Below, in pieces: positions 1 through 64,000 of a stretch of DNA of 64,000 bases. Where the stretch lies: positions 200,454 to 264,453 of the forward strand of contig NZ_LMFB01000009.1 of assembly GCF_001426685.1 (NCBI RefSeq), read 5' to 3'. The position numbers and the translations under genes were made by a program. Under the pieces are notes generated by a model. The model ran no database searches and was not told the DNA's origin. It worked only from the letters and a program-made list of their open reading frames with translations. This stretch comes from Rhizobium sp. Root483D2. GTDB taxonomy: Bacteria; Pseudomonadota; Alphaproteobacteria; Rhizobiales; Rhizobiaceae. Numbering within the stretch: position 1 is the first letter of the stretch; the number at the start of each line of letters is the position of its first letter.

Positions 1-208
1 GTGTGAGGACCCGGCACAGCGTGCTGTTAATTGTTATTTTCCAATAAAATAAAATATGAGCATCGCAGACAAGTTTAATTCCTCGTGTTATAGGCAGCCG
101 CTCGCATGATTTAGGCTTGGCGGACATGAACGGGATGATGCGCATAGAAGGCAGCGAAGAAAACCGGTGGCGTGCGGGCGGGACCTCTGCTGCAGATGGT
201 CTTGGCCG

Positions 209-721
209 ATGATCGATGTCGATGCACGCCATGAAGTCTACATCGCCAACCGCAAGGCGTTGATTGCCTATGCCACGCGGATTCTTGGCTCGCGGGAGGT
301 GGCTGAAGACATCGTGCAGGATGCCTTCCTGCGGTTCTCGCCGGCCAATGCGAATACCGGCACATCGGCGCAGACACTTGCCTATCTCTATAAGATCGTG
401 CGCAACCTTTCCTTCGATTTTCTGAAGCGCCAGAAAGTCGAGATGCGGGAAAAGCAGAACGAACCACCATTTTGGTCGATCCCGAACGAATTGCCGACGC
501 CGGAAGATTTTGTTGTCGTGACGGATGAGGTGCGGCAGATATCCCGGATTCTGGATGATCTTCCCGCCGATGTGCGCACGGCGCTTGAGATGCACCGGTT
601 CGGCGGATACAATCTGGAAGAGATTGCGGCCCATCTGGGGATCTCGGTTGCGACAGCCCATCGCCACGTGCGCACAGCCATGGTCCGGGTGGCGACGATG
701 CTGGTTGCAAATGCGTCGTGA
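209..721 (+). CDS. ECF-type RNA polymerase sigma factor, FecI-like
   Basis: Predicted 170-residue extracytoplasmic-function sigma factor that would direct RNA polymerase to iron-uptake promoters. Region 2 is seen near the N-terminus (AEDIVQDAFLRF followed by a helix with LYKIVRNLSFDFLKR). Region 4 is a C-terminal helix-turn-helix (LPADVRTALEMHRF, then LEEIAAHLGIS and ATAHRHV). The ATG at 209 is preferred over the GTG at 167 because the extra 14 residues are Cys/Trp-rich and unlike the family. A FecR-like gene and a TonB receptor with a signalling domain follow, which is the standard FecI-FecR-FecA arrangement. It probably serves the receptor and perhaps the downstream siderophore genes. The family call is firm; the inducing ligand is inferred. 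Confidence 0.9.
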   Translation: MIDVDARHEVYIANRKALIAYATRILGSREVAEDIVQDAFLRFSPANANTGTSAQTLAYLYKIVRNLSFDFLKRQKVEMREKQNEPPFWSIPNELPTPEDFVVVTDEVRQISRILDDLPADVRTALEMHRFGGYNLEEIAAHLGISVATAHRHVRTAMVRVATMLVANAS

Positions 722-737
722 AATACTGTCATCCGTA

Positions 738-766
738 TGAAAAAAATTCTATCGCAGTTCGTCTTT
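738..766 (+). promoter_or_regulatory. candidate ECF promoter upstream of fecR-like gene
   Basis: The element reads TGAAAA (738-743), a 16-nt spacer, then CGTCTTT (760-766). A nearly identical element with a 15-nt spacer lies before the TonB receptor gene at 1855-1882, and both copies share the 11-mer ATGAAAAAAAT. A GAAAA-type -35 and a CGTC-type -10 are typical of ECF sigma factors, so these are plausible targets of the sigma factor encoded at 209. The first copy starts 17 nt after that gene's stop codon. Confidence 0.5.
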
Positions 767-833
767 ATCCAAGAGAGGATGGTTCGGCGAGACATGTCCG
801 GCGTGACATCAGCCGATCGCTGCAGGTACGATT

Positions 834-1820
834 TTGACTGAGATTAACACCATACCGCCCGCGATCCTGGAAGAAGCCATGGACTGGTTTCTCACCCTGA
901 AGGCGCGGCCGGACTGTCGGCAGACGGAAGACGACTTTCAGGCGTGGCGATCCCGCTCGCTTGTGCATGCGCGCGCCTGGGAACAGGCGCTGAAAACCTG
1001 GACGCTGCTGGGCGAAGTGCCGCCGGTCTACGAGCATCTCTGGCGGTCTGCCCGCTCCGTTACGGCCATCCCACTAGCGCAACGCCGCCGCTGGAAGCGG
1101 TGGACGGCCGGGATCGGCGTGGCGCTTGCCGCCAGCGCGTTCCTCTTGCTTGCCGGACCATCGCTTCTGATCCGCTGGCAGGCGGATCATGTCACCAGCA
1201 CGGCCGAAACCCGAACCCTCGCGCTGGCGGATGGCACCGTCATCGAGATGGGCGCAGACAGTGCGCTTGCCACCGAGATCACGCCGTCCGCCCGCCGGGT
1301 CACGCTTCTTTCCGGCGAGGCGTTTTTCGACGTCGCGCATGACGTCTCGCGTCCGTTCACGGTCAATGCCGGCGGCGTCGCGGTTGCGGTACTCGGCACG
1401 GCGTTCGACGTCCAACTTTCGGATGACGCAACGACGGTGGAGCTTGCGCGCGGGACTGTTGCCATCTCCTACGATGGTCCGGACCACAAGCAGAATTTCG
1501 AACTTGCGCCGGGGCAGATGGCGGCAGTCGATCATAAAACCGGGGCGGTGATGCGCGATGCGATTGCGCCGGAGGATATCGCCGCCTGGAGAAGCGGGCG
1601 GATGTTTGTCAATGACATCACCGTCGGCGCGGCCACCGAGCGGTTGCAGCGCTACCATCCGGCCTGGATCAGCATACCCGACCCGGCCCTTGCCTCCCGC
1701 CGTGTGACCGGTCTCTACGATCTGAAGAACCCGGACGCAGCCCTTGAGGCGATCGTCAAACCGTTTGGCGGCAGGGTTCGCGAGGTGACACCCTACGGCC
1801 GTGTGCTCAGCCGATTTTAA
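834..1820 (+). CDS. FecR-family anti-sigma / transmembrane sensor
   Basis: Predicted 328-residue inner-membrane regulator that holds the ECF sigma factor and relays the ligand signal from the TonB receptor. It has a cytoplasmic N-terminal domain (residues 1-88, AMDWFLTLKA then a W-rich segment typical of DUF4880), one membrane helix (about 92-113), and a periplasmic FecR domain with LADGTVIEMGADS, LLSGEAFFDV and AVLGTAFDV. A C-terminal STN-like segment follows (about 255-328). The start is a TTG at 834; no better in-frame ATG precedes it. It lies 112 nt after the sigma gene with a candidate ECF promoter between, and 113 nt before the receptor gene. Confidence 0.9.
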   Translation: MTEINTIPPAILEEAMDWFLTLKARPDCRQTEDDFQAWRSRSLVHARAWEQALKTWTLLGEVPPVYEHLWRSARSVTAIPLAQRRRWKRWTAGIGVALAASAFLLLAGPSLLIRWQADHVTSTAETRTLALADGTVIEMGADSALATEITPSARRVTLLSGEAFFDVAHDVSRPFTVNAGGVAVAVLGTAFDVQLSDDATTVELARGTVAISYDGPDHKQNFELAPGQMAAVDHKTGAVMRDAIAPEDIAAWRSGRMFVNDITVGAATERLQRYHPAWISIPDPALASRRVTGLYDLKNPDAALEAIVKPFGGRVREVTPYGRVLSRF

Positions 1821-1854
1821 GCTGACAAAAACAATCAAGAAAATTCCGATTGGA

Positions 1855-1882
1855 TGAAAAAAATCGGAAGCCGGTCGTCTTT
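1855..1882 (+). promoter_or_regulatory. candidate ECF promoter upstream of the TonB receptor
   Basis: TGAAAA (1855-1860), a 15-nt spacer and CGTCTTT (1876-1882), 51 nt before the receptor start. It matches the element at 738-766 in both boxes. A short inverted repeat (TCCGATT at 1845-1851, AATCGGA at 1862-1868) overlaps it. The arms are AT-rich and no T-run follows, so it looks more like a protein-binding site than a terminator. Confidence 0.5.
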
Positions 1883-1933
1883 GGTTTGAAGCGCATGCCT
1901 GGGACGTTGCGCGGGAAACCGAGACTGAGTTAA

Positions 1934-4252
1934 ATGCGTTCGCAGACAGGCCGCAACGGCAACAGATTTTTGACAGCAAGGCATAGCCGCGCCCACGGCC
2001 TGCGCCTGCTTGCCACGTCGGCGGTCATCGCACTGACGCCGCTTAACCCGGCATCGCTCTCTCCCGCCTTCGCGCAGGACAAGACGTCCCGGCTGAACGA
2101 CACCGAAAGTTTCAACATCCCCTCCCAGCCGCTTCCCGGGGCATTAAATGCCTTCGGGCGGCAATCGGGCCTTCAGGTGACGCTTGCCGCCGCCACGTCA
2201 CGCGGCGTTCGGTCAAACGCGGTCAACGGCACGCTTGCGCCGCAGCAGGCGCTGGCACAGCTTTTGTCCGGCACTGGCATTTCCTACCAGATCACCGGCG
2301 GCACGGCCGTGATCGGCCAGGCCGCGTCCTCCGGCGATGGAACGGCAGCAGCGGCGGCGGCTGGCGCGACCGCGCTTGAACCGATCTCCGTCTTCGGCGA
2401 GAGCGGCACTCTTGGCGCCGGTGAAATCCAGATCTCTGCAAAGGATCTGGAGCGGAAGAACCCGGCCAGCATTGCCGATGTCTTTTCCGGCGAGCCGGGT
2501 ATTTCGGTCGGCAGTTCTCTGCCGATGTCGCAGAAGGTCTATGTCCACGGCATCGAGGAAAACAACCTGGCTGTGACCGTCGATGGCAGCCGCCAGAACA
2601 ACAAGGTCTTCCACCATGCCGGCACCAACCTGATCGACCCCATGCTGCTCAAGGCCGTCAGCGTCGATGCGGGCGTGGCCCCTGCCGATGCCGGTCCGGG
2701 CGCCCTTGGCGGCGCCATTGCCTATGAAACCAAGGATGCCCGCGATCTTCTCGATGGCGATGGTTTTGGTGGCTTTGTCACCTCAAGGCACAACTTCAAC
2801 AGCGATACCGTGACGACCGGAATAGCCGCCTACGGCCTCCACGAAGGCCTGGAATTCCTCGGCGCTTTCAACTTCGGAAAGGGCGACGGCTTCACGGCGG
2901 GCAACGGCGAGAATGTCGAGGGAACCAGCACAGACATCCTGAGTGGACTTGGAAAACTCGGCTACGAGTTCGACAGTGGCGACCGGATCGAAATCAGCCA
3001 TGAGCGCATCCACGATGAAGCACCCCGGCCCTATCGCGCCAATGCCGGGTTTGTCGATCCTGGACGGCCCTGGAAGGAGCCGACGATCCGCGACTATATC
3101 CTGGATCGCCAAAACACCGTGTTGACATATACGGACAGCACCCCGGAAGGCTGGTGGGATCCGAAGCTTGTGCTCGCCTATAGCAGAACCGAACTGGAAA
3201 CGACTGTTTTCCTCGACCCCCGCTTCAACATTGCGCCCTATGCGGCGATCGGCACGACCGAAAGTCTGAACGGCAAGTTCGAGAACAAATTCTCCCTCGA
3301 TATCGGCACCATCGTCGCCGGCGTCGATTTCTATAGCGACAAGGCTGATCTTGAGGATGCGTTCGATCCGGGAACCGAAAAATCCCGCAATATCGGCCTC
3401 TACGCGCAAGCCCGGATCGAGCCCTGGGACCGCACGCGGCTTTCCTTTGGTGGACGGGGCGATAGTCAAAAGTTCACCGGAACCACCGGCGAAGACTGGA
3501 ATAATTCCGGTCTTAGCGGCAATATTTCCGGCGAATACGATCTGATCGAGGATGTCCTCGTCGCCAAGGCCGGCTATTCGCATGTCTGGGCGGGCCCTAC
3601 ACTCGCCGAAAACTTCGTTGTGAACCCCAGATGGGACTATGGCGACGGGCCGAAGCCTATTACGGCGGATAACTACAATATCGGGCTGGAAGCCAACTAT
3701 AATGGCTTTACGATTGAAGGCAGCGTCTTCCAGACAAGGCTCGATGATGCCCGAGCCCCACGTTTTGCAATCGCGCGCGCGATCGAGACGCATGACGTCC
3801 GCTCAAGCGGCTTTGAAATTGGCGGCGGCTATAGCTGGGGCGACGGCTTCTTCACGGTGAAATACGCTGATATCGATGTGGAAATCGATGGAAAGCCGGC
3901 CGATTCCGATATCGGCACCTATCTCGCCGCACCGGCGGGCCAGATCATCACCGTGCAGGCGGTACATACCTTCACGGATTGGGGTATCACGCTCGGCGCC
4001 GACACAGAAATCGCGCTCGACTATGATCACGTAGCGCCAGGCAGCAAACCCTATGAGAGCTACCAGGTCTTCAACGCCTTTCTTGAGTACAAGCCACCAA
4101 CCCGGCCGAACCTGACATTCAGGGCGGACATCAAGAACATCTTCGACGAAACCTATTCCGACCGCGCAACCTATGGCCAGGAATTTGCCAACGTGGTCCC
4201 GCTCTATGAGCAGGGCCGCGCCTTCATCCTGACCGCAAGGGCGACGTTCTGA
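1934..4252 (+). CDS. TonB-dependent outer-membrane receptor with STN signalling domain
   Basis: Predicted 772-residue outer-membrane ferric-siderophore (or heme-type) receptor. The N-terminus has a signal peptide with cleavage near residue 48 (after AFA). A secretin/TonB short N-terminal domain follows (about 55-125; FNIPSQPLPGALNAF, LLSGTGISYQI), which contacts FecR in signalling receptors. Then comes a plug domain (about 145-270; VYVHGIEENN, DAGPGALGGAIAYET) and a 22-strand-type beta-barrel ending in the usual terminal Phe. It sits directly after the fecI/fecR-like pair and before siderophore biosynthesis genes, so the simplest inference is uptake of the petrobactin-like product. The plug also resembles heme/hemophore receptors, so the ligand is not certain. 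Confidence 0.88.
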   Translation: MRSQTGRNGNRFLTARHSRAHGLRLLATSAVIALTPLNPASLSPAFAQDKTSRLNDTESFNIPSQPLPGALNAFGRQSGLQVTLAAATSRGVRSNAVNGTLAPQQALAQLLSGTGISYQITGGTAVIGQAASSGDGTAAAAAAGATALEPISVFGESGTLGAGEIQISAKDLERKNPASIADVFSGEPGISVGSSLPMSQKVYVHGIEENNLAVTVDGSRQNNKVFHHAGTNLIDPMLLKAVSVDAGVAPADAGPGALGGAIAYETKDARDLLDGDGFGGFVTSRHNFNSDTVTTGIAAYGLHEGLEFLGAFNFGKGDGFTAGNGENVEGTSTDILSGLGKLGYEFDSGDRIEISHERIHDEAPRPYRANAGFVDPGRPWKEPTIRDYILDRQNTVLTYTDSTPEGWWDPKLVLAYSRTELETTVFLDPRFNIAPYAAIGTTESLNGKFENKFSLDIGTIVAGVDFYSDKADLEDAFDPGTEKSRNIGLYAQARIEPWDRTRLSFGGRGDSQKFTGTTGEDWNNSGLSGNISGEYDLIEDVLVAKAGYSHVWAGPTLAENFVVNPRWDYGDGPKPITADNYNIGLEANYNGFTIEGSVFQTRLDDARAPRFAIARAIETHDVRSSGFEIGGGYSWGDGFFTVKYADIDVEIDGKPADSDIGTYLAAPAGQIITVQAVHTFTDWGITLGADTEIALDYDHVAPGSKPYESYQVFNAFLEYKPPTRPNLTFRADIKNIFDETYSDRATYGQEFANVVPLYEQGRAFILTARATF

Positions 4253-4365
4253 CCGGCTGATTGCATCGCCGGTCCGGCGATGCGCGAAAGACGAGAGTGG
4301 GAAACCGGCGAAACATCGCCGCAGGCCGCTCTCCAAGACCCAAAGTCGAAAGACAGGAGTTCCAG

Positions 4366-4656
4366 ATGCAAGAAGCGACAACCCGTTTTACGACGGAAAA
4401 CGGCCAGAAATATCTGACCCAGCTCTGCAAGCATTTCGGCCACAAGATCGACGTCACCCAAGCGGACGATCAGGGCGAGCTCAGATTTTCCTGCGGAACA
4501 GGATATCTTCAAGCCGATCCGGATGGCCTCAACATCCGGGTGCAGTCGCCCGACGAGGCCAATCTGACTGACACCAAATCTGTGGTCGAGGATCACCTCC
4601 TGCGGTTCGCGTTCCGGGAAAACAGCGGCCCGCTTCTGTGGCAGCCGCCCGGCTGA
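4366..4656 (+). CDS. DUF2218-family protein
   Basis: Predicted 96-residue soluble protein. The ATG at 4366 follows a good ribosome-binding site (GACAGGAG at 4351-4358), so it is preferred over the longer in-frame start at 4264. The pattern (RFTTENGQKYLTQLCKHF, then FSCGTGYLQAD and a C-terminal HLLRFAFRE) fits the DUF2218 family. Family members often sit beside siderophore genes and TonB receptors, but no biochemical role is established that I know of. Its place between the receptor and asbA supports a link to iron acquisition. No catalytic residues are evident. Confidence 0.72.
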   Translation: MQEATTRFTTENGQKYLTQLCKHFGHKIDVTQADDQGELRFSCGTGYLQADPDGLNIRVQSPDEANLTDTKSVVEDHLLRFAFRENSGPLLWQPPG

Positions 4657-4747
4657 CGGTCGAAGAGACCAATCGAACTCATCCATGAATTTCATCGCGT
4701 TGGATGACAACGCTCTTGCGCGGCTCCGCGTGCCGAGGAACGACACG

Positions 4748-6532
4748 ATGCAATCGTCTAGGCAAATCGCAGAAATGGCGACCTTTCAGAGTTTTGCCAA
4801 TTGCTATCTGCGCGAAGTGAATGCCGGCACATCGGTGCTGCACAGGACAGCGGCTGGCCCGGTGGATTGCATCGAATGGTCGCTGCCCCGCCAGCAGATT
4901 ATCCTTCGCGCCGAGATTACCTCAACGTCCCTCTGCGGCCCGCAGCATTTCGGCCGGGTCTGGTGCAGGGGCGCTTCGGACGCGATCTGGCGGCCGCTCG
5001 AGCTGATCTCCGCACTTCACAGCCTCATCCACGAATCCTATCGCCAGGCGGACGAGGGACAGGCCGATGTTCTGCGCGGCTTTGAACTCGAACTGCTGAT
5101 GCGTGTGCTGCAAAGCTATCAGCAGACTGCACTGTTCATCGAAAAGGCGGACCCGGTTCCGGCCGATGGAGATCACTTTATCGAGGCCGAACAGTCGCTC
5201 GTGTTCGGCCATTGGCTGCACCCGACCCCGAAGAGCCGGCAGGGCATGACGTTTTGGCAGCAGGAAAGCTACGCGCCGGAATTGCGCGGCCAGTTCAAGC
5301 TGCATTACTTTGCCGCCAAAATGGACCATGTCCGCCATGCCTCGGCGCGGCCGGTGGCAGCCCCCGATATCGTCCTCTCCTTAGCAGATAGCGCCGGCGA
5401 ACCCCTTGCCGCCGGGCACGACGAATACCTGCTGCCCATGCATCCCCTCCAGGCAGAGGCCCTGCTGCTCGATCCGGACATCCAGGCCATGCAACACAGT
5501 GGGAGCCTGCGCCATCTTGGCCCGGCCGGTTCACCGTTCACGGCGACCTCGTCCGTCCGCACCGTCTATAGCGGCGATAAGGACTGGATGCTGAAATTCT
5601 CGCTTCCAGTTCGCATCACCAATTCGCTTCGCCTCAACCGGCGCCAGGAGCTGGAAGCCGGGGTCGCGATGGCCAAGCTGATCGACCGGATCGGTTTTGC
5701 GCGGCGGTCGAAACACTTCCAGATCATCCAGGACCCGGCCTATATCACGCTCGACATTCCCGGCCGCAGCGAAAGCGGATTTGAGGTGATCCTGCGCGAA
5801 AACCCGTTTTCAGGCGACAGGGGCAAAGGCATCATCACCGTCGCCGCCCTGACCGCCGATCCTGTTGCGGGCGAACTGTCCCGGCTGGAACGCCTTATCC
5901 GCAACATCGCCATGCGCGACGGCGAGACCGTGTCCGATGCCGCGCTCGTCTGGTTTCAGCATTATCTCACCTGCGCAGTCGAACCGCTGATCAGGCTTTA
6001 CGACGATTATGGTATCGCGCTGGAAGCGCATCAGCAAAACAGCCTGCTGGAAATCGGAACCGGCTATCCCACCGTCAGCTATTATCGCGACAACCAGGGC
6101 TTCTATCTGTCCGAACGCTACCGCAGCCTTTTGTCAGGCCATGTTCCCGAAACGGAAGCCATAGGCTCCCTCTATTTCCCGGAGGCGGAAATCCGCGACC
6201 GGTTCGCCTATTACTTGATCGTCAATCAGGTGTTTTCAATCATCAGCCGCATGGGACATGACGGGCTGTGCGGCGAAGGGCAGCTGTTGCGGATGATGCG
6301 CGCGCATCTCGAACGCTGCGCACACGGCATGACCGGCGCTGGCCGGGATTTCGCCCGCCACGTTCTCGACCTGCCGACCATTGCGTCGAAAGCCAACCTG
6401 ACGACGCGGCTGTTCGATGTCGATGAGTTGCAGTCGGACAATGCGCCGTTGCTTTACCGTCCCATGCCCAACCCTTTGAGAGGGCCGGCAGCACTGACCG
6501 TTGCAAGGACCAGCCATGCCATTGCCTCTTGA
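4748..6532 (+). CDS. asbA: AsbA-like NIS siderophore synthetase (IucA/IucC family)
   Basis: Predicted 594-residue NRPS-independent siderophore synthetase. In petrobactin synthesis AsbA condenses spermidine with citrate in an ATP-dependent reaction. The protein opens with SSRQIAEMATFQSFANCYLR and carries FIEAEQSLVFGH, HPTPKSRQGM, LLPMHPLQAEALL, MLKFSLPVRITNSLR, ALEAHQQNSLLE and YYRDNQGFY. These blocks match remembered Bacillus AsbA closely, and the length is near its roughly 600 residues. The start at 4748 is chosen because similarity begins there and a GAGGA box lies 8 nt upstream; an in-frame ATG at 4685 is the alternative. Its end overlaps asbB by 17 nt, indicating translational coupling. 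Confidence 0.9.
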   Translation: MQSSRQIAEMATFQSFANCYLREVNAGTSVLHRTAAGPVDCIEWSLPRQQIILRAEITSTSLCGPQHFGRVWCRGASDAIWRPLELISALHSLIHESYRQADEGQADVLRGFELELLMRVLQSYQQTALFIEKADPVPADGDHFIEAEQSLVFGHWLHPTPKSRQGMTFWQQESYAPELRGQFKLHYFAAKMDHVRHASARPVAAPDIVLSLADSAGEPLAAGHDEYLLPMHPLQAEALLLDPDIQAMQHSGSLRHLGPAGSPFTATSSVRTVYSGDKDWMLKFSLPVRITNSLRLNRRQELEAGVAMAKLIDRIGFARRSKHFQIIQDPAYITLDIPGRSESGFEVILRENPFSGDRGKGIITVAALTADPVAGELSRLERLIRNIAMRDGETVSDAALVWFQHYLTCAVEPLIRLYDDYGIALEAHQQNSLLEIGTGYPTVSYYRDNQGFYLSERYRSLLSGHVPETEAIGSLYFPEAEIRDRFAYYLIVNQVFSIISRMGHDGLCGEGQLLRMMRAHLERCAHGMTGAGRDFARHVLDLPTIASKANLTTRLFDVDELQSDNAPLLYRPMPNPLRGPAALTVARTSHAIAS

Positions 6533-8249
6533 TCTCAAAGGGCAGCCCGGTGAGCGGGTGTTGCGCCAACTCGTGGCCGCCCTCCTCTACGAAGGTGTCA
6601 TCGACGCCAGGCAAAGCGTTGACGGCGGGCTGACGCGCTTCCAATGGACATTGGGTGGCCGCTCCTACCGGTGCAGCGGGTCCGTTGGACCATTCGGACG
6701 CATTCGCCCGATGGCCGGATCGATAGAGGTCGAGGATGGCGGTATCTGGGGCGAAGTCTCGACCGCTCAATTCGTCTCCGCCCTGCCCGGTACGGGCATG
6801 GCCCGCGGCAAGCTTCTCGGCGAGATGACGCAGACGATTGGCTTTTCAGAGTGGAATGATCGCCACATCGCCCCCCGGCAACGCCGCTCCATGTCTTTTT
6901 CCGCGCTGGAAGGCGCGCTGGACGAAGGCCATCCCTATCACCCCTGCTACAAGGCAAGGACCGGATTTTCCGAGGCCGATCACGCCGCCTATGGCCCGGA
7001 AACCGGCAACGTCTTCCAACTGGTCTGGCTGCTCGTGGCCCGCAAGCATCTTCGCCATGCCTTGCCGGAGGAGGAGGCCATTTTCTGGAAAACCGAACTC
7101 GGTGACGAAACATGGATACATCTGCAAACGATGCAGGCGCAACTCGGCCTGTCAGCGGAAGACTTCGGGCTGGTGCCGCTGCATCCTTGGCAATGGCGCA
7201 ATCTCGCTGAAACCTTGGGTGACGGCTGGATCAGCGCTGGCGAGGCCCATTGCCTCGGACCGGCCGGAGATCGCTACACCGCAACGCAATCGGTGCGCTC
7301 GCTCTTGAACCAGGACCGCCCGCTTGCAGCCAGCATCAAGCTGCCGCTCAACATGATCAACACCTCGTCGCGGCGCACGCTGGAGCCGCACTCGGTGTGC
7401 ACCGCACCGGTGCTCTCGCGCTGGATCGCCGGTATCGTCGAGGGCGATCCGCTGTTCCGTGACCGGTATCCACTCACTGTCCTGCAGGAATATGCCGGGA
7501 TCATCGCCGATGCCGACGGCCCGCTTGCAGGCCAGATCGGCGCAATCTGGCGGCAGAATGCGCAGGCAACGCTGTCGCCGGGCGAGGCGCTCATTCCCTT
7601 CAACGCCCTGATGATGGTCGAGGCGGATGGCAGGCCATTTGCGGGCGACTGGATCCAGCGTTTCGGCCTGATGGCATGGATGAACCGGCTGATCGAAATC
7701 TCCGTCCTGCCCGTCTGGCATCTGCTTGTCCATCATGGCATCGCCGTGGAGGCTCATGGCCAGAACATGCTTCTGGTCCACCGTGACGGCTGGCCGGTAC
7801 GCCTGATCCTGCGCGATTTCCACGACAGCATGGAATTTTGCCCGGCTTTCCTGCGCGAGCCCGCAAAGGCCCCGGATTTCCTCTCCCTGAACCCGCTCTA
7901 CCGTCAGGCCGAGCCGGACCAATATTACTGGACAGACAATCTGGATTCGCTCCGCGAACTGGTGATGGATACGCTGTTCGTCTACAATCTCACCGAAATT
8001 TCCCACCTGCTCGACCATTGCTACGACCTGCCGGAACAGCGTTTCTGGCAGCGGGTCGAAAGCCTCCTGTCGTCCTACGCCGTTGAGCACGAAGCTATGG
8101 AACGGCAGGCGCAGCTTGGCCACGACCGGCCCCATATCCTCACTGAATCCCTGATGACGCGAAAGCTGTTCGCGCTGAAGCCTGAGTACCACCACACGGT
8201 GCCCAATGCCTTGGCGGCCGATCAGCTGCAACGAAGGAGAAAGCCATGA
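6516..8249 (+). CDS. asbB: AsbB-like NIS siderophore synthetase (IucA/IucC family)
   Basis: Predicted 577-residue second IucA/IucC enzyme. In the petrobactin pathway AsbB attaches the second spermidine or spermidinyl-catechol arm to the citrate intermediate. Blocks seen are ERVLRQLVAALLYEGVI near the N-terminus, EGHPYHPCYKARTGF, VPLHPWQWRN, LNMINTSSRRTLEPHS, VEAHGQNMLLVHRDG and LILRDFHDSMEF, all in the order of Bacillus AsbB. The ATG at 6516 is used; a TTG at 6501 would add five residues. It overlaps asbA upstream and asbC downstream (ATGA), so it sits inside one operon. Confidence 0.9.
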   Translation: MPLPLDLKGQPGERVLRQLVAALLYEGVIDARQSVDGGLTRFQWTLGGRSYRCSGSVGPFGRIRPMAGSIEVEDGGIWGEVSTAQFVSALPGTGMARGKLLGEMTQTIGFSEWNDRHIAPRQRRSMSFSALEGALDEGHPYHPCYKARTGFSEADHAAYGPETGNVFQLVWLLVARKHLRHALPEEEAIFWKTELGDETWIHLQTMQAQLGLSAEDFGLVPLHPWQWRNLAETLGDGWISAGEAHCLGPAGDRYTATQSVRSLLNQDRPLAASIKLPLNMINTSSRRTLEPHSVCTAPVLSRWIAGIVEGDPLFRDRYPLTVLQEYAGIIADADGPLAGQIGAIWRQNAQATLSPGEALIPFNALMMVEADGRPFAGDWIQRFGLMAWMNRLIEISVLPVWHLLVHHGIAVEAHGQNMLLVHRDGWPVRLILRDFHDSMEFCPAFLREPAKAPDFLSLNPLYRQAEPDQYYWTDNLDSLRELVMDTLFVYNLTEISHLLDHCYDLPEQRFWQRVESLLSSYAVEHEAMERQAQLGHDRPHILTESLMTRKLFALKPEYHHTVPNALAADQLQRRRKP

Positions 8250-9526
8250 TCAAGATCGATGACAGGCTTTACGACAACGCCTATTTCGAAAAAACCTCGG
8301 CCCGCCTGACGGAGCAAACCGGCCTTTTATCGCGCGATGGCGGCCGCTACGCGGTGTGTTTTGCGGAAACGGTGGACTGGCTGTCGCTGTTTTTCGCCAT
8401 CCGCACGGCCGGCGCCAGCGTCCTGCCGATCCATCCCGGCACGCCCTATGCCGCCGCCCGCAAGCTTGCCATCGGCGCCGGCTGCGACCGGCTGTTTTAC
8501 AACAGCCTGACAGCGGACGTGCTCGATGCACCGTCGGTATCTTTTGAGAAAGGCCAGCTTCTGCAGATGAGCTCCGGCACGACCGGCGCGCCAAAATGCG
8601 TGGCGCGGAACTGGGACGAGATCGACGCCGAGATCGAAAGCTATGTCCGCGCATTCGCAGAGCCGGAAGATATGACCCCGGTCGTCGCCTGCCCGGCCAC
8701 CCATTCCTATGGGCTGATCTGCGGTATTCTCGTGGCGCTGAAGCGCGGCCAGGTGCCGGTGGTCGTCAATACTGCCAATCCGAAATATCTCCTGAAAATT
8801 CTGCGCGAAACCGAACGGCCGCTGCTCTATTCGTCACCGGCGATCCTGCACACGCTCGCCCGGCTGTTGCCGCAGGATGAGCAGATCCACGCAACCATGA
8901 CATCCGGCACGCTGTTGCCCGATGCCTGGTTCTCGCTGATCCGCGCGAAAAGCCAGCACATGTTCCAGCAATATGGCTGCTCTGAAGCGGGTTGCATCGC
9001 CATCAACCCCGACGTGACCGCAACGGGAGACATGGGGTTCGTCCTGCCGCATCTGACGGCCGAAACGGGCGGTAGCGCCGATGACGCTGGCGAGATCGTG
9101 GTGAAGAATGCGGCCGGCAGCGTGATCCACACGCGCGACCTCGGCTATCTCAGCGATAACGGCATGCTCGTCTTCATCTCCCGCATGGACGACATGATCA
9201 ACGTCTCCGGATTGAACGTCTATCCGAAAGATGTCGAGGACGCCGTCATGATCATGCCCGATGTCACCGACGCCGTTGCCTTCCGCAAGGCGGACCGGTT
9301 CGCCGGCGAGCGTGTCGCGCTGCTGTTCAGCGCCAGCCAAAGTCTGGCACCGCAGTCGGTGCGCGAATGGTGCAGCCGGCATCTGGCCAGCCACCAGTTG
9401 CCGATGGAGATCCTGCAGGTCGACGCCATTCCGCGCCAGGCAAACGGCAAGATCAGCCGCCGCGACGTGGCGGAACGCCATGCTGCAGGCGAGTTTGCAA
9501 CACCTTCCGCCGGAGCGGCATCATGA
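8246..9526 (+). CDS. asbC: AsbC-like 3,4-dihydroxybenzoate:carrier AMP ligase
   Basis: Predicted 426-residue adenylate-forming enzyme (ANL superfamily) that would activate 3,4-dihydroxybenzoate and load it on the carrier domain encoded next. Visible are the P-loop-like motif QMSSGTTGAPKCV, the A5-type FQQYGCSEAGCIAIN, the A7/A8 region HTRDLGYLSDNGMLVF followed by SRMDDMINVSG, and the late lysine motif RQANGKISRR. It is shorter than typical NRPS A-domains and close to Bacillus AsbC (about 412). It overlaps both neighbours by 4 nt (ATGA at each end). The substrate is inferred from the adjacent dehydroshikimate dehydratase, which makes the 3,4-isomer rather than 2,3-dihydroxybenzoate. Confidence 0.87.
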   Translation: MIKIDDRLYDNAYFEKTSARLTEQTGLLSRDGGRYAVCFAETVDWLSLFFAIRTAGASVLPIHPGTPYAAARKLAIGAGCDRLFYNSLTADVLDAPSVSFEKGQLLQMSSGTTGAPKCVARNWDEIDAEIESYVRAFAEPEDMTPVVACPATHSYGLICGILVALKRGQVPVVVNTANPKYLLKILRETERPLLYSSPAILHTLARLLPQDEQIHATMTSGTLLPDAWFSLIRAKSQHMFQQYGCSEAGCIAINPDVTATGDMGFVLPHLTAETGGSADDAGEIVVKNAAGSVIHTRDLGYLSDNGMLVFISRMDDMINVSGLNVYPKDVEDAVMIMPDVTDAVAFRKADRFAGERVALLFSASQSLAPQSVREWCSRHLASHQLPMEILQVDAIPRQANGKISRRDVAERHAAGEFATPSAGAAS

Positions 9527-10836
9527 CCCAGAGCGAAATCCTCACCGCCATCCATACGGTTTTGAGTGAACATATGCAGCATGCGCATCTCGACGGCTTC
9601 GGTCCCGATGCGCGCCTGAACGAGGACCTCTACCTCGATTCCGTGCTGATCCTGCAGATTTTCCTCAATCTCGAGCTGGAATACGGCCTTTCCGTTCCGG
9701 AAGAGGCGATCGCCAAGCAGGATATTGAGACCGTCGCCGATCTGGTTGCGCTGTACCATCAGGGCGATGCCACGGCCGTGGTCCCGGCGTTTGCCCTCAC
9801 CGGCGGCACCAGCGACGAAGGCGTACATGGAGAGGCCTATTACGACATCAAGGTTCACTGCTTCGTCAGTTGCGTCTGCGACGGCCTGAAGCGCCGGGGC
9901 CTTGATCACAGGCCGTTCTACTTCGGTGTCTGGGACGCACAATTTGCCATCGGCGACCGGTTCGAACTGCTCTATCACGCCCCCGGGATCACCCAGGAAT
10001 TCCTGCATGGATGGTTCCAGCGGCTTTATGGCGTCGCGGTTCGGGAGTGGTACGATCCTGAAAGGACCAAGATCGAAAACCTGGCGTCGCTGCTCGACCT
10101 CCTTCAGAACCGTAGCGACACCGGGTCCGTCATGGTGATGCTGGACATGTTCCACCTGCCGGAGCGCGAAAACAAGTTCAACCAGAACCCGTTCCCGCAT
10201 TACCTGATGCTCCAGGAAACCGGCGATCCGCAAACCTGGTTCGTGCACGATCCCGATTATCGCTGGGAAGGCGAGATCGCGCGCGAAAAGGTCATTCACG
10301 CCATCATGCAGCCCACCGTCGGCGGTGGCTACGTCTTCGACAGTACGCAAGCGCGAACGCCCGAACCGGACGATCTCAAAGCCTATTTCGAAGCCTGCTT
10401 CGTGAGAGAGACGAACCCGCTCGTCGATGCGGTGCGCACCATCGTCACGGCACATCTTGCCAGAGACGGCGGCATAACATTGTCCGGCCTGACGGCTGCA
10501 GTGCGCGAACTGCCCGTCATCACCATCCGCAAATATGCCTATGAGCACGGCTTCGCCTTCTTCTGGCGCGCGCTGAAACTGCCGGCCGCGGAGTTTGAAA
10601 CATGGTGCGAGGAGATCGAAGCGCTGGTGCAATCGCTCAAGACGCTGCACTACGCCTGCATGAAACTCTCCCAGACCGGAGATCGCGCGCTTTCCGCGCC
10701 AGTGTTCGAAAGGCTCGACGAGGCCGGCCGGCTGGAGACCAGGCTGAAAGACAAACTGGCGGAGATCTTCGATCTCTGGTGCGAACAGAATGTTGCGCCG
10801 CGCGTCAATGTCACAATGCTGAAAAGGGCCGTCTGA
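9523..10836 (+). CDS. asbDE: AsbD-AsbE fusion: aryl carrier protein + spermidine acyltransferase
   Basis: Predicted 437-residue protein joining two petrobactin functions that are separate genes in Bacillus. Residues 1-85 are a carrier domain like AsbD, with RLNEDLYLDSVLILQ giving the phosphopantetheine serine at Ser40. A short Ala/Gly/Thr linker (about 86-103) follows. Residues 104-437 resemble AsbE, which transfers 3,4-dihydroxybenzoate from the carrier to spermidine. The second part shows HCFVSC (Cys113, Cys117), PHYLMLQE (His226) and FVHDPD (Asp243/245). Their order fits a papain-like BtrH-type acyltransferase triad; that mechanistic reading is my inference. The ATG at 9523 lies in the asbC stop (ATGA), and the gene ends 1 nt into asbF (TGATG). 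Confidence 0.85.
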   Translation: MTQSEILTAIHTVLSEHMQHAHLDGFGPDARLNEDLYLDSVLILQIFLNLELEYGLSVPEEAIAKQDIETVADLVALYHQGDATAVVPAFALTGGTSDEGVHGEAYYDIKVHCFVSCVCDGLKRRGLDHRPFYFGVWDAQFAIGDRFELLYHAPGITQEFLHGWFQRLYGVAVREWYDPERTKIENLASLLDLLQNRSDTGSVMVMLDMFHLPERENKFNQNPFPHYLMLQETGDPQTWFVHDPDYRWEGEIAREKVIHAIMQPTVGGGYVFDSTQARTPEPDDLKAYFEACFVRETNPLVDAVRTIVTAHLARDGGITLSGLTAAVRELPVITIRKYAYEHGFAFFWRALKLPAAEFETWCEEIEALVQSLKTLHYACMKLSQTGDRALSAPVFERLDEAGRLETRLKDKLAEIFDLWCEQNVAPRVNVTMLKRAV

Positions 10837-11681
10837 TGCGAGTTTCGCTTTGCACCATCACCTTTCGTCACCATCTCATCTCGCTCGGTGAAATCGCCGC
10901 CTGGGCGCAGTCCAACGATTTCCAGGGCATCGAGCTCTGGGGCGCACATGCGCGCAATCTAGCACAGCAGCCGGACCGCAACGCGGAATGGCTGGACGGT
11001 TTCGGGCTTTCGGTGCCGATGATCAGCGACTATCTGCCTGTTGATGCCGATCCCGAAACCTTGCGCCTCAAGACCGTGGAACTATGCAGGCTCGCCCGCC
11101 GCTGGCGAACGCGGAAAATCCGCACATTTGCCGGCAATCGCGGCAGTCTTGCCACATCGGCCGAAGACCGGCGCGTGATGGTCGAACGGCTGCACGATAT
11201 CTGCGCCATCACCGCCAGCTATGGCATCCACCTGCTGGTGGAAACCCACCCGCAAACATTGGCCGATACTGCCGGCTCCACCCTGCAACTGATCGCCGAG
11301 GTCGATCATCCCTTCTTCTCCATCAACTATGACAGTTTACATGTCTGGGAAAGCGGCGCCGACCCCGTCACCGTGCACCGCGAGATGAAGCCGCATATCC
11401 GTCACTATCACCTGAAGAACATTCGCGACCGGTCCGATCTTTCCGTGTTCGAACCCGCCAACGTCTATGCCGCCGCAGGACGGCGCACTGGCATGACGCC
11501 GCTGTTTGAAGGTGCTGTCGATTACACCACCTTTCTCGCCGAGCTGTCCGGCGATCCACAGATCGATGCCTCGCTGGAATGGATCGGCAACGATTGCCTC
11601 GACATCCTACGGCGCGACCGGCGGCAGGTACGGCAGGTGATCGACCGGCGTGAACCTTTACGGCGGACAGTCAATTTTTAG
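10836..11681 (+). CDS. asbF: AsbF-like 3-dehydroshikimate dehydratase
   Basis: Predicted 281-residue TIM-barrel enzyme converting 3-dehydroshikimate to 3,4-dihydroxybenzoate (protocatechuate), the catechol of petrobactin. It matches Bacillus AsbF (about 280 residues) throughout: SLCTITFRHHLISL at the N-terminus, GIELWGAHARNL, KIRTFAG, HVWESGADPV, HYHLKNI and NVYAAAGRRTGMTPLFEG. The metal-binding residues by pattern are Glu136 (LLVETHP), Asp166 (NYDSLH), His192 and Glu248 (SLEWIG). The start ATG overlaps the upstream stop (TGATG); a longer upstream reading would run into the asbDE coding region and is rejected. This is the strongest single marker for 3,4-catecholate chemistry in the operon. 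Confidence 0.92.
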   Translation: MRVSLCTITFRHHLISLGEIAAWAQSNDFQGIELWGAHARNLAQQPDRNAEWLDGFGLSVPMISDYLPVDADPETLRLKTVELCRLARRWRTRKIRTFAGNRGSLATSAEDRRVMVERLHDICAITASYGIHLLVETHPQTLADTAGSTLQLIAEVDHPFFSINYDSLHVWESGADPVTVHREMKPHIRHYHLKNIRDRSDLSVFEPANVYAAAGRRTGMTPLFEGAVDYTTFLAELSGDPQIDASLEWIGNDCLDILRRDRRQVRQVIDRREPLRRTVNF

Positions 11682-12134
11682 GATGGTGGCGAGGCGGAAA
11701 CTGACGATCGCTCTGGCCGCTGCGCAATGGGCGGTTGCCTTCATGGCCACGGCGGGGCCGGTGACGATCAACATGACCATGGAGGGCGATAATCTTCTCC
11801 AGCGTAACATCAGACAGCACTTGGGGTTGCCGAAGTGCTTCGCTATGCCGTCAGCGATGACTATTGCCATGATCTTCCTATTTTACAGCGCCGCCCGTCA
11901 ACCCAAAAGGGATCGAACTCTTCGCCAAAATCATCGATCAGTTCCAACGAATAAAGCGCTGCCGCGTCATCTCTAAGAAGATTAAACCGGCAACGGCATT
12001 TCGGTTGCATTTACTGCAAGTCCTTAGCAGATAATTACAATAATACTGTGGAAACGCGCCGTGACAAGCCGCCGCCCATTCCCCCTTTCCCAAGCGGACT
12101 GTACAACACCTCTAGTATAAGTTGAGGGGCAGGG
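11682..12134 (+). other. intergenic region between asb operon and T2SS operon
   Basis: No convincing gene is seen in 453 nt. An open frame from about 11683 to 11976 begins with a hydrophobic stretch (KLTIALAAAQWAVAFMATAG) but has no recognisable family, and its second half is basic and low-complexity. At 11917-12030 a second frame (IELFAKIIDQFQRIKRC, then VISKKIKPATAF) faintly resembles the C-terminus of IS5-type transposases, suggesting a decayed insertion element. The 100 nt before gspD are AT-rich in part and should contain the T2SS promoter, but I could not pick -35/-10 boxes with confidence. Confidence 0.35.
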
Positions 12135-14249
12135 GTGCTTACGATTCGGGTTGGCTTCAGCATGGTTCTCGCCGTGCTGGCGGGGTGTGCCTCGGAAAAT
12201 AGCGATGATAAGTGGGCGTCGTTGATGGAAGGTGTCGAGCGGCCGCGGGCGCATGACGCGCGCGGTTATCCGAATTCCAACGTGATCAAGGGCGGCACGG
12301 TCACGGGCTCGACGCCGGCGGGATTTGCGCAGATCGGCAGTGGCGAGTTTACCGGACAGTCCATGTCGTCGGTGACGGGTGGTGCGGCGGCGGATGGGTC
12401 CGAAGGCTATACGATCAATCTCGTCGATGCGCCGGTGGCTTTGGCGGCCAAGAAAATCCTTGGCGACATCATGGGATATACCTATCTCGTCGATCCCAAG
12501 GTTACCGGCACGGTGACATTGCAGACCAGCCATGCGATGTCGAAACAGAGCCTTTTGGATATCCTTGAAGTATCTTTGGCCGCCAATGGCGCAGCGATCG
12601 TCAAGAAGGCGGACCGCTACGAGATCGTGCCCTATTCCGAGGCAACGGCATCGAACGCGATCATCAGCGGCGGCCGTCTGCCGAAGAACGAGCCGGGCAT
12701 GAAAGTTCAGGTTCTGCAGCTGAAATATATCGCAGCCGACGAGATGCGCGACATCATCGAGGAGGTGAGCAAGAAGGGTGCGGTGCTGCGCACCGACCCT
12801 GCCCGCAACTATATCGTTGTCGCTGGCAACAATGGCGAGCTTTCTGCTATCCGCGAAGCGATCTCGGTCTTCGATGTCGACTGGATGAAGGGCATGTCGA
12901 CGGCACTCTATCCTTTGAAGGCTTCGCAGCCGCAGGAACTGGTGAAAGAGCTCAATTCGGTGTTCGGGGCGGACGCTGGTCCCAACTCCAAAACGATCCG
13001 TTTCATCCCCAATACCCGTCTGAACGCGGTCCTTGCGATCACGTCGCGCCCGGCCTACCTGCCTAAGGTCTCCGCCTGGATCGCCAAGCTCGACAAGATC
13101 GCGCAAACCAATGAGGAGCAGCTGTTCGTCTACGAGATCCAGAACCGGCCGGCGGCGGAACTGGCAAAAGTGCTGCAGAACGTGCTCGCCAGCGCCAAAT
13201 CGAATGGCGGGACTATGGCTAGGCCAAGCCCGGTGGCACCCGATCTCGTTGCCGATACGATGCAGAGCGAGGGTGTCGATTATTCTCCGGAAGCCCAGGT
13301 CGAGAGCGAACCCGCCCTTTTGACAAGCGGCACTGTTCCATCCGTCGTTGCCGATACGGAAAACAACGCGCTGCTAATCTCCACCAATGCCCGCGAATAT
13401 CAGAGGATCGAGCAGATCCTGCGCCAGCTCGACGTTCTGCCAACCCAGGTCTTCCTCGAAGCTGTCATTGCCGAGGTGACGCTGAACGACGAACTCAAGT
13501 TCGGCCTTCGCTGGTATCTGGAAAACGGTAACCATTCTCTGGGCCTGTCAGATCTGGCATCCGGCGCGGTCACGGCGGCATTCCCCGGCTTTAACTGGAC
13601 CCATGTTTCTGCCAACGCCCAATCGGCCCTGTCGGCACTCTCAAGTGTGACCAAGGTCAAGGTGATCTCGTCGCCAAACCTGATGGTCATCAACAACCAG
13701 CAAGCGAAGTTGCAAGTCGGCGATCAGGTTCCCGTCATCACCCAGACAAGCACCAGCACGGAATCGGCCAACGCCGTCATCATCAACTCCGTCGAAATGA
13801 AGGATACAGGCATCATCCTCTCGGTCACGCCCCGGATCAACAGTTCCGGCCGGGTGATGCTCGATATCCAGCAGGAGGTCAGCAATGTCGTTGCGACCAC
13901 CACGTCGGGGATTGATTCGCCGACGATCCAGCAGAGAAAGATTGCGACCCGCGTCGTCGTTCATGACGGGGAGAGCCTGGCACTCGGTGGATTGATCCAG
14001 GAGAAGAAATCCCTCAACCAGAGAAAGGTGCCGGTGCTCGGCGATATCCCGCTGCTCGGCAATGCGTTCAAGTCGAAGACCGATGGCATCAACCGCACCG
14101 AGCTGATCATCTTTATCCGTCCGCGCATCGTCCGCGATAGCGAGGAGGCGCGTCAGGCGACCGACGAGTTCCGCCAGCAGTTTGATTTTGGAGACAGCGA
14201 TACGCCCGGCAAGCGCATGAAGCGCGATCTCATCCGGTTGGCAAACTAG
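12135..14249 (+). CDS. gspD: Type II secretion system secretin GspD
   Basis: Predicted 704-residue outer-membrane secretin forming the exit pore. A lipoprotein signal peptide is visible (SMVLAVLAGC, lipid-modified Cys18), so it may reach the outer membrane without a separate pilotin. The N0/N1 domains start near residue 93 (INLVDAPVALAAKKIL). N2 and N3 repeats follow (VQVLQLKYIAADEMRDI; LNAVLAITSRPAYLP; VYEIQNRPAAELAKVL). The C-terminal secretin core has VFLEAVIAEVTL, LQVGDQVPVIT and GLIQEKKSLNQRKVPVLGD. The start is GTG at 12135 after GAGGGGCAGG. It heads a tightly packed T2SS operon; the next gene begins immediately after its stop. Confidence 0.94.
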   Translation: MLTIRVGFSMVLAVLAGCASENSDDKWASLMEGVERPRAHDARGYPNSNVIKGGTVTGSTPAGFAQIGSGEFTGQSMSSVTGGAAADGSEGYTINLVDAPVALAAKKILGDIMGYTYLVDPKVTGTVTLQTSHAMSKQSLLDILEVSLAANGAAIVKKADRYEIVPYSEATASNAIISGGRLPKNEPGMKVQVLQLKYIAADEMRDIIEEVSKKGAVLRTDPARNYIVVAGNNGELSAIREAISVFDVDWMKGMSTALYPLKASQPQELVKELNSVFGADAGPNSKTIRFIPNTRLNAVLAITSRPAYLPKVSAWIAKLDKIAQTNEEQLFVYEIQNRPAAELAKVLQNVLASAKSNGGTMARPSPVAPDLVADTMQSEGVDYSPEAQVESEPALLTSGTVPSVVADTENNALLISTNAREYQRIEQILRQLDVLPTQVFLEAVIAEVTLNDELKFGLRWYLENGNHSLGLSDLASGAVTAAFPGFNWTHVSANAQSALSALSSVTKVKVISSPNLMVINNQQAKLQVGDQVPVITQTSTSTESANAVIINSVEMKDTGIILSVTPRINSSGRVMLDIQQEVSNVVATTTSGIDSPTIQQRKIATRVVVHDGESLALGGLIQEKKSLNQRKVPVLGDIPLLGNAFKSKTDGINRTELIIFIRPRIVRDSEEARQATDEFRQQFDFGDSDTPGKRMKRDLIRLAN

Positions 14250-14732
14250 ATGGAGACGACAGAGATCAGCGTTCTGTTGCTTCTGGCGGTTCAACTGGCG
14301 GTGATTGCCATGATCGATCTGCGCAAGCTTGTCATTCCGGATCTGTGCAACATTGTGTTGGCCGCAACTGGATTGGCTGCGCATTGGCTACTCGGCAGTT
14401 TTGACCCGGTCCGGATTTCACTTGGAATACTCGTATTCGCAGGAACGTTTTCACTGGTTCGTTTCGTCCATTTTCGGGCAAGAGGCCAGATCGGCCTTGG
14501 ACTGGGCGATGTCAAAATGGCCGCTGCCGCGGGATGCTGGATCACGATTGCCAGTTTTCCGCTGTTTCTGGCGGTTTCCAGCCTCAGCGCGTTGGCATTC
14601 GCCCTGCTGACGCTTCCTTTCTGGAAGAAGGGTGCGCGGATGCAAAGAGTTCCGTTCGGCCCATTTCTCTCCGCCGGACTGTTGCTGACCTTTGTCTTTG
14701 AACTCAACTCCATCTCCGTTTTGATTGTCTAG
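14250..14732 (+). CDS. gspO: A24-family prepilin peptidase, short form (GspO-like)
   Basis: Predicted 160-residue integral-membrane aspartic protease that would process the pseudopilins GspG, H, I, J and K. The two active-site aspartates are visible: Asp23 in MIDLRKLVIPD and Asp87 in GLGLGDVKMAAAAG, with a conserved FGPFL near the C-terminus. It lacks the N-terminal zinc/N-methyltransferase domain of classical GspO/PilD, so it resembles the CpaA/TadV short form. It should cleave but may not N-methylate. The ATG follows the gspD stop with no gap and the gene abuts gspG. Confidence 0.85.
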   Translation: METTEISVLLLLAVQLAVIAMIDLRKLVIPDLCNIVLAATGLAAHWLLGSFDPVRISLGILVFAGTFSLVRFVHFRARGQIGLGLGDVKMAAAAGCWITIASFPLFLAVSSLSALAFALLTLPFWKKGARMQRVPFGPFLSAGLLLTFVFELNSISVLIV

Positions 14733-15203
14733 GTGCCGTCGATGATGCGTATGCTCTCCTCCCGTTTCCAAATGTTCAGGGCAAGGCGAAAGCGGTCTGC
14801 CGAACTGGAGGCTGGTTTCTCGCTGGTGGAGCTTCTTGTCGTTTTGGCGATCATCGCCATGACCACCGCAATCGTCGCTCCCCGCGTCCTTGGCTATCTC
14901 GGCTCCGCACGAACCGATAGCGCCAAGGTTCAGGTGAAAAATCTCGAAAGCGCGCTTGAACTCTATTTTCTGGATTCGGGCCGGTATCCGACACAGGAAG
15001 AGAGCTTGGCGGCTCTTTCAACCCGTCCAGCAGGCAGTCCTGTCTGGAACGGCCCCTATTTGAAGGATGCCGGAGATCTGAGGGATCCTTGGGGCAACGT
15101 CTACCAGTACCGGGCTCCGGAGGGTGACACTTCCTTTGCTGTGATTTCGCTGGGGAGGGACGGCAAAACAGGGGGCGAAGGGGAAGACCGTGACATCCCT
15201 TAG
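14733..15203 (+). CDS. gspG: Type II secretion major pseudopilin GspG
   Basis: Predicted 156-residue major pseudopilin. After a basic leader of about 27 residues comes the class III prepilin site G|FSLVELLVVLAII with Glu at +5. The globular part has the GspG signature NLESALELYFLDSGRYPT, then GPYLKDAGDLRDPWGNVYQY and a Gly/Glu/Asp-rich C-terminus like the calcium-binding end of GspG. GTG at 14733 directly follows the gspO stop; ATG at 14742 is an alternative start giving a leader three residues shorter. It overlaps the next gene by 14 nt. Confidence 0.93.
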   Translation: MPSMMRMLSSRFQMFRARRKRSAELEAGFSLVELLVVLAIIAMTTAIVAPRVLGYLGSARTDSAKVQVKNLESALELYFLDSGRYPTQEESLAALSTRPAGSPVWNGPYLKDAGDLRDPWGNVYQYRAPEGDTSFAVISLGRDGKTGGEGEDRDIP

Positions 15204-16227
15204 CGCATCGCCATCCTTTTCGCGCCTGAGCGACGGCTGCCTCGATTTCTTCGTCTGGTGGCAGAACGAGATGCTGCAGATGCGGCCGCACCTGCCCTGG
15301 AGAAAGACGAAACAACGGGATCAACGTCAGGTCGTGATCGGCAAGTCCGGCTTCTCGCTTGATGGTGGCGCCTTCCAGCCCCTGTCAACGATGGGTGAGA
15401 CGTTGCTCGCATTGAAGGCGGCCGGAGATTTTCAGGATGACGCGATCCGACTTGTTCTGAATGACACAAGATATCTCGAACGGACCATTTCACACCGGCG
15501 GCTTCCGCTATCGATCTTGAAACGGGCTGCCGAGCTGGACATCCTCACGGAAACGCCATTCCGCGTCGAAGACGTCAAAATTCTTCTGTCAGAGCCGCAC
15601 AAACGCGATGCCACCTATTTCATTTTACGGCGTGACGTCATTGACGAGTTGAGAACGCAATTTCGGCATGCCGGGGTTGAGGTCTCCGGTATTTATCTGG
15701 GATCCGGGCAGGTCGAGGTACTCTCCGGCTTGCGGCCGGCAGATTTTTCGCAACGGCCGCACCGGGATATTCGCCGGACACTCAACTGGCTTCTTGCACT
15801 TTTGATTGTTCTTGGCTGCTTGTTTTGCGCTTACCAGGTTCAGCAAAAGACATCTACCGCAGCGGCCGTGCTTGAGGTTGAAATCGGCGAGGCCAGCAAA
15901 CAGGCGCATGCCGCCCGGGCCCGTTACGATCAATATGCGAAAAAATCCCAGCAGTTGCAGGCGCTCAAACAGTCGAAAAAGCTGGAGGTGGTCAAGGCTT
16001 GGGAAGAACTCAGCCGCATTCTTCCTGACACCGCATTCCTGACTGATCTGACCATCAAGGACGAGAGAGTTGCAATAGCCGGCTTCTCGGAAAAACCGGC
16101 AACGCTGATCGGCAGTATCGAGGCAAGCGCCTTGTTTCAACGGGCGCAATTTACATCTCCTGTGGTGAAGGTTCCGGGATTCGCCGGGGATAATTTTCAC
16201 ATTTCATTCGAGCAGGAAGAGCAATAG
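15190..16227 (+). CDS. gspL: GspL-like / PilN-type inner-membrane assembly protein
   Basis: Predicted 345-residue bitopic inner-membrane protein. Residues 1-190 form a cytoplasmic domain (ActA-like fold expected; RLPLSILKRAAELDILTE, then TYFILRRDVIDEL). A single membrane helix lies at about 198-216 (LNWLLALLIVLGCLFCAY), and the periplasmic part is coiled-coil then ferredoxin-like (SRILPDTAFLTDLTI), as in PilN/GspL. It would link the GspE ATPase to the pseudopilus base. The GTG start at 15190 lies inside the end of gspG. The assignment rests on topology and operon position more than on sequence motifs. Confidence 0.75.
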   Translation: MTSLSASPSFSRLSDGCLDFFVWWQNEMLQMRPHLPWRKTKQRDQRQVVIGKSGFSLDGGAFQPLSTMGETLLALKAAGDFQDDAIRLVLNDTRYLERTISHRRLPLSILKRAAELDILTETPFRVEDVKILLSEPHKRDATYFILRRDVIDELRTQFRHAGVEVSGIYLGSGQVEVLSGLRPADFSQRPHRDIRRTLNWLLALLIVLGCLFCAYQVQQKTSTAAAVLEVEIGEASKQAHAARARYDQYAKKSQQLQALKQSKKLEVVKAWEELSRILPDTAFLTDLTIKDERVAIAGFSEKPATLIGSIEASALFQRAQFTSPVVKVPGFAGDNFHISFEQEEQ

Positions 16228-16228
16228 A

Positions 16229-16810
16229 ATGCTGGCTTCCCTGATGAATGCCACGAACCGGACACAGCGCATCGTTGCATTGGTTTTTGCCGTGGTGATG
16301 GTCGCCGGGTTGGCCGGCGTGATCCAGATGGCGGTGACAAGCCTTTATTCCGGCTACACGGCCATCGACGAGAAGAGAGCCTTGCTCGGCAAGCTTAAAG
16401 CCATCGCTACTGCAGGCGTGTCATTCGAAGCGCAACTGCTTCCCGAAAATGACGGAAACCCGATGCTTTTGAGCGGCGAGAATGAAGCCGTCATGAGCGC
16501 TGCCTTGCAATCCTGGCTGCAGGATGTGGTTGGCACAGCCGGGGGGCAGATAAACTCCGTCAACAATGTCAGCGAAACCGGTGAAAACGGCTTCAGGATG
16601 ATTGGGCTTAAAGCCAACCTGTCCGGAAGCATGGAGGTTGTTCATCGCACCATCGCATCGATCGAAAACAACCAGCCGAGGCTTTTCATCAAAGAGGTGG
16701 TGCTGAACTCGACCTACCAGCAAACATCAGCCGAAGAAAACCTGCCTGCCGAACTGACGGCCACGATTGTCTTTCTGGGTGCTTCCGGTGCTCCAGGCAA
16801 ACCGCTGTAG
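16229..16810 (+). CDS. gspM: GspM-like inner-membrane protein (T2SSM_b type)
   Basis: Predicted 193-residue protein with a short cytoplasmic tail, one membrane helix (about 15-38; ALVFAVVMVAGLAGVIQMAV) and a periplasmic ferredoxin-like domain (LQSWLQDVVGTAGGQIN, then SMEVVHRTIASIENNQPRLF). This pattern fits GspM/PilO-type partners of GspL in alphaproteobacterial T2SS. The ATG follows the gspL stop by one nucleotide. The call depends partly on context. Confidence 0.75.
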   Translation: MLASLMNATNRTQRIVALVFAVVMVAGLAGVIQMAVTSLYSGYTAIDEKRALLGKLKAIATAGVSFEAQLLPENDGNPMLLSGENEAVMSAALQSWLQDVVGTAGGQINSVNNVSETGENGFRMIGLKANLSGSMEVVHRTIASIENNQPRLFIKEVVLNSTYQQTSAEENLPAELTATIVFLGASGAPGKPL

Positions 16811-16819
16811 GGAGATCGA

Positions 16820-17347
16820 ATGACCCTGCAAAATACGATTTTAGGGATCATCGGGGTCGTAGCCGTGGGCATAATGTCCGTCTGGTCATATCAGCTCCAG
16901 ATCGCAACGACGGCCATTCCAGCTGAATTCGCATTTACCGGTATCGAACACCTGCGGGAAGATGACAGCCTATCGGCAGATGGGGCCGGCGCGGAAACCA
17001 CGGAGACATACGCCCGCCCGTTATTTTCGAAAAACAGGCGCCCGTTTCAAACGGCGGAAACAACCGAGCCGGATTTGCAACCGGCTCCTCCGGTCATGGT
17101 GGAGGAAGAGACGTCAGCCGTTGCAGTCGAACGGCCGCAGCTGAAACTGTTGGGCACGGAATCCGTGGCGAAGATACCAAGTGCATTGATCACGATGGAG
17201 GATACGGGAACGAGCGCATGGTTTCACCAGGGCGACCTGATTACCGGCTGGCGCATAACCAGGATCGGGACAGACGATATTGAGCTTTCTCATGAAACTG
17301 ACCAGGACTTGAGTTTTAACCTTTCCCTGTATCCGGATGCACAATGA
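16820..17347 (+). CDS. small bitopic T2SS component, GspC/GspN-like
   Basis: Predicted 175-residue protein. It has an N-terminal membrane helix (about 5-22), an acidic Pro/Glu-rich linker (about 50-100), and a compact C-terminal domain (LKLLGTESVAKIPSALI, then WFHQGDLITGWRITRIG and DDIELSH). The last part resembles the homology region of GspC, which binds the N-terminal secretin domains. There is no PDZ domain, so it is a minimal GspC or a GspN-type protein. It starts 9 nt after gspM with AGGGAGATCG upstream, and ends overlapping gspK by 4 nt (ATGA). Confidence 0.65.
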   Translation: MTLQNTILGIIGVVAVGIMSVWSYQLQIATTAIPAEFAFTGIEHLREDDSLSADGAGAETTETYARPLFSKNRRPFQTAETTEPDLQPAPPVMVEEETSAVAVERPQLKLLGTESVAKIPSALITMEDTGTSAWFHQGDLITGWRITRIGTDDIELSHETDQDLSFNLSLYPDAQ

Positions 17348-18219
17348 TGTCTTGCAGTGACGGCATCAAACCCAATGAGGGAAACGATGGTTTCGGCCTG
17401 ATCACAGCGCTGATGTTCGTTCTTCTCGTCGCGGCGGTGATTACACCCCTCGCCGTGCTTGGGCGTGGCCAAGTCTTGGCGTCGGCCTATAGTACGCGGC
17501 GCACGGCGTTCGAGTTGCTTTCGCCCGGCCTTTCGCTTGTCGCCTACGCCGGCCAGCCGAAATCTCCGATCTTGACCGGCTGGCAGCAATGCATGGGCGA
17601 TGGCAAGGTTTTCTATCTGCACATACAGGATCAGAACGGTCTGATCGGCCTGAACAGCGCGAGCAACGCTCTTTTGAAGATCGGTTTTCTATCGCTCGGT
17701 TATATCGAAAGCGATGCCACGCGATTTGCCGATCGCATCGAAATCTATCGGGAGATTGGCTCTGATGAACCGGGAACGGACAAGGATGCCGCGTTCATTG
17801 TAAAACATGCGCCCTTCGAGAATATTGCCGAACTCTACGATGTGCTCACGCCTCCTCTTCCGGACCTTGGGAAAATAGCGCGTATCTTCACCATTCAGAA
17901 CAAAACCGACACTGTCACGATTGCACATTCGCCCCCAGCTCTTCGCCGGCAACTGGAGCGGCATGACCAGGCACTGCAATTTGCGGCAGCTGGTAATCTG
18001 CCGTCGGGGCATGCCGAAATTTCATTTGCGGAATTCAAGGCGGGGGAGCCTTCCGGATTTTTATCGACGGTGATGCTTGCCAGCGCGACCGGAGACGGCG
18101 CCTCTCCAAACATTCTGCAGAAGGAGACGGTGTTCACCAGCTTGAGCACTCTGGATCTTGACCCGATGGCGCCGATGCCATGCCCGGACCTTCTAAAGAG
18201 ATTGACGGAGGGGCTATGA
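17344..18219 (+). CDS. gspK: GspK-like minor pseudopilin
   Basis: Predicted 291-residue large minor pseudopilin that would cap the pseudopilus tip. A prepilin-like segment G|FGLITALMFVLLVAAV lacks Glu at +5 (Thr instead), as is characteristic of GspK. Downstream QDQNGLIGLNSASNALL and RFADRIEIYREIGSDE match the GspK insertion domain pattern (LNLN..., then a D-rich helix), and ENIAELYDVLTP corresponds to the F.s..EL..v motif. Its start overlaps the upstream stop and its end overlaps gspE (ATGA at 18216). Confidence 0.82.
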   Translation: MMSCSDGIKPNEGNDGFGLITALMFVLLVAAVITPLAVLGRGQVLASAYSTRRTAFELLSPGLSLVAYAGQPKSPILTGWQQCMGDGKVFYLHIQDQNGLIGLNSASNALLKIGFLSLGYIESDATRFADRIEIYREIGSDEPGTDKDAAFIVKHAPFENIAELYDVLTPPLPDLGKIARIFTIQNKTDTVTIAHSPPALRRQLERHDQALQFAAAGNLPSGHAEISFAEFKAGEPSGFLSTVMLASATGDGASPNILQKETVFTSLSTLDLDPMAPMPCPDLLKRLTEGL

Positions 18220-19853
18220 TGCGAGCGCATGGGCACAGCATATCTGAGACTGATTTCATCGAATTCCTAAGGGGCAAAGGCGTCCTCTCTGTCGAATCGG
18301 CCCACCGGATCTCGGCCGCCATACGCTCAAGCCCATTGCCGTTCGATGTTGTGATCACGGAGCTTGGCCTATTGACCGAGGCCAGCCTGGCTGAATGGTT
18401 TAGGACCTATTTAGACGTACCACGCACGGTATTCCCGGCACCTTTCTCCATGGTCCCCGGCCTGGAGACCTATGATCTGGACTTTGCCAGAACACGAGGC
18501 GCCATTCCGATTGGTCTGGAGGAAGGCGAGTTGCTGGTCGCATTCGCCAATCCGCTTGAGAAGGGTTTGCTGGAAACCCTCACCTATTATTTTCAACGGG
18601 AAATCCAGATCAGAGTCTTTCCGCGAAAGGAGATTGTGCTGGCGATCGATGCGGTGGCGGCGCATTCGCAGATCGCAACCAACGATGACAATGCTCCCGC
18701 TGAGCAATCCGCCTTTGACAACGATGTCGATCGATTGAGGGATATCGCGCTGGAGGCGCCGATCATCAATTTCGTGGCAAAGATGGCGCAGAACGCATTC
18801 GATGCCGACGTGACCGATATCCACATCGAACCCTTTTCGGATCGGGTCCAGATCCGGTATCGCCGCGACGGCGTGCTCTCTCGCAGTGACACCGTTCAGA
18901 AATCGATGCTGTCAGGCATTGTCACCCGCATCAAGATCTTGTCCGGGCTTAACATTGTCGAGCGCCGCCTGCCCCAGGACGGCCGCATGCGGCTTTCGAT
19001 CCGAGGCACGGAGATCGATTTTCGCGTGTCGATCGTTCCAAGCCTGCATGGAGAGACGATCGTTTTGCGCCTGCTCAGAAACCTGAATGTTTCGAGCGAC
19101 TTGTCCGATTTGGGTTTTGACGGCGAAGCCCGCCGCACGATTTCTCAACTGGCGCAATCATCGAACGGAATGGTGGTTGTTACCGGCCCGACAGGCAGTG
19201 GCAAGACGACAACGCTCTATTCCCTGGTAAGCTTGCTCAACAAGGAAGGAGTAAAGATATTCACCATCGAGGACCCGGTGGAATATCAGCTTGAAGGCAT
19301 TACCCAGCTTCAGGTCAATTCCGCCATCGCCCTCGACTTCGCACGTTCCTTGAGATCGGTCCTGAGACAGGATCCGGATATCATCCTGGTTGGTGAAATT
19401 CGTGACAAGGAAACAGCGCAGATTGCCATACAGGCCGCGCTGACCGGACATCTGGTGCTGACCACCTTGCATACCAACACTGCCGCTGGCGCTTTCACGC
19501 GTCTGCGGGATATGGGGATTGAAGAATATTTGATCGCATCGACGATCCGCGGCGTGATCGCGCAACGTCTGGTTCGCTTGCTGTGCCCGTCCTGCAGCGA
19601 GGATGAGGTGACCGAATGCCCGGCTTGCCGTGGCACCCGCTATTCCGGCCGAACAGTCATCTACGAAGTTCTGGAGGCGGGAGGCCGTGTGTCGGCGCTG
19701 GTGGGGTCCGGCGCGACAGAGACGGAAATCGTCAAACAGGCTGTTGCCGATGGCATGACGACGATGGCGGCCTGCGCATCCAGATTGGTTGATGCGGGCG
19801 TCACCTCGAAATTGGAAGTTTCCCGGGTTCTCAACACGGCGGCGGAAACGTGA
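18216..19853 (+). CDS. gspE: Type II secretion assembly ATPase GspE
   Basis: Predicted 545-residue cytoplasmic hexameric ATPase powering pseudopilus assembly. The N-terminal MshEN/GspE_N domain covers about 1-150. The core has Walker A GPTGSGKTT (324-332), the Asp box (TIEDPVEYQLEGI), Walker B DPDIILVGEIRD (386-397) and the His box (GHLVLTTLHTN). A tetracysteine zinc motif is complete: Cys457, Cys460, Cys468, Cys471. The ATG at 18216 overlaps the gspK stop; the longer reading from 18180 lies inside gspK and is less likely. The end overlaps gspF by 4 nt (GTGA). Confidence 0.95.
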   Translation: MMRAHGHSISETDFIEFLRGKGVLSVESAHRISAAIRSSPLPFDVVITELGLLTEASLAEWFRTYLDVPRTVFPAPFSMVPGLETYDLDFARTRGAIPIGLEEGELLVAFANPLEKGLLETLTYYFQREIQIRVFPRKEIVLAIDAVAAHSQIATNDDNAPAEQSAFDNDVDRLRDIALEAPIINFVAKMAQNAFDADVTDIHIEPFSDRVQIRYRRDGVLSRSDTVQKSMLSGIVTRIKILSGLNIVERRLPQDGRMRLSIRGTEIDFRVSIVPSLHGETIVLRLLRNLNVSSDLSDLGFDGEARRTISQLAQSSNGMVVVTGPTGSGKTTTLYSLVSLLNKEGVKIFTIEDPVEYQLEGITQLQVNSAIALDFARSLRSVLRQDPDIILVGEIRDKETAQIAIQAALTGHLVLTTLHTNTAAGAFTRLRDMGIEEYLIASTIRGVIAQRLVRLLCPSCSEDEVTECPACRGTRYSGRTVIYEVLEAGGRVSALVGSGATETEIVKQAVADGMTTMAACASRLVDAGVTSKLEVSRVLNTAAET

Positions 19854-21055
19854 CCAGATTTTCATATCGCGCCTATGGCAAGGACGGAACCGAGACAAAA
19901 GGCATCATCGACGCAGGAAACCGGCTGGAGGCGGCTCGGCTGGTATCAAAAAGTGGGCGCAAGCTTGTTGATCTCAGAGAAGAGACGGCGAGCTTCGGTA
20001 CGATCTCCGGCATCTGGGCGCAGATCGCTCCGCAACATTCGATGAATTACCATCGCCTGTTCTCGGAACTTGCCATTCTGCTGCAGGCGGGCTTCCCTAT
20101 CGACGCTGCACTCAAGGCAATCGCCGCAAGTCAGAAAGGCAAATCCGGCCTTGCTGAAATCGTTGAAGCGATCGGATCCGGCAGCTCTTTTTCCGAGGCT
20201 GTGGCGAAGCGCTCCGACGCCGATCCGGCCGTCACTGCTTTGGTCGTCAGCGGCGAACATAGTGGACGTCTGGACGAAGTGGTTCTGGTACTGGCGGCCA
20301 TGTTTGAAGAGGAGAAGAAGAGAAAGGCGGATGTGCTGGAGGCCCTGCTCTATCCCGCTTTTCTGGTGCTGATGATGTTCTTTGCCGTTGGGATCATCAT
20401 GTTCGCCCTGGTGCCGGCGATCGATCCGGTATTTGAAGGCCTTGCCGATAAACGGCCAATGTTGATTTCCGTGCTGGCGGCGGGCCGGCTTTTTCTTCTC
20501 TCCTATGGCTGGCTCCTCCCAATCGGCCTTCTTTTGGCCGCAGCTGCGATTGTGTACGCTCGCCGGACGGTGGCGGGGCGCGACACCCTCTCCCTTCTCT
20601 GGCTCAAAATACCTTTCCTCGGCCGGATCAGCGGCGCGCGCGGCTGCGCACGATATCTGCAAGTCCTGGGAATGCTTCTTGCAAACGGGGTGCCGATGAA
20701 AAAGGCGCTGGAACTGTCAGCGCGATCCTGTCCAGTCACCGCATATCAGCCAGGAATGACGGCGATCAGAAGTGCTGTCACAGCCGGCATGCCGTTCCGG
20801 CAGGCGGCCCGGGAATCAAACCTTTTTGACAGCACCAGCATGTCGCTGATCGAGATCGGCGACGAGGCAAACAGACTGGCGGACGCACTCAAGCGCGCCG
20901 CATTTCTGCTGGAAACAGAGGCGAGCCGTGATATTCGCCGGGTTCTGACGCTCTTGACCCCAGTGATCACGATTGTCATGGGTGGCGCGATCGGCGGTAT
21001 CGTCGTCTCCGTCATGGACGCCCTGCTCAGCATCAACAATCTGGCCGTCCAATGA
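19850..21055 (+). CDS. gspF: Type II secretion inner-membrane platform protein GspF
   Basis: Predicted 401-residue polytopic platform protein. It has the duplicated GspF domain: HRLFSELAILLQAGFPIDAALKAIA in the first copy, then RYLQVLGMLLANGVPMKKALELSA in the second, each followed by SLIEIGDEANRLADALKRAA-type helices. Three membrane segments are visible (about 168-190, 215-238, 370-395). The start is a GTG within the gspE stop codon, and the end overlaps gspH (ATGA). Confidence 0.94.
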   Translation: MTRFSYRAYGKDGTETKGIIDAGNRLEAARLVSKSGRKLVDLREETASFGTISGIWAQIAPQHSMNYHRLFSELAILLQAGFPIDAALKAIAASQKGKSGLAEIVEAIGSGSSFSEAVAKRSDADPAVTALVVSGEHSGRLDEVVLVLAAMFEEEKKRKADVLEALLYPAFLVLMMFFAVGIIMFALVPAIDPVFEGLADKRPMLISVLAAGRLFLLSYGWLLPIGLLLAAAAIVYARRTVAGRDTLSLLWLKIPFLGRISGARGCARYLQVLGMLLANGVPMKKALELSARSCPVTAYQPGMTAIRSAVTAGMPFRQAARESNLFDSTSMSLIEIGDEANRLADALKRAAFLLETEASRDIRRVLTLLTPVITIVMGGAIGGIVVSVMDALLSINNLAVQ

Positions 21056-21531
21056 TGAAACCGAGGGCCTCCGCACCAGCGACGGCGACAGCAGGCTTTA
21101 GCCTAATAGAAATGCTGGTCGTCCTGGCGATTGTTTCGGCGGTCGCGGGGATCGCAGCCGTTTCGGTACATCAGGTCCGAAATGGCAGGTCGCCTTACAC
21201 CTATGCGGCCGATATCGCCGGGAGCATGACGGCGCAACGATATCGCGCCATGAACACCGGGCGCATTCAAACATCGGACATTGATATCGAAAGAAAGACA
21301 ATCTCCAATTCAGGACAAAGGGGACGCATCGCGATTCCTAAAACATGGGACTTTTCGGTCACGATCGGCCGTGGCCCAACACCGGGAGAAACCGTTCCGC
21401 AGATCATATTCCTCCCGGATGGCACCTCGTCTGGCGCAGAAATCACGGTTCGAAACCAGAGTGGTGAGGCAGCTTATGTCCGTGTCAATTGGTTGACCGG
21501 ACTGACGGAATATTCTCGCAATGCGTTCTGA
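21052..21531 (+). CDS. gspH: Type II secretion minor pseudopilin GspH
   Basis: Predicted 159-residue minor pseudopilin with prepilin site G|FSLIEMLVVLAIV (Glu at +5) after a 14-residue leader. The C-terminal globular part has IIFLPDGTSSGAEITVRN, typical of the GspH/FimT beta-sandwich ('F.pdG.s.gg.i.l'). The ATG overlaps the gspF stop, and the end overlaps gspI by 11 nt. Confidence 0.9.
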   Translation: MMKPRASAPATATAGFSLIEMLVVLAIVSAVAGIAAVSVHQVRNGRSPYTYAADIAGSMTAQRYRAMNTGRIQTSDIDIERKTISNSGQRGRIAIPKTWDFSVTIGRGPTPGETVPQIIFLPDGTSSGAEITVRNQSGEAAYVRVNWLTGLTEYSRNAF

Positions 21532-21916
21532 AGACAATATCGGATTTTCGCTTCTCGAAGTCTTGGTCGCTTTCGTGATCCTGTCTGCAGCACTGGTTGC
21601 GGCAAACCAGTCTCTGTCCTACTCGTTTCGATCCTTCGCCTCTGCCAAGACGGCGCGGGCGGCTGATCGTGTCGCCGAGGAAATCTTTGCCGAACGGCTG
21701 CTTCTATCAAATCAGCCGAGCGAGGAAGAAGGCGTTACGTCCAGCGGCCTCAAATGGAACCTGAAACGTGAACCGTTGTCACTTGGGCGAGAAAACAGTG
21801 AAATCACGGCGGAAAAATTGATCCTGGACGTGATCTCGCAGGCAGATGGCCGCGCCGCCCGGCGTTATGTTTCCTATGGTCTTGTCCAATCGCGTGGCAC
21901 CGGCGATGCACCATAA
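21521..21916 (+). CDS. gspI: Type II secretion minor pseudopilin GspI
   Basis: Predicted 131-residue minor pseudopilin. The leader is only 8 residues (MRSEDNIG), followed by FSLLEVLVAFVILSAALVAA, which is the GspI-type 'LLEVLVA' signature. The rest is short, with a helix AARAADRVAEEIFAERLLLS and a small beta domain. It lies in the packed H-I-J trio and overlaps both neighbours. Confidence 0.85.
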   Translation: MRSEDNIGFSLLEVLVAFVILSAALVAANQSLSYSFRSFASAKTARAADRVAEEIFAERLLLSNQPSEEEGVTSSGLKWNLKREPLSLGRENSEITAEKLILDVISQADGRAARRYVSYGLVQSRGTGDAP

Positions 21917-22556
21917 AGGCGAGCGACAACCCGGCGAGAACGCGGCCGGGCAACAGTACCCGGATGACGCAGGTTTCACGCTGCTCGAAATGCTGGTGGT
22001 CCTGGTCCTCACGGCTGTGATGGCGGCAATGATGGTCGGTGGCATCCGCCAAATGCAGACCTGGACACAGATTGAGAAGCGGCAATCGGTGCAGTCAACA
22101 TTGGAGGCCGCTGCCGATCATCTCTCCAGCGAATTGTCCGGTGCGCTTTCGCTGCCGGTCCTCGATCGCGGCGATGAGGCTTTCACGCCGATGATCGGGG
22201 ACGCTGACAGCATCCGTTTCGTGGCCGTGATCCGAACCGGATTTTTGGCCAGGGGACTGCGGCAAACATCCTATGTGACGGAGCCATCGCCCATGGGCAA
22301 GGCTTTAGTCAGAAAATCCAGCCCCCACCGCCTGCCGCAGCAAGACGAGGTTCTGCCCATGCAATCGGACGAGTTGCAGGTGGGCGTGACCGGCCTTCAA
22401 TTTTCCTATCTGACACTGGATGACGAGGAGGCGCCGACATGGCTGGGTACCTGGACGAGGCAGCCGAAACTCCCTGTGGCCGTGCGGGTCACGATTTCTC
22501 AGATCGTTGATCGTATTGAGCTGAGTGCATCGCGCACGATCTCGCTCGTGCAGTGA
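21906..22556 (+). CDS. gspJ: Type II secretion minor pseudopilin GspJ
   Basis: Predicted 216-residue pseudopilin with prepilin site G|FTLLEMLVVLVLTAVMAAM. The ATG at 21906 is chosen because it keeps the leader to about 23 residues and overlaps gspI by 11 nt; an upstream in-frame ATG at 21846 would place 20 more residues before the leader. The globular domain shows DSIRFVAVIRTGFLARGLR and LQVGVTGLQFSYLTLDDE, like GspJ. It is the last recognised T2SS gene of the operon; 168 nt separate it from the next gene. Confidence 0.87.
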   Translation: MHHKGERQPGENAAGQQYPDDAGFTLLEMLVVLVLTAVMAAMMVGGIRQMQTWTQIEKRQSVQSTLEAAADHLSSELSGALSLPVLDRGDEAFTPMIGDADSIRFVAVIRTGFLARGLRQTSYVTEPSPMGKALVRKSSPHRLPQQDEVLPMQSDELQVGVTGLQFSYLTLDDEEAPTWLGTWTRQPKLPVAVRVTISQIVDRIELSASRTISLVQ

Positions 22557-22724
22557 TCACAGAACGAAGGGGTCAAACGCCACTTTAACGTGAAAATAAT
22601 CATTCACCCGAGTTGCGGAAGATGCCGACTCGTGAAAAGAAAGCACTCGTATGGGTTGGTGAAAGCAGACGTTAATTGGCGGACGTCTTTCGTAAGACTC
22701 TTCCAAATTAATTAGGGCTGCCCG

Positions 22725-24305
22725 ATGCGGATCAAAACTCTTTGCCTCTCTCTCTTGACCGGATTTTTGCTGAGCACATCGACGGGTTATGCCGCTTGCG
22801 ATCGCGCTGACGTCGTTGTCTATGGCGGCACGCCGGGTGGTATCGCTGCGGCCATTCAGGCCGCGCGCTTGAAGAAAAAAGTCATTCTGCTGGAGCCGAC
22901 GCAGCATGTTGGCGGCTTGATGTCGAACGGACTGACGAAGACAGACGCATCGCCACGGCCGAATGTCTACGGCGGCATCGTTGCGGAATTCCTTGCCCGC
23001 GCGAAAGAACGCTATAAGACCCCTGATCCAATCCGGATTTACTTTGAATCGAAATGGGCGGAATCGACTTTCGGAACGCTGTTGCGCTCTGCCAATGTGA
23101 AAGTTGAAAACGAACAGCGCATTTTGACAGTTGTCCGCGCCAACAAAGTCATCAAGGAAATTGGCATGACGTCCGGCCGCTCTTTCTGCGGGTCGGTGTT
23201 TATCGACGCCAGCTATGAAGGCGACCTGATGCAGAAGGCGGCAGTCGAAACGATCGCCGGCCGGGAAAGCCGCGATAAATACGGCGAGAGCGCCGCCGGT
23301 GTTCAGAAGCTGGAGCGGCCGCTCGTCGGCAACAAGTCCATCCTTGTTGATCCGTATGTCGTGCCAGGCAAGCGCGACAGCGGCCTGCTTCCCGGCGTGA
23401 TCGACGTTGGTCAGAAAAATATCGGATCGGCAGACAATAGTATGATGGCCTTCAATTATCGGCTTTGCGTGACCCAAAATAAAAGCAATCGCATCCCCTT
23501 CACGCGGCCGGACGGTTACGATCCTCTTCGCTATGAAACAACAGCCAGATTCCTGGCGGCGCTTCAGAAAGCTAAAATTGCGGTCGGTCCGGGTCACTTC
23601 ATCGGCAACGCGGCTGTGGTGGTGGGAAAGCTGGATGTGAATTCAACGCGTTACTTCTCCACCAATGTCTGGCACATCGGATATGACTATGCGACAGGCA
23701 ATGAAGAAAAACGCAACCAGATCAGCACAATGGTCCGCAATCATATTCAGGGCTTGATGTGGTTTGCGCAATCGGATCCGCGCGTGCCGAAAGCCGTGAG
23801 AGATCACACCGCGAGCTTTGGTTATTGCGCCGACGAATTCACGGATAATGGCGGCTTCCCCCGCCAGATGTATGTGCGCCAGGCACGGCGGATGATCGGT
23901 CAGTTTGTCCTCACCCAAAAGAATCTTGCCGGCAAGACCACATACAACGACACCATCGGCCTCGGTTTCTATCCAATGGACGAGCACGGGATGATACGAA
24001 CTGTCTTGAACGGCTATATCGCGGACGAGACACGCGCCAGTATTGGTGTCGGTCCCTATGAAATTCCCTATCGCGCCATGCTGCCGAAGAAGACACAGGT
24101 GACGAACCTCATCGTTCCCGTGGCAATCTCGGCAAGCCACGCCGCCTTTACATCGGTTCGTGTGGAGCCGACCTTCATGGTCCTTGGCCAAGCAGCGGGA
24201 GCAGCGGCGGCCCTTGCACCCGGTGGAAACGTCAACAATGTCAATATATCAACACTTCGAAGCACCTTGAAGCAGCACAAGCAGATCCTAAAATTCGGTA
24301 AGTGA
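22725..24305 (+). CDS. Sec-exported FAD-dependent oxidoreductase (FAD_oxidored family)
   Basis: Predicted 526-residue flavoprotein with a clear Sec signal peptide (LCLSLLTGFLLSTSTGYA|A, cleavage near 23). A Rossmann dinucleotide fold follows (DVVVYGGTPGGIAAAIQAAR, then VILLEPTQHVGGLMSNGL). Further family blocks are SVFIDASYEGDLM and, near the C-terminus, ATGNEEKRNQ, RQARRMIGQF and EPTFMVLGQAAGAAAALA. These fit the FAD-dependent oxidoreductases of PF12831 type; the substrate is unknown. Placement straight after a complete T2SS operon on the same strand, plus the signal peptide, makes it a candidate T2SS substrate. That link is inference. It lacks a Tat motif, so cofactor insertion would happen outside the cytoplasm. 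Confidence 0.8.
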   Translation: MRIKTLCLSLLTGFLLSTSTGYAACDRADVVVYGGTPGGIAAAIQAARLKKKVILLEPTQHVGGLMSNGLTKTDASPRPNVYGGIVAEFLARAKERYKTPDPIRIYFESKWAESTFGTLLRSANVKVENEQRILTVVRANKVIKEIGMTSGRSFCGSVFIDASYEGDLMQKAAVETIAGRESRDKYGESAAGVQKLERPLVGNKSILVDPYVVPGKRDSGLLPGVIDVGQKNIGSADNSMMAFNYRLCVTQNKSNRIPFTRPDGYDPLRYETTARFLAALQKAKIAVGPGHFIGNAAVVVGKLDVNSTRYFSTNVWHIGYDYATGNEEKRNQISTMVRNHIQGLMWFAQSDPRVPKAVRDHTASFGYCADEFTDNGGFPRQMYVRQARRMIGQFVLTQKNLAGKTTYNDTIGLGFYPMDEHGMIRTVLNGYIADETRASIGVGPYEIPYRAMLPKKTQVTNLIVPVAISASHAAFTSVRVEPTFMVLGQAAGAAAALAPGGNVNNVNISTLRSTLKQHKQILKFGK

Positions 24306-24320
24306 TCGGCAAACACGCAT

Positions 24321-25303
24321 TCATGCCAATCCCTCCACTTCGCCCTCAAATGTCTCCTCCGCATCGGTCCTCAGAAAGATGAAAACCACGATTGCTGTGA
24401 GAAGGGTGATGCCGGTCAAGAGCAGCAGGAGATTGCTGAACGCCTGCGAATAGAGTGGCACCAGCGCCACGCGGTCCATCCCCGGCATGGCGTTTGCGGC
24501 CATGGTGATGTCTCCGGCGGCGAGCCTTTGGGCGGCGGTGGCGATGGCGGCTGGTGGGGCGTTTGCGTCCAATCTGCCCGCGATCAGCATGGACAGGATT
24601 GCGCCGACGACCGCCAGCGCCACGCCCTCGCCCGCCACTCTTGTGGTGCTGAAAATGCCGGTCGCCATGCCAGCGCGTTCCTTGGGCACGACGCTGACGG
24701 CCGGTCCGTCCATCAGACCCCAGGGCAGGCTGATCCCGGTACCGATGGTCAGCATCGGCAGGGCGATCATCCATGGCGGCGCACCGGCTGAGATCTGCGC
24801 CAGCCAGAACAGGCCGCCGGCCGAGATCAGCAGTCCTGTTCCACAGATCGTGGCTGGACGGAACCAGCGTGTCAGAAGCCCAGCCGCAATGGGCAGGATC
24901 AGCAGTGGCGCCGAGAGCGCGATCATCAGCGTACCCGCCGCGATCTCGCGTAGGCCTTCGATGCCGATAAAGCGTCCGGGAAGCAGGATCAGCAATACGA
25001 CGAAGCCATAGGCTGGCGCTGCCGCAAGCAGTTGAACGCCGACAAAGCGTGGATAGGCAAACAGCGAGAGGTCGAGCATCGGCCGGGAGACCATCCGTTC
25101 GATCGCCACGAATATGACGAGGAGGAGCGACGCGCCGGTCAGCAATGTCACAACCCCAAAATCGCCCCATCCGCGCTCCGGCGCCAGCAGAATGCCGTAG
25201 GTGAAGAGACCAAGCGCTACAGTTTCGAACTTACGGCGTGGATACCGGTCTCCTCAGCCCGTATCACGCTCCTCCCAGATTGCCGTCGTCTGGCCGTCAA
25301 CAT
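24321..25303 (-). pseudogene. MFS (DHA2-type) transporter, N-terminal half missing
   Basis: Reading - strand, the open part from 25253 to 24321 encodes about 310 residues. They match only the middle and C-terminal half of a 14-helix DHA2 drug/metabolite exporter (RRKFETVALGLFTYGILL, ERMVSRPMLDLSLFAYPRF, then GPAVSVVPKERAGMATGIF). An in-frame TGA at 25254-25256 closes the frame upstream, and the first six or so helices are absent. In a different frame a start-like ATG at 25303 opens a 29-codon stub that runs into the MFS region. The simplest reading is an internal deletion with frame loss. A short functional protein from the downstream ATG (25151) cannot be excluded but would lack half the fold. 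Confidence 0.75.
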
Positions 25304-25330
25304 GTCAAAACAGGATAAATCGGTCAATAC

Positions 25331-25347
25331 TGTGATCACAGATCACG
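25331..25347. promoter_or_regulatory. palindromic operator candidate, copy 1
   Basis: TGTGATCACAGATCACG contains the inverted repeat GTGATC-ACA-GATCAC. An identical 17-mer lies at 25505-25521. This copy is 28 nt upstream of the start-like codon of the broken MFS gene on the - strand. Such palindromes are typical of GntR/FCD or similar dimeric regulators. The GntR gene at 30085 is the obvious candidate, but the binding protein is not shown by the sequence. Confidence 0.6.
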
Positions 25348-25504
25348 ATAAGAAATTTCAGGCCGTTGGCCAAAAAATTATGGTTTTACGACAGTACGGA
25401 ATAGTTATTCTATTGATATAAATGAATATTGCCCGGCGAGAATTTTTCTATGCTGCGCCCGCACAACGCAAATGCAGCAAAGAATATGATCATAATAATA
25501 TTAT

Positions 25505-25521
25505 TGTGATCACAGATCACG
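25505..25521. promoter_or_regulatory. palindromic operator candidate, copy 2
   Basis: Second identical copy of TGTGATCACAGATCACG, 174 nt from the first. A TTGACA hexamer (25525-25530) begins 4 nt downstream, so the site could control a + strand promoter for the aldehyde dehydrogenase operon starting at 25680. The rest of the 376-nt divergent region is AT-rich; no gene is seen in it. Confidence 0.6.
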
Positions 25522-25679
25522 GTATTGACAGTTTTTTTTTATGCGCCTAGCGTCTGGCTCATGCGGTCGGGAGGACGATTGGCATGAGGCTCTGGAGACA
25601 CCACTTTGACAGCGGTGCCGGAGATCTTTTGAGCAAAACGGTCGTGTTGGAGCGACGCCGGTTTCAAGGAGGAGAAGTC

Positions 25680-27176
25680 ATGAATATCCTGGTCAAGAAC
25701 GATTTCCTGAGCACGGAAGTATCGAATTTCGTGCGCGCCAAGCACTATCTGTTCATCAACAACAAGAAGGTACTGCCGCGGAGCGGAAAGACATTCGATG
25801 TGCTGAACCCGGCGAACGGCCAGAAAATCGCCGAAGCTCCGGAGGCAGGCCCAGAAGAGGTGGAAGACGCCGTCCGGGCGGCCCGCGCCGCGTTTGAGAG
25901 TGGCCCTTGGGCGCGGATGTCGCCGAACGATCGCGGCAAGTTGGTCTGGAAATTCGGCGAGCTTTTGGAAAAATACGGCGATGAGCTGGCGCAGATCGAA
26001 AGCCTCGATAATGGCAAGCCCGTCACCTATGCCCGCAATGTCGATGTGGCCTTCAGCGCCGAATTGATGCGCTATATGGCGGGGTGGTCGACCAAGATTT
26101 TGGGCAATAGCATTCCTGTTTCCCTGCCGGGCGACTGGCATGCCTATACCCTTCGCGAACCCGTCGGCGTATGCGCCCAGATCATTCCCTGGAACTTCCC
26201 GCTGCTGATGGCCGCCTGGAAGCTTGCGCCGGCGCTCGCCGCCGGTTGCACGATCATCCTGAAGCCGGCCGAGCAGACGCCGCTGAGCGCACTGCGCCTA
26301 GCCGACATCATTGCCGAAGCGGGGTTTCCGGCAGGTGTCGTCAACATTCTCACCGGCGACGGCCGGGTGGGTGCTGCCCTTGTCGAACATCCCGACATCG
26401 ACAAGGTCGCATTCACCGGCTCTACGGAAGTCGGCAAGCTGATCATGAAGGGCGCCACCTCCAACCTGAAAAAAGTCAGCCTTGAACTCGGCGGAAAATC
26501 GCCGGCGATCGTCTTTGACGACGCCGATCTCGACGTTGCGATAGCCGGCGTTGCCAACGGCATCTTCTTCAATTCCGGACAATGCTGCACGGCCGGCTCG
26601 CGTATCTATGCCCACAAGAAGATTTTCGACAAGCTGATGGCCGGGCTCGCTCTGGAAGCCGGAAAAGCCAAGCTCGGCCTTGGCCTTGACCCGGCGACCA
26701 CGGTCGGGCCGCTGATCTCCGACGAACAGTTTGGAAAGGTCTGCGGCTATCTCGAAGCCGGCCGCCGCGATGGCGCGGAAGTCGTGGCGGGCGGCAGCCG
26801 TTGGGGAACCGAAGGCTATTTTGTCCAGCCGACGGTTTTTGCGCATACGACACCGGAGATGTCTGTGGTGCGCGAAGAGATCTTTGGCCCCGTCGTCTGC
26901 GCCATGCCGTTCGATGACGACGATCTTGAGAGCCTGGCGCGAAAGGCCAATGATACGGTCTATGGCCTCGGTGCCAGCGTCTGGACCCGCGATATCGGCA
27001 GGGCCCACAAGATGGCCCGCCGCATCAAGGCGGGCACGGTCTGGATCAATTCACACCTGCCCAATGACGTCGCCCTCCCCTTCGGCGGTTTCAAGCAATC
27101 CGGCTTTGGCCGCGAAATGGGCTACGAGGCCATCGAGCTCTACACCCATGTGAAAACGGTCGCAGCCAGCCTGTAA
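25680..27176 (+). CDS. NAD(P)-dependent aldehyde dehydrogenase
   Basis: Predicted 498-residue ALDH-superfamily enzyme oxidising an aldehyde to the acid. Hallmarks are the fold motifs IIPWNFPLLMAAWKLAPALA and ILKPAEQTPLSAL, the Rossmann FTGSTEVGK, the general-base glutamate Glu269 (LELGGKSPAIV) and the catalytic cysteine in FNSGQCCTAGSR (Cys302/303). The EIFGPV and PFGGFKQSGFGRE motifs lie near the C-terminus. The ATG at 25680 has an excellent AAGGAGGAG ribosome-binding site, so the in-frame ATG at 25584 is rejected. It resembles betaine/aminoaldehyde dehydrogenases in length. A GMC alcohol oxidase/dehydrogenase follows, suggesting consecutive alcohol -> aldehyde -> acid steps. Substrate unknown. 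Confidence 0.93.
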   Translation: MNILVKNDFLSTEVSNFVRAKHYLFINNKKVLPRSGKTFDVLNPANGQKIAEAPEAGPEEVEDAVRAARAAFESGPWARMSPNDRGKLVWKFGELLEKYGDELAQIESLDNGKPVTYARNVDVAFSAELMRYMAGWSTKILGNSIPVSLPGDWHAYTLREPVGVCAQIIPWNFPLLMAAWKLAPALAAGCTIILKPAEQTPLSALRLADIIAEAGFPAGVVNILTGDGRVGAALVEHPDIDKVAFTGSTEVGKLIMKGATSNLKKVSLELGGKSPAIVFDDADLDVAIAGVANGIFFNSGQCCTAGSRIYAHKKIFDKLMAGLALEAGKAKLGLGLDPATTVGPLISDEQFGKVCGYLEAGRRDGAEVVAGGSRWGTEGYFVQPTVFAHTTPEMSVVREEIFGPVVCAMPFDDDDLESLARKANDTVYGLGASVWTRDIGRAHKMARRIKAGTVWINSHLPNDVALPFGGFKQSGFGREMGYEAIELYTHVKTVAASL

Positions 27177-27192
27177 TCGGCCTGCCGCTGAC

Positions 27193-27222
27193 GAAGCCAT
27201 CGCGCGTGGTGGCTTCCTTTTC
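27193..27222 (+). terminator. hairpin with T-rich tail between ALDH and GMC genes
   Basis: GAAGCCA (27193-27199) pairs with TGGCTTC (27210-27216) around a 10-nt loop and is followed by CTTTTCC. It could be a partial intrinsic terminator or an mRNA-stabilising hairpin that lowers expression of the downstream genes. Confidence 0.45.
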
Positions 27223-27241
27223 CCTATCCGGAGCAACGATT

Positions 27242-28870
27242 ATGACCGACTATATCATTGTAGGAGGAGGCTCGGCAGGATGCGTCCTGGCCAACCGCCT
27301 TTCCGCAGACCCGACCGTCAACGTAACCCTGTTGGAAGCTGGCGGATGGGACAAGAGCATTTTCATCCATATGCCTGCAGGCTATTTTCAGCTGATGAAG
27401 ACCGGCCGCATCGATTGGGGCTATCACACGGCGCCGCAGAAAAATCTCAACAACCGCACCATGTTTTGGCCGCGCGCCAAGGTTCTCGGCGGCTGCAGCT
27501 GCGTCAACGGGATGATCTATATCCGCGGCAATTCCAGCGATTACGACCAGTGGGCGCAGGCCGGCAATCGCAACTGGGCCTACGAAGAATGCCTGCCCTA
27601 TTTCCGGAAATCGGAGACATGGGAAGGTGCCTCCGGCGAATTCCACGGCAATGACGGACCGCTGCGGACCAGCCGCCATGGTGTGCAGCATCCCTTGGCC
27701 AGGGCTTTTGTCGAAGCCGGTGTCCAGGCGGGTTATCCCCGCACCGACGATTTCAACGGTGCCCATCAGGAGGGTTTCGGCCCTTGCGACAGCACGATGA
27801 CCGCCGATGGCAAGGCCAAACGCTCCAGTGCCTCGCAAGCCTATCTCCATCCGGTCCGCCACCGCAAAAACCTCTCGATCATCACCGGTGCGACGGTCAG
27901 CCGCGTCATCATCGAGAATGGCCGCGCCACCGGCGTCGAATATGTTTCCAACGGCCGGACAAACATCCTGCGCGCAGACCGCGAAGTCATTCTTTCCGGC
28001 GGCGCGATCAACTCGCCACAATTGCTGCAGCTTTCGGGCGTCGGCGATCCGCACCATCTGAAATCGCAGGGCATCAAGGTTCAGGCGGAACTTCGCGGCG
28101 TCGGCGAAAATCTGCAGGATCATCTCGCAATCGGATTGAAGAACCGCGTCACATCGCCGATTTCGCTGCTGCCGATGGTCAACCCGCTTCGGTCAGCGCT
28201 TGCGCTGGGACGTTACATGCTCAATGGAACGGGACCGGCGGCCTATCACGGCATCGAGGCTTTGGCCTTCGTCAAGACGCGGCCGGAAGCGATTGCCGCC
28301 GAACTGCAATATCACTTCATCATGATCATGTACGACGACCACGGCCGCAACATCATCCCCGAACATGGGTTCATGCCCTATTTCAACATTGCCCGGCCCA
28401 AAAGCCGCGGTTCGATCCGCATCAACTCGGCCGACCCTCTGAAACATCCAACCATCCAGCCCAACTACTTCGATGATCCCGACGACCTGCGCGTCATGCG
28501 CGAAGGCATCAAGATCAGCCGCGATATCGTCGCGCAGAAGGCTTTCGATCCCTATCGTGGCGAGGAATATGCGCCCGGCCGAGATGTCCGCACCGACAGG
28601 GAAATCGACGATTATCTGCGCGCCAGGATCGAGTCGATCTACCATCCCGTCGGGACCTGCAAGATGGGTTCGGATCCGATGGCCGTGGTGGACGACCGCT
28701 TGCGCGTGCATGGCGTGGACGGCCTGCGCGTCGTCGATGCTTCCGTCATGCCGACACTGGTTACGGGCAATACGAACGCACCCACGATCATGATTGCCGA
28801 ACGGGCCGCCGACTTCATCATCAAGGGTGACGCGCAGTCCGCGCCGCAGGAAAAGCGGGCGTTTGCGTGA
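27242..28870 (+). CDS. GMC-family oxidoreductase (choline/alcohol dehydrogenase type)
   Basis: Predicted 542-residue FAD enzyme oxidising an alcohol. It begins with the dinucleotide motif [22 protein letters not shown] signature 1 is seen in [21 protein letters not shown] and signature 2 in [20 protein letters not shown]. The C-terminal active-site region is [10 protein letters not shown] followed by [17 protein letters not shown]. The ATG at 27242 follows CCGGAGCAACGATT; an upstream in-frame GTG at 27206 is less likely. Choline dehydrogenase, PEG dehydrogenase and related alcohol dehydrogenases share this architecture, so the substrate stays open. It works with the ALDH before it and a BKACE after it. 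Confidence 0.92.
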
Positions 28871-28937
28871 CATCTGCCGAGAGCGCTTCCAACGGGTGCC
28901 GGTTAGAGGCATGCGTTACAACAACGGAAAAACGTCC

Positions 28938-29897
28938 ATGACAGAGCATAAAGTCATTATTTCCTGCGCGGTGACGGGCGCCATCCACACGCCTTCAATG
29001 TCCCCCTATCTGCCGGTCACGCCGGCAGAGATCGCGGCATCCGCACTCGAGGCGGCCGACGCTGGCGCCGCCATCCTGCATCTGCACGCCCGCGACCCCA
29101 TCACCGGCAAACCCGACCAAACGCCACAGGCTTTTGCGCCGTTTCTCGCCGAAATAGCCGCACGCACCGACGCGGTCATCAACCTGACGAGCGGCGGCAG
29201 CCCGTGCATGAAGATCGAGGAACGCATACAGCCGTCCATCGCCTTCAAGCCCGAGCTCGCGTCTCTAAATATGGGCTCGATGAATTTCGGCCTGTTTCCG
29301 ATGCTCGACCGCTACAAGACGTTTCAGCATGACTGGGAACGGGAAGCACTGGAAAACAGCCGCGACCTGATTTTCCGCAATACGTTCAAGGATATCGAAT
29401 ATGCAGTATCTGCCCTTTCGGGCAACGGCACCCGCTTCGAGTTCGAGTGCTACGATACCAGCCATCTCTATAACCTCGCCCATTTCGCCGATCGCGGCCT
29501 GGTAAAGCCTCCGTTCCTGGTGCAGACCGTCTTCGGTATTCTCGGCGGCATCGGCACCCATCCGGACGATGTCCAGCACATGCGCCGGACTGCGGATCGT
29601 CTGTTTGGCAAGGATTATCGCTGGTCTGTTCTCGGCGCCGGCCGGGCACAAATGCCGGTCGCAGCGATGGCGGCTGCAACCGGCGGCCATGTTCGCGTCG
29701 GTCTTGAGGACAGTCTGTGGATGCGCCGGGGCGTTCTGGCCAAGACCAATGCCGAGCAGGTTCGCAACATCCGCAACATTATCGAGAATCTCGGCCTGAC
29801 AATCGCCACACCTGATGAAGCCCGTGCGCTCCTGGATCTCAAAGGCAAAGCCTCGACGGCAATGCCGCAGAAAGCCTTGCTCGGGCAGGTGGGATAG
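28938..29897 (+). CDS. BKACE (DUF849) beta-keto acid cleavage enzyme
   Basis: Predicted 319-residue zinc TIM-barrel enzyme. BKACE proteins cleave a beta-keto acid using acetyl-CoA to give acetoacetate plus a CoA ester. Seen are the metal-binding histidines in AAILHLHARDP (His48, His50), the strand VIISCAVTGAIHTPS, INLTSGGSPCM, LASLNMGSMNFG and late AGRAQMPVAAMAAATGGHVRVGLEDSL. The ATG at 28938 is the conventional N-terminus; an ATG at 28911 would add nine residues. It is 67 nt after the GMC gene on the same strand, so the likely pathway is alcohol -> aldehyde -> acid plus beta-keto cleavage, e.g. of a carnitine-like or amino acid-derived compound. That pathway is inferred. Confidence 0.9.
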   Translation: MTEHKVIISCAVTGAIHTPSMSPYLPVTPAEIAASALEAADAGAAILHLHARDPITGKPDQTPQAFAPFLAEIAARTDAVINLTSGGSPCMKIEERIQPSIAFKPELASLNMGSMNFGLFPMLDRYKTFQHDWEREALENSRDLIFRNTFKDIEYAVSALSGNGTRFEFECYDTSHLYNLAHFADRGLVKPPFLVQTVFGILGGIGTHPDDVQHMRRTADRLFGKDYRWSVLGAGRAQMPVAAMAAATGGHVRVGLEDSLWMRRGVLAKTNAEQVRNIRNIIENLGLTIATPDEARALLDLKGKASTAMPQKALLGQVG

Positions 29898-29982
29898 TTT
29901 GCGAGGCGACGGATACGCTGCAATCAGTTTAAATCGGGATGTTGAATTTCAGTGATTTACCGGAACTCTTCGAAGTTTTCGA

Positions 29983-30007
29983 CTGTTATATATTCGGCTG
30001 TTATATA
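29983..30007. repeat. tandem CTGTTATATA repeats upstream of gntR
   Basis: The 10-mer CTGTTATATA occurs at 29983-29992 and 29998-30007, so the copies start 15 nt apart. The pair lies in the AT-rich leader of the GntR-family gene at 30085. It may be a regulator-binding site or promoter element; there is no independent support. Confidence 0.3.
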
Positions 30008-30084
30008 AAGAATAATCCTGCAATAGGCTCTTCCGGCAGCCGCCACTTTCGCCTCAAGGGGCTCCGGAACCAATTTAAGGATCG

Positions 30085-30834
30085 ATGCAAGTGACTGTGC
30101 AACAGGATAAGATAACCACGATCGACGTGCGAAGTGTGCACGAGCGTGTTTATGACGAGTTGCGCCGCTCGCTCCTCCAGGGCCATTATGCCGCAGGACA
30201 ATCGCTCACCATAAGAGGGCTTGCTGCCACGCTCGGCACCAGCGAAATGCCGATCCGCGAAGCGATCAAGCGGCTGGTGGCAGAACGCATGATCGTCCAG
30301 CTTTCCAATCGCACCTTCCAGGTGCCGGAGCTGGAATGGGCCCAGTTCGAAGAATTGACCAGCCTTCGCATCTCCATCGAGGGCCTGGCCGCCAAACGCG
30401 CCGTCCCCAATATGGACGATGCCTTGCTGGGCAAACTTACAAGGCTTAACGCCACCATGAAAGCCGGGCTGCAGAACAACGATCGCGCGCTCGTTCTGCG
30501 CAGCAACCAGGAATTCCATTTCGCACTTTACGCCGCATCGGGGTCACCTTTGATGGTGGAACTGATCGAAATGCTATGGATGCGCAGCGGCCCTTACCTA
30601 GCCGAAGCAATCCAGAAAATCGATGACGCCAACTTTTTCTTCGCCCGCGCATCGGACATTCATGACACCCTGATCACCGCCCTGATCGCCAGAGACGAAG
30701 AAGCCGTCTTCCAGGCCTTGAAACAGGATCTATGGTCAACCGCATCCTGGTACAAAGACCGCATCGACATGGCCCGCAGCCATCCCCCCGACATCGCCCC
30801 CATGACATTCATCCGGTTTTCGGGTGACCGGTGA
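30085..30834 (+). CDS. GntR-family transcriptional regulator (FCD type)
   Basis: Predicted 249-residue regulator. The N-terminal winged helix has VYDELRRSLLQGHY, SLTIRGLAATLGTSEMPIREAIKRL and an R/F-rich wing. The C-terminal all-helical FCD effector domain includes RISIEGLAAKRAV, NQEFHFALYAASG and a terminal helix with HDTLITALIARDEEAVFQAL; the His residues fit the usual metal/ligand pocket. It follows the ALDH-GMC-BKACE genes on the same strand (187 nt gap) and probably controls them, perhaps through the repeated palindromes at 25331 and 25505. The start is ATG at 30085 with TAAGGA upstream. Confidence 0.9.
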   Translation: MQVTVQQDKITTIDVRSVHERVYDELRRSLLQGHYAAGQSLTIRGLAATLGTSEMPIREAIKRLVAERMIVQLSNRTFQVPELEWAQFEELTSLRISIEGLAAKRAVPNMDDALLGKLTRLNATMKAGLQNNDRALVLRSNQEFHFALYAASGSPLMVELIEMLWMRSGPYLAEAIQKIDDANFFFARASDIHDTLITALIARDEEAVFQALKQDLWSTASWYKDRIDMARSHPPDIAPMTFIRFSGDR

Positions 30835-30900
30835 TGGTTGATGTGTGAAGAGCGGTGGGTGCTGTCACTTTTGTGGATGGCGAGCTTTTTCGCCTCCTCA

Positions 30901-31689
30901 TCACCAGCAGCAGAAGCCACCATCGACGAGCAGATCGACGCCGGTGACGTAGCTTGAGGCGTTTGACAAGAGGAATACGGCGGGGCCCACCATTTCATCG
31001 ACATTGGCCATGCGCTGCATCGGCGTCTGTTCTTCAAACGATTTCGTCTGATGCACCATTTCAGGCCGGGTGTTCATTGGTGTCGCCGTGTAGCCAGGGC
31101 TGATCGTATTGACGCGGATACCGCGATCGACCCATTCCATCGCCATCGATTTGGTCATGTGGATGACGCCGGCCTTTGAGGCGTTGTAGTGGCACTGGTT
31201 CAGCCCGCGATTGACGATGACGCCGGACATGGAGGCGATGTTGACGATCGAGCCCCGGCCGGATTTCAGCATCGCCCGTGCTTCCGCCTGGCAGGAGAGA
31301 AATACGCCTTTCAGGTTGATGTCCATCATCGTCTGGAACTGGTGTTCCTCCATCTCCTCCGCCGGATTGGCATTGGCAATACCGGCGGCATTGACGGCCA
31401 GTGTCAAGGACCCGAGCTCCGCTTCGGTACGCGCAACCGCGTCGCTCAATGCCGCACTGCTGGTGACGTCGGCAGCGATCTGGACGCTGCGGCGTCCTGC
31501 CCGCGCAATGAAATCGGCAGTCGTTGCCAGGCCATCGTCCGTGCGGCGGTCGAGAAGCGCGACATCTGCGCCGCATTGCGCGATCCCCACGGCGATCCGC
31601 TGCCCGATACCGCTGCCTGCACCGGTCACTATTGCAACATTTCCGGACAGATCGAACAGTTTTTGCGCGTCGAGCTTGATGACAGACAT
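30901..31689 (-). CDS. SDR-family NAD(P)-dependent dehydrogenase
   Basis: Predicted 262-residue short-chain dehydrogenase. The cofactor motif TGAGSGIG is near residue 20, NAAG lies in the middle, and the catalytic Ser, YNASK Tyr/Lys and ISPGYTATPM are all present. The C-terminal DGGFCCW ends like classical polyol/sugar SDRs. It is the last gene of a - strand operon, 14 nt after the ABC ATPase gene. It probably oxidises the imported sugar alcohol (or reduces the sugar) before kinase and transketolase steps encoded on the opposite strand. The exact substrate is unknown. Confidence 0.9.
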   Translation of the reverse strand: MSVIKLDAQKLFDLSGNVAIVTGAGSGIGQRIAVGIAQCGADVALLDRRTDDGLATTADFIARAGRRSVQIAADVTSSAALSDAVARTEAELGSLTLAVNAAGIANANPAEEMEEHQFQTMMDINLKGVFLSCQAEARAMLKSGRGSIVNIASMSGVIVNRGLNQCHYNASKAGVIHMTKSMAMEWVDRGIRVNTISPGYTATPMNTRPEMVHQTKSFEEQTPMQRMANVDEMVGPAVFLLSNASSYVTGVDLLVDGGFCCW

Positions 31690-31703
31690 TGAGCATTTCC
31701 TCT

Positions 31704-33191
31704 TTAAATGGTCGCCAGTTCCATGACCGAGACGTCGTTGGCGTCTTCGCGGTTCAGGATGCCGGCTTGTTTTCCCTGGGCCATGACCATGATGCGGCTG
31801 GAGACGCCCAGCACCTCCTCAAGGTCAGAGCTGACCACGATCACCGCAACGCCCCCGCGTGCGAGATCCATGATCAGATCATAGATGGATGAGCGCGCGC
31901 CGACATCGATGCCGCGCGTCGGTTCGTCCAGAACCACGACCTGCGGCTTTCGCGCCAGCCATTTTGCCAGCACCACCTTCTGCTGGTTCCCGCCTGAAAG
32001 TTCACCGGCATTTTGTCCGCCGCGCCCCTTGACGCCGAACCGCTTGATGAATTCATCGGCAAATTCGCGGATACGGCGCGACGATATCCAGCCGTTGCGG
32101 GAGATTTCACCGAGATTGGCATAGGCAATATTTTCCGCGATCGAATGCTCGAGCACCACGCCCTGCAGCTTGCGATCCTCCGGGACGAGAACGATGCCGT
32201 TGCGGATCGCATCGATCGGCGATCGCGGCGTGACCGGCTTTCCATGCAGCAGGACCTCGCCTGCGGAGATGGGATCGGCTCCGGTGATGGCACGTACCAG
32301 CTCGGTACGTCCGGCACCCATCAGGCCGGCAATGCCGAACACTTCGCCCTTGCGAACCGAGAAATTGATATCGCGGAACGTATTGGAGGGCGAAGAGAGC
32401 CCGCGAACCTCAAGCGCAACATGGTCCGACGGGGCTGGAAGAGCGGGGAACATACGCTCCAGCGAGCGCCCAACCATCGCCTCGACAATGGTGCGGATCG
32501 GAACATTGCCGGTGTCAAACTCCTGCACTTTCGCGCCGTCGCGCATGACGACGATGCGGTCTGCAATCTGACGGATTTCTTCAAGACGGTGCGAGATATA
32601 GATGATGCCGACCCCGTCTGCCTTTAACCGCTCGATTTGCTGGAACAGAAGCTGGGTTTCCTCGCCGCCAAGTGCGGCCGTCGGTTCGTCGAGAATGAGG
32701 AGACGTGCATTCAGCGTCAGCGCTTTGGCAATCTCGATCAGCTGCTGCTTTCCGGTCGACAAGCCCTCGACCAGCCGGTCGGGCGAGACGTCGAGACCCA
32801 GTCTCTTCAGGCCGCTTCTTGCACGCTCTTCCATGCCGGCACGATCGACGCGGCCGGCCTTCATCGGATAGCGCCCGACGAAAACATTTTCGGCAATGGA
32901 CAGTTTGGGGAGCAGTTTCAGCTCCTGGTGGATCATGCCCACGCCTTCATCCATGGCGGCGCGGGGGGAGGCGGGGGCATAGGCTGCCCCCGACCAGGTC
33001 ATCTCTCCGGCAGACGGTTGAACGGTGCCTGAGATAATGTTCGACAGGGTGGATTTTCCCGCCCCGTTTTCACCAAGCAGCGCCACGACCTCTCCCGCGT
33101 AGATATCGAGATCGACACCGTGGAGAACCTTGATCGGACCGTAGGATTTCTGGACCCCACGGAGCGAGAGGATGGGAGAGCGGGTCGTCAT
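31704..33191 (-). CDS. sugar ABC transporter ATP-binding protein (RbsA/XylG type)
   Basis: Predicted 495-residue protein with two fused nucleotide-binding domains, as in carbohydrate uptake 2 (CUT2) systems. Domain 1 has Walker A GENGAGKST and a degenerate signature LSTGKQQ. Domain 2 has the degenerate Walker A GLMGAGRTE, the canonical signature LSGGNQQKV and Walker B VVLDEPTRGIDVGA. The ATG at 33191 is chosen; the frame remains open upstream for 67 codons, but that segment is Cys/Arg-rich and overlaps the binding-protein gene. It works with the permease and binding protein encoded just upstream. Confidence 0.94.
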   Translation of the reverse strand: MTTRSPILSLRGVQKSYGPIKVLHGVDLDIYAGEVVALLGENGAGKSTLSNIISGTVQPSAGEMTWSGAAYAPASPRAAMDEGVGMIHQELKLLPKLSIAENVFVGRYPMKAGRVDRAGMEERARSGLKRLGLDVSPDRLVEGLSTGKQQLIEIAKALTLNARLLILDEPTAALGGEETQLLFQQIERLKADGVGIIYISHRLEEIRQIADRIVVMRDGAKVQEFDTGNVPIRTIVEAMVGRSLERMFPALPAPSDHVALEVRGLSSPSNTFRDINFSVRKGEVFGIAGLMGAGRTELVRAITGADPISAGEVLLHGKPVTPRSPIDAIRNGIVLVPEDRKLQGVVLEHSIAENIAYANLGEISRNGWISSRRIREFADEFIKRFGVKGRGGQNAGELSGGNQQKVVLAKWLARKPQVVVLDEPTRGIDVGARSSIYDLIMDLARGGVAVIVVSSDLEEVLGVSSRIMVMAQGKQAGILNREDANDVSVMELATI

Positions 33192-33217
33192 GGCGCTGCC
33201 TTTCGCATCAGAACGGA

Positions 33218-34150
33218 TTACGGATGGTTCTTGACGAATTCCGGCGCATTTTCGCAGGTTGTCAGAACCGCATTCGGGGTCTGGCGCTCTTCGACCTTCT
33301 GGCCGGCGGCAACCGCAATCGCGGATTCGACAGCCAGGACACCCATTTTCTGCGTGCTCTGGGTTGCCGTTGCAATATACGGGCCCTTGCATTTGGCGAG
33401 ATATTCCAGCGCCGAGACGTCGCCGTCATAACCACCGATGATCACCTTGTCGGAGAGGTTGGCGACATCGACAGCCTTGGCTGCACCCATGGCAAGACCA
33501 TCGGCCTGGCCGAAGATGATCGTGATTTCCGGGTTTGCCTGCAGCATGTTCTGCGCGATCGAGAAGCCCTCGTCCGCCGACCACATATTGCTCCACTGCT
33601 GATCGACCAGCTCGACGCCCTTGTTCTCGTCGATGGCGCGCTTGCAGCCGGTGAAGCGATCGACTTCCGGCGTCGTGCCTTTCTGGCCATGGATGATCGC
33701 CATCTTGCCGGCGCCGCCAGCCTTGCCGATGATGTATTTGCAGACTTCATAGGCAGACTCGACGCTTTCGCCGGCGATGAACGTATCACCTGGCGCGCCT
33801 TCGGGCGTGCGATCGACATTGATAACGGGAATTCCGGCTTCGCGGGCGAGGCGCGTCGGAACGGCGGCGGCAGCGGCACCGGCCGGGATATAGATGAAGG
33901 CGTCGATATCCTGCGTCATCAGGTCCTGCACCTGACTGACCTGCGTGTTCGTATCGTTCTTCGCATCGACCACGACGACCTCGATGCCTTTTTCCTTGGC
34001 ATGCTTTTCGACGCCCAGCTTGATCTGGTTGAAGAAGTCAGCCTGGAGATTGGGAACGGCAAGACCGATTTTCTTGATTTCGGCAGCACTTGCCGGCAGG
34101 GCCAGCAGCGAGGCAGCGGTTGCCGCCAAAAGAATTTTGGACAGTTTCAT
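33218..34150 (-). CDS. periplasmic sugar-binding protein (RbsB type)
   Basis: Predicted 310-residue periplasmic binding protein. A Sec signal peptide (LLAATAASLLALPASA|A, cleavage near 22) precedes a type 1 periplasmic-binding fold: KIGLAVPNLQADFFNQI, VVDAKNDTNTQVSQVQDL, IPVINVDRTPEG, ITIIFGQADGLAMGA and VIIGGYDGD. This fits CUT2 ligands such as pentoses, branched sugars or polyols. Spacing to the ATPase gene is 26 nt. The ligand cannot be told from sequence alone. Confidence 0.93.
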   Translation of the reverse strand: MKLSKILLAATAASLLALPASAAEIKKIGLAVPNLQADFFNQIKLGVEKHAKEKGIEVVVVDAKNDTNTQVSQVQDLMTQDIDAFIYIPAGAAAAAVPTRLAREAGIPVINVDRTPEGAPGDTFIAGESVESAYEVCKYIIGKAGGAGKMAIIHGQKGTTPEVDRFTGCKRAIDENKGVELVDQQWSNMWSADEGFSIAQNMLQANPEITIIFGQADGLAMGAAKAVDVANLSDKVIIGGYDGDVSALEYLAKCKGPYIATATQSTQKMGVLAVESAIAVAAGQKVEERQTPNAVLTTCENAPEFVKNHP

Positions 34151-34274
34151 GGTTTCTCCTCCAAGTTACCCGGTGATCCCCTGCCCTCGCAGGCGCCACC
34201 GTCCTTTTTGCCGGCCCGCACCATTGCGAACCGTTTTCACCACCTCGCCGCACTCCCGCAGCGAGATGAAATTC

Positions 34275-35249
34275 CTATTTGCGCTTGCGGTAGGTTTCCG
34301 CCGTGACGGCGAGCACGATGACGGCGCCGATGATGACCTGCTGCAGGAAGGGCGAGACGCTGAGCAGGTTGAGACCATTGCGCAGCACGCCGATGATCAG
34401 AACCCCGATGATCGTGCCGCCGATGCCGCCGGTGCCGCCCGACAGCGAGGTGCCGCCGATCACGACCGCAGCAATCGCATCGAGTTCATAGGACACGCCC
34501 GAAGACGGCTGAACGGAATCGAGCCGGGCCGCCAGCACCATGCCGGCGAGGCCGGCGAGCAAGCTGCACACCACATAGACGAGAACGGTGGCGCGCTGGA
34601 CATTGATGCCGGCAAGGCGTGCCACTTCCGGGTTCCCGCCGATGGCATAAAGTACCCGGCCTCCATGGCGGTAACGCTGATAGAGAAGGCCAATGATGAA
34701 AACCACCACCATCACGGCAACCGTCAACGTCACGAAGCCGCCGAAACGCACGATGGCCATCATGTTGAACCAGGCGGGAAAACCGATGATCTGCTGGCCG
34801 TCGGTGATCATGTTGGCGATGCCACGCGCAATCGACATCATCGCGAGCGTTGCAATGAAGGGCGGCACGTTGAATCGTGTGATCAATAATCCCGCGATCA
34901 ATCCGTTCAGCGAGGCGGCGCAAAGCGCCAGCGCGATCGCCAGCGGCATCGGCACTCCGAGCACAACATTGAGATAGCCGAGCACCATCATGGCCAGCGC
35001 CATGACCGAGCCGACGGCAAGATCGATGCCGCCGATGAGAATGACCAGCGTCATGCCCACGGCCATGACGCCAAGGACGGTGATCTGATCGAGCACATTG
35101 AGGAAATTCCGCACCGACATGAACTTGTCTGTCGCGAAGGTGAGGAAAAGGCAGAGCACGATGAGCCCGATCAGCGGGCCGGTCGCCCCACGCAGGGACG
35201 GAAGCAATCCGCCGGCAAAAGCCCGTCTTTCCTTGATTGCCGCCACCAT
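34275..35249 (-). CDS. sugar ABC transporter permease (RbsC type)
   Basis: Predicted 324-residue inner-membrane permease with eight to ten hydrophobic helices and the CUT2 permease signature (GIDLAVGSVMALAMM, GLLITRFNVPPFIATLAMMSIARGI cut into helices, IGGNPEVARLAGINV). The start at 35249 follows GGAGGAGAAGCGCTG, a strong ribosome-binding site, so longer readings are rejected. It is first in the operon permease - binding protein - ATPase - SDR, divergent from the transketolase/kinase operon. Confidence 0.93.
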   Translation of the reverse strand: MVAAIKERRAFAGGLLPSLRGATGPLIGLIVLCLFLTFATDKFMSVRNFLNVLDQITVLGVMAVGMTLVILIGGIDLAVGSVMALAMMVLGYLNVVLGVPMPLAIALALCAASLNGLIAGLLITRFNVPPFIATLAMMSIARGIANMITDGQQIIGFPAWFNMMAIVRFGGFVTLTVAVMVVVFIIGLLYQRYRHGGRVLYAIGGNPEVARLAGINVQRATVLVYVVCSLLAGLAGMVLAARLDSVQPSSGVSYELDAIAAVVIGGTSLSGGTGGIGGTIIGVLIIGVLRNGLNLLSVSPFLQQVIIGAVIVLAVTAETYRKRK

Positions 35250-35295
35250 CAGCGCTTCTCCTCCAAGCCCGACCGCTACATGGAGTGAGCGGTAC

Positions 35296-35310
35296 GCATA
35301 AATATTCACT
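35296..35310. promoter_or_regulatory. AT-rich half-palindrome, candidate SorC operator (transporter side)
   Basis: On the - strand this reads AGTGAATATTTATGC and matches 11 of 15 positions of the perfect palindrome at 38781-38798. It lies 47 nt upstream of the permease start. A second AGTGA at 35284-35288 faces it. Confidence 0.45.
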
Positions 35311-35397
35311 AACGTGTGTAAATTCGTAACTGGCATTAATCTGACTGTCAATACATCATCAAGTGCTTATTTTTCGCCGGGACAGTCACGTTTTGGC

Positions 35398-35428
35398 TTG
35401 ACTTGCCAGAAGTCCATGCAAATATAAA
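35398..35428 (+). promoter_or_regulatory. candidate sigma-70 type promoter for transketolase operon
   Basis: TTGACT (35398-35403) and AATATA (35421-35426), 17 nt apart, precede the transketolase N-subunit gene. The predicted transcription start would fall in or next to the operator candidate at 35434-35451. Confidence 0.45.
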
Positions 35429-35433
35429 GGCAA

Positions 35434-35451
35434 CTGTATATTTATTCACAG
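35434..35451. promoter_or_regulatory. candidate SorC operator before transketolase genes
   Basis: CTGTATATTTATTCACAG is a partial palindrome (outer arms CTGT/ACAG). Its reverse complement matches the site at 38781-38798 in 13 of 16 core positions (GTGAATAAA shared). It sits just before the ribosome-binding site of the gene at 35462, a position suited to blocking transcription. Confidence 0.55.
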
Positions 35452-35461
35452 AGAGGGTTTC

Positions 35462-36271
35462 ATGCAGCCGAACGATCTCGACCGTATCGCTCAACAGATC
35501 CGTCTGCGCGATCTGCAAGCGGTTTTCGAAGCTGGCGCCGGCCATATCGGCGGGGAAATGTCCGCCATCGACATTCTGACGGCGCTGTATTTCCGCGTTC
35601 TGCGTATCTGGCCGGATCAGCCGAAGAACCCGGAGCGGGACCGGTTTGTCCTGTCCAAAGGCCATGTTGCCCTCGCGCTTTACGTGACACTCGCCAAACG
35701 GGGCTTTATCCCTGAGGAAGAGGTGAGCACGTTTTTAAAGCCGCATTCGCGTCTCAACGGCCACCCGAATTGCAACAAGGTGCCCGGCGTCGAGACCAAC
35801 ACTGGTCCGCTCGGCCACGGCCTGCCGGTTGCCGTCGGCATGGCGAAAGCGGCCAAGCTGACCGGTGCTGCCTATCACACCTATGTCATGACCGGCGACG
35901 GCGAGATGCAGGAGGGTTCCAACTGGGAGGCCATCGCGTCGGCTGCTCAGTTCGGCCTGAACAATCTCACGCTGATCATCGACCACAACCGCTTTCAGCA
36001 GGGGGCATCGCTGCAAGACACCAACAATCTTGCGCCTTTCCCCTCCAAGCTCTCAGCTTTCGGCTGGGATGTCAGCGAGATCAACGGCAACGTCATGAAC
36101 GAGATCGTTCCGGCTCTCGAAAAGCGCGGTTCGCGCCCGCATTGCATCGTTGCCCATACAAATAAGGGTCATGGCATTTCCTTCATGCAGGATACCGTCG
36201 ATTGGCATCACAAGGTGCCGAACGCTGACCAGTACAAGATTGCCGTGGCTGAGCTTTCGGAGGCCCTTTGA
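35462..36271 (+). CDS. transketolase, N-terminal (TPP-binding) subunit
   Basis: Predicted 269-residue protein equal to the N-terminal pyrophosphate domain of transketolase. It has GAGHIGGEMSAIDILTALYF, FVLSKGHVALALY and the thiamine diphosphate motif GDG (145-147) to Asn176 (MTGDGEMQEGSNWEA, IDHNRFQQ). It forms an active enzyme only with the second subunit encoded next, which overlaps it (TGATG). Two-subunit transketolases occur in dedicated catabolic loci, including apulose-4-phosphate transketolase (AptA/AptB). The start at 35462 has GAGAGG 5 nt upstream. Confidence 0.92.
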   Translation: MQPNDLDRIAQQIRLRDLQAVFEAGAGHIGGEMSAIDILTALYFRVLRIWPDQPKNPERDRFVLSKGHVALALYVTLAKRGFIPEEEVSTFLKPHSRLNGHPNCNKVPGVETNTGPLGHGLPVAVGMAKAAKLTGAAYHTYVMTGDGEMQEGSNWEAIASAAQFGLNNLTLIIDHNRFQQGASLQDTNNLAPFPSKLSAFGWDVSEINGNVMNEIVPALEKRGSRPHCIVAHTNKGHGISFMQDTVDWHHKVPNADQYKIAVAELSEAL

Positions 36272-37242
36272 TGACAGACGTGACGAACTCCCCCAAGCTG
36301 CACGATTGCCGCGATGCTTTCGTTGCCGTGCTCGAACGCCTCGGCGCGGACAATCCGAAGATCGTCGCGGTGTGCAACGATTCCGTCGGCTCTTCCAAGC
36401 TTGGAAATTTCAAGTCGAAATGGCCGGAACGCCTGGTCAATGTCGGCATCGCCGAGCAGACCATGGTCGGTGTCGGCGCGGGCCTGGCCAATGGCGGCCT
36501 GCTGCCATTCGTCTGTGGCGCTGCCTGCTTTCTGACTGGCCGGTCGCTGGAACAGATCAAGGCCGACATCGCCTATTCCAATGCGAATGTGAAGCTGATC
36601 GGCATCTCCTCGGGCATGGCTTACGGCGAACTCGGCCCGACGCACCATTCGATCGAGGATTTTGCTTGGACGCGCGTCATCCCCAATCTTCCGGTTATTG
36701 CACCCTGCGATTCCATCGAGACGGCGGCGGCGGTCGAATGGGCGGCGCGTTATGATGGCCCGGTATTCCTTCGGCTATCGCGCGTCGGCGTGCCGGATCT
36801 GCTGCCGGCCAATCATACGTTCGAACTCGGCAAGGCAAACCTGCTGCGGGACGGCGATGCCATTACCCTGATTGCCAATGGCACGCTCACGCACCGGATG
36901 GTGAAAGCCGCCGAAATACTGTCGGCTCAGGGCATCGAAGCGCGCGTTCTCAACATGGCCACAGTTCGTCCGATCGACATCGATGCCGTGGTGGCAGCGG
37001 CTCATCAGACCGGCGCAATCCTAACCGCAGAAGAACACTCGACCTTTGGCGGCCTGGGCTCGGCCATTGCCGAGGTTGTGGTGGCGGAAGCGCCCGTGCC
37101 CATGAAAATCCTCGGCGTACCCGGCATCTTCGCACCGACCGGATCAGCCGAGTTCCTGCTCGACGAATTCGGCATGTCCCCCGCGGCCGTCGCGGAAGCG
37201 GCGATTGCGCTGATTGCACGCAAGTCTAACCGCGCATCCTGA
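36271..37242 (+). CDS. transketolase, C-terminal subunit
   Basis: Predicted 323-residue protein equal to the central pyrimidine domain plus C-terminal domain of transketolase. The catalytic glutamate is seen in NVGIAEQTMVGVGAGLA (Glu62), with GPTHHSIEDFA and a C-terminal transketolase_C domain (VRPIDIDAV, ILTAEEHSTFGGLGSA). It pairs with the preceding N-subunit. ATG at 36271 overlaps the previous stop; a TTG one codon earlier is the alternative. Expected to transfer a two-carbon unit from a phosphorylated ketose to an aldose phosphate. Confidence 0.92.
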   Translation: MTDVTNSPKLHDCRDAFVAVLERLGADNPKIVAVCNDSVGSSKLGNFKSKWPERLVNVGIAEQTMVGVGAGLANGGLLPFVCGAACFLTGRSLEQIKADIAYSNANVKLIGISSGMAYGELGPTHHSIEDFAWTRVIPNLPVIAPCDSIETAAAVEWAARYDGPVFLRLSRVGVPDLLPANHTFELGKANLLRDGDAITLIANGTLTHRMVKAAEILSAQGIEARVLNMATVRPIDIDAVVAAAHQTGAILTAEEHSTFGGLGSAIAEVVVAEAPVPMKILGVPGIFAPTGSAEFLLDEFGMSPAAVAEAAIALIARKSNRAS

Positions 37243-37319
37243 TGTAGGGTTTAGAGTTCGTGCCGGGCGCGGCCGGACCTCCCGGGCCGCGCCCTCAATT
37301 CCTGCTTTCCGGAGCCGCC

Positions 37320-38789
37320 ATGACGACCGCCATCCTCGCCATCGACCAGGGCACCACGAATTCAAAGGCTGTGCTTGTCTCCACCGCCGGCGAAATCCTG
37401 TCGCGTGGATCGTCCCCGGTTGGGATAGAACATCCGCAGCCCGGCTGGGTCGAGCAAAACCCGATGCGCGTGTGGGAATCGGTAAAGGAAGCCATTGCCG
37501 CCTGTCTGAAGGCCGGTCCTGCCATCGACATCCTCGGCATCGCAATTTCCAACCAGCGCGAATCCGTTGCCGTATGGGATGCGGTTACGGGCGAACCGCT
37601 TGGTCCGGTGGTCAGCTGGCAATGCCGGCGCAGTGCACCGGCTTGTGCAGAACTGATCGCGGCCGGCCATGCGCCGCGCGTGCAAGCGTTGACCGGTCTT
37701 CCGATCGATCCGATGTTCCCCGGCCCGAAGATGCGCTGGCTGCTCGACCGCGTCCCTTCAGGCCGTGACATCCGGCTCGGCACGATCGACGCGTGGCTAA
37801 TCCATTGTTTCACGGATGGCGCGGTGCATGCGTGCGACACGGCCAATGCCGCCCGCAGTCAGCTTTTTGATCTGAACAATCAGGTCTGGAGCGACGAACT
37901 CTGCGCGCTCTTTGGCGTGCCTAAATCCACACTGCCCGAAGTCCGCGACAGCGCCGCCCGGTTTGGCGTAACCCGCAATGTGCCAGGCCTTGCGGACGGC
38001 ATCCCGATTGCCGCAGCCATCGGGGACAGCCATGCCGCGCTGTTTGGACATGGCGCATTCCATCCCGGCGACGGCAAGGTGACCTTTGGCACCGGCTCGT
38101 CGATCATGACGACGCTTCCGCGTTTCATTGCGCCCGAGCAAGGCATCACCACGACGATCGCCTGGTCGATCGGCGGCAAGCCGACCTATGCCTTCGAGGG
38201 CAATATTTTGGTGTCCGCAGCATCTCTTCCATGGATGGCCGAGATGCTCGGGCTTCCCGACGTGCAGGCCCTGACCGAACTTGCAGCCACCGCACAGTCC
38301 GGTGGTCCTGGCTTCGTGCCCGCCTTTGTCGGCCTCGGCGCCCCCTACTGGCACTCCGATGCGCGCGCGCTGTTTGCGGGCATCACCTTCGGGACAACAC
38401 GCGCCCAGATGGCACGCGCCGTGACGGATTCGATCGCTTTCCAGGTCCACGACGTCTTCAGGGCTATGGCGTCGCAGTCTCCTGCCCCGCTTGGACGGCT
38501 CTATGCGGACGGCGGGCCGAGCCGCAATGATTTCCTGATGCAATGCGTGGCCGATACGCTGAACCACGCCATCATCCAATGTGACGCGCCGGAAGCCTCG
38601 GCCCTTGGAGCAGCCTATCTTGCCGGACTGTCGCTGGGTGTCTGGCCCGATCTCGCGGCAATCGCGGCTTTGCCGCGCATCGGCAATCCGATAGCCCCGC
38701 GCGCCGGGGATACGCCGGAACGCTTGCAAGTCTGGCAGGATGCAATCTACCGCTCGACCGTTTCCAGCCCTTCATCTATGAGTGAATAA
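37320..38789 (+). CDS. FGGY-family carbohydrate kinase
   Basis: Predicted 489-residue ATP-dependent sugar kinase. Seen are the N-terminal phosphate loop ILAIDQGTTNSKAVLV, the substrate-side GIAISNQRESVAVWD and SWQCRRS, the interdomain KVTFGTGSSIMTTLP and the C-terminal LYADGGPSRNDFLMQ with ASALGAAYLAGL. It is in the glycerol kinase/xylulokinase family and of usual length. The likely role is phosphorylating a ketose (for example apulose, xylulose or a tetrulose) for the two-subunit transketolase. The start at 37320 is preferred to 37260 because DQGTTNSK normally lies within the first 20 residues. The stop codon lies inside a perfect palindrome (38781-38798). Confidence 0.92.
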   Translation: MTTAILAIDQGTTNSKAVLVSTAGEILSRGSSPVGIEHPQPGWVEQNPMRVWESVKEAIAACLKAGPAIDILGIAISNQRESVAVWDAVTGEPLGPVVSWQCRRSAPACAELIAAGHAPRVQALTGLPIDPMFPGPKMRWLLDRVPSGRDIRLGTIDAWLIHCFTDGAVHACDTANAARSQLFDLNNQVWSDELCALFGVPKSTLPEVRDSAARFGVTRNVPGLADGIPIAAAIGDSHAALFGHGAFHPGDGKVTFGTGSSIMTTLPRFIAPEQGITTTIAWSIGGKPTYAFEGNILVSAASLPWMAEMLGLPDVQALTELAATAQSGGPGFVPAFVGLGAPYWHSDARALFAGITFGTTRAQMARAVTDSIAFQVHDVFRAMASQSPAPLGRLYADGGPSRNDFLMQCVADTLNHAIIQCDAPEASALGAAYLAGLSLGVWPDLAAIAALPRIGNPIAPRAGDTPERLQVWQDAIYRSTVSSPSSMSE

Positions 38790-38798
38790 AAATTCACT
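38781..38798. promoter_or_regulatory. perfect palindrome, candidate SorC operator
   Basis: AGTGAATAAAAATTCACT: 7-bp arms around a central AAAA, 14 nt upstream of the SorC-family gene and overlapping the kinase stop codon. It is AT-rich with no T-run, so not an intrinsic terminator. Related sites lie at 35296-35310 and 35434-35451. Autoregulation by the following gene product is the natural reading. Confidence 0.65.
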
Positions 38799-38811
38799 GT
38801 AGGAGATCTCC

Positions 38812-39762
38812 ATGGGACGGCTCAACGAGTTGCGACTGATCGCCCGGATTGCTCAGATGTACCATGTCGAGGGCAAACGGCAGGCCGAGATTGCCGAAAC
38901 CATGCACATGTCGCAGGCCACCGTTTCGCGGATGCTGAAGCGGGCTGAACAGGAAGACATCGTACGCACCACAGTCATCCCGCCGGCGGGCACCTTTGCC
39001 GAGCTGGAGACGGCGCTGCGGGATCAATATGGCTTGACCGAAGCCATTGTCATCGATTGTTCCGAGGACCGCGATGGTGCGATCATGGCGCGGATCGGTG
39101 AAGCCGCTGCCCATTTTCTGGAAGTCACCTTGCAGCAGGACGAAATCGTCGGCGTCTCCAGCTGGAGCCAGACGATCCTGCGCATGGTGGACAATATCCA
39201 CCCGCTGAAGAACGCCAAGGCCAAGTATATCGTGCAAATTCTCGGCGGCATGGGCGACTCGTCGGTGCAGACCCATGCCACGCAACTGACGGCCCGTCTG
39301 GCGAAACTCACCGGCGGCGAGGCACGGCTGCTGCTTGTGCAAGGCATCACCTCCTCGCGGGAAGCCAAGCTCGTGATGCTGGCAGACCCGGTGGTGCGCG
39401 AAACGATGGACCTTTTTGGCCGTCTCAGCCTTGCCATCGTCGGGATCGGCGCGGTCGAACCGTCGGAACTCCTGGCGCGGTCCGGCAATACCTTTTCGCG
39501 CCAGGAAATGGCGATGCTGCATGAGGCGGGTGCGGTTGGCGAGATTTCCTACCGCTTCTACGACAAGGCCGGCAAGCCGGTGGAAACGCCGCTCAACGAC
39601 CGCGTTATCGGCCTTTCGCTTGACGAATTGCGCAAAACCAACCGCGTCATGGCTTTGGCCGGCGGCGAATCCAAGACACTGGCCATCGCCGGCGCCCTGA
39701 AACTGGGCGTCATCGATGTGCTTGTGACCGACAAGTTCACAGCGGCACGGCTCACGGCCTGA
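38812..39762 (+). CDS. SorC-family transcriptional regulator
   Basis: Predicted 316-residue sugar-responsive regulator. The N-terminal HTH reads IAQMYHVEGKRQAEIAETM followed by SQATVSRMLKRAEQE, diagnostic of the SorC/DeoR-like group. The rest is the sugar-phosphate-binding domain (IVQILGGMGDSSVQ, IVGIGAVEPSELLARSG, GEISYRFYDKAG, VMALAGGESKTLAI). Such proteins usually bind a phosphorylated pathway intermediate, here possibly the ketose phosphate made by the upstream kinase. It starts 22 nt after the kinase stop with GTAGGAGATCTCC upstream. Confidence 0.93.
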   Translation: MGRLNELRLIARIAQMYHVEGKRQAEIAETMHMSQATVSRMLKRAEQEDIVRTTVIPPAGTFAELETALRDQYGLTEAIVIDCSEDRDGAIMARIGEAAAHFLEVTLQQDEIVGVSSWSQTILRMVDNIHPLKNAKAKYIVQILGGMGDSSVQTHATQLTARLAKLTGGEARLLLVQGITSSREAKLVMLADPVVRETMDLFGRLSLAIVGIGAVEPSELLARSGNTFSRQEMAMLHEAGAVGEISYRFYDKAGKPVETPLNDRVIGLSLDELRKTNRVMALAGGESKTLAIAGALKLGVIDVLVTDKFTAARLTA

Positions 39763-39778
39763 TCCATTCCCGGATCAG
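39759..39778 (+). other. intergenic hairpin between sorC-type regulator and SDR
   Basis: CTGATCC (39759-39765) pairs with GGATCAG (39772-39778) around a 6-nt loop, overlapping the regulator stop codon. There is no T-run, so it may be an mRNA-processing or partial termination structure rather than a full terminator. Confidence 0.35.
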
Positions 39779-39812
39779 CCTTCGGCCTGCTGCGCAATAT
39801 GGAGGAAAGACC

Positions 39813-40598
39813 ATGAAACGTTTCGCAGGCCAGACGGTATTTGTGACCGGGGGCAACAAGGGCATCGGCCGCGGCATCGCCAAGCGCTTTGCCGAAGAAG
39901 GCGCAAAGATTGCTATCGCCGCAATCGAAAAAGACACGCCGGCAGCGGCCGAAGCGCTGGCGCAGGAAACCGGCGCCGAAGTGATCGGCCTCAGCCTTGA
40001 TGTGACCGACGCGGGAGCCGTGAAAGAAGCCTACGGGGAGACCGAGGCGAAGCTGAGTGCCATCTCGGTTTCCGTCCAAAATGCCGGCGTCATCACGATT
40101 GCCAAGGTGGAGAACCTGACCGAGCGGGAATGGGACCTCAATCTCGACGTCAACACAAAGGGCGTCTTCCTGTGCTGCCAGGAAGCCGTCCGCCGCTTCC
40201 GCGCCAGCGGCACGAAGGGCCGCCTGATCAACACCGCCTCGGGCCAGGCCCGTCAGGGTTTCATCTACACGCCGCATTATGCCGCGTCGAAATTCGGCGT
40301 GGTCGGCTTGACCCAGAGCCTTGCGAAAGAACTCGCGCGTGAAGGCATCACGGCAAACGCGATTTGCCCTGGTATCATCCATACCGAGATGTGGGATTAC
40401 AACGACCGTGTATGGGGTCAGATGCTCGGCGAATATGGCCCCGGCGAACTGATGGCGGAATGGGTTGAAGGCATCCCGATGGGCCGGGCCGGCACACCCG
40501 CCGAAGTTGGCGCACTGGTCGCCTTCCTTGCATCTCCCGACGCCGTCTACATCACCGGCCAGACCATCAATGTCGATGGCGGCCTCATCATGTCCTAG
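39813..40598 (+). CDS. SDR-family oxidoreductase
   Basis: Predicted 261-residue short-chain dehydrogenase. The cofactor motif VFVTGGNKGIGRGIAKRF, NAGV in the middle, the catalytic YAASKFGVVGLTQSLAKEL and CPGIIHTEM are all in place. It resembles sorbitol/xylitol/acetoin-type SDRs. It is the last gene of the transketolase-kinase-regulator operon and the second SDR in this regulon. One may act on the polyol and the other on a stereoisomer, or the two may epimerise by oxidation/reduction. GGAGGAAAG precedes the ATG. Confidence 0.9.
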   Translation: MKRFAGQTVFVTGGNKGIGRGIAKRFAEEGAKIAIAAIEKDTPAAAEALAQETGAEVIGLSLDVTDAGAVKEAYGETEAKLSAISVSVQNAGVITIAKVENLTEREWDLNLDVNTKGVFLCCQEAVRRFRASGTKGRLINTASGQARQGFIYTPHYAASKFGVVGLTQSLAKELAREGITANAICPGIIHTEMWDYNDRVWGQMLGEYGPGELMAEWVEGIPMGRAGTPAEVGALVAFLASPDAVYITGQTINVDGGLIMS

Positions 40599-40702
40599 CG
40601 GGTGCAATATCCGCCCCATGTCCAACTGTTTGCGCGTCTCATTGCGGGCGCGCAAACCGTTTGGAAAGACGAACGATCGCCAGTTGAGCTTCACCGCGTG
40701 GG

Positions 40703-41593
40703 TTATCGAAGGCGAAGCGCCTCCACCAGTAGTGCGAAAGCCGGGGATGCCAGCCGGCAGCTCGGATAATAGAGGTGATATCCCGGAAATGGTGCAGACC
40801 AATCCTGCAGCACCGGAACGAGACGCCCTTCGTCGACCAATGGGCCAAGGTGATCGTCAGGAAGGCAGGCGAGACCCAGCCCATCCAGCGCAGCATCGAT
40901 GATCATCGGGACGTCATTGCAGATGAACTGGCCGGTGACACGCACGTTGAGCGGACGGCCGTCCCTCTCGAATTCCCAAGTATATAATCCGCCAAGCGTC
41001 GGAAGACGCAGGTTGATGCAATTGTGCTGCGTCAGATCATGCGGTGTCTGCGGCCTGGGATGGCGCTCGAAGTAACCCGGCGAGCCGGCGACCATCATCC
41101 GCAGCTCCGGGCCGATCGCAACCGCGATCATGTCCTTTTCGATACTCTCGCCAAGCCGCACGCCGGCATCATACCGTTCGGCGACGAGATCAACGAACCG
41201 CTGGTCGATTGAGATCTCGATATTGACGTCCCGATATTCAGCCATCAGCCTTTTTGCGGCAGGCATAAGAATGGTCTCGGCCGCATGGCGGCTGGAGGTG
41301 ATCCGGATCGTGCCGCCGGGGCTCTGGCGCATCGCGCTCAACGCATCGATCCGGCTGCGGATATCATTGAAGGCGGGACGCAGCGTCTCCATCAACTGCT
41401 CGCCAGCCTCTGTGGGAACGACATTGCGCGTCGTCCGCGTCAAAAGCCGCACCCCCATCCGCTCTTCGATACGGCGCACGGTGTGGCTCAGCGACGATTG
41501 CGACGTTCCAAGCTGGGCGGCTGCCCGCGTGAAGCTGCGCTCTTCCGCCACCGTCAAGAAGGCGATGAGATCGCCCAGTTCATCGCGCTTCAT
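40703..41593 (-). CDS. LysR-family transcriptional regulator
   Basis: Predicted 296-residue LysR-type regulator. The N-terminal HTH is LIAFLTVAEERSFTRAAAQLG followed by SQSSLSHTVRRIEERMGVRLL. The C-terminal inducer-binding domain has GTIRITSSRHAAETIL, DVNIEISIDQRFVDLVAERYDAGVR in parts and ITG-type strands. It is divergent from the aldo/keto reductase gene at 41763 and probably controls it, as is common for LysR pairs. The 169-nt intergenic region should hold its binding sites. Confidence 0.92.
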   Translation of the reverse strand: MKRDELGDLIAFLTVAEERSFTRAAAQLGTSQSSLSHTVRRIEERMGVRLLTRTTRNVVPTEAGEQLMETLRPAFNDIRSRIDALSAMRQSPGGTIRITSSRHAAETILMPAAKRLMAEYRDVNIEISIDQRFVDLVAERYDAGVRLGESIEKDMIAVAIGPELRMMVAGSPGYFERHPRPQTPHDLTQHNCINLRLPTLGGLYTWEFERDGRPLNVRVTGQFICNDVPMIIDAALDGLGLACLPDDHLGPLVDEGRLVPVLQDWSAPFPGYHLYYPSCRLASPAFALLVEALRLR

Positions 41594-41714
41594 TCATGAA
41601 TCCAAAGTATAGGTTCATGCACAACTTAGCATCTAATCAAATGAGACCGCCATGGCTATTTTCACTTAACGACGCGTTGATCTCCCGCTGTTCCCCAACA
41701 GGACATGCGGATGA

Positions 41715-42752
<1,038 letters not shown>

Positions 42753-42795
42753 GCTGGCAATGGCAGACGAACACCGGATCAAAGAGGAAAATCAA

Positions 42796-44001
42796 ATGAA
42801 GAATATTGCCGCAAGCATCGCCATGTCCGCCCTCGCAGCAACGGGTGCGCAGGCGCAGGAGGAACGGCGGCGCGTCGCTCCGCCGGCCGTCTACGACGTG
42901 GCGCCCGGCCTTGGCCATTTCACCGATGACGTGCTTTTCGGCGAAGTCTGGGAGCGCACCGAACTCAAACCACGCGACCGCAGCCTTGTCACGGTTTCGG
43001 TCATCGTCTCGACCGGAAAAACCGCCCAGATCGCCGGCCATGTCGGCCGCGCACTCGATAATGGCGTGACGCCGGAGGAGATCGGCGAACTGATCACCCA
43101 TCTCGCCTTCTATTCCGGCTGGCCGAATGCGATTTCCGCAGTGGCCGAGACGAAGAAGGTCTTCGACGAACGCAACATCGGCGCCATTGCCAGCAGCGGC
43201 GCGGACCGTCTCGAACTTCAGGCTGTTGCCGAAGCTGCAAGATCGGCTTCCGTCAATGCCACGGTCGCTCCCACGGCCGCAGCACTTGCCGACCTGACCA
43301 ACCGCGTGCTTTTCGGCGATCTGTGGCAGCGGCCGGACCTCTCGGCGCGCGACCGGAGCCTCGTCACCATGTCGGCGCTGATCGCCATCGGCCAGCCGGA
43401 ACAATTGCCGTTCCATGCCAACCGGGCGATGGACAACGGCTTGAGCAGCGCAGAAGCCTCCGAAGCCGTCACCCAAACGGCCTTTTACGCCGGATGGCCG
43501 CGCGCCATGTCGGCAGTGCCGGTCCTGCAGCGTGTCTTCGAAAGCCGCAAAGCCGCCGCGCATGCGACGAAAACGGGAGAACCGGCCGTGCATTTACAAA
43601 TTACCAGGGCAAACGCCACGCCGGCGGCGGGGCCGGCGGACTATTTCACCGGCGAAGTTCAGGTTTCCGGACACTACCGGGGAAACGAGCCGGCCAGAAT
43701 CAGCGGCGCAACGGTTGCTTTCACGGCCGGCGCCCGCACCGCCTGGCACACGCATCCGCTCGGCCAGACATTGTTTATCGTTTCCGGCAAGGGCTGGGTG
43801 CAGAAGGACGGCGGCCCTGTCGAGGTGGTCGGACCCGGCGACGTCGTCTGGATACCGCCCATGGTCAAACACTGGCATGGCGCTTCGGCTAGCGAGCCCA
43901 TGACCCATTTTGCCGTCGCCGAGGCTCTCGATGGAAATGTCGTCACCTGGATGGATAAGGTCTCCGATAATGATTACGGACTGGGCCTGAGGATCGACTA
44001 A
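42796..44001 (+). CDS. exported double carboxymuconolactone-decarboxylase domain + cupin fusion
   Basis: Predicted 401-residue protein with a likely signal peptide (IAASIAMSALAATGAQA|Q, cleavage near 20). Two CMD/AhpD-like repeats follow (about 35-125 and 160-250), each with the block RDRSLVTVS or RDRSLVTMS and then HLAFYSGWPNA or QTAFYAGWPRA. A C-terminal cupin (about 280-385) has HTHPLGQTLFIVSGKG and PGDVVWIPPMVKHWHGA. No CxxC redox pair is present in either CMD domain, so peroxidase activity of the AhpD kind is not supported. The start at 42796 has GAGGAAAATC upstream. It probably acts with the adjacent aldo/keto reductase; the reaction is unknown. Confidence 0.85.
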   Translation: MKNIAASIAMSALAATGAQAQEERRRVAPPAVYDVAPGLGHFTDDVLFGEVWERTELKPRDRSLVTVSVIVSTGKTAQIAGHVGRALDNGVTPEEIGELITHLAFYSGWPNAISAVAETKKVFDERNIGAIASSGADRLELQAVAEAARSASVNATVAPTAAALADLTNRVLFGDLWQRPDLSARDRSLVTMSALIAIGQPEQLPFHANRAMDNGLSSAEASEAVTQTAFYAGWPRAMSAVPVLQRVFESRKAAAHATKTGEPAVHLQITRANATPAAGPADYFTGEVQVSGHYRGNEPARISGATVAFTAGARTAWHTHPLGQTLFIVSGKGWVQKDGGPVEVVGPGDVVWIPPMVKHWHGASASEPMTHFAVAEALDGNVVTWMDKVSDNDYGLGLRID

Positions 44002-44017
44002 CCGGCTGGCTGAGCTT

Positions 44018-44054
44018 GAGGAGCCGTCGAAAGGCAAAATCATCGACGGTCCTC
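44018..44054. terminator. strong hairpin, likely bidirectional terminator
   Basis: GAGGA-G-CCGTCGA (44018-44030) pairs with TCGACGG-TCCTC (44043-44054), giving 12 bp with one bulge and a 12-nt loop. It lies between convergent genes ending at 44001 (+) and 44068 (-). Confidence 0.65.
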
Positions 44055-44067
44055 ACACCGCCGCCTC

Positions 44068-44502
44068 TCAACGCACTTTGCGCGCCATCCCGACGGAGCG
44101 GGGTGCGGTTTCAGTAAAACCGAACTGCTGGTAAAGACGGTTTGCCGGGACGTCGGCGACCAGACTTATGTAGGCAGTTTTGGGCAGCTGGCTCTCGATA
44201 TAACCGGTCAGTGCGGCCATGATCATCTTGCCCAGCCCCTTTCCCTGGTGTTCCGGCATGATCGCGATATCGGTGACCTGAAAGAAACAGCCGCCGTCGC
44301 CGATGATGCGGCCCATGCCGACAACAGCGTCACCGTTCATCAGGCAGACGCCAAAAATCGAATTGGGCAGCCCCTTTTCGGCGGCCTCGCGCGAAAAGGG
44401 GCTAAGACCCGACACGTCCCGCAATCGCAGGTAATCGTCGATCCCTGGAACGCGGGGCTCGATGCGGTAGTCGCCATGCTGGGTCACTCTAATGCCTTCC
44501 AA
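44068..44502 (-). CDS. GNAT-family N-acetyltransferase
   Basis: Predicted 144-residue acetyltransferase. The acetyl-CoA motif is seen as VTDIAIMPEHQGKGLGKMIM (Q/R-x-x-G-x-G/A form: QGKGLG), with VVGMGRIIGDGG as the preceding strand and YQQFGFTETAP as the late Y..GF motif. The acceptor substrate is unknown; small proteins of this sort acetylate amines or N-termini. Single gene on the - strand, convergent with the CMD/cupin gene. Confidence 0.88.
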   Translation of the reverse strand: MEGIRVTQHGDYRIEPRVPGIDDYLRLRDVSGLSPFSREAAEKGLPNSIFGVCLMNGDAVVGMGRIIGDGGCFFQVTDIAIMPEHQGKGLGKMIMAALTGYIESQLPKTAYISLVADVPANRLYQQFGFTETAPRSVGMARKVR

Positions 44503-44623
44503 TCCATGTCACGAAAATGCCTGACCACGATTATCGCGTTGCTGGTGGTTGATAGGCAAGCAATGCCGCTGTAAAAAGCGCAGTCACGGAGTCAAATGGC
44601 TCTGGAATTCAAAAGGAACTGTC

Positions 44624-44827
44624 ATGGCTACCGGTACTGTGAAATTTTTTAACGACGACAAGGGCTTTGGTTTCATCACGCCTGAAAATGGGGGACAGGA
44701 TGTCTTCGTTCACGTCTCTTCCCTGCAGCGCGGCAGCTCGCTCAGAGAAGGTGACAAGGTGAGCTTCGAGATCGGCCAGGACCGCAAGACCGGCAAGTCG
44801 AAGGCCGAAAACGTCAGCGTGCTTTGA
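44624..44827 (+). CDS. cold-shock / CspA-family nucleic-acid binding protein
   Basis: Predicted 67-residue single OB-fold protein, of usual CspA length. RNP1 (KGFGFI) and RNP2 (VFVHV) are intact, and the N-terminus is the typical [17 protein letters not shown]. It binds single-stranded RNA/DNA and acts as an RNA chaperone. The ATG at 44624 is preferred over a longer in-frame reading because the family begins here; AAAAGGAACTGTC supplies the ribosome-binding site. Confidence 0.95.
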
Positions 44828-44844
44828 TTTAACGAGGCTCGTGC

Positions 44845-44878
44845 CTGGCCGGCGGGATATCGCATCCTGCCGGTCCAG
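44845..44878 (+). terminator. hairpin terminator after cold-shock gene
   Basis: CTGGCCGGCGGGAT (44845-44858) pairs with ATCCTGCCGGTCCAG (44864-44878), about 13 bp with one bulge and a 5-nt loop, 18 nt after the stop codon. No long T-run follows. Confidence 0.6.
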
Positions 44879-44999
44879 CACTCCGTTTACCGTCATTGCG
44901 ATTCACTTCGGTAAAACAAGTGGTTCGCTGGCGTTTGCGGGCAGAAGGCGATAGCTTTCTGCGAAGCGGTCAATGAATGTGAACGGCTTAACCGGACGG

Positions 45000-45200
45000 T
45001 CAGGTGACTTTCGGATCGATCCGTATGTTATCCTGGGCCGACCGCAGCTGATCGATCCGGGCCTTGCCATACTCGCGCGCGTCGATCTCGTTGCGGAACG
45101 ATCGATTTTCGGTATGGCTGCCATTGTAGATGGTCACGACCCAAGCGCCTTTCACAAGGCTGATCTGGGATCGCACTTTCGTGCCGTCAAAACCCGTCAT
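45000..45200 (-). CDS. small hypothetical protein
   Basis: Predicted 66-residue soluble protein (begins MTGFDGTKVRSQISLVKGAW). The ATG at 45200 has GGAGA 8 nt upstream, so it is chosen over the longer readings. Alternating hydrophobic strands (AWVVTIYNG) and a helix (EIDAREYGKARIDQLRSA) suggest a small alpha/beta fold. I do not recognise the family. It is flanked by another small - strand gene at 45274. Confidence 0.5.
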   Translation of the reverse strand: MTGFDGTKVRSQISLVKGAWVVTIYNGSHTENRSFRNEIDAREYGKARIDQLRSAQDNIRIDPKVT

Positions 45201-45273
45201 ATGCGTCGTCTCCATTTCATTTTCACAGTGGGCATGATTCTCAATCTGGTCAGCCCCCAAATGAGGGCGTTGG

Positions 45274-45633
45274 TCAAAGCCTAGTACTCGTACCCAGGGT
45301 CAACGTTTCCTTTGGGACGCGGTAACGGGAACGCGATATCAACCTATTCATCCGCCCGGCCGGCGTTCGGCGTTTGACAATGCTGAGGTAACAAATGAGT
45401 GCCTCGTCTGCCGCCAGAATGAGCGCTTCTGCAACGGCCTCACTCGGCCCATTCTCTTTCAGCGCAGTCAGGCAGGCTTGAAGAGCATTCAGATATTCAT
45501 CACCGGCGCTGAGCGGCCACTCCTGAAGGAGCAGTTCCGCCGCACCCATGACGGTGTCAACCGGCTTGTATCGTTCCCCAACACGCATAAGCAGCCAAAT
45601 TGTAGGAAATTGGCACGATCTGCTTGAACACAT
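45274..45633 (-). CDS. DUF982-family small protein
   Basis: Predicted 119-residue protein. The pattern GERYKPVDTVMGAAELLLQEWP, then a helix with ALQACLTALKENGPSEAVAEALILAADEA fits DUF982, a family expanded in rhizobia with no known function. The C-terminal 30 residues are basic and beyond the usual domain. An internal ATG at 45588 is a possible start, but part of the expected first strand (PTIWLLMRV) lies upstream, so the longer form is kept. Confidence 0.65.
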   Translation of the reverse strand: MCSSRSCQFPTIWLLMRVGERYKPVDTVMGAAELLLQEWPLSAGDEYLNALQACLTALKENGPSEAVAEALILAADEALICYLSIVKRRTPAGRMNRLISRSRYRVPKETLTLGTSTRL

Positions 45634-45833
45634 GGCACCCTCCCAACTCTGGGCATATGTATATTAGCATCAATGCAATTATCGTTCCAAAACACGCCTC
45701 TCCGCGAACCGATGACTTTGGCAAGCGCGATTGGTGTGGAAAACCATATGCTGCAGGGCCGGAGGCTAGATTCACCCTATTGCACCACGCTGTGGAGTGA
45801 CGGCAGATAGCTCACACACTCATCGGAGCGGGT

Positions 45834-46043
45834 ATGAACCAACCTATTCTGTCGGACAGTGACATAGAGCTGCTCAAGCGCGCCCTTGTGGGCCGGTGCC
45901 AATATCTTGGCATAAGCCCCGATGGCGCGGCCGCCCACACGGCCGCCGGACAACTTCTCGAGTTGTTTTACCTCGGCTTCAGAAACGAACAGCAATTGGC
46001 GACAGGCCCGATTGCCATGTCCAGCGGACAGAATTGCCACTGA
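45834..46043 (+). CDS. small hypothetical protein, rhizobial type
   Basis: Predicted 69-residue protein (DSDIELLKRALVGRCQYLG, AAHTAAGQLLELFYLGF). It is mostly helical and acidic at the N-terminus. CGGAGCGGGT precedes the ATG. The text resembles small conserved proteins I associate with rhizobial genomes, but I cannot assign a function. The next 170 nt to the Rieske gene (convergent) hold nothing I recognise. Confidence 0.5.
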   Translation: MNQPILSDSDIELLKRALVGRCQYLGISPDGAAAHTAAGQLLELFYLGFRNEQQLATGPIAMSSGQNCH

Positions 46044-46213
46044 CGGGTTGGGCTGATCGGTGGCCGTGGCCTTTGGCCGCCCAGATCACCCGCTAGCCAG
46101 GACAGATGCAGGTCAGTGCACAGCATTTGACAGGGTCAGATTCACCACTCCGATGACGATGTCCTGTAAATCCAGTATCACTGGATGTCATGGCACAGAC
46201 GGGCAATACTCGT

Positions 46214-47377
46214 TTAGATACCCTCGGCAGCCTCGCCGACACGGCTTCGGACATAGTTTCGAATATCCAGGCTCCAGTCTTCCATCGGCGCATAATATCC
46301 GAAATGGTGGACGCGGTTGGCCATGCCGCGTTGGACGCGTTCGCAGGCCGACCAGTCCTGACGGTTGACCAGATCCCAGAAATCTACGGTGTCGGACGGG
46401 TCGAAGCCAGGTTTTTCGATCTCTTGCTGTTCAAACAGAAAGATACAGCTGATATCGGTCCGGCCCGGTCCCTTGGGCGTTAAAAGAAAACAGGCGGCGT
46501 GGTCGCAGGCGAGGCTGACGAACAGGTTGGGATAAACCAGTTCGCCCTTGTGCCGGATCAGTTCGTGCTCGTCGAGACCGGGAAACGGGCGGCGGCTCGT
46601 CGTACCCGAGGCCGTGAACGTATAGGCGCCTTCGCGGTGAGGCACGCCGTTTTCCCAATCCAGCATCGCACCGCCATTCTCACGGAAGGCCGGAACCACC
46701 GCGCACAGTTCCGGATGCACGCCGGCACAGTGGTAACATTCGTTATAATTCTCGGCGATCACCTTCCAGTTCGCATCAACTTCGTAGTGAAGCACGGCAC
46801 CAACGCGCAGGCCGGCGAGCGAATAGCGGGCGATGCGCGCCGGCATCGGCCCCAGCTGCTCGGCCAGAGACGGCGCGCCTTCCGGCGTCAAGTGCAGGAA
46901 CAGAAATCCGCCCCAGCTGTCCACGCCAACCGGATAGAGGGAAAAATCCTCTTTCCTGAGCGACACGCCCTCAGCGAGATGCGGCGCTGCGATCAGCGCG
47001 CCATCCAGAGTGTAGGCCCAGGAATGATAGGCACACCGGATCAGGTTTTTACCCACCACGCCGCCCTTCAACGGCGCGCGGCCATGACGCTCCTCTGTCC
47101 CGGCCGCAACACAGAGCTCGGCGCCGCGATGGCGGCAGACGTTGTAGAAGGCTTTCAACACACCCTCGCGGTTACGAACCACCAGAACGCTTTGCCCGAA
47201 CACCTGGAATACCTTGTGCCCGCCGGCGAGATCGATCTCCTCGACGCGGCCGGCGCAAATCCATTCATTCAGAAAAATCCGCTGCTTTTCAAGATTGAAG
47301 ATCCGGTCTTCGAGATACCAGGACGATGGCAGGCTGGCTTGCAGCTGCGCAGATTGCGCGGTCTGGGCGATATTCAT
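46214..47377 (-). CDS. Rieske non-heme iron oxygenase, alpha subunit (betaine demethylase-like)
   Basis: Predicted 387-residue oxygenase. The Rieske [2Fe-2S] ligands are Cys81-x-His83 (NVCRHRGAELC) and Cys115-x2-His118 (RCAYHSW). The mononuclear iron site is in NYNECYHCAGVHPEL (His216, His221). Length and motifs fit the group that includes stachydrine demethylase, glycine-betaine oxygenase and carnitine oxygenase, which hydroxylate an N-methyl or neighbouring carbon. No reductase or ferredoxin gene adjoins it, so electrons must come from elsewhere. It is the last gene of a - strand operon holding a Dpp-type importer and a trimethylamine dehydrogenase-like flavoprotein. Confidence 0.9.
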   Translation of the reverse strand: MNIAQTAQSAQLQASLPSSWYLEDRIFNLEKQRIFLNEWICAGRVEEIDLAGGHKVFQVFGQSVLVVRNREGVLKAFYNVCRHRGAELCVAAGTEERHGRAPLKGGVVGKNLIRCAYHSWAYTLDGALIAAPHLAEGVSLRKEDFSLYPVGVDSWGGFLFLHLTPEGAPSLAEQLGPMPARIARYSLAGLRVGAVLHYEVDANWKVIAENYNECYHCAGVHPELCAVVPAFRENGGAMLDWENGVPHREGAYTFTASGTTSRRPFPGLDEHELIRHKGELVYPNLFVSLACDHAACFLLTPKGPGRTDISCIFLFEQQEIEKPGFDPSDTVDFWDLVNRQDWSACERVQRGMANRVHHFGYYAPMEDWSLDIRNYVRSRVGEAAEGI

Positions 47378-47483
47378 GTCTGAACTCCCTCGATTACATC
47401 ATGTGGCTGGGTCGCGGAAGCAACGTTCTTCCTGCCACCACGGCGGTGTAACCCGGCTTTATTAAGAGTCATCGGCACGATCT

Positions 47484-49040
47484 CTACCCCTTGGCGAAAC
47501 GCGCGATATCGAGATAGCCGTCGGCCAGGATGCACGGCTTCAAACCGCCGCGCGCCACGGCTGCGAATGTTTCGTGGGTGAGAAACACGAAGCCGCCGGA
47601 CTGTTCCATCAGGTCCTGCATCTTCCTGTAAATCCCCCCGCGCTTGTCCGCGTCCGGTTCGTTGGTGCCCTGCTGGTACAGCGCTTCGAATTCCGGGCTG
47701 TCGAACTGGGACCAGTTGTAGATGCCGATCTGCGCAGGACGGAACCAGGTCAGATTTTCCGATGGATCGACCCCGCCGGCAAAGCCCATCAGCACCATGT
47801 CGAGCGTCTTCCAGGTTTCGCCATTCTTGTCGCCCAGCGTCCAGTAGACGCCCTCATCGACAGCCTTTATCTCGACCGTGACGCCGATTGCGCCGAGCAA
47901 TGCCTGAATGATCTGGCAGGTCAGCTGGCTGGTCTTGTCGTTCATGGCGGCCAGTTCGATGGTGAGATCGGAAACACCCGCCTCTTCCAGCAAAGCCTGC
48001 GCCTTTTCGGCGTCCGGCGCGTAAAGAATAGCGTCACGATGTCCGATCATGCCGGGCGGCACGACGCCGGTTGCCGGTGCCGCCAGGCCGGAATAGGAAC
48101 CGTCCATGATCTGGCTGACGTCGAGCGCATATTGGATGGCGCGGCGCACCCGTTCATCCTGGAATTTGGGATTGATCAGGTTGATCGAAAGCCAAAGAAA
48201 GCGGTTGCCGTTCATCTCGATCAGCGATGTGTCGGCCGGAAGTGTATCGCGATAGCTGGCCAGAGTGTTGAGACTGATCTTGGTATAGGCAACGGCCTTG
48301 GATTCGTAGGCGAGCGCTGCTGCTTCGTCATCGGTGACGATCTCGAACTTCACCTTGGTGAAAGCTGGTGCATCACCCTTCCAGCCCGGATTGAGCGCAA
48401 GCTGAAGGTTCTGCTTCGGCACCCATTTCTCGATGATATACGGCCCGGAACTGGCGGGAATTTCGGTCGTAAATTTACCGCCTGACTTTTCCACCGCCTT
48501 GCGGCTGACAATGTGCCCCATATAATAGGGCAGCGTGGTCACCCAGAATGGGATCGACGGCGTCTTCAGGTGGATGATGCCGGTGCGCTCCCCCGTGACC
48601 TCGACCTTGTCCATCGCCTCGAAAGCATAGGCCCAGGCAGATGTATTAGCCGGATCTGCGACGCGCTCGAATGAAAACTTCACATCATCGGCAGTGACCG
48701 GACCAAAACCACCGGTCCATTCCAGCCAGTCGTGCAGTTCGAATTCGATCTCGGTAGGGGATTTTTGGGTAAGCGTCTTGGCGGCATAGGGCTGCCAGCC
48801 GGGCGTTTCGCGCACGTCGTTCAGCCGGTTGAGCGACACGAACAGGCAGCGGCCGATTTCCTCCTCGAGCAGGCCGTTCTGGAAAGCGGGATCGAGAACC
48901 TCGATATCGGAGGCGCCGCGGATCACCAGCGTATCGCCCTCGACGGCATAGCTGAGCCCCGGACGAAGGGTGATGGCGGCGGCAGCTGCGGCACTGGCAG
49001 TCAGAAACTGTCGTCTGTTCAGCGGTATGTTCGGTGTCAT
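47484..49040 (-). CDS. ABC transporter substrate-binding protein, family 5 (peptide/opine type)
   Basis: Predicted 518-residue periplasmic binding protein of SBP_bac_5 type. The N-terminus carries a twin-arginine signal (NRRQFLTASAAAAAAITL), so it may be exported folded. Family blocks are LDPAFQNGLLEEEIGRCLF, AKTLTQKSPTEIEFEL, VTADDVKFSFERV, NPGWKGDAPAFTKV and VRRAIQYALDVSQI. Ligands of the family include dipeptides, opines, nickel and small modified amino acids. With the two permeases and two ATPases upstream it makes a complete importer. Confidence 0.92.
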   Translation of the reverse strand: MTPNIPLNRRQFLTASAAAAAAITLRPGLSYAVEGDTLVIRGASDIEVLDPAFQNGLLEEEIGRCLFVSLNRLNDVRETPGWQPYAAKTLTQKSPTEIEFELHDWLEWTGGFGPVTADDVKFSFERVADPANTSAWAYAFEAMDKVEVTGERTGIIHLKTPSIPFWVTTLPYYMGHIVSRKAVEKSGGKFTTEIPASSGPYIIEKWVPKQNLQLALNPGWKGDAPAFTKVKFEIVTDDEAAALAYESKAVAYTKISLNTLASYRDTLPADTSLIEMNGNRFLWLSINLINPKFQDERVRRAIQYALDVSQIMDGSYSGLAAPATGVVPPGMIGHRDAILYAPDAEKAQALLEEAGVSDLTIELAAMNDKTSQLTCQIIQALLGAIGVTVEIKAVDEGVYWTLGDKNGETWKTLDMVLMGFAGGVDPSENLTWFRPAQIGIYNWSQFDSPEFEALYQQGTNEPDADKRGGIYRKMQDLMEQSGGFVFLTHETFAAVARGGLKPCILADGYLDIARFAKG

Positions 49041-49085
49041 GATGCGTATCCCCTTATGGTTCTTCTTGATGTATTTTCTAAGCCT

Positions 49086-50090
49086 CTATCTCATAGCCAT
49101 GGCAGACATGCCGGCCGGCGCCTCAAGTGGAAAATGGCAGCGCACGGTATGTCCTCCCGCAAACGGCATTTCCGCCGGCGCCTTGACCCGGCAACGATCC
49201 CGCGCGATACGGCAGCGTTGATGAAATTCGCACCCGGATGGGCGGTTCATGAGGCTCGGAACCTCGCCGATGACAGGCGGTTCGGCACGGAGGCGCTTCG
49301 GGTCGGGGACCGGCTCGCTGTCGAGCAATGCGCGCGTGTAGGGATGGCGGGGAGCGCGAAAAATCTCCGCCGTCGGTCCGCTTTCAACGACACGGCCGAG
49401 ATACATGATGACGATACGATCGGAAACATGCCTGGCGACGGCAAGATTGTGGGTGATCAGCAGGAAGGCCGTGTCGTGCCGGTCGCGAATATCCAGGAAA
49501 AGGTTCAGCACACCTCCCTGCACCGAGACGTCGAGCCCTGCAGTCGGCTCGTCGGCAATGATCAGCCGGGGAACGACCGACAATGCGCGGGCCACGGCGG
49601 CGCGTCGGGCCTGTCCGCCTGAAAGTGCATGCGGGAAACGCGACAGAAGGCTTGCCCCAAGACCCGCCGTTGCGGCGAGATCCTCCAGATCGGTGCGGCT
49701 CATGCCGCCTTTCCCTGCAATGCGGCGCGGTTCTGCGATCATCGCGCCAATGCGCTGGCGTGGATTGAAGGAGGATGCCGGGTCCTGAAACAAAAGCGCG
49801 GCCTCGCGGCGGACTTTGCGGAAACTCGCTTTCGAGAAATCCGGCAGGGCCGTGCCATCCAGCCTGATCTCGCCACCTGAAGGACGCATCAACCCCATCA
49901 GGGCGCGTCCAAACGTGGTCTTCCCCGATCCGCTTTCGCCGACGATACTGACGATTTCGCCGGCACGGACGGCAATCGATACGTCGATAAGAATATCCAG
50001 CTTGTATGTCGGCTGAAAGAAATAATGCGGGCCTTCCGGCACGCTGACGGTCAGATGATCGGCGGATATGACCGGATTTTTCAGGGTCAT
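49086..50090 (-). CDS. ABC transporter ATPase (DppF/OppF type)
   Basis: Predicted 334-residue ATPase. Walker A is GESGSGKTT, the signature is LSGGQARRA, Walker B is RLIIADEPTAGLDVS, and the C-terminal oligopeptide-ABC domain has HPYTRALLDSEPVPDP and a Cys-containing tail (CEFHQRCRIARDRC) that in DppF/OppF proteins can hold an iron-sulfur cluster. The gene start overlaps the stop of the partner ATPase by 4 nt. Confidence 0.93.
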   Translation of the reverse strand: MTLKNPVISADHLTVSVPEGPHYFFQPTYKLDILIDVSIAVRAGEIVSIVGESGSGKTTFGRALMGLMRPSGGEIRLDGTALPDFSKASFRKVRREAALLFQDPASSFNPRQRIGAMIAEPRRIAGKGGMSRTDLEDLAATAGLGASLLSRFPHALSGGQARRAAVARALSVVPRLIIADEPTAGLDVSVQGGVLNLFLDIRDRHDTAFLLITHNLAVARHVSDRIVIMYLGRVVESGPTAEIFRAPRHPYTRALLDSEPVPDPKRLRAEPPVIGEVPSLMNRPSGCEFHQRCRIARDRCRVKAPAEMPFAGGHTVRCHFPLEAPAGMSAMAMR

Positions 50091-50989
50091 GGCATCCCCC
50101 TCGCCACCGGCGCAACCCGGCGCAGCGCCTCATGATCGATGACAGGCAAACGGCCGATGCCTGTCTTGATCAGCGACGGTTCGCAGGCAAACAGTGCCTT
50201 GGTATAGGGATGACGCGGATCGGCGAAGATCGCCTCGACCGTGCCCTCCTCGACGATACGGCCGGCATACATCACCGCCACGCGGTCGCAGATTTCGGCG
50301 ATGACACCCAGATGATGGGAGATCATCAAAATGGCCACGCCGGACTCGGCGCGCAATTCGCGCATCAGATGCAGGATCTGCGCCTCCATGGTGACATCGA
50401 GCGCGGTGGTCGGCTCATCGGCAATCAGGAGCGATGGCCGCATCAGAAGGGCTGCGGCAATTGCCACGCGCTGAAGCATGCCGCCGGACAACTGGAACGG
50501 ATAGGTCTCGAGCCGTGCGGCCGGATCCGGCAATCCGACCTGCTTCAAGACGGCAAGAATACGCTCACGTTTTTCTTGTTTGCTTGCCTTGCGGTCGCGC
50601 CAGAGCAGATCGGTCAACTGATGGCCAAGCGTATGCAGCGGGCTGAACGCCGTCATCGGGTTTTGGAAAATCATGGCAGCGCCGGGACCGCGCAGCGATG
50701 CCACCGTCTTATCCGGCGATTGAAGAATGTCCGCGCCGCAGAGAGAAAGGTGCTGTCCGGTCATGACCGCCGATTGCGGCAGCAGGCGCAGGACCGCATG
50801 GGCGAGGGAAGTTTTGCCCGATCCGCTTTCGCCGATCACACCGACGACCTCGCCCGGCCGGACAGTGAGGTTGACGCCGCGCACCGCCGGAACGCCCCCG
50901 CTATAGGAAATCGTCAGGTCGCCGATATCGAGCACCGGCTCGGCCAATGCCGCACCCGTTAAACGGTTGAAGCCGAATTCGAGATTCAT
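50087..50989 (-). CDS. ABC transporter ATPase (DppD/OppD type)
   Basis: Predicted 300-residue ATPase. Walker A GESGSGKTSLA, signature LSGGMLQRVAIA, Walker B LLIADEPTTALDVT and the C-terminal DPRHPYTKALFACEPSL motif are present. The extreme C-terminal Cys cluster seen in many OppD/DppF proteins is absent here. Overlaps both neighbours by 4 nt, showing tight co-transcription with dppC- and dppF-like genes. Confidence 0.93.
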   Translation of the reverse strand: MNLEFGFNRLTGAALAEPVLDIGDLTISYSGGVPAVRGVNLTVRPGEVVGVIGESGSGKTSLAHAVLRLLPQSAVMTGQHLSLCGADILQSPDKTVASLRGPGAAMIFQNPMTAFSPLHTLGHQLTDLLWRDRKASKQEKRERILAVLKQVGLPDPAARLETYPFQLSGGMLQRVAIAAALLMRPSLLIADEPTTALDVTMEAQILHLMRELRAESGVAILMISHHLGVIAEICDRVAVMYAGRIVEEGTVEAIFADPRHPYTKALFACEPSLIKTGIGRLPVIDHEALRRVAPVARGMP

Positions 50990-51894
50990 GGCCGGCTCTC
51001 CCGCGCAAGCTTCGGATCGAGCGCATCGCGCAGCGCCTCGCCGAAGAAGGTGAAACCGATCGTGGCAAGGATCAGCGGCAATCCGCCGGCGATGACCGGC
51101 AGCGGGGTGGTGCGGATGACAGCGAAACCGTCCGACAGGATATTGCCCCAGCTCGGGATTTGCGGCTTCACACCAAGCCCCAGGAACGACAGCCCGGCCT
51201 CAAGCGTGATGATCGTCGAAAGATCGAGACAGGCAAGGATGAGCAGCGGGCCAATGACGTTCGGCAGAAGATGGACGAAGAGGATGCGGCCGAGGCCGGC
51301 ATTCATCGCCTGCTCCGCCTTGATGAAATCCCGAGCCTTGATGCTGAGCGTCTGCGTGCGGATCAGCCTTGCATAACTTGGGACCGAATAGATAACGATG
51401 ACGAGAATGACCGTCGAAACACCGGCCCTCAGAAGCACGACCATGGCGAGCCCGAACATGATCATCGGCAGGGAGCTTAAACTGTCGAAGACGAGGATAA
51501 GGCAGGCATCGAGCCAGCGCGGGCCATAACCGGCGATCAGGCCGAGAGGCAATGCTGCGGCCAGCGCCACGGCCAAGGATACCAGCGCCACGGTCATGGC
51601 CGTGCGGGTGCCAAGAATGACGCGGGAGAAGAGATCGCGACCGAGTTGATCGGTGCCGAGCAGATGGCTCCAGGATGGATCAGCAAGCCGTTCCTTGACG
51701 TTGATAGCGGTCGGCGAATAAGGCGCGATCCAGGGCGCAAACACAGCTGTCAGCACGATCAGAATAACCAGCGCGCAACCGATGGCCCCGAGCGGCGTCG
51801 CGATGATCTGCCGCATCACGCCCGCGATGCGCGACAGCCTTCCGGGCTCGGATATGGCAGCGCGGGTCGTCATGTCCGGTGCCGCAAGTGCCAT
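50986..51894 (-). CDS. ABC transporter permease (DppC type)
   Basis: Predicted 302-residue permease with an N-terminal helix, the GTDQLGRDLFSRVILGTRTA segment characteristic of DppC/OppC, and five further helices. The EAA-type loop is at ILFVHLLPNVIGPLLI. The ATG at 51894 follows the previous stop (TAGG-ATG); readings extending to 51942 lie in the upstream gene and are rejected. Confidence 0.92.
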   Translation of the reverse strand: MALAAPDMTTRAAISEPGRLSRIAGVMRQIIATPLGAIGCALVILIVLTAVFAPWIAPYSPTAINVKERLADPSWSHLLGTDQLGRDLFSRVILGTRTAMTVALVSLAVALAAALPLGLIAGYGPRWLDACLILVFDSLSSLPMIMFGLAMVVLLRAGVSTVILVIVIYSVPSYARLIRTQTLSIKARDFIKAEQAMNAGLGRILFVHLLPNVIGPLLILACLDLSTIITLEAGLSFLGLGVKPQIPSWGNILSDGFAVIRTTPLPVIAGGLPLILATIGFTFFGEALRDALDPKLARESRP

Positions 51895-51895
51895 C

Positions 51896-52840
51896 CTATA
51901 AAGCGCTCCTGACGCGGGGATCGAGGAAAGCCGTGACCACATCGGCGATGATCATGCAGGTCACATAGAGGCCGGATGTCATCAGCACGGTGCCCATGAC
52001 GACGGGATAGTTGCGCGAGATCACCGCATCATAGGTCATCTTTCCCAGCCCCGGCCGGGAGAAGACGATCTCCGCAAAGACCGAACCGGTGAGCAGCCCG
52101 CCGAAGCCGATGGCGATGACCGAAAGCACGGCGAGAAATGCCTGCTTCAGCGCATATCGATAGATGATCTTGCGTTCGGGAACGCCGAACGAGCGCAGGG
52201 TGCGCACATAAGCTTCCCCCATCGCCTCGATCATGGCGGCGCGCACGATGCGCGAGACGTAACCCACCCAACCAAGGCCGATGGCAAAAGACGGAAGGAT
52301 CAGGGCCCGCGCTTGGCTCATGATATTGCCGGGCTCGCCCGCGCCGATCGCCGGCAGCCAGTTGAGCGTCACGGCAAAGATCAACAGCGAATAAAGTGAG
52401 ACCACAAATGACGGCACGGCCACCAATCCCACGGACAGAATACCAATCAGCCAGTCCGGCCAGCGGCCATGATGGACAACGGCGGCGCAACCGAGCGCGA
52501 TGCCGAGCGCCACGGCCCAAATGAAACTCGCAACCGCCAGCGTTACCGTATAGGGCAGCACTTCGAGGATCATGGTCAGAACCGGGCGGCGGCTCCAGAC
52601 ATCCTCGCCGAGATTGCCCTCTGACAGGCGCCCGAGAAACAGGCCGAGCTGCTCGAAAACAGGCCGGTCGAGACCCATCAATTGGCGGAATGCCTCCCGC
52701 ATCTCCGGCGTCGAGCGCGGCCCCAGCGCCACAACGGTCGGGTCCCCGGGGATCATGTGCATCATCCCGAACAGGAGCAGCGCCACGATGAGCAGGATGA
52801 CCAAGCCAAGGCCGATGCGGCGCAGAATGAAGAGGGTCAT
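51896..52840 (-). CDS. ABC transporter permease (DppB type)
   Basis: Predicted 314-residue permease. The N-terminal FILRRIGLGLVILLIVALLLF, GDPTVVALG and GLDRPVFEQ are typical of DppB/OppB, as is the late GLLTGSVFAEIVFSRPGLG. About six membrane helices. It lies 31 nt downstream of the hydrolase gene and is the first transporter gene of the set. Confidence 0.92.
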   Translation of the reverse strand: MTLFILRRIGLGLVILLIVALLLFGMMHMIPGDPTVVALGPRSTPEMREAFRQLMGLDRPVFEQLGLFLGRLSEGNLGEDVWSRRPVLTMILEVLPYTVTLAVASFIWAVALGIALGCAAVVHHGRWPDWLIGILSVGLVAVPSFVVSLYSLLIFAVTLNWLPAIGAGEPGNIMSQARALILPSFAIGLGWVGYVSRIVRAAMIEAMGEAYVRTLRSFGVPERKIIYRYALKQAFLAVLSVIAIGFGGLLTGSVFAEIVFSRPGLGKMTYDAVISRNYPVVMGTVLMTSGLYVTCMIIADVVTAFLDPRVRSAL

Positions 52841-52871
52841 GGGCCGGCCCCCAGTTCAGCGGGGGAGCGCA

Positions 52872-54887
52872 TCAGAGATGATCGCGGTCGAAGCATGTCG
52901 CGCCCTCCCTTTCAAACACGAGCGCATCCCGCTCGAACGCTTCCAAACGCCAGGATAGATGAAACTGACGGAGATCCGACGTCAGCGTCACCTTCGAGCG
53001 CGTTGTCACGTCGGCATCACCGCTGGCGAAACTTAAAGTCCAGCCGGTATCCAGACGCGCCGATAGCGGATCGCCTTCGGTGATCTGCATGCGATCCACC
53101 ACGCGGGCGGCGGTCACGATGGCACGGTCAGTCAGGTGCTGGCGGCCGAAATCGCTGGTCAGGTTGATGGACTGCAGACCAGTGCCCACGTCAATGGCGA
53201 TGTCACGACGATGCTCCTCCCGAGCGAGTTCGACAAGTGGCACGGCCGGGGAGGTTTCGGGAGGCGGGAATACCGGAGCGATTTTGTCTTTGACCCTGCG
53301 GACCGGCAGCGAGAGCGTGCACGTACCGGGCTCAATGGAGAGCTTCGGCGAAACGGGTGACGGCCACAGGATCGGCCAAAGCTGCGTGTTCAGCACCACG
53401 CGGAGGCGGTGGCCTGCGGGAACGCGGCGGCCGGTATGGTTGAGTGCGATGCGCACGGCGAATGTTTCGCCGGGCACCAGTTTTTGCGGCTCGGAACTGC
53501 CGTTGCGGTAGGCGAGATTGAGCGCACCCCAGGTGACCAGAGTCGATGTACCGTCCGGCGCGACATCACAGATTTTCGCGACCAGAAAGGCGTCGGCCAC
53601 ATCGCAGACAGCGGTCAAATCGATGAAGGGGGCGCCGAGCATATCGACATCATCGCTCAGCAGGGGCGTGTCGAAACACAGCCCAAGGCCGTCTTCCCGG
53701 CGCTGGTCGAGCGCCATGTCCGGGACCGTGCCGCCATAGCCGCCATAGCGGCCGAAATCGCGGCCGGCGGTTACCGGCGATGACAGCAGCATCACCGCAC
53801 CCTGCGCTGCCGTCTCACTGAGTACGCCTTCGTTCAAATGCAAAAGACGCTGCGCGATATTGGGGGACGGCCATGCGGGCTCGGTGACCCAGCGGCCCGG
53901 ATGATCGGCATAAAAGGGCGCCGGCGCATGCGGCTCCGTCATCCATGCCGCATAGGCCGGCTCGTCCATGATGCCGGTATCGGCCCCATCCAGCCAGTGA
54001 CGCCACCAGCGGATCGCCTCCTGCAGGTAGCCGATGGCAGGTCCCGGATCGCCGAGGAAGGGATAAGCGTGGCTCCAAGGGCCGATCAGACCTTTGCGCG
54101 GGCCGGACAGTCCCTCCATCAAGCGCGGCACGGCGTTATAATAGGTATCATCCCAGCCGCTGATCGCATAGACCGGGATGGTGATTTTCGAAAAATCCTC
54201 GCAGACCGAACCACGCTGCCAATAGGCATCCCGGCGCTGGTGCTGCATCCAAATATCGGACCAGCAAGTGGTCGCTTCCAGCCGCTCCTCCCACATGGAT
54301 CGCCAACGCTCACCGACGATCTGCGGGTCCGGCGGCAAGGCACCGAGCCCCAGGATGAAGGATGACCACATGGCATCCTCGGTCAAAAGACAGCCGCCAT
54401 AATAATGCACATCATCGGCATAGCGATCATCCGAGCAGCAAAGAGCAATCACGGCCTTCAAGGCAGGCGGCCGGCGGGCTGCGACCTGCAGGGCGTTGAA
54501 ACCACCCCAGGAAATCCCGGTCATTCCGACGGCGCCCGTGGACCAGGATTGTGCCGCAAGCCACGCGATGATCTCCTCGGCATCGTCGAATTCCTGTTCG
54601 GTATATTCGTCGGTGAGGATGCCGTCGCTATCGCCGGACCCGCGAATATCAACGCGGCAGCAGGCAAAGCCGTGACCGGCGATATAAGGGTGCATCTTCA
54701 CATCGCGAAACACCGTGCCGTCACGCCGGCGATAGGGGATGAGTTCGAGGATCGCTGCAACCGGCGCCGTTTCGGCATCCTCCGGCAGCCAGATGGTGGC
54801 CGCAAGCCGGACACCGTCCTTCATCGGGATGAACACCGGATCAAGGCAGCGAACAGCGCGCGGGAAGGTTTCGGACACCCTGCTCAT
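52872..54887 (-). CDS. CocE/NonD-family alpha/beta hydrolase (S15 Xaa-Pro peptidase/esterase type)
   Basis: Predicted 671-residue hydrolase. The N-terminal catalytic domain has DPVFIPMKDGVRLAATIWLP, VDIRGSGDSDG and the nucleophile elbow GMTGISWGGF (Ser126). A helical cap and the C-terminal jelly-roll domain (PEPX_C) follow (FAVRIALNHTGRRVPAGHRL, LNTQLWPILWPSP). Members cleave Xaa-Pro peptides or esters/amides such as cocaine, aminoglycoside-like esters and alpha-amino acid esters. There is no signal peptide, so it acts on imported substrate. It overlaps the MFS gene by 4 nt and precedes the Dpp-type permeases. Confidence 0.9.
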   Translation of the reverse strand: MSRVSETFPRAVRCLDPVFIPMKDGVRLAATIWLPEDAETAPVAAILELIPYRRRDGTVFRDVKMHPYIAGHGFACCRVDIRGSGDSDGILTDEYTEQEFDDAEEIIAWLAAQSWSTGAVGMTGISWGGFNALQVAARRPPALKAVIALCCSDDRYADDVHYYGGCLLTEDAMWSSFILGLGALPPDPQIVGERWRSMWEERLEATTCWSDIWMQHQRRDAYWQRGSVCEDFSKITIPVYAISGWDDTYYNAVPRLMEGLSGPRKGLIGPWSHAYPFLGDPGPAIGYLQEAIRWWRHWLDGADTGIMDEPAYAAWMTEPHAPAPFYADHPGRWVTEPAWPSPNIAQRLLHLNEGVLSETAAQGAVMLLSSPVTAGRDFGRYGGYGGTVPDMALDQRREDGLGLCFDTPLLSDDVDMLGAPFIDLTAVCDVADAFLVAKICDVAPDGTSTLVTWGALNLAYRNGSSEPQKLVPGETFAVRIALNHTGRRVPAGHRLRVVLNTQLWPILWPSPVSPKLSIEPGTCTLSLPVRRVKDKIAPVFPPPETSPAVPLVELAREEHRRDIAIDVGTGLQSINLTSDFGRQHLTDRAIVTAARVVDRMQITEGDPLSARLDTGWTLSFASGDADVTTRSKVTLTSDLRQFHLSWRLEAFERDALVFEREGATCFDRDHL

Positions 54888-56155
54888 GGCGCCTCCCCTT
54901 TCGTCTCCGGCTGGGAACCACCGTCATCCTTGCGCGGCAGCCATTCGTAGACGGCGGGTGATGTCTGCGGATAGGCGACGAAATCCTCGCGGTTATCGAC
55001 CTTCGGTTGCTGCAGCGTCCGCCACAAGGCAAAGCCGGCAAAGGCGAGCGACAGGACGATCGCATACCAGAAGAAGGAGGCAGCGCCGAACTGTTCCACG
55101 CCGGTCGCCGCGATCGCCGGACCAATGGTGCCGCCCAGGGCCCAGACCAACAGCAGATTGGACGACAGCGCCACAAATTCCGACGAGGTGGCGCGGTCAT
55201 TGGCATGGGCGACGCCGAGCGGATAGAAAATTTCCGATATGCCGCCGAAGACCGAAAAAAGGATCAACAGCAACCAGAACGGTGTCGTGGCATCGATGGC
55301 GAGAAACAGCCCGCAGACCGCAGCCAGAACCAGGGAAAGCCAGAGCATCATGTTGCGCCGGTCGAGCTTGTCGGACAGCGCGCCCAGCGGAAACTGCAGG
55401 AACAGCGCACCCAGCGCCACCGCCGCCATCAGGACGACGATGCGGTCCTGGGCAAACCCAAGCTCCAGCCCGTACAGCGAACCGATGCTGGCAAAAGTCG
55501 AGGAAATCAACCCGGTCATCAGACAGGCGAGCGTGCCGAGCGGCGAGGTCCTGAATGCCCTCAAAAAATGCATGCCGACGGGCGCATGCAATTGCGGCTC
55601 CCCGACCCAGATGGCGGTGACCGGAACCAGCGCCAGCGCGTAAAAGGCGGCGGCGATCATCAGCATGGCATCACCGGCGGGATCGATGTCGCGGGCCAGC
55701 AATTGCCCCAGCCCATAGAAGAGACCGAGAACCAGGACATAAAGCGTCAGCGTGCGGCCACGTCCTGCATTCGGCACCATTGCATTCAGCCAGCTCTCGA
55801 TGATCACCGATTGACCCGCATTGACAAAACCGACGACCGCCATGACCGCCATCATCACGGCGACGCCCGGCTGGATGGCGAGTGACAGGAGAAGCACGGC
55901 CGAGAGCGCGGAAAATGCCGCGTAAGCCCGCACCTCGCCGACCGAGCGGATCAACCGTACGGACCCCATGCAGCCCACGAGGAAACCGGCGCCTTCCGCC
56001 ATGACGACGAGGCCGACAATATTGGCGCCGTCGCCATTGGCAATGATACGCAACGGCAGAAGCGTGTGAAACAGTCCCGAACCCGCAGCATGGAGCGCCC
56101 CACCAGCAAGCGGCGAGGCAATCGACCATGGCGACAGGCTTGGGATCGTGTTCAT
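54884..56155 (-). CDS. MFS transporter, YcaD-like
   Basis: Predicted 423-residue 12-helix transporter. It resembles the YcaD/MFS_1 group (GFLVGCMGSVRLIRSVGEVRA, VGFVNAGQSVIIESWLNAMVP, NAGRGRTLTLYVLVLGLFYG, FLQFPLGALSDKLDRR). The ATG at 56155 is used; the open frame continues upstream without family similarity. It sits between the flavoprotein and hydrolase genes, so it may import or export a pathway intermediate. Substrate unknown. Confidence 0.88.
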   Translation of the reverse strand: MNTIPSLSPWSIASPLAGGALHAAGSGLFHTLLPLRIIANGDGANIVGLVVMAEGAGFLVGCMGSVRLIRSVGEVRAYAAFSALSAVLLLSLAIQPGVAVMMAVMAVVGFVNAGQSVIIESWLNAMVPNAGRGRTLTLYVLVLGLFYGLGQLLARDIDPAGDAMLMIAAAFYALALVPVTAIWVGEPQLHAPVGMHFLRAFRTSPLGTLACLMTGLISSTFASIGSLYGLELGFAQDRIVVLMAAVALGALFLQFPLGALSDKLDRRNMMLWLSLVLAAVCGLFLAIDATTPFWLLLILFSVFGGISEIFYPLGVAHANDRATSSEFVALSSNLLLVWALGGTIGPAIAATGVEQFGAASFFWYAIVLSLAFAGFALWRTLQQPKVDNREDFVAYPQTSPAVYEWLPRKDDGGSQPETKGEAP

Positions 56156-56165
56156 CAACCGCCCC

Positions 56166-58268
56166 CTATTCTGCAGCGACGCGCGGCGCGACGTCCGGCT
56201 CGGCATCGACAAAGGGCGCATCGCGGCGGTACGGCTTGCCGGTATCGGCAGTGCCCAGTTCACGGGCGAGCTTGTGGCCGCTATGAACGGCATGCGCGAT
56301 CGCGCCGGGCGCCAGCGTATCGCCGATCCGCTCGACGCTTCTGATCCCGGCCGCAGTCAGTTCGTCCAGGCGGCTCATCAGCGCTTCATAGAGTTCGCCG
56401 CGCGGGGCCCGCATGCCGACGATCAGGATCGAATTGCAGGCAATAGCCGTCTCTTCTCCATTGAAGAGATGCGTCAGGGTGGCGACTTCGCCGTCAAAGG
56501 CCGTGACCATGTGCAGGGTCGTGACCGGCACGTTGCGTCTGGCCAGCGCCTTGTGCACCAACGGCAATTCGTTGGTCATGATCGTCCAGGCAGACGCCTG
56601 CCCGGCCGGCGTCACATAGGAAACGCCGATACCCAGCGACGCCAGATGCTCGGTCAGCACACCGCCCATGTAGTAATTGTCGAAATCGAAGACGAGCGTC
56701 GGGCCTTGCGGCATGCGGCCGGCGGCGATATCGTCGGGCGTGAACACGCTTGGATGTTCCAGCGTTCCGACCGGAATCTCCAACGTCGAATAAAGCATCT
56801 TCGTCCAGCGGGCACCGGTGGCGACGACGACGCGATCGGGGGCGAGATCGATGATCTCGTCAACCCCCAGATTGCTTTCGAGATACATAGAGACATTGGT
56901 TATCTCGTTCAGACGGCCGAGCCGGTATTCGGCGACACGGTTCCAGGCGGACAGGCCCGGCAATGTCTTTTCGAATGTCAGGCGGCCGCCAAAAGTCTTT
57001 CCCGCATCGGCCAGCGTTACATCGTGACCGGCGCGGCCCAGCGTCAGGGCGCATTCCAGCCCGGCAGGGCCACCGCCGACGATCAGCACCTTTTCCTTGA
57101 CGGCAGCCGCTGGCACACGTTCGGGATGCCAGCCGCGCCGCCATTCCTCGCCCGCCGTCGGGTTCTGCGTACAGCGGACCGGCACCCCGTCATGCCAGCT
57201 GGAGATGCAGATATTGCAACCGATACATTCGCGGATTTCTTCCATCCGGCCTTCGCGGACCTTGGCAGGCAGGAAGGGATCGGCAATGGACGGACGCGCG
57301 CCGCCGATGAAATCGAGGATACCCCGGCGGATCTGCGACACCATCGTATCCGGCGAGGTGAAGCGTCCAACGCCGACCACCGGCTTTTTCGTTATTGTCT
57401 TGACGAAATCGATCACCGGCTCATGGCTGCCCTCGCCGCTGAACCGCGAGGCGGAACAGTCCGTCGGGCTCGAATCCATCTTCACATCGAACAGGTCGGG
57501 ACAGTCGGCCAGAAGCTCGATCAGTTCATGCGCTTCGGACGGTTGGTTCCGGCCTGGCCGGCCGCGCAACTCTTCCAGGCTGACGCGCAGCGCGACGCCG
57601 CAATGCTGGCCGACCGCATCCTTGGTGACCTCGATCAGCTCCCGCACGAACCGCACGCGGTTGGCGATCGAGCCGCCATATTCGTCGGTGCGGTGATTAT
57701 ATTCCGGCAGCAGGAACTCATAGCCGAGATAGCCCATGCCCGCATAGACATAGACGATATCGAACCCGGCGCTTCGGGCCTTGCGGGCGGCCTGCGCCTG
57801 CCATTTCAGGACGTCGCGGATATCAGACTTGTCCATGATCTTCGGGCGCAGATTGCCCATGAACCCGGTATGGGTCGACATCCACGGAATGCCCGATGGC
57901 GAGAGCGGCGGCAAACGGCTGGCCCGGTTCATGACGGCGGCACCGCCATGCCAAAGCTCAACACCCGCCAGCGAGCCGTGCCTGTGGACGGCGTCCGTCA
58001 TCAGCGCATGGGCGCGGATATCATTGTCGTCCCACATCGTTGCCATTGGCAAGGGCGCATCGTCAGAACTCGGATCGGTGGAACAGGCACCGGTGCAGAT
58101 AACGCCCCAGCCGCCTTCGGCCTTGGCTTCCCGAAAGGCCGCGCGGACCCGTGGCAGGGCATTGGTCATGCCGCTCGCATGCGGCACCTGGTAAAAGCGG
58201 TTCGGCGCGGTCACCGGGCCGATCTTCACAGGCTCAAACAGCACGTCGTAACGGGAATCCCGCATCAT
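56166..58268 (-). CDS. FMN/FAD iron-sulfur oxidoreductase, trimethylamine dehydrogenase family
   Basis: Predicted 700-residue multidomain flavoprotein. The N-terminal old-yellow-enzyme TIM barrel (FEPVKIGPVTAPNRFYQVPH, LWHGGAAVMNR, YVYAGMGYLGYEFLLPEYN) binds FMN. A [4Fe-4S] motif CIGCNICISSW...C has four cysteines in the expected spacing. A Pyr_redox domain follows (KVLIVGGGPAGLECALTLGRAGHDV cut: VGGGPAGLE). It matches trimethylamine/dimethylamine/histamine dehydrogenases and StcD-type N-demethylases. With the Rieske oxygenase it could catalyse two successive N-demethylations, as in stachydrine breakdown. It is the promoter-proximal gene of the - strand operon, divergent from a TetR gene. Confidence 0.9.
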   Translation of the reverse strand: MMRDSRYDVLFEPVKIGPVTAPNRFYQVPHASGMTNALPRVRAAFREAKAEGGWGVICTGACSTDPSSDDAPLPMATMWDDNDIRAHALMTDAVHRHGSLAGVELWHGGAAVMNRASRLPPLSPSGIPWMSTHTGFMGNLRPKIMDKSDIRDVLKWQAQAARKARSAGFDIVYVYAGMGYLGYEFLLPEYNHRTDEYGGSIANRVRFVRELIEVTKDAVGQHCGVALRVSLEELRGRPGRNQPSEAHELIELLADCPDLFDVKMDSSPTDCSASRFSGEGSHEPVIDFVKTITKKPVVGVGRFTSPDTMVSQIRRGILDFIGGARPSIADPFLPAKVREGRMEEIRECIGCNICISSWHDGVPVRCTQNPTAGEEWRRGWHPERVPAAAVKEKVLIVGGGPAGLECALTLGRAGHDVTLADAGKTFGGRLTFEKTLPGLSAWNRVAEYRLGRLNEITNVSMYLESNLGVDEIIDLAPDRVVVATGARWTKMLYSTLEIPVGTLEHPSVFTPDDIAAGRMPQGPTLVFDFDNYYMGGVLTEHLASLGIGVSYVTPAGQASAWTIMTNELPLVHKALARRNVPVTTLHMVTAFDGEVATLTHLFNGEETAIACNSILIVGMRAPRGELYEALMSRLDELTAAGIRSVERIGDTLAPGAIAHAVHSGHKLARELGTADTGKPYRRDAPFVDAEPDVAPRVAAE

Positions 58269-58340
58269 GACTACCCTCGTTCCCTGCCGCTCTTTGGCGG
58301 ATCATTGCAGAAAGGATAGGCACGAAAAAAAATTCACGCA

Positions 58341-58399
58341 ATAGAAATTATACGATCTTATAATATCTGTTTTAATACGTTGTATTATATAGAAATTAT
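58341..58399. repeat. direct repeats and palindrome in divergent promoter region
   Basis: The 11-mer ATAGAAATTAT occurs at 58341-58351 and 58389-58399. ATTATA-CGATCT-TATAAT (58347-58364) is an inverted repeat overlapping the first copy. The 255-nt region between the flavoprotein gene and the TetR gene is strongly AT-rich and otherwise empty. These are candidate operators for the TetR-type regulator. Confidence 0.45.
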
Positions 58400-58523
58400 G
58401 GTTATGATTTCCAAGAATTTTGGTCTCGGCGTTGCGTATCGCTGCTTTTTCTGAACTTGAAATAATTTGGAAATCGCTGTGCCGGAGATGATAAAGCTGA
58501 TGTCGAATGAGCGCTGAACCCCT

Positions 58524-59183
58524 GTGATCAAGACCAAGTCTGCCAAAAGGCCCTCCACACGCTTCCGGCGGGAAACGCCGGAGGACCGACGCCGCCAACT
58601 CGGCGAGGCGGCTTTGCGGTGTATCGTCAAACACGGTAATGCCGGCGTCTCCGTGCGCCAGATCTCCGCCGAGGCCGGCGTGACGCAAGGGCTCATTACC
58701 CATCATTTCGGCGAGATCAACGAACTCGTCGCCTATGCTTTCGATATCATGTCGGAAGGCGTGCTGCAGGCGATCATCGCAGCGGTCGATGCTGCTCCGC
58801 CCTCGCCCCGCGAGAGGCTCGATGCCTTCATCGACGCCTCGTTTTCGCCAATGCTGTTCGACCGCGATGTGCTCGGCGTCTGGGTGGTCTTCTGGGGGCT
58901 CATCCTGCATTCGCCGCGGATGAGCGCCTCCCAGCAGGGCGAATATTCTTCCTATGTCGTCACCGTCGAGGGATTGCTCGCCGATCTCGCCAAGGCGGAG
59001 GGTTTTGCCATCGGCAATCTGCGGCTGACATCGATTGCCTTCACCGCCCTGCTCGACGGGCTCTGGCTCGCCTGGTGCTTGAACCCGGCCGCGTTCCGCC
59101 CTGAAGACGGAGTGGCGCTGTGCCGCAACTGGGTCGAGGGTATGCGGCGGGGTGCCTATGCCGAACCGATGCCGTTGCGATGA
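58524..59183 (+). CDS. TetR-family transcriptional regulator (BetI-like)
   Basis: Predicted 219-residue repressor. The HTH is in RRQLGEAALRCIVKHG followed by VSVRQISAEAGVTQGLITHHFG, and the C-terminal ligand domain has VWVVFWGLILHSPRM and LLDGLWLAWCLNP, the BetI-type core. BetI senses choline in betaine synthesis operons; here the divergent operon contains N-demethylation enzymes, so a quaternary or methylated amine is a reasonable ligand. Likely represses the - strand operon starting at 58268. Confidence 0.9.
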   Translation: MIKTKSAKRPSTRFRRETPEDRRRQLGEAALRCIVKHGNAGVSVRQISAEAGVTQGLITHHFGEINELVAYAFDIMSEGVLQAIIAAVDAAPPSPRERLDAFIDASFSPMLFDRDVLGVWVVFWGLILHSPRMSASQQGEYSSYVVTVEGLLADLAKAEGFAIGNLRLTSIAFTALLDGLWLAWCLNPAAFRPEDGVALCRNWVEGMRRGAYAEPMPLR

Positions 59184-59198
59184 GAGAAAGGGTTTCGC

Positions 59199-60004
59199 AT
59201 GCATGTCGTGAGCCTGCTGAAAAGCCAGATGTTCGATGTCCGGGTCGATGGAAAAACGGCGGCAACTTCAGACATCTTTCCGGATTGGCACGCCCATGAC
59301 CGGTTTGGCCTGGTGATCGACGAACCCTTCGGCGGCATCGGGGCGACACATCTTTTACAGCTGGCAATGACCTGTTCTACGATATCAAGCCCAGCCGCCG
59401 CACCACGCTTGCGGTCTATCCGGAAATCTATGCATTTCATATCGGCAAGGGCCATGGAGCCCATGCGCCCTATGATTTCTGGCCGGCGCGGCGCGAAGTC
59501 ATTCTCTCCGACGATCACCGCGAAATTCTCGATGCCATCAACGATCGCGGCATCACCCGGCTCGCCGTCCCCGAGCGGCAGCCAAGGCAGGTTACGCATC
59601 GTCCCAAGGAAGTTGACGCAGCCCTCGATCGCCTCGTCTCGGCTTTCGTCTATCGTCCGGACGGCAGGATCAGCAATGGCGATGTGGTGATCGCCGGCAA
59701 CGACAAGCGCACGGAATACAATCCTAGGCAAGCCCTTCGCCCGTTCTCTCCCGAAGGCCAAACATCCGCCGTTTCAACGTCGGCAAGGCCGGTCAAGGAA
59801 ACCGACACCTCATACCAGGACTGGCTACAGCAGCGAAGCAGCGACGTGTCAGAAGACCAGCGCCTTGCCATCGAGCAACGGCGCGAACACTTGCGGCAAA
59901 ACGGCACCGTCTGGGAATCCTATCGCCGGATTGGCATTGCCGACGCACTCGCAACTCTGGCAGGAGCCGGAAGTCCCGCCAGAGATGCGGAACGTATTGG
60001 CTGA
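59199..60004 (+). pseudogene. frameshifted conserved hypothetical gene
   Basis: The N-terminal part (MHVVSLLKSQMFDVRVDG, DWHAHDRFGLVIDEP) is read in one frame from 59199 to about 59360. From about 59363 the sensible protein continues in the -1 frame: GNDLFYDIKPSRRTTLAVYP, AFHIGKGHGAHAPYDFWPAR, ILDAINDRGITRLAVPE and ends at 60004. Together they would make about 268 residues. A single-base indel near 59355-59365 explains this, from either gene decay or a sequence error. I do not recognise a named family. It lies 15 nt after the TetR gene on the same strand. Confidence 0.6.
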
Positions 60005-60191
60005 GGCGATTTGAACGGCCGGTGCTTTTCTCGTTTGGGTGTTTGCGAGGTAACGAACGTGTACTCCCTTCGACCGGGAATACACCAACTGCTGTACAGA
60101 TCAGACTTTGGTCTGTAAGGCCGCTTTGCCAAAACCAGCTCCGCCGCCGCCGAATAGGCACCGCACGATTCTGCCGGAAAGCATAAAAAAC

Positions 60192-60401
60192 TCAATCGAC
60201 GCCGATCATCACATCGGAGGCCTTGATGATGGCATAGGCACATGCGCCAACAGTGAGGCCGAGTTCATCGACAGCTTGGTTGGTGATCGACGCCGTGACG
60301 ATCGCCCCATTGCCGATGTCGATGCGGACATGGGAGGTCGTCGCACCCTTTGTCACTTCGACGATCTTGCCTTTGATTTGATTGCGCGCGCTGATTTTCA
60401 T
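60192..60401 (-). CDS. molybdopterin-binding (TOBE) protein, molbindin
   Basis: Predicted 69-residue single Mop/TOBE domain protein, MKISARNQIKGKIVEV followed by ATTSHVRIDIGNGAIVTASIT and AYAIIKASDVMIGVD. This is the usual length and fold of molbindins, which bind molybdate as hexamers for storage or homeostasis. It is a lone - strand gene between two damaged genes; no molybdate transporter adjoins it in this window. CAGTTAT-type leader not analysed further. Confidence 0.9.
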   Translation of the reverse strand: MKISARNQIKGKIVEVTKGATTSHVRIDIGNGAIVTASITNQAVDELGLTVGACAYAIIKASDVMIGVD

Positions 60402-60479
60402 GGTGTTCCTCAGATTTTGTGCCTGGCTTTATCGTGCCGGACCTCATTGTGACCGGACCAGCATTGCCACAAACCCGGA

Positions 60480-60695
60480 CCGTGAACAACTGCGGCAACC
60501 ATGGTGCTCGGCGTCGCCGTCGCGGCAGCCATTCTCAACATCTCGCAGCTTTCGCGCGGAGGCGCGTCCCTGTCGCCTGCCGATTTTAGATGGTCATTCC
60601 TCGTCATCGGCGCAATCGGGATGGCTGCGTCATTGCGATATCTGAGCTTACGGAAGGACGCCGGCGCTGAAGTCTCGGGTCACAAAACAGACTGA
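60480..60695 (+). pseudogene. C-terminal remnant of an MFS transporter
   Basis: The frame encodes GVAVAAAILNISQLSRGGAS, then LSPADFRWSFLVIGAIGMAAS and LRYLSLRKDAGAE, which match the last two membrane helices of DHA2-type MFS exporters. The rest of the gene is absent; upstream sequence to 60402 does not continue it. Best read as a decayed fragment rather than a real small protein, though a 64-codon ORF with ATG at 60501 exists. Confidence 0.6.
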
Positions 60696-60855
60696 ATTCG
60701 AAGGACAGAAAACGGCATCAGCCATATAACAGTGTGAAATCAGCGGCTGTCAGTATTGCGAATGTCGAACAACCCTGTTGACTGCCTTGAATAGATTTGA
60801 GCTTGTTGTTATCGCCAAGAGCTTAAACATCGTCCAACAGGAGCTTTGTAACCAG

Positions 60856-62700
60856 ATGCCTGCGCAATTTCGACTGCAGACGCTTGGACGCCTCCGTTTG
60901 TTGGACGCTGATGGACAGGACATTCCATTTCCACAAATGGGATTGATTATTCTTGCTTACTTGAAGTTGCGCGGCCTCTTAACCTTTTCCCGCGCCGATA
61001 TTGCGACTTTGCTTTGGGGAGACGAGGATCCCGGTCAGTCATTTGCAAATCTGCGCAAATCGGCGTCGCGCATCCTGGCGCGGCAAAATACCATCGGGCA
61101 CCAGTTTTTATCCTTCTCAAGTTCAGCGGTCACCATAGCGGCCGGCACGATAGAGACGGATGTTGATTTCCTGCCGACCGACGATCCCACGGTCGGCCGC
61201 GCCTTGACGGTCGCGCTCGCATCCCGGCTTCGAGAAGATTTCCTCAGAGATATTAAACCTTTAAGCAAGACCCTTGCCGACTGGATCGACCGTGAGCGCG
61301 AAGCCCATCTGAGCGTGCTGCGCCGGTGCATCCTCAGTATCGGACTGACAGGGGATGACGCGGAAAATCGCCCCATAAAAGACGCGGCCATCAAACTTCT
61401 GGAGCATGATCCAGCTGATGAGGAGGTTCGCAATCTTCTTCGTGGCTCCATGTATCAGAAAGCCGCCGCAGCAGTGGCGACGTTACAGACGGGCTTTGAT
61501 CCTGCCGTGGCGATACCGGATCCTCGCCGCCCGGAGAACCGCAAGGGACTGCCCCGTCTCGTCCTGTTGCCGCCCTCGTCGGGGGAGGCAAGGCCGGAGG
61601 TTGCCTTGTTTGCCTCCGCTCTCATCGAGGACGTGACCATCGGCTTGTGCAGCCTGCGCTCCCTGTCGGTCATCGCACCCTACAGCGCTGCCAAGATGCG
61701 GGATCACGCCGACAAGGCCGCGACGTATGAACGCTATGCCATCAGTTATATTCTCGATTCCCGCCTGACGAACGAAGGCAACGGCCATTCGCTCTTCGTC
61801 CAGCTGATCTTTTTCGGCAGCGACGAGGTCATCTGGGCAGACCGTTTCGAACTCAGCGGCAACGGATTGGTCAAGTCCCGCCGCGATATCGCACACCGTC
61901 TTGCCGAGGCCGTTTCCCGGCAGATTCACATGAACGAAACGGTGCGCAGCGACTATGAACAGGATGCCGGGGTCTATCGCAGCTTCCTGCGCGGCCAGGG
62001 TCATCTGATGAACCTGGGGCTTCCCGAGGTCCGGCGGGCGCGAAAATACTTCCGCGAGGCCCTGCAGCTTAATCCGGCTTTCGCGCCGGCGCAAAGTGGA
62101 CTGTCGCGCAGCTATTTCCTGGAATGGCTGGTGACAGCGAGAAATGACCGGAGCCTGCTCTCAATGGCGGAAGGTCATGCGCAGGACGCGATCGTTTCCG
62201 ACCCGCATTTGCCCACTGCCTACAAGGAGCTGGGTGTCGCCAAACTCTATATGCGGCAGTTTGATGAAAGTGCCGATTTTTTCGCGACAGCGGAAGCGCT
62301 CAGCCCCAACTATGCCAATCTGATTGCCAGCTTCGGCGATGCGCTGATCCAGGCCTCACGGCCGCAGGAAGGCCTGAAAAAGGTCGAACATGCCATCGAG
62401 CTCAATCCGATCGCTCCGGACGAATATTTCTGGACTGCGGCGGGTGCCTGCTATTCACTGGGGCGTTACGAAGAGGCTCTAAGCTATATCGGCCGCATGA
62501 ACGATCGGGCACCGGCCGACAGGTTGTCCGCCGCCTGCTGGGGAATGCTGGGAGACGGGCGCAAGGCCAGCCAGTTCGTCCGCAAGACGTTCGATGTTCA
62601 TCCCGCGTTCGATCTTGACACGTGGATGGCGCTCGTTCCATTCAAAGAAGAGTGGCAAAGGCAACACTATAAAGAGGGCCTTATTAAAGCAGGCTTTTAA
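60856..62700 (+). CDS. OmpR-like winged-helix / TPR transcriptional regulator
   Basis: Predicted 614-residue regulator. The N-terminal DNA-binding domain (FRLQTLGRLRLLDADGQDI, LAYLKLRGLLTFSRADIATLLWGDE, FANLRKSASRILAR) is of the SARP/BTAD kind. A central TolB-like segment follows (VALFASALIEDVTIGLCSL, AISYILDSRLTNEGNGHSL). TPR repeats end the protein (ARKYFREALQLNPAFAPAQSGLSR, AYKELGVAKLYMRQFDESADFF, EGLKKVEHAIELNPIAPDEYFW read as helices). The ATG at 60856 is preferred, with AGGAG 12 nt upstream; a TTG at 60778 would add 26 residues. A 72-residue protein gene follows by 31 nt and may be its target or ligand partner. Confidence 0.8.
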   Translation: MPAQFRLQTLGRLRLLDADGQDIPFPQMGLIILAYLKLRGLLTFSRADIATLLWGDEDPGQSFANLRKSASRILARQNTIGHQFLSFSSSAVTIAAGTIETDVDFLPTDDPTVGRALTVALASRLREDFLRDIKPLSKTLADWIDREREAHLSVLRRCILSIGLTGDDAENRPIKDAAIKLLEHDPADEEVRNLLRGSMYQKAAAAVATLQTGFDPAVAIPDPRRPENRKGLPRLVLLPPSSGEARPEVALFASALIEDVTIGLCSLRSLSVIAPYSAAKMRDHADKAATYERYAISYILDSRLTNEGNGHSLFVQLIFFGSDEVIWADRFELSGNGLVKSRRDIAHRLAEAVSRQIHMNETVRSDYEQDAGVYRSFLRGQGHLMNLGLPEVRRARKYFREALQLNPAFAPAQSGLSRSYFLEWLVTARNDRSLLSMAEGHAQDAIVSDPHLPTAYKELGVAKLYMRQFDESADFFATAEALSPNYANLIASFGDALIQASRPQEGLKKVEHAIELNPIAPDEYFWTAAGACYSLGRYEEALSYIGRMNDRAPADRLSAACWGMLGDGRKASQFVRKTFDVHPAFDLDTWMALVPFKEEWQRQHYKEGLIKAGF

Positions 62701-62731
62701 TCCATCAACTCATACGAAAAGAGATTTTAAA

Positions 62732-62950
62732 ATGGCAAATGTCGTCATCATTGGGATCGCTGGAGAAACGGGCCTTTGGGTCGCGGATTTGAACGCAGGC
62801 ACGGTCACCAAATCAGCTGAACCATCGGCCGGTGCACTTCAAACGGCAAACGACCTGCGCAACAAAGGCGCCACCGTCACGAAGGGCGTCAACCTGGCGG
62901 TTCTCGCAACCTCCGCTGAAGCCGTGTCCGGCGGGTACATGGACGGCTGA
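62732..62950 (+). CDS. 72-residue protein of unknown function downstream of TPR regulator
   Basis: Short protein (MANVVIIGIAGETGLWVADL at the start; VSGGYMDG at the end), rich in Ala, Gly, Val and Thr with no Cys. The ATG at 62732 has AAAGAG 8 nt upstream; the longer in-frame reading runs back into the regulator gene. It is not recognised. The hydrophobic strand VVIIGIAG and a Gly-rich tail hint at a small self-associating or processed peptide, but nothing shows this. Co-transcription with the regulator is likely from the 31-nt gap. Confidence 0.6.
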   Translation: MANVVIIGIAGETGLWVADLNAGTVTKSAEPSAGALQTANDLRNKGATVTKGVNLAVLATSAEAVSGGYMDG

Positions 62951-63119
62951 CGGTAACAACTGCCGCTCAGAGACGAATTCCACGATTTTGTGAGCCATTG
63001 CCGCCTGGCAGGATTATGCCGGCGCGCAGATGCAGTGCTATACGAAGCCCGACGGATGGGAAACAGCAAAGCGGCGCCCATCGATCGGGCTATTCGCAAA
63101 TTCCGGTTTTGAAACTCAT

Positions 63120-64000
63120 CTACCCGTCATCACCGCCACCGCGAAGTTTTCGGCGCGATGCGCCGAAAACAGACCAATCCGTTTTGGATGTCAGATATTC
63201 CAGCCCCAGCGTTCCGAGCCAGCTATTGCCCATTGGGTCCAGAGCCGGTGACCATACGGCAATGGATGCCAGGTGCGGCGCGATCGCCAGGATACCGCCT
63301 CCGACGCCCGATTTTGCCGGAAGACCGACACGGTAGGCAAAATCACCCGAGCCATCATATTGCCCGCACAGCATCATGATCGACAGGATGCGCCGCGCCC
63401 TGCGGGCGGCCCGCAGCTTGACACCATCCTCGTCCTCCGGATCATCCAATAGGAGGAAACGCCCCGCCTTTGCCAGTCCCCGGCAATCCAGCGTGATCGC
63501 GCATTGGTGGATATAGGCGTCCATGACCTTCTCGACCGGATGCTGTAGATTGCCATGGTGCCTGGCCATGAACATCAGGGACCGGTTCAGGTCGCCGCCG
63601 GTGCGGTCGCTGTCCATCACGTCCTGATTGAGGTCGGGGGCTTCACCATCAAGCATGCGTTTTACCAGATCAACAACATGGCGGTTGGGGCCTGCGCGTC
63701 CGCCAAGCCCGACCAGGCTATCGCAGACGACCAGCGCACCGGCATTGATGAACGGGTTTCGCGGAATACCCTTGGCACGCTCCAGATCGATGATGGAATT
63801 GAAGGGATCGCCGGACGGATCGCGGCCGACGCGCTCCCAGAGTTTCTCACCAAGCGCCTCAAGGGCGACCTCCAGTGCAAAGACCTTGGAAATCGATTGA
63901 ATGGGGAAACCGACGCTCGCATTGCCCGCAGAGACCACGTCGCCGTTGCGCATGAACACAGCGATGCCGAACTGGTTGAAATCGGTCTTCGCGGGAACGG
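63120..64000 (-). CDS. glsA: glutaminase (GlsA), partial at window end
   Basis: The - strand reading enters at 64000 in frame and ends at 63120, giving about 293 residues of the C-terminal part; the start lies beyond the window. Serine beta-lactamase-like fold motifs match glutaminase: GFPIQSISKVFALEVALE with the catalytic SxxK (SISK), NPFINAGALV, LNRSLMFMARHHG and GVGGGILAI. It hydrolyses glutamine to glutamate and ammonia. In rhizobia it may aid glutamine use or acid tolerance. Convergent with the small gene at 62732; 170 nt between hold nothing I recognise. Confidence 0.92.
   Translation of the reverse strand, partial: VPAKTDFNQFGIAVFMRNGDVVSAGNASVGFPIQSISKVFALEVALEALGEKLWERVGRDPSGDPFNSIIDLERAKGIPRNPFINAGALVVCDSLVGLGGRAGPNRHVVDLVKRMLDGEAPDLNQDVMDSDRTGGDLNRSLMFMARHHGNLQHPVEKVMDAYIHQCAITLDCRGLAKAGRFLLLDDPEDEDGVKLRAARRARRILSIMMLCGQYDGSGDFAYRVGLPAKSGVGGGILAIAPHLASIAVWSPALDPMGNSWLGTLGLEYLTSKTDWSVFGASRRKLRGGGDDG

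Follow-up and report, generated by a model that had tools for sequence, protein, structure and literature searches.

The locus described here raises the question of which siderophore a rhizobium makes with an asb operon. The window (the whole stretch of 64 kb that was analysed; G000:C9:200454-264453) lies in a draft genome of 6.04 Mb in 44 contigs, with a completeness of 99.95%. An earlier note had read five overlapping asb genes at 4748-11681, and open reading frames together with profile and PDB searches confirm both their coordinates and their order; it had also left the polyamine arm of the product as spermidine or a variant, and the variant has since gained support, as the genome points to homospermidine. 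The reading that we favor, with a probability of roughly 0.72, is that an iron-regulated operon under cell-surface signalling makes and imports a petrobactin-family siderophore with unacetylated homospermidine arms; it is built on the observed gene identities, gene order, promoter-like elements, polyamine genes, and fatB remnant. Rhizobial asb operons are already known, and the one in the window is an intact, ordinary further case; what is new is the chemistry predicted for its homospermidine arms.

The biosynthetic genes are asbA (4748..6532), asbB (6516..8249), asbC (8246..9526), an asbD-asbE fusion (9523..10836), and asbF (10836..11681), all on the plus strand; each is one frame from an ATG to a single stop (starts set by the annotated copy of Pararhizobium qamdonense), and neighbors overlap by 17, 4, 4, and 1 bases. 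AsbB matches the solved AsbB (PDB 3to3) at E 3.3e-98, the next solved match being IucC at E 1e-44, and AsbF matches the solved AsbF (PDB 3dx5) at E 3.4e-77, its sole PDB match at E<=0.001. AsbC, the 3,4-DHB-AMP ligase, carries PF00501 and reaches 564.9 bits against the cut-off of 513 of NF006167, and the aryl transferase domain of AsbE matches PF19468 (DUF6005) with 493 bits; by these four scores, the similarity to asb lies far beyond chance. AsbA is, like AsbB, an NIS synthetase with PF04183 and PF06276, of the IucA/IucC type, with IucA as its best solved match and no solved AsbA among those listed. The carrier half of the fusion has 'petrobactin biosynthesis protein AsbD' as its best NCBIfam match (72.9 bits, below the cut-off of 100), and its Ser40, in the motif DSV, is invariant across the aligned AsbDE relatives. 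That these genes form an asb operon is thus close to certain; a position outside the Asb clade, by which the earlier note would have counted as refuted, is not what the profile and structure-sequence searches give, since these place the genes within the Asb set.

The same six functions follow one another in the same order in the asbABCDEF operons of Bacillus and Marinobacter, and the solved AsbB and AsbF (compared only as aligned PDB entries) are the best solved matches. Unlike those operons, the window has D and E fused in one frame, as in the rhodopetrobactin clusters, a Gram-negative receptor with sigma-factor regulation, and likely a different polyamine. Of the earlier equation with asbABCDEF, the content therefore stands, while the gene count does not, since D and E are one gene; the genes upstream, at 209-4656, had been missed. 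AsbF keeps E136, H138, D166, H169, H192, K194, and E248, the counterparts of active-site residues described in PMC9324987. Four of these, Glu136, Asp166, His192, and Glu248, had been taken as metal ligands; they are present and align with E142, D172, H198, and E253 of the solved AsbF, where Glu142, Asp172, and Glu253 bind the metal and His198 binds the product (PMC9324987), so that they correspond to three metal ligands and one product-binding histidine. By its identity, AsbF predicts a 3,4-catechol, which supports the isomer proposed earlier.

The upstream genes are part of the asb system. An ECF sigma factor of the FecI type (209..721; Sigma70_r2 and r4_2; start set by the ATG of the annotated P. 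qamdonense relative, with an open reading frame also possible from a GTG at 167) is followed by the anti-sigma factor and signal transducer FecR (834..1820; PF04773, DUF4880, and NF007296 below its cut-off), an FprA-like TonB-dependent receptor with an N-terminal STN signalling domain (1934..4252; PF00593, PF07715, PF07660), and a DUF2218 protein of 96 residues (4366..4656; PF09981, with a match to PDB 2jpi, a hypothetical protein, at E 1.1e-21), which the alignment identifies as the equivalent of mllG and c14010, a companion of asb clusters. Together with the five Asb genes they form one plus-strand array from 209 to 11681, with all nine reading frames intact. The order fecI-fecR-fprA-DUF2218-asb is also that of the S. 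fredii fprA-asb-fat operon; the S. fredii USDA 205 locus (L016) is 75-85% identical to the window in the receptor, DUF2218, and the Asb proteins, and 70-76% in FecR and the sigma factor. Closest of all is plasmid p2 of P. qamdonense T808 (L003), which has the same order and 95-100% protein identity over the nine genes. The downstream neighbor is a type II secretion cluster in the window and minCDE in P. qamdonense, where the secretion cluster sits on p2 at a distance of about 108 kb.

Two sigma-type promoter-like elements accompany these genes, both on the plus strand: a 27-base element before the receptor gene (1856..1882) and a second before fecR (738..764, ends approximate) that matches it in 15 of 18 positions. 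As the motif was derived from the window's own receptor promoter, the 18/18 that the window scores there is no test. Of the loci that have a sigma factor, FecR, and a receptor, 51 counting the window, 15 reach 15/18 or more before fecR together with 16/18 or more before the receptor gene, where shuffled stretches peak at 10 to 14; S. fredii USDA 205 shows the same elements as the window. A RirA-box-like palindrome, TGA-N9-TCA, precedes the receptor gene on the same strand (1823..1837), in a position that is kept in L003, L012, L013, L014, L023, and L050. Over the whole window such boxes number 27 against 14.8 expected, a count that is not significant (1 of 100 shuffles has as many), and thus only the box kept in place in relatives is used here. 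A strict box before the receptor gene is found in the window and seven other of the 51 loci (six Pararhizobium-like, and L066 far off), many Neorhizobium-like loci having it before the sigma gene instead; the scan finds none before the receptor gene of S. fredii USDA 205, which makes the RirA-box evidence uneven. As far as sequence patterns go, promoter elements and RirA boxes agree with the published S. fredii circuit.

The uptake genes differ. Where the S. fredii type of operon continues from asbF into fatBDCE, as six reference relatives do directly, the window has after asbF only a fragment of a lost fatB, the gene of a periplasmic ferri-siderophore binding protein: 37 bases on the plus strand (11763..11799) match, in blastn searches, the fatB of all six references with E values from 4e-7 to 7e-4, and a reversed control gives no match. 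This fragment suggests that the window has probably lost the usual importer genes by deletion. No fat genes are found in the P. qamdonense locus either, and against fatB its spacer gives nothing below E 0.025. Some 150 kb farther along, the host's contig carries a set that could replace FatBDCE: a receptor, two FecCD permeases, an ATPase, and a FatB-like protein (41% identical to FatB).

The earlier note had considered a rhizobial copy as either under-reported or horizontally transferred. It is not unreported: the operon is known from S. fredii CCBAU45436 and Ensifer adhaerens Casida A, with mutants and regulation published, and Asb orthologues are given for 245 alphaproteobacterial genomes (PMC8822346). 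Its call for a survey of taxonomic spread is answered by DUF6005 of AsbE, which was detected in 38 of the 394 Rhizobiaceae genomes sampled, three times with a score of only about 310 bits, and in 9 of 26 genomes of the host's genus, where it is split in one (G405). A wider set of 89 loci, comprising the best 80 of 241 AsbDE relatives from a contig scan and nine plasmid loci, has A, B, C, and DE in 88; among these 88, D and E share one frame in 86 (the exceptions, L006 and L091, are the same plasmid), and relatives of the receptor are found in 70, DUF2218 in 65, FatB in 59, and GNAT in 8. A quick tree, computed under the simple LG+G4 model from concatenated AsbA, B, C, and DE of the window and of 51 loci out of the 89 (thus without AsbF and without a Bacillus sequence), joins the window to P. 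qamdonense with a support of 100, within a Pararhizobium-like group of seven rows (support 100) that itself lies inside a 15-row group with S. fredii and Ensifer (support 99). Around the window, these 52 rows largely follow rhizobial taxonomy, so recent horizontal transfer into the host genome is not needed to explain the operon; GC at 4-12 kb, at 58-62%, stays inside the window's own range. At a larger scale, transfer of asb between bacteria has been argued (PMC8822346).

The polyamine genes of the host bear on the choice of the arm. Petrobactin needs spermidine. The host encodes a homospermidine synthase (Hss; PDB match at E 2.4e-238), and profile searches of its genome find neither a carboxynorspermidine/carboxyspermidine decarboxylase (NspC) nor an AdoMet decarboxylase; its only match to the NspC model, at 22.6 bits, is LysA, the diaminopimelate decarboxylase (482.2 bits, cut-off 297.9). 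The same pattern of Hss alone is found by profile searches in S. fredii USDA 205. It also prevails among 42 asb-positive genomes (the 38 DUF6005-positive Rhizobiaceae and four more of the host's genus, including G405 with its split DUF6005), all of which have Hss; 10 of them have an NspC match of at least 397 bits, with the rest scoring at most 35 bits, and 3 have an AdoMet decarboxylase, such that 31 have neither decarboxylase. For 50 genomes with named loci, selected by the author from 80 and in part overlapping the first set, the corresponding numbers are 49 for Hss (all but Oceanimonas), 20 for NspC (at least 387 bits), 4 for AdoMet decarboxylase, and 27 for neither decarboxylase. Within the 89 loci and the window, polyamine genes stand beside asb only in Leisingera (L011, with CANSDC and SpeB), and Hss in none.

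Hss with neither decarboxylase is likewise the content of Rhodopseudomonas infernalis and of four Methylobacterium/Methylorubrum genomes. Their relatives make products of the homospermidine type, and rhodopetrobactin contains homospermidine (PMC7857480), so these genomes act as a sanity check; the literature also ties the linker of methylolanthanin to homospermidine. Most rhizobia, unlike S. meliloti, are described as lacking spermidine as a soluble polyamine (PMC13293326). With genome content as its sole basis, the assignment of homospermidine to the arms is likely. As to their acetylation, the rhodopetrobactin-type GNAT acetyltransferase has no relative at E<=1e-3 in the 64-kb window, and the product is thus predicted to keep free secondary amines. 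The combination of Hss, without NspC or AdoMet decarboxylase, and no GNAT in the window makes an unacetylated homospermidine petrobactin the likeliest product, C36H54N6O11, with a computed [M+H]+ of 747.392 (petrobactin, 719.361). No name for this compound was found in the literature, with most subscription journals outside the coverage.

The product might instead be ordinary petrobactin, its arms built on spermidine that the cell imports or forms by a route outside the models used. In favor of this, petrobactin producers have the same Asb set, and both PMC8822346 and PMC12815270 name petrobactin as what S. fredii makes. NspC in 10 of the 42 and 20 of the 50 asb-positive genomes further shows that the operon also lives with spermidine. 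Hss may form some spermidine from other diamines, and AsbA and AsbB may accept several triamines. The host also has a second protein of the saccharopine-dehydrogenase family (L093), to which the searches give no specific name and which could be one half of a carboxyspermidine route; a decarboxylase partner for it was not found in the host, and spermidine may also be imported from soil or plant. Against this, neither decarboxylase turned up in profile searches of the host and of S. fredii USDA 205. The S. fredii name itself appears to go back to CAS assays and mutants only (PMC8822346): a word search of the main text of that paper finds no mention of mass spectrometry, LC-MS, or spermidine, and the same search of the main text of PMC12815270 likewise finds none. 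We consider spermidine arms unlikely, at something between one chance in four and one in five.

D and E are also described as fused in the clusters for rhodopetrobactin, roseobactin, and methylolanthanin, and DUF2218 as mllG (PMC11317620); both features could instead suggest a rhodopetrobactin-like siderophore whose homospermidine amines are acetylated by an enzyme encoded elsewhere. The clusters of rhodopetrobactin (Rhodopseudomonas) and methylolanthanin (Methylobacterium) do share with the window this fusion, DUF2218, and the sigma factor, FecR, and TonB receptor, and homospermidine synthase is found both in the host and in the searched genomes of these genera. The window differs from them in the acetyltransferase, a GNAT by Pfam, which is present in 8 of the 89 loci, all of them Methylobacterium, Methylorubrum, or Rhodopseudomonas, and in its place in the tree, where they lie farther off; furthermore, B and C are separate in the window and fused in methylolanthanin. 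With no GNAT match in the 64-kb window, an acetylated product is very improbable; for rhodopetrobactin B, the computed mass is 831.4135 and the printed one 831.4228 (PMC13251462). Just as improbable is a cluster that is silent or in decay, with the loss of fatBDCE as the start of a loss of the whole system. The fatB fragment, the P. qamdonense locus equally devoid of fat genes, and the split DUF6005 within the genus would fit such a course, yet the nine genes are intact and nearly identical in protein sequence to those of P. qamdonense, and the contig holds another set of receptor, binding protein, permeases, and ATPase.

For the favored homospermidine siderophore, enzymatic steps, regulation, and uptake are modelled on the gene families and on S. 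fredii. AsbF would convert 3-dehydroshikimate to 3,4-dihydroxybenzoate, which AsbC would adenylate and load onto the carrier domain of AsbDE; from there the AsbE domain would transfer it to one terminus of a triamine, most likely homospermidine, and AsbA and AsbB would join two such arms, free of acetylation, to citrate. The ferric complex would enter through the TonB receptor encoded at 1934, whose STN domain would relay a signal by way of FecR to the sigma factor. This factor would act on the two matching promoters, that of fecR and that of the receptor gene, with RirA repressing the system under iron excess.

Whether this extends beyond the host is an even call: many rhizobial 'petrobactin' operons, including that of the window and by extension that of S. 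fredii, may make an undescribed unacetylated homospermidine petrobactin, in which case the polyamines of the host, and not the Asb enzymes, would set the arms, and one operon would yield different siderophores in different hosts. If rhizobial asb operons do build on homospermidine, the siderophore of soybean rhizobia that controls nodulation and competition carries the name of the wrong molecule, and the specificity of receptors as well as cheating among soil bacteria would need a new reading. Whether polyamine type and siderophore type are linked could then be tested across the sets of 42 and 50 genomes.

The asb operon of the window strain (4748-11681, forward strand) is directly followed by a type II secretion-like cluster comprising the secretin GspD, GspE, F and PilN (window 12135-22556), whereas in P. 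qamdonense, the closest relative (L003), this cluster lies about 108 kb from asb; the difference points to a rearrangement separating the two strains. The DUF2218 gene of the window (4366-4656; solved relative 2jpi) is a frequent companion, found alongside asb in 65 of the 88 loci that have all of AsbA, B, C and the fused DE, and its residues H23, H26, H77, R80 and E85 are invariant in an alignment of 21 rows. In G405, a genome of the same genus as the window, DUF6005, the AsbE domain, occurs as two overlapping pieces in different frames (G405:C1:2958446-2959395), which may reflect either decay of this copy or a fault in the assembly.

AsbB and AsbC occupy a single frame in nine of the 88 loci (L007, L042, L046, L048, L049, L083, L084, L086 and L087). 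The Methylobacterium-type loci match the published mllBC, the fused gene of the methylolanthanin cluster, in this respect; the same arrangement is found beyond them, in Shinella and 'Roseateles sp. XES5'. The record L007 (NZ_CP084754.1; UNVERIFIED_ORG) is named Roseateles, but the Asb tree places it within Shinella. Over 39% of a 25-kb stretch its DNA is about 84% identical to that of the window, a match of the kind that Shinella records also give; the label is probably wrong.

In Leisingera sp. S132, a carboxynorspermidine decarboxylase and an agmatinase stand directly before the asb genes (L011:505-2531) and, by their predicted functions, would form a polyamine supply module adjoining the siderophore genes, the only one next to asb among the 89 loci searched (the best 80 of 241 AsbDE relatives and nine plasmid loci). 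A six-locus Ensifer subgroup (L015, L017-L019, L022 and L043) carries the Asb genes without relatives of the sigma, FecR, receptor and DUF2218 genes in the fetched stretch; the decarboxylase NspC is present in all four of its genomes searched (L015, L017, L018 and L022).

The gene asbF is absent from the fetched stretch in 23 of the 88 loci (L005, L021, L028-L032, L038, L044, L060, L061, L063-L066, L070-L072, L074, L075, L078, L082 and L085), a count that includes L072, where the contig ends at DE, and L060, where 4.4 kb are left. The Neorhizobium galegae and Peteryoungia groups belong here, and no AsbF row is found among the matches listed for the N. galegae plasmid record (60 of 72 rows). 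In these 23 loci the aryl acid must either be supplied from elsewhere or be a different one.
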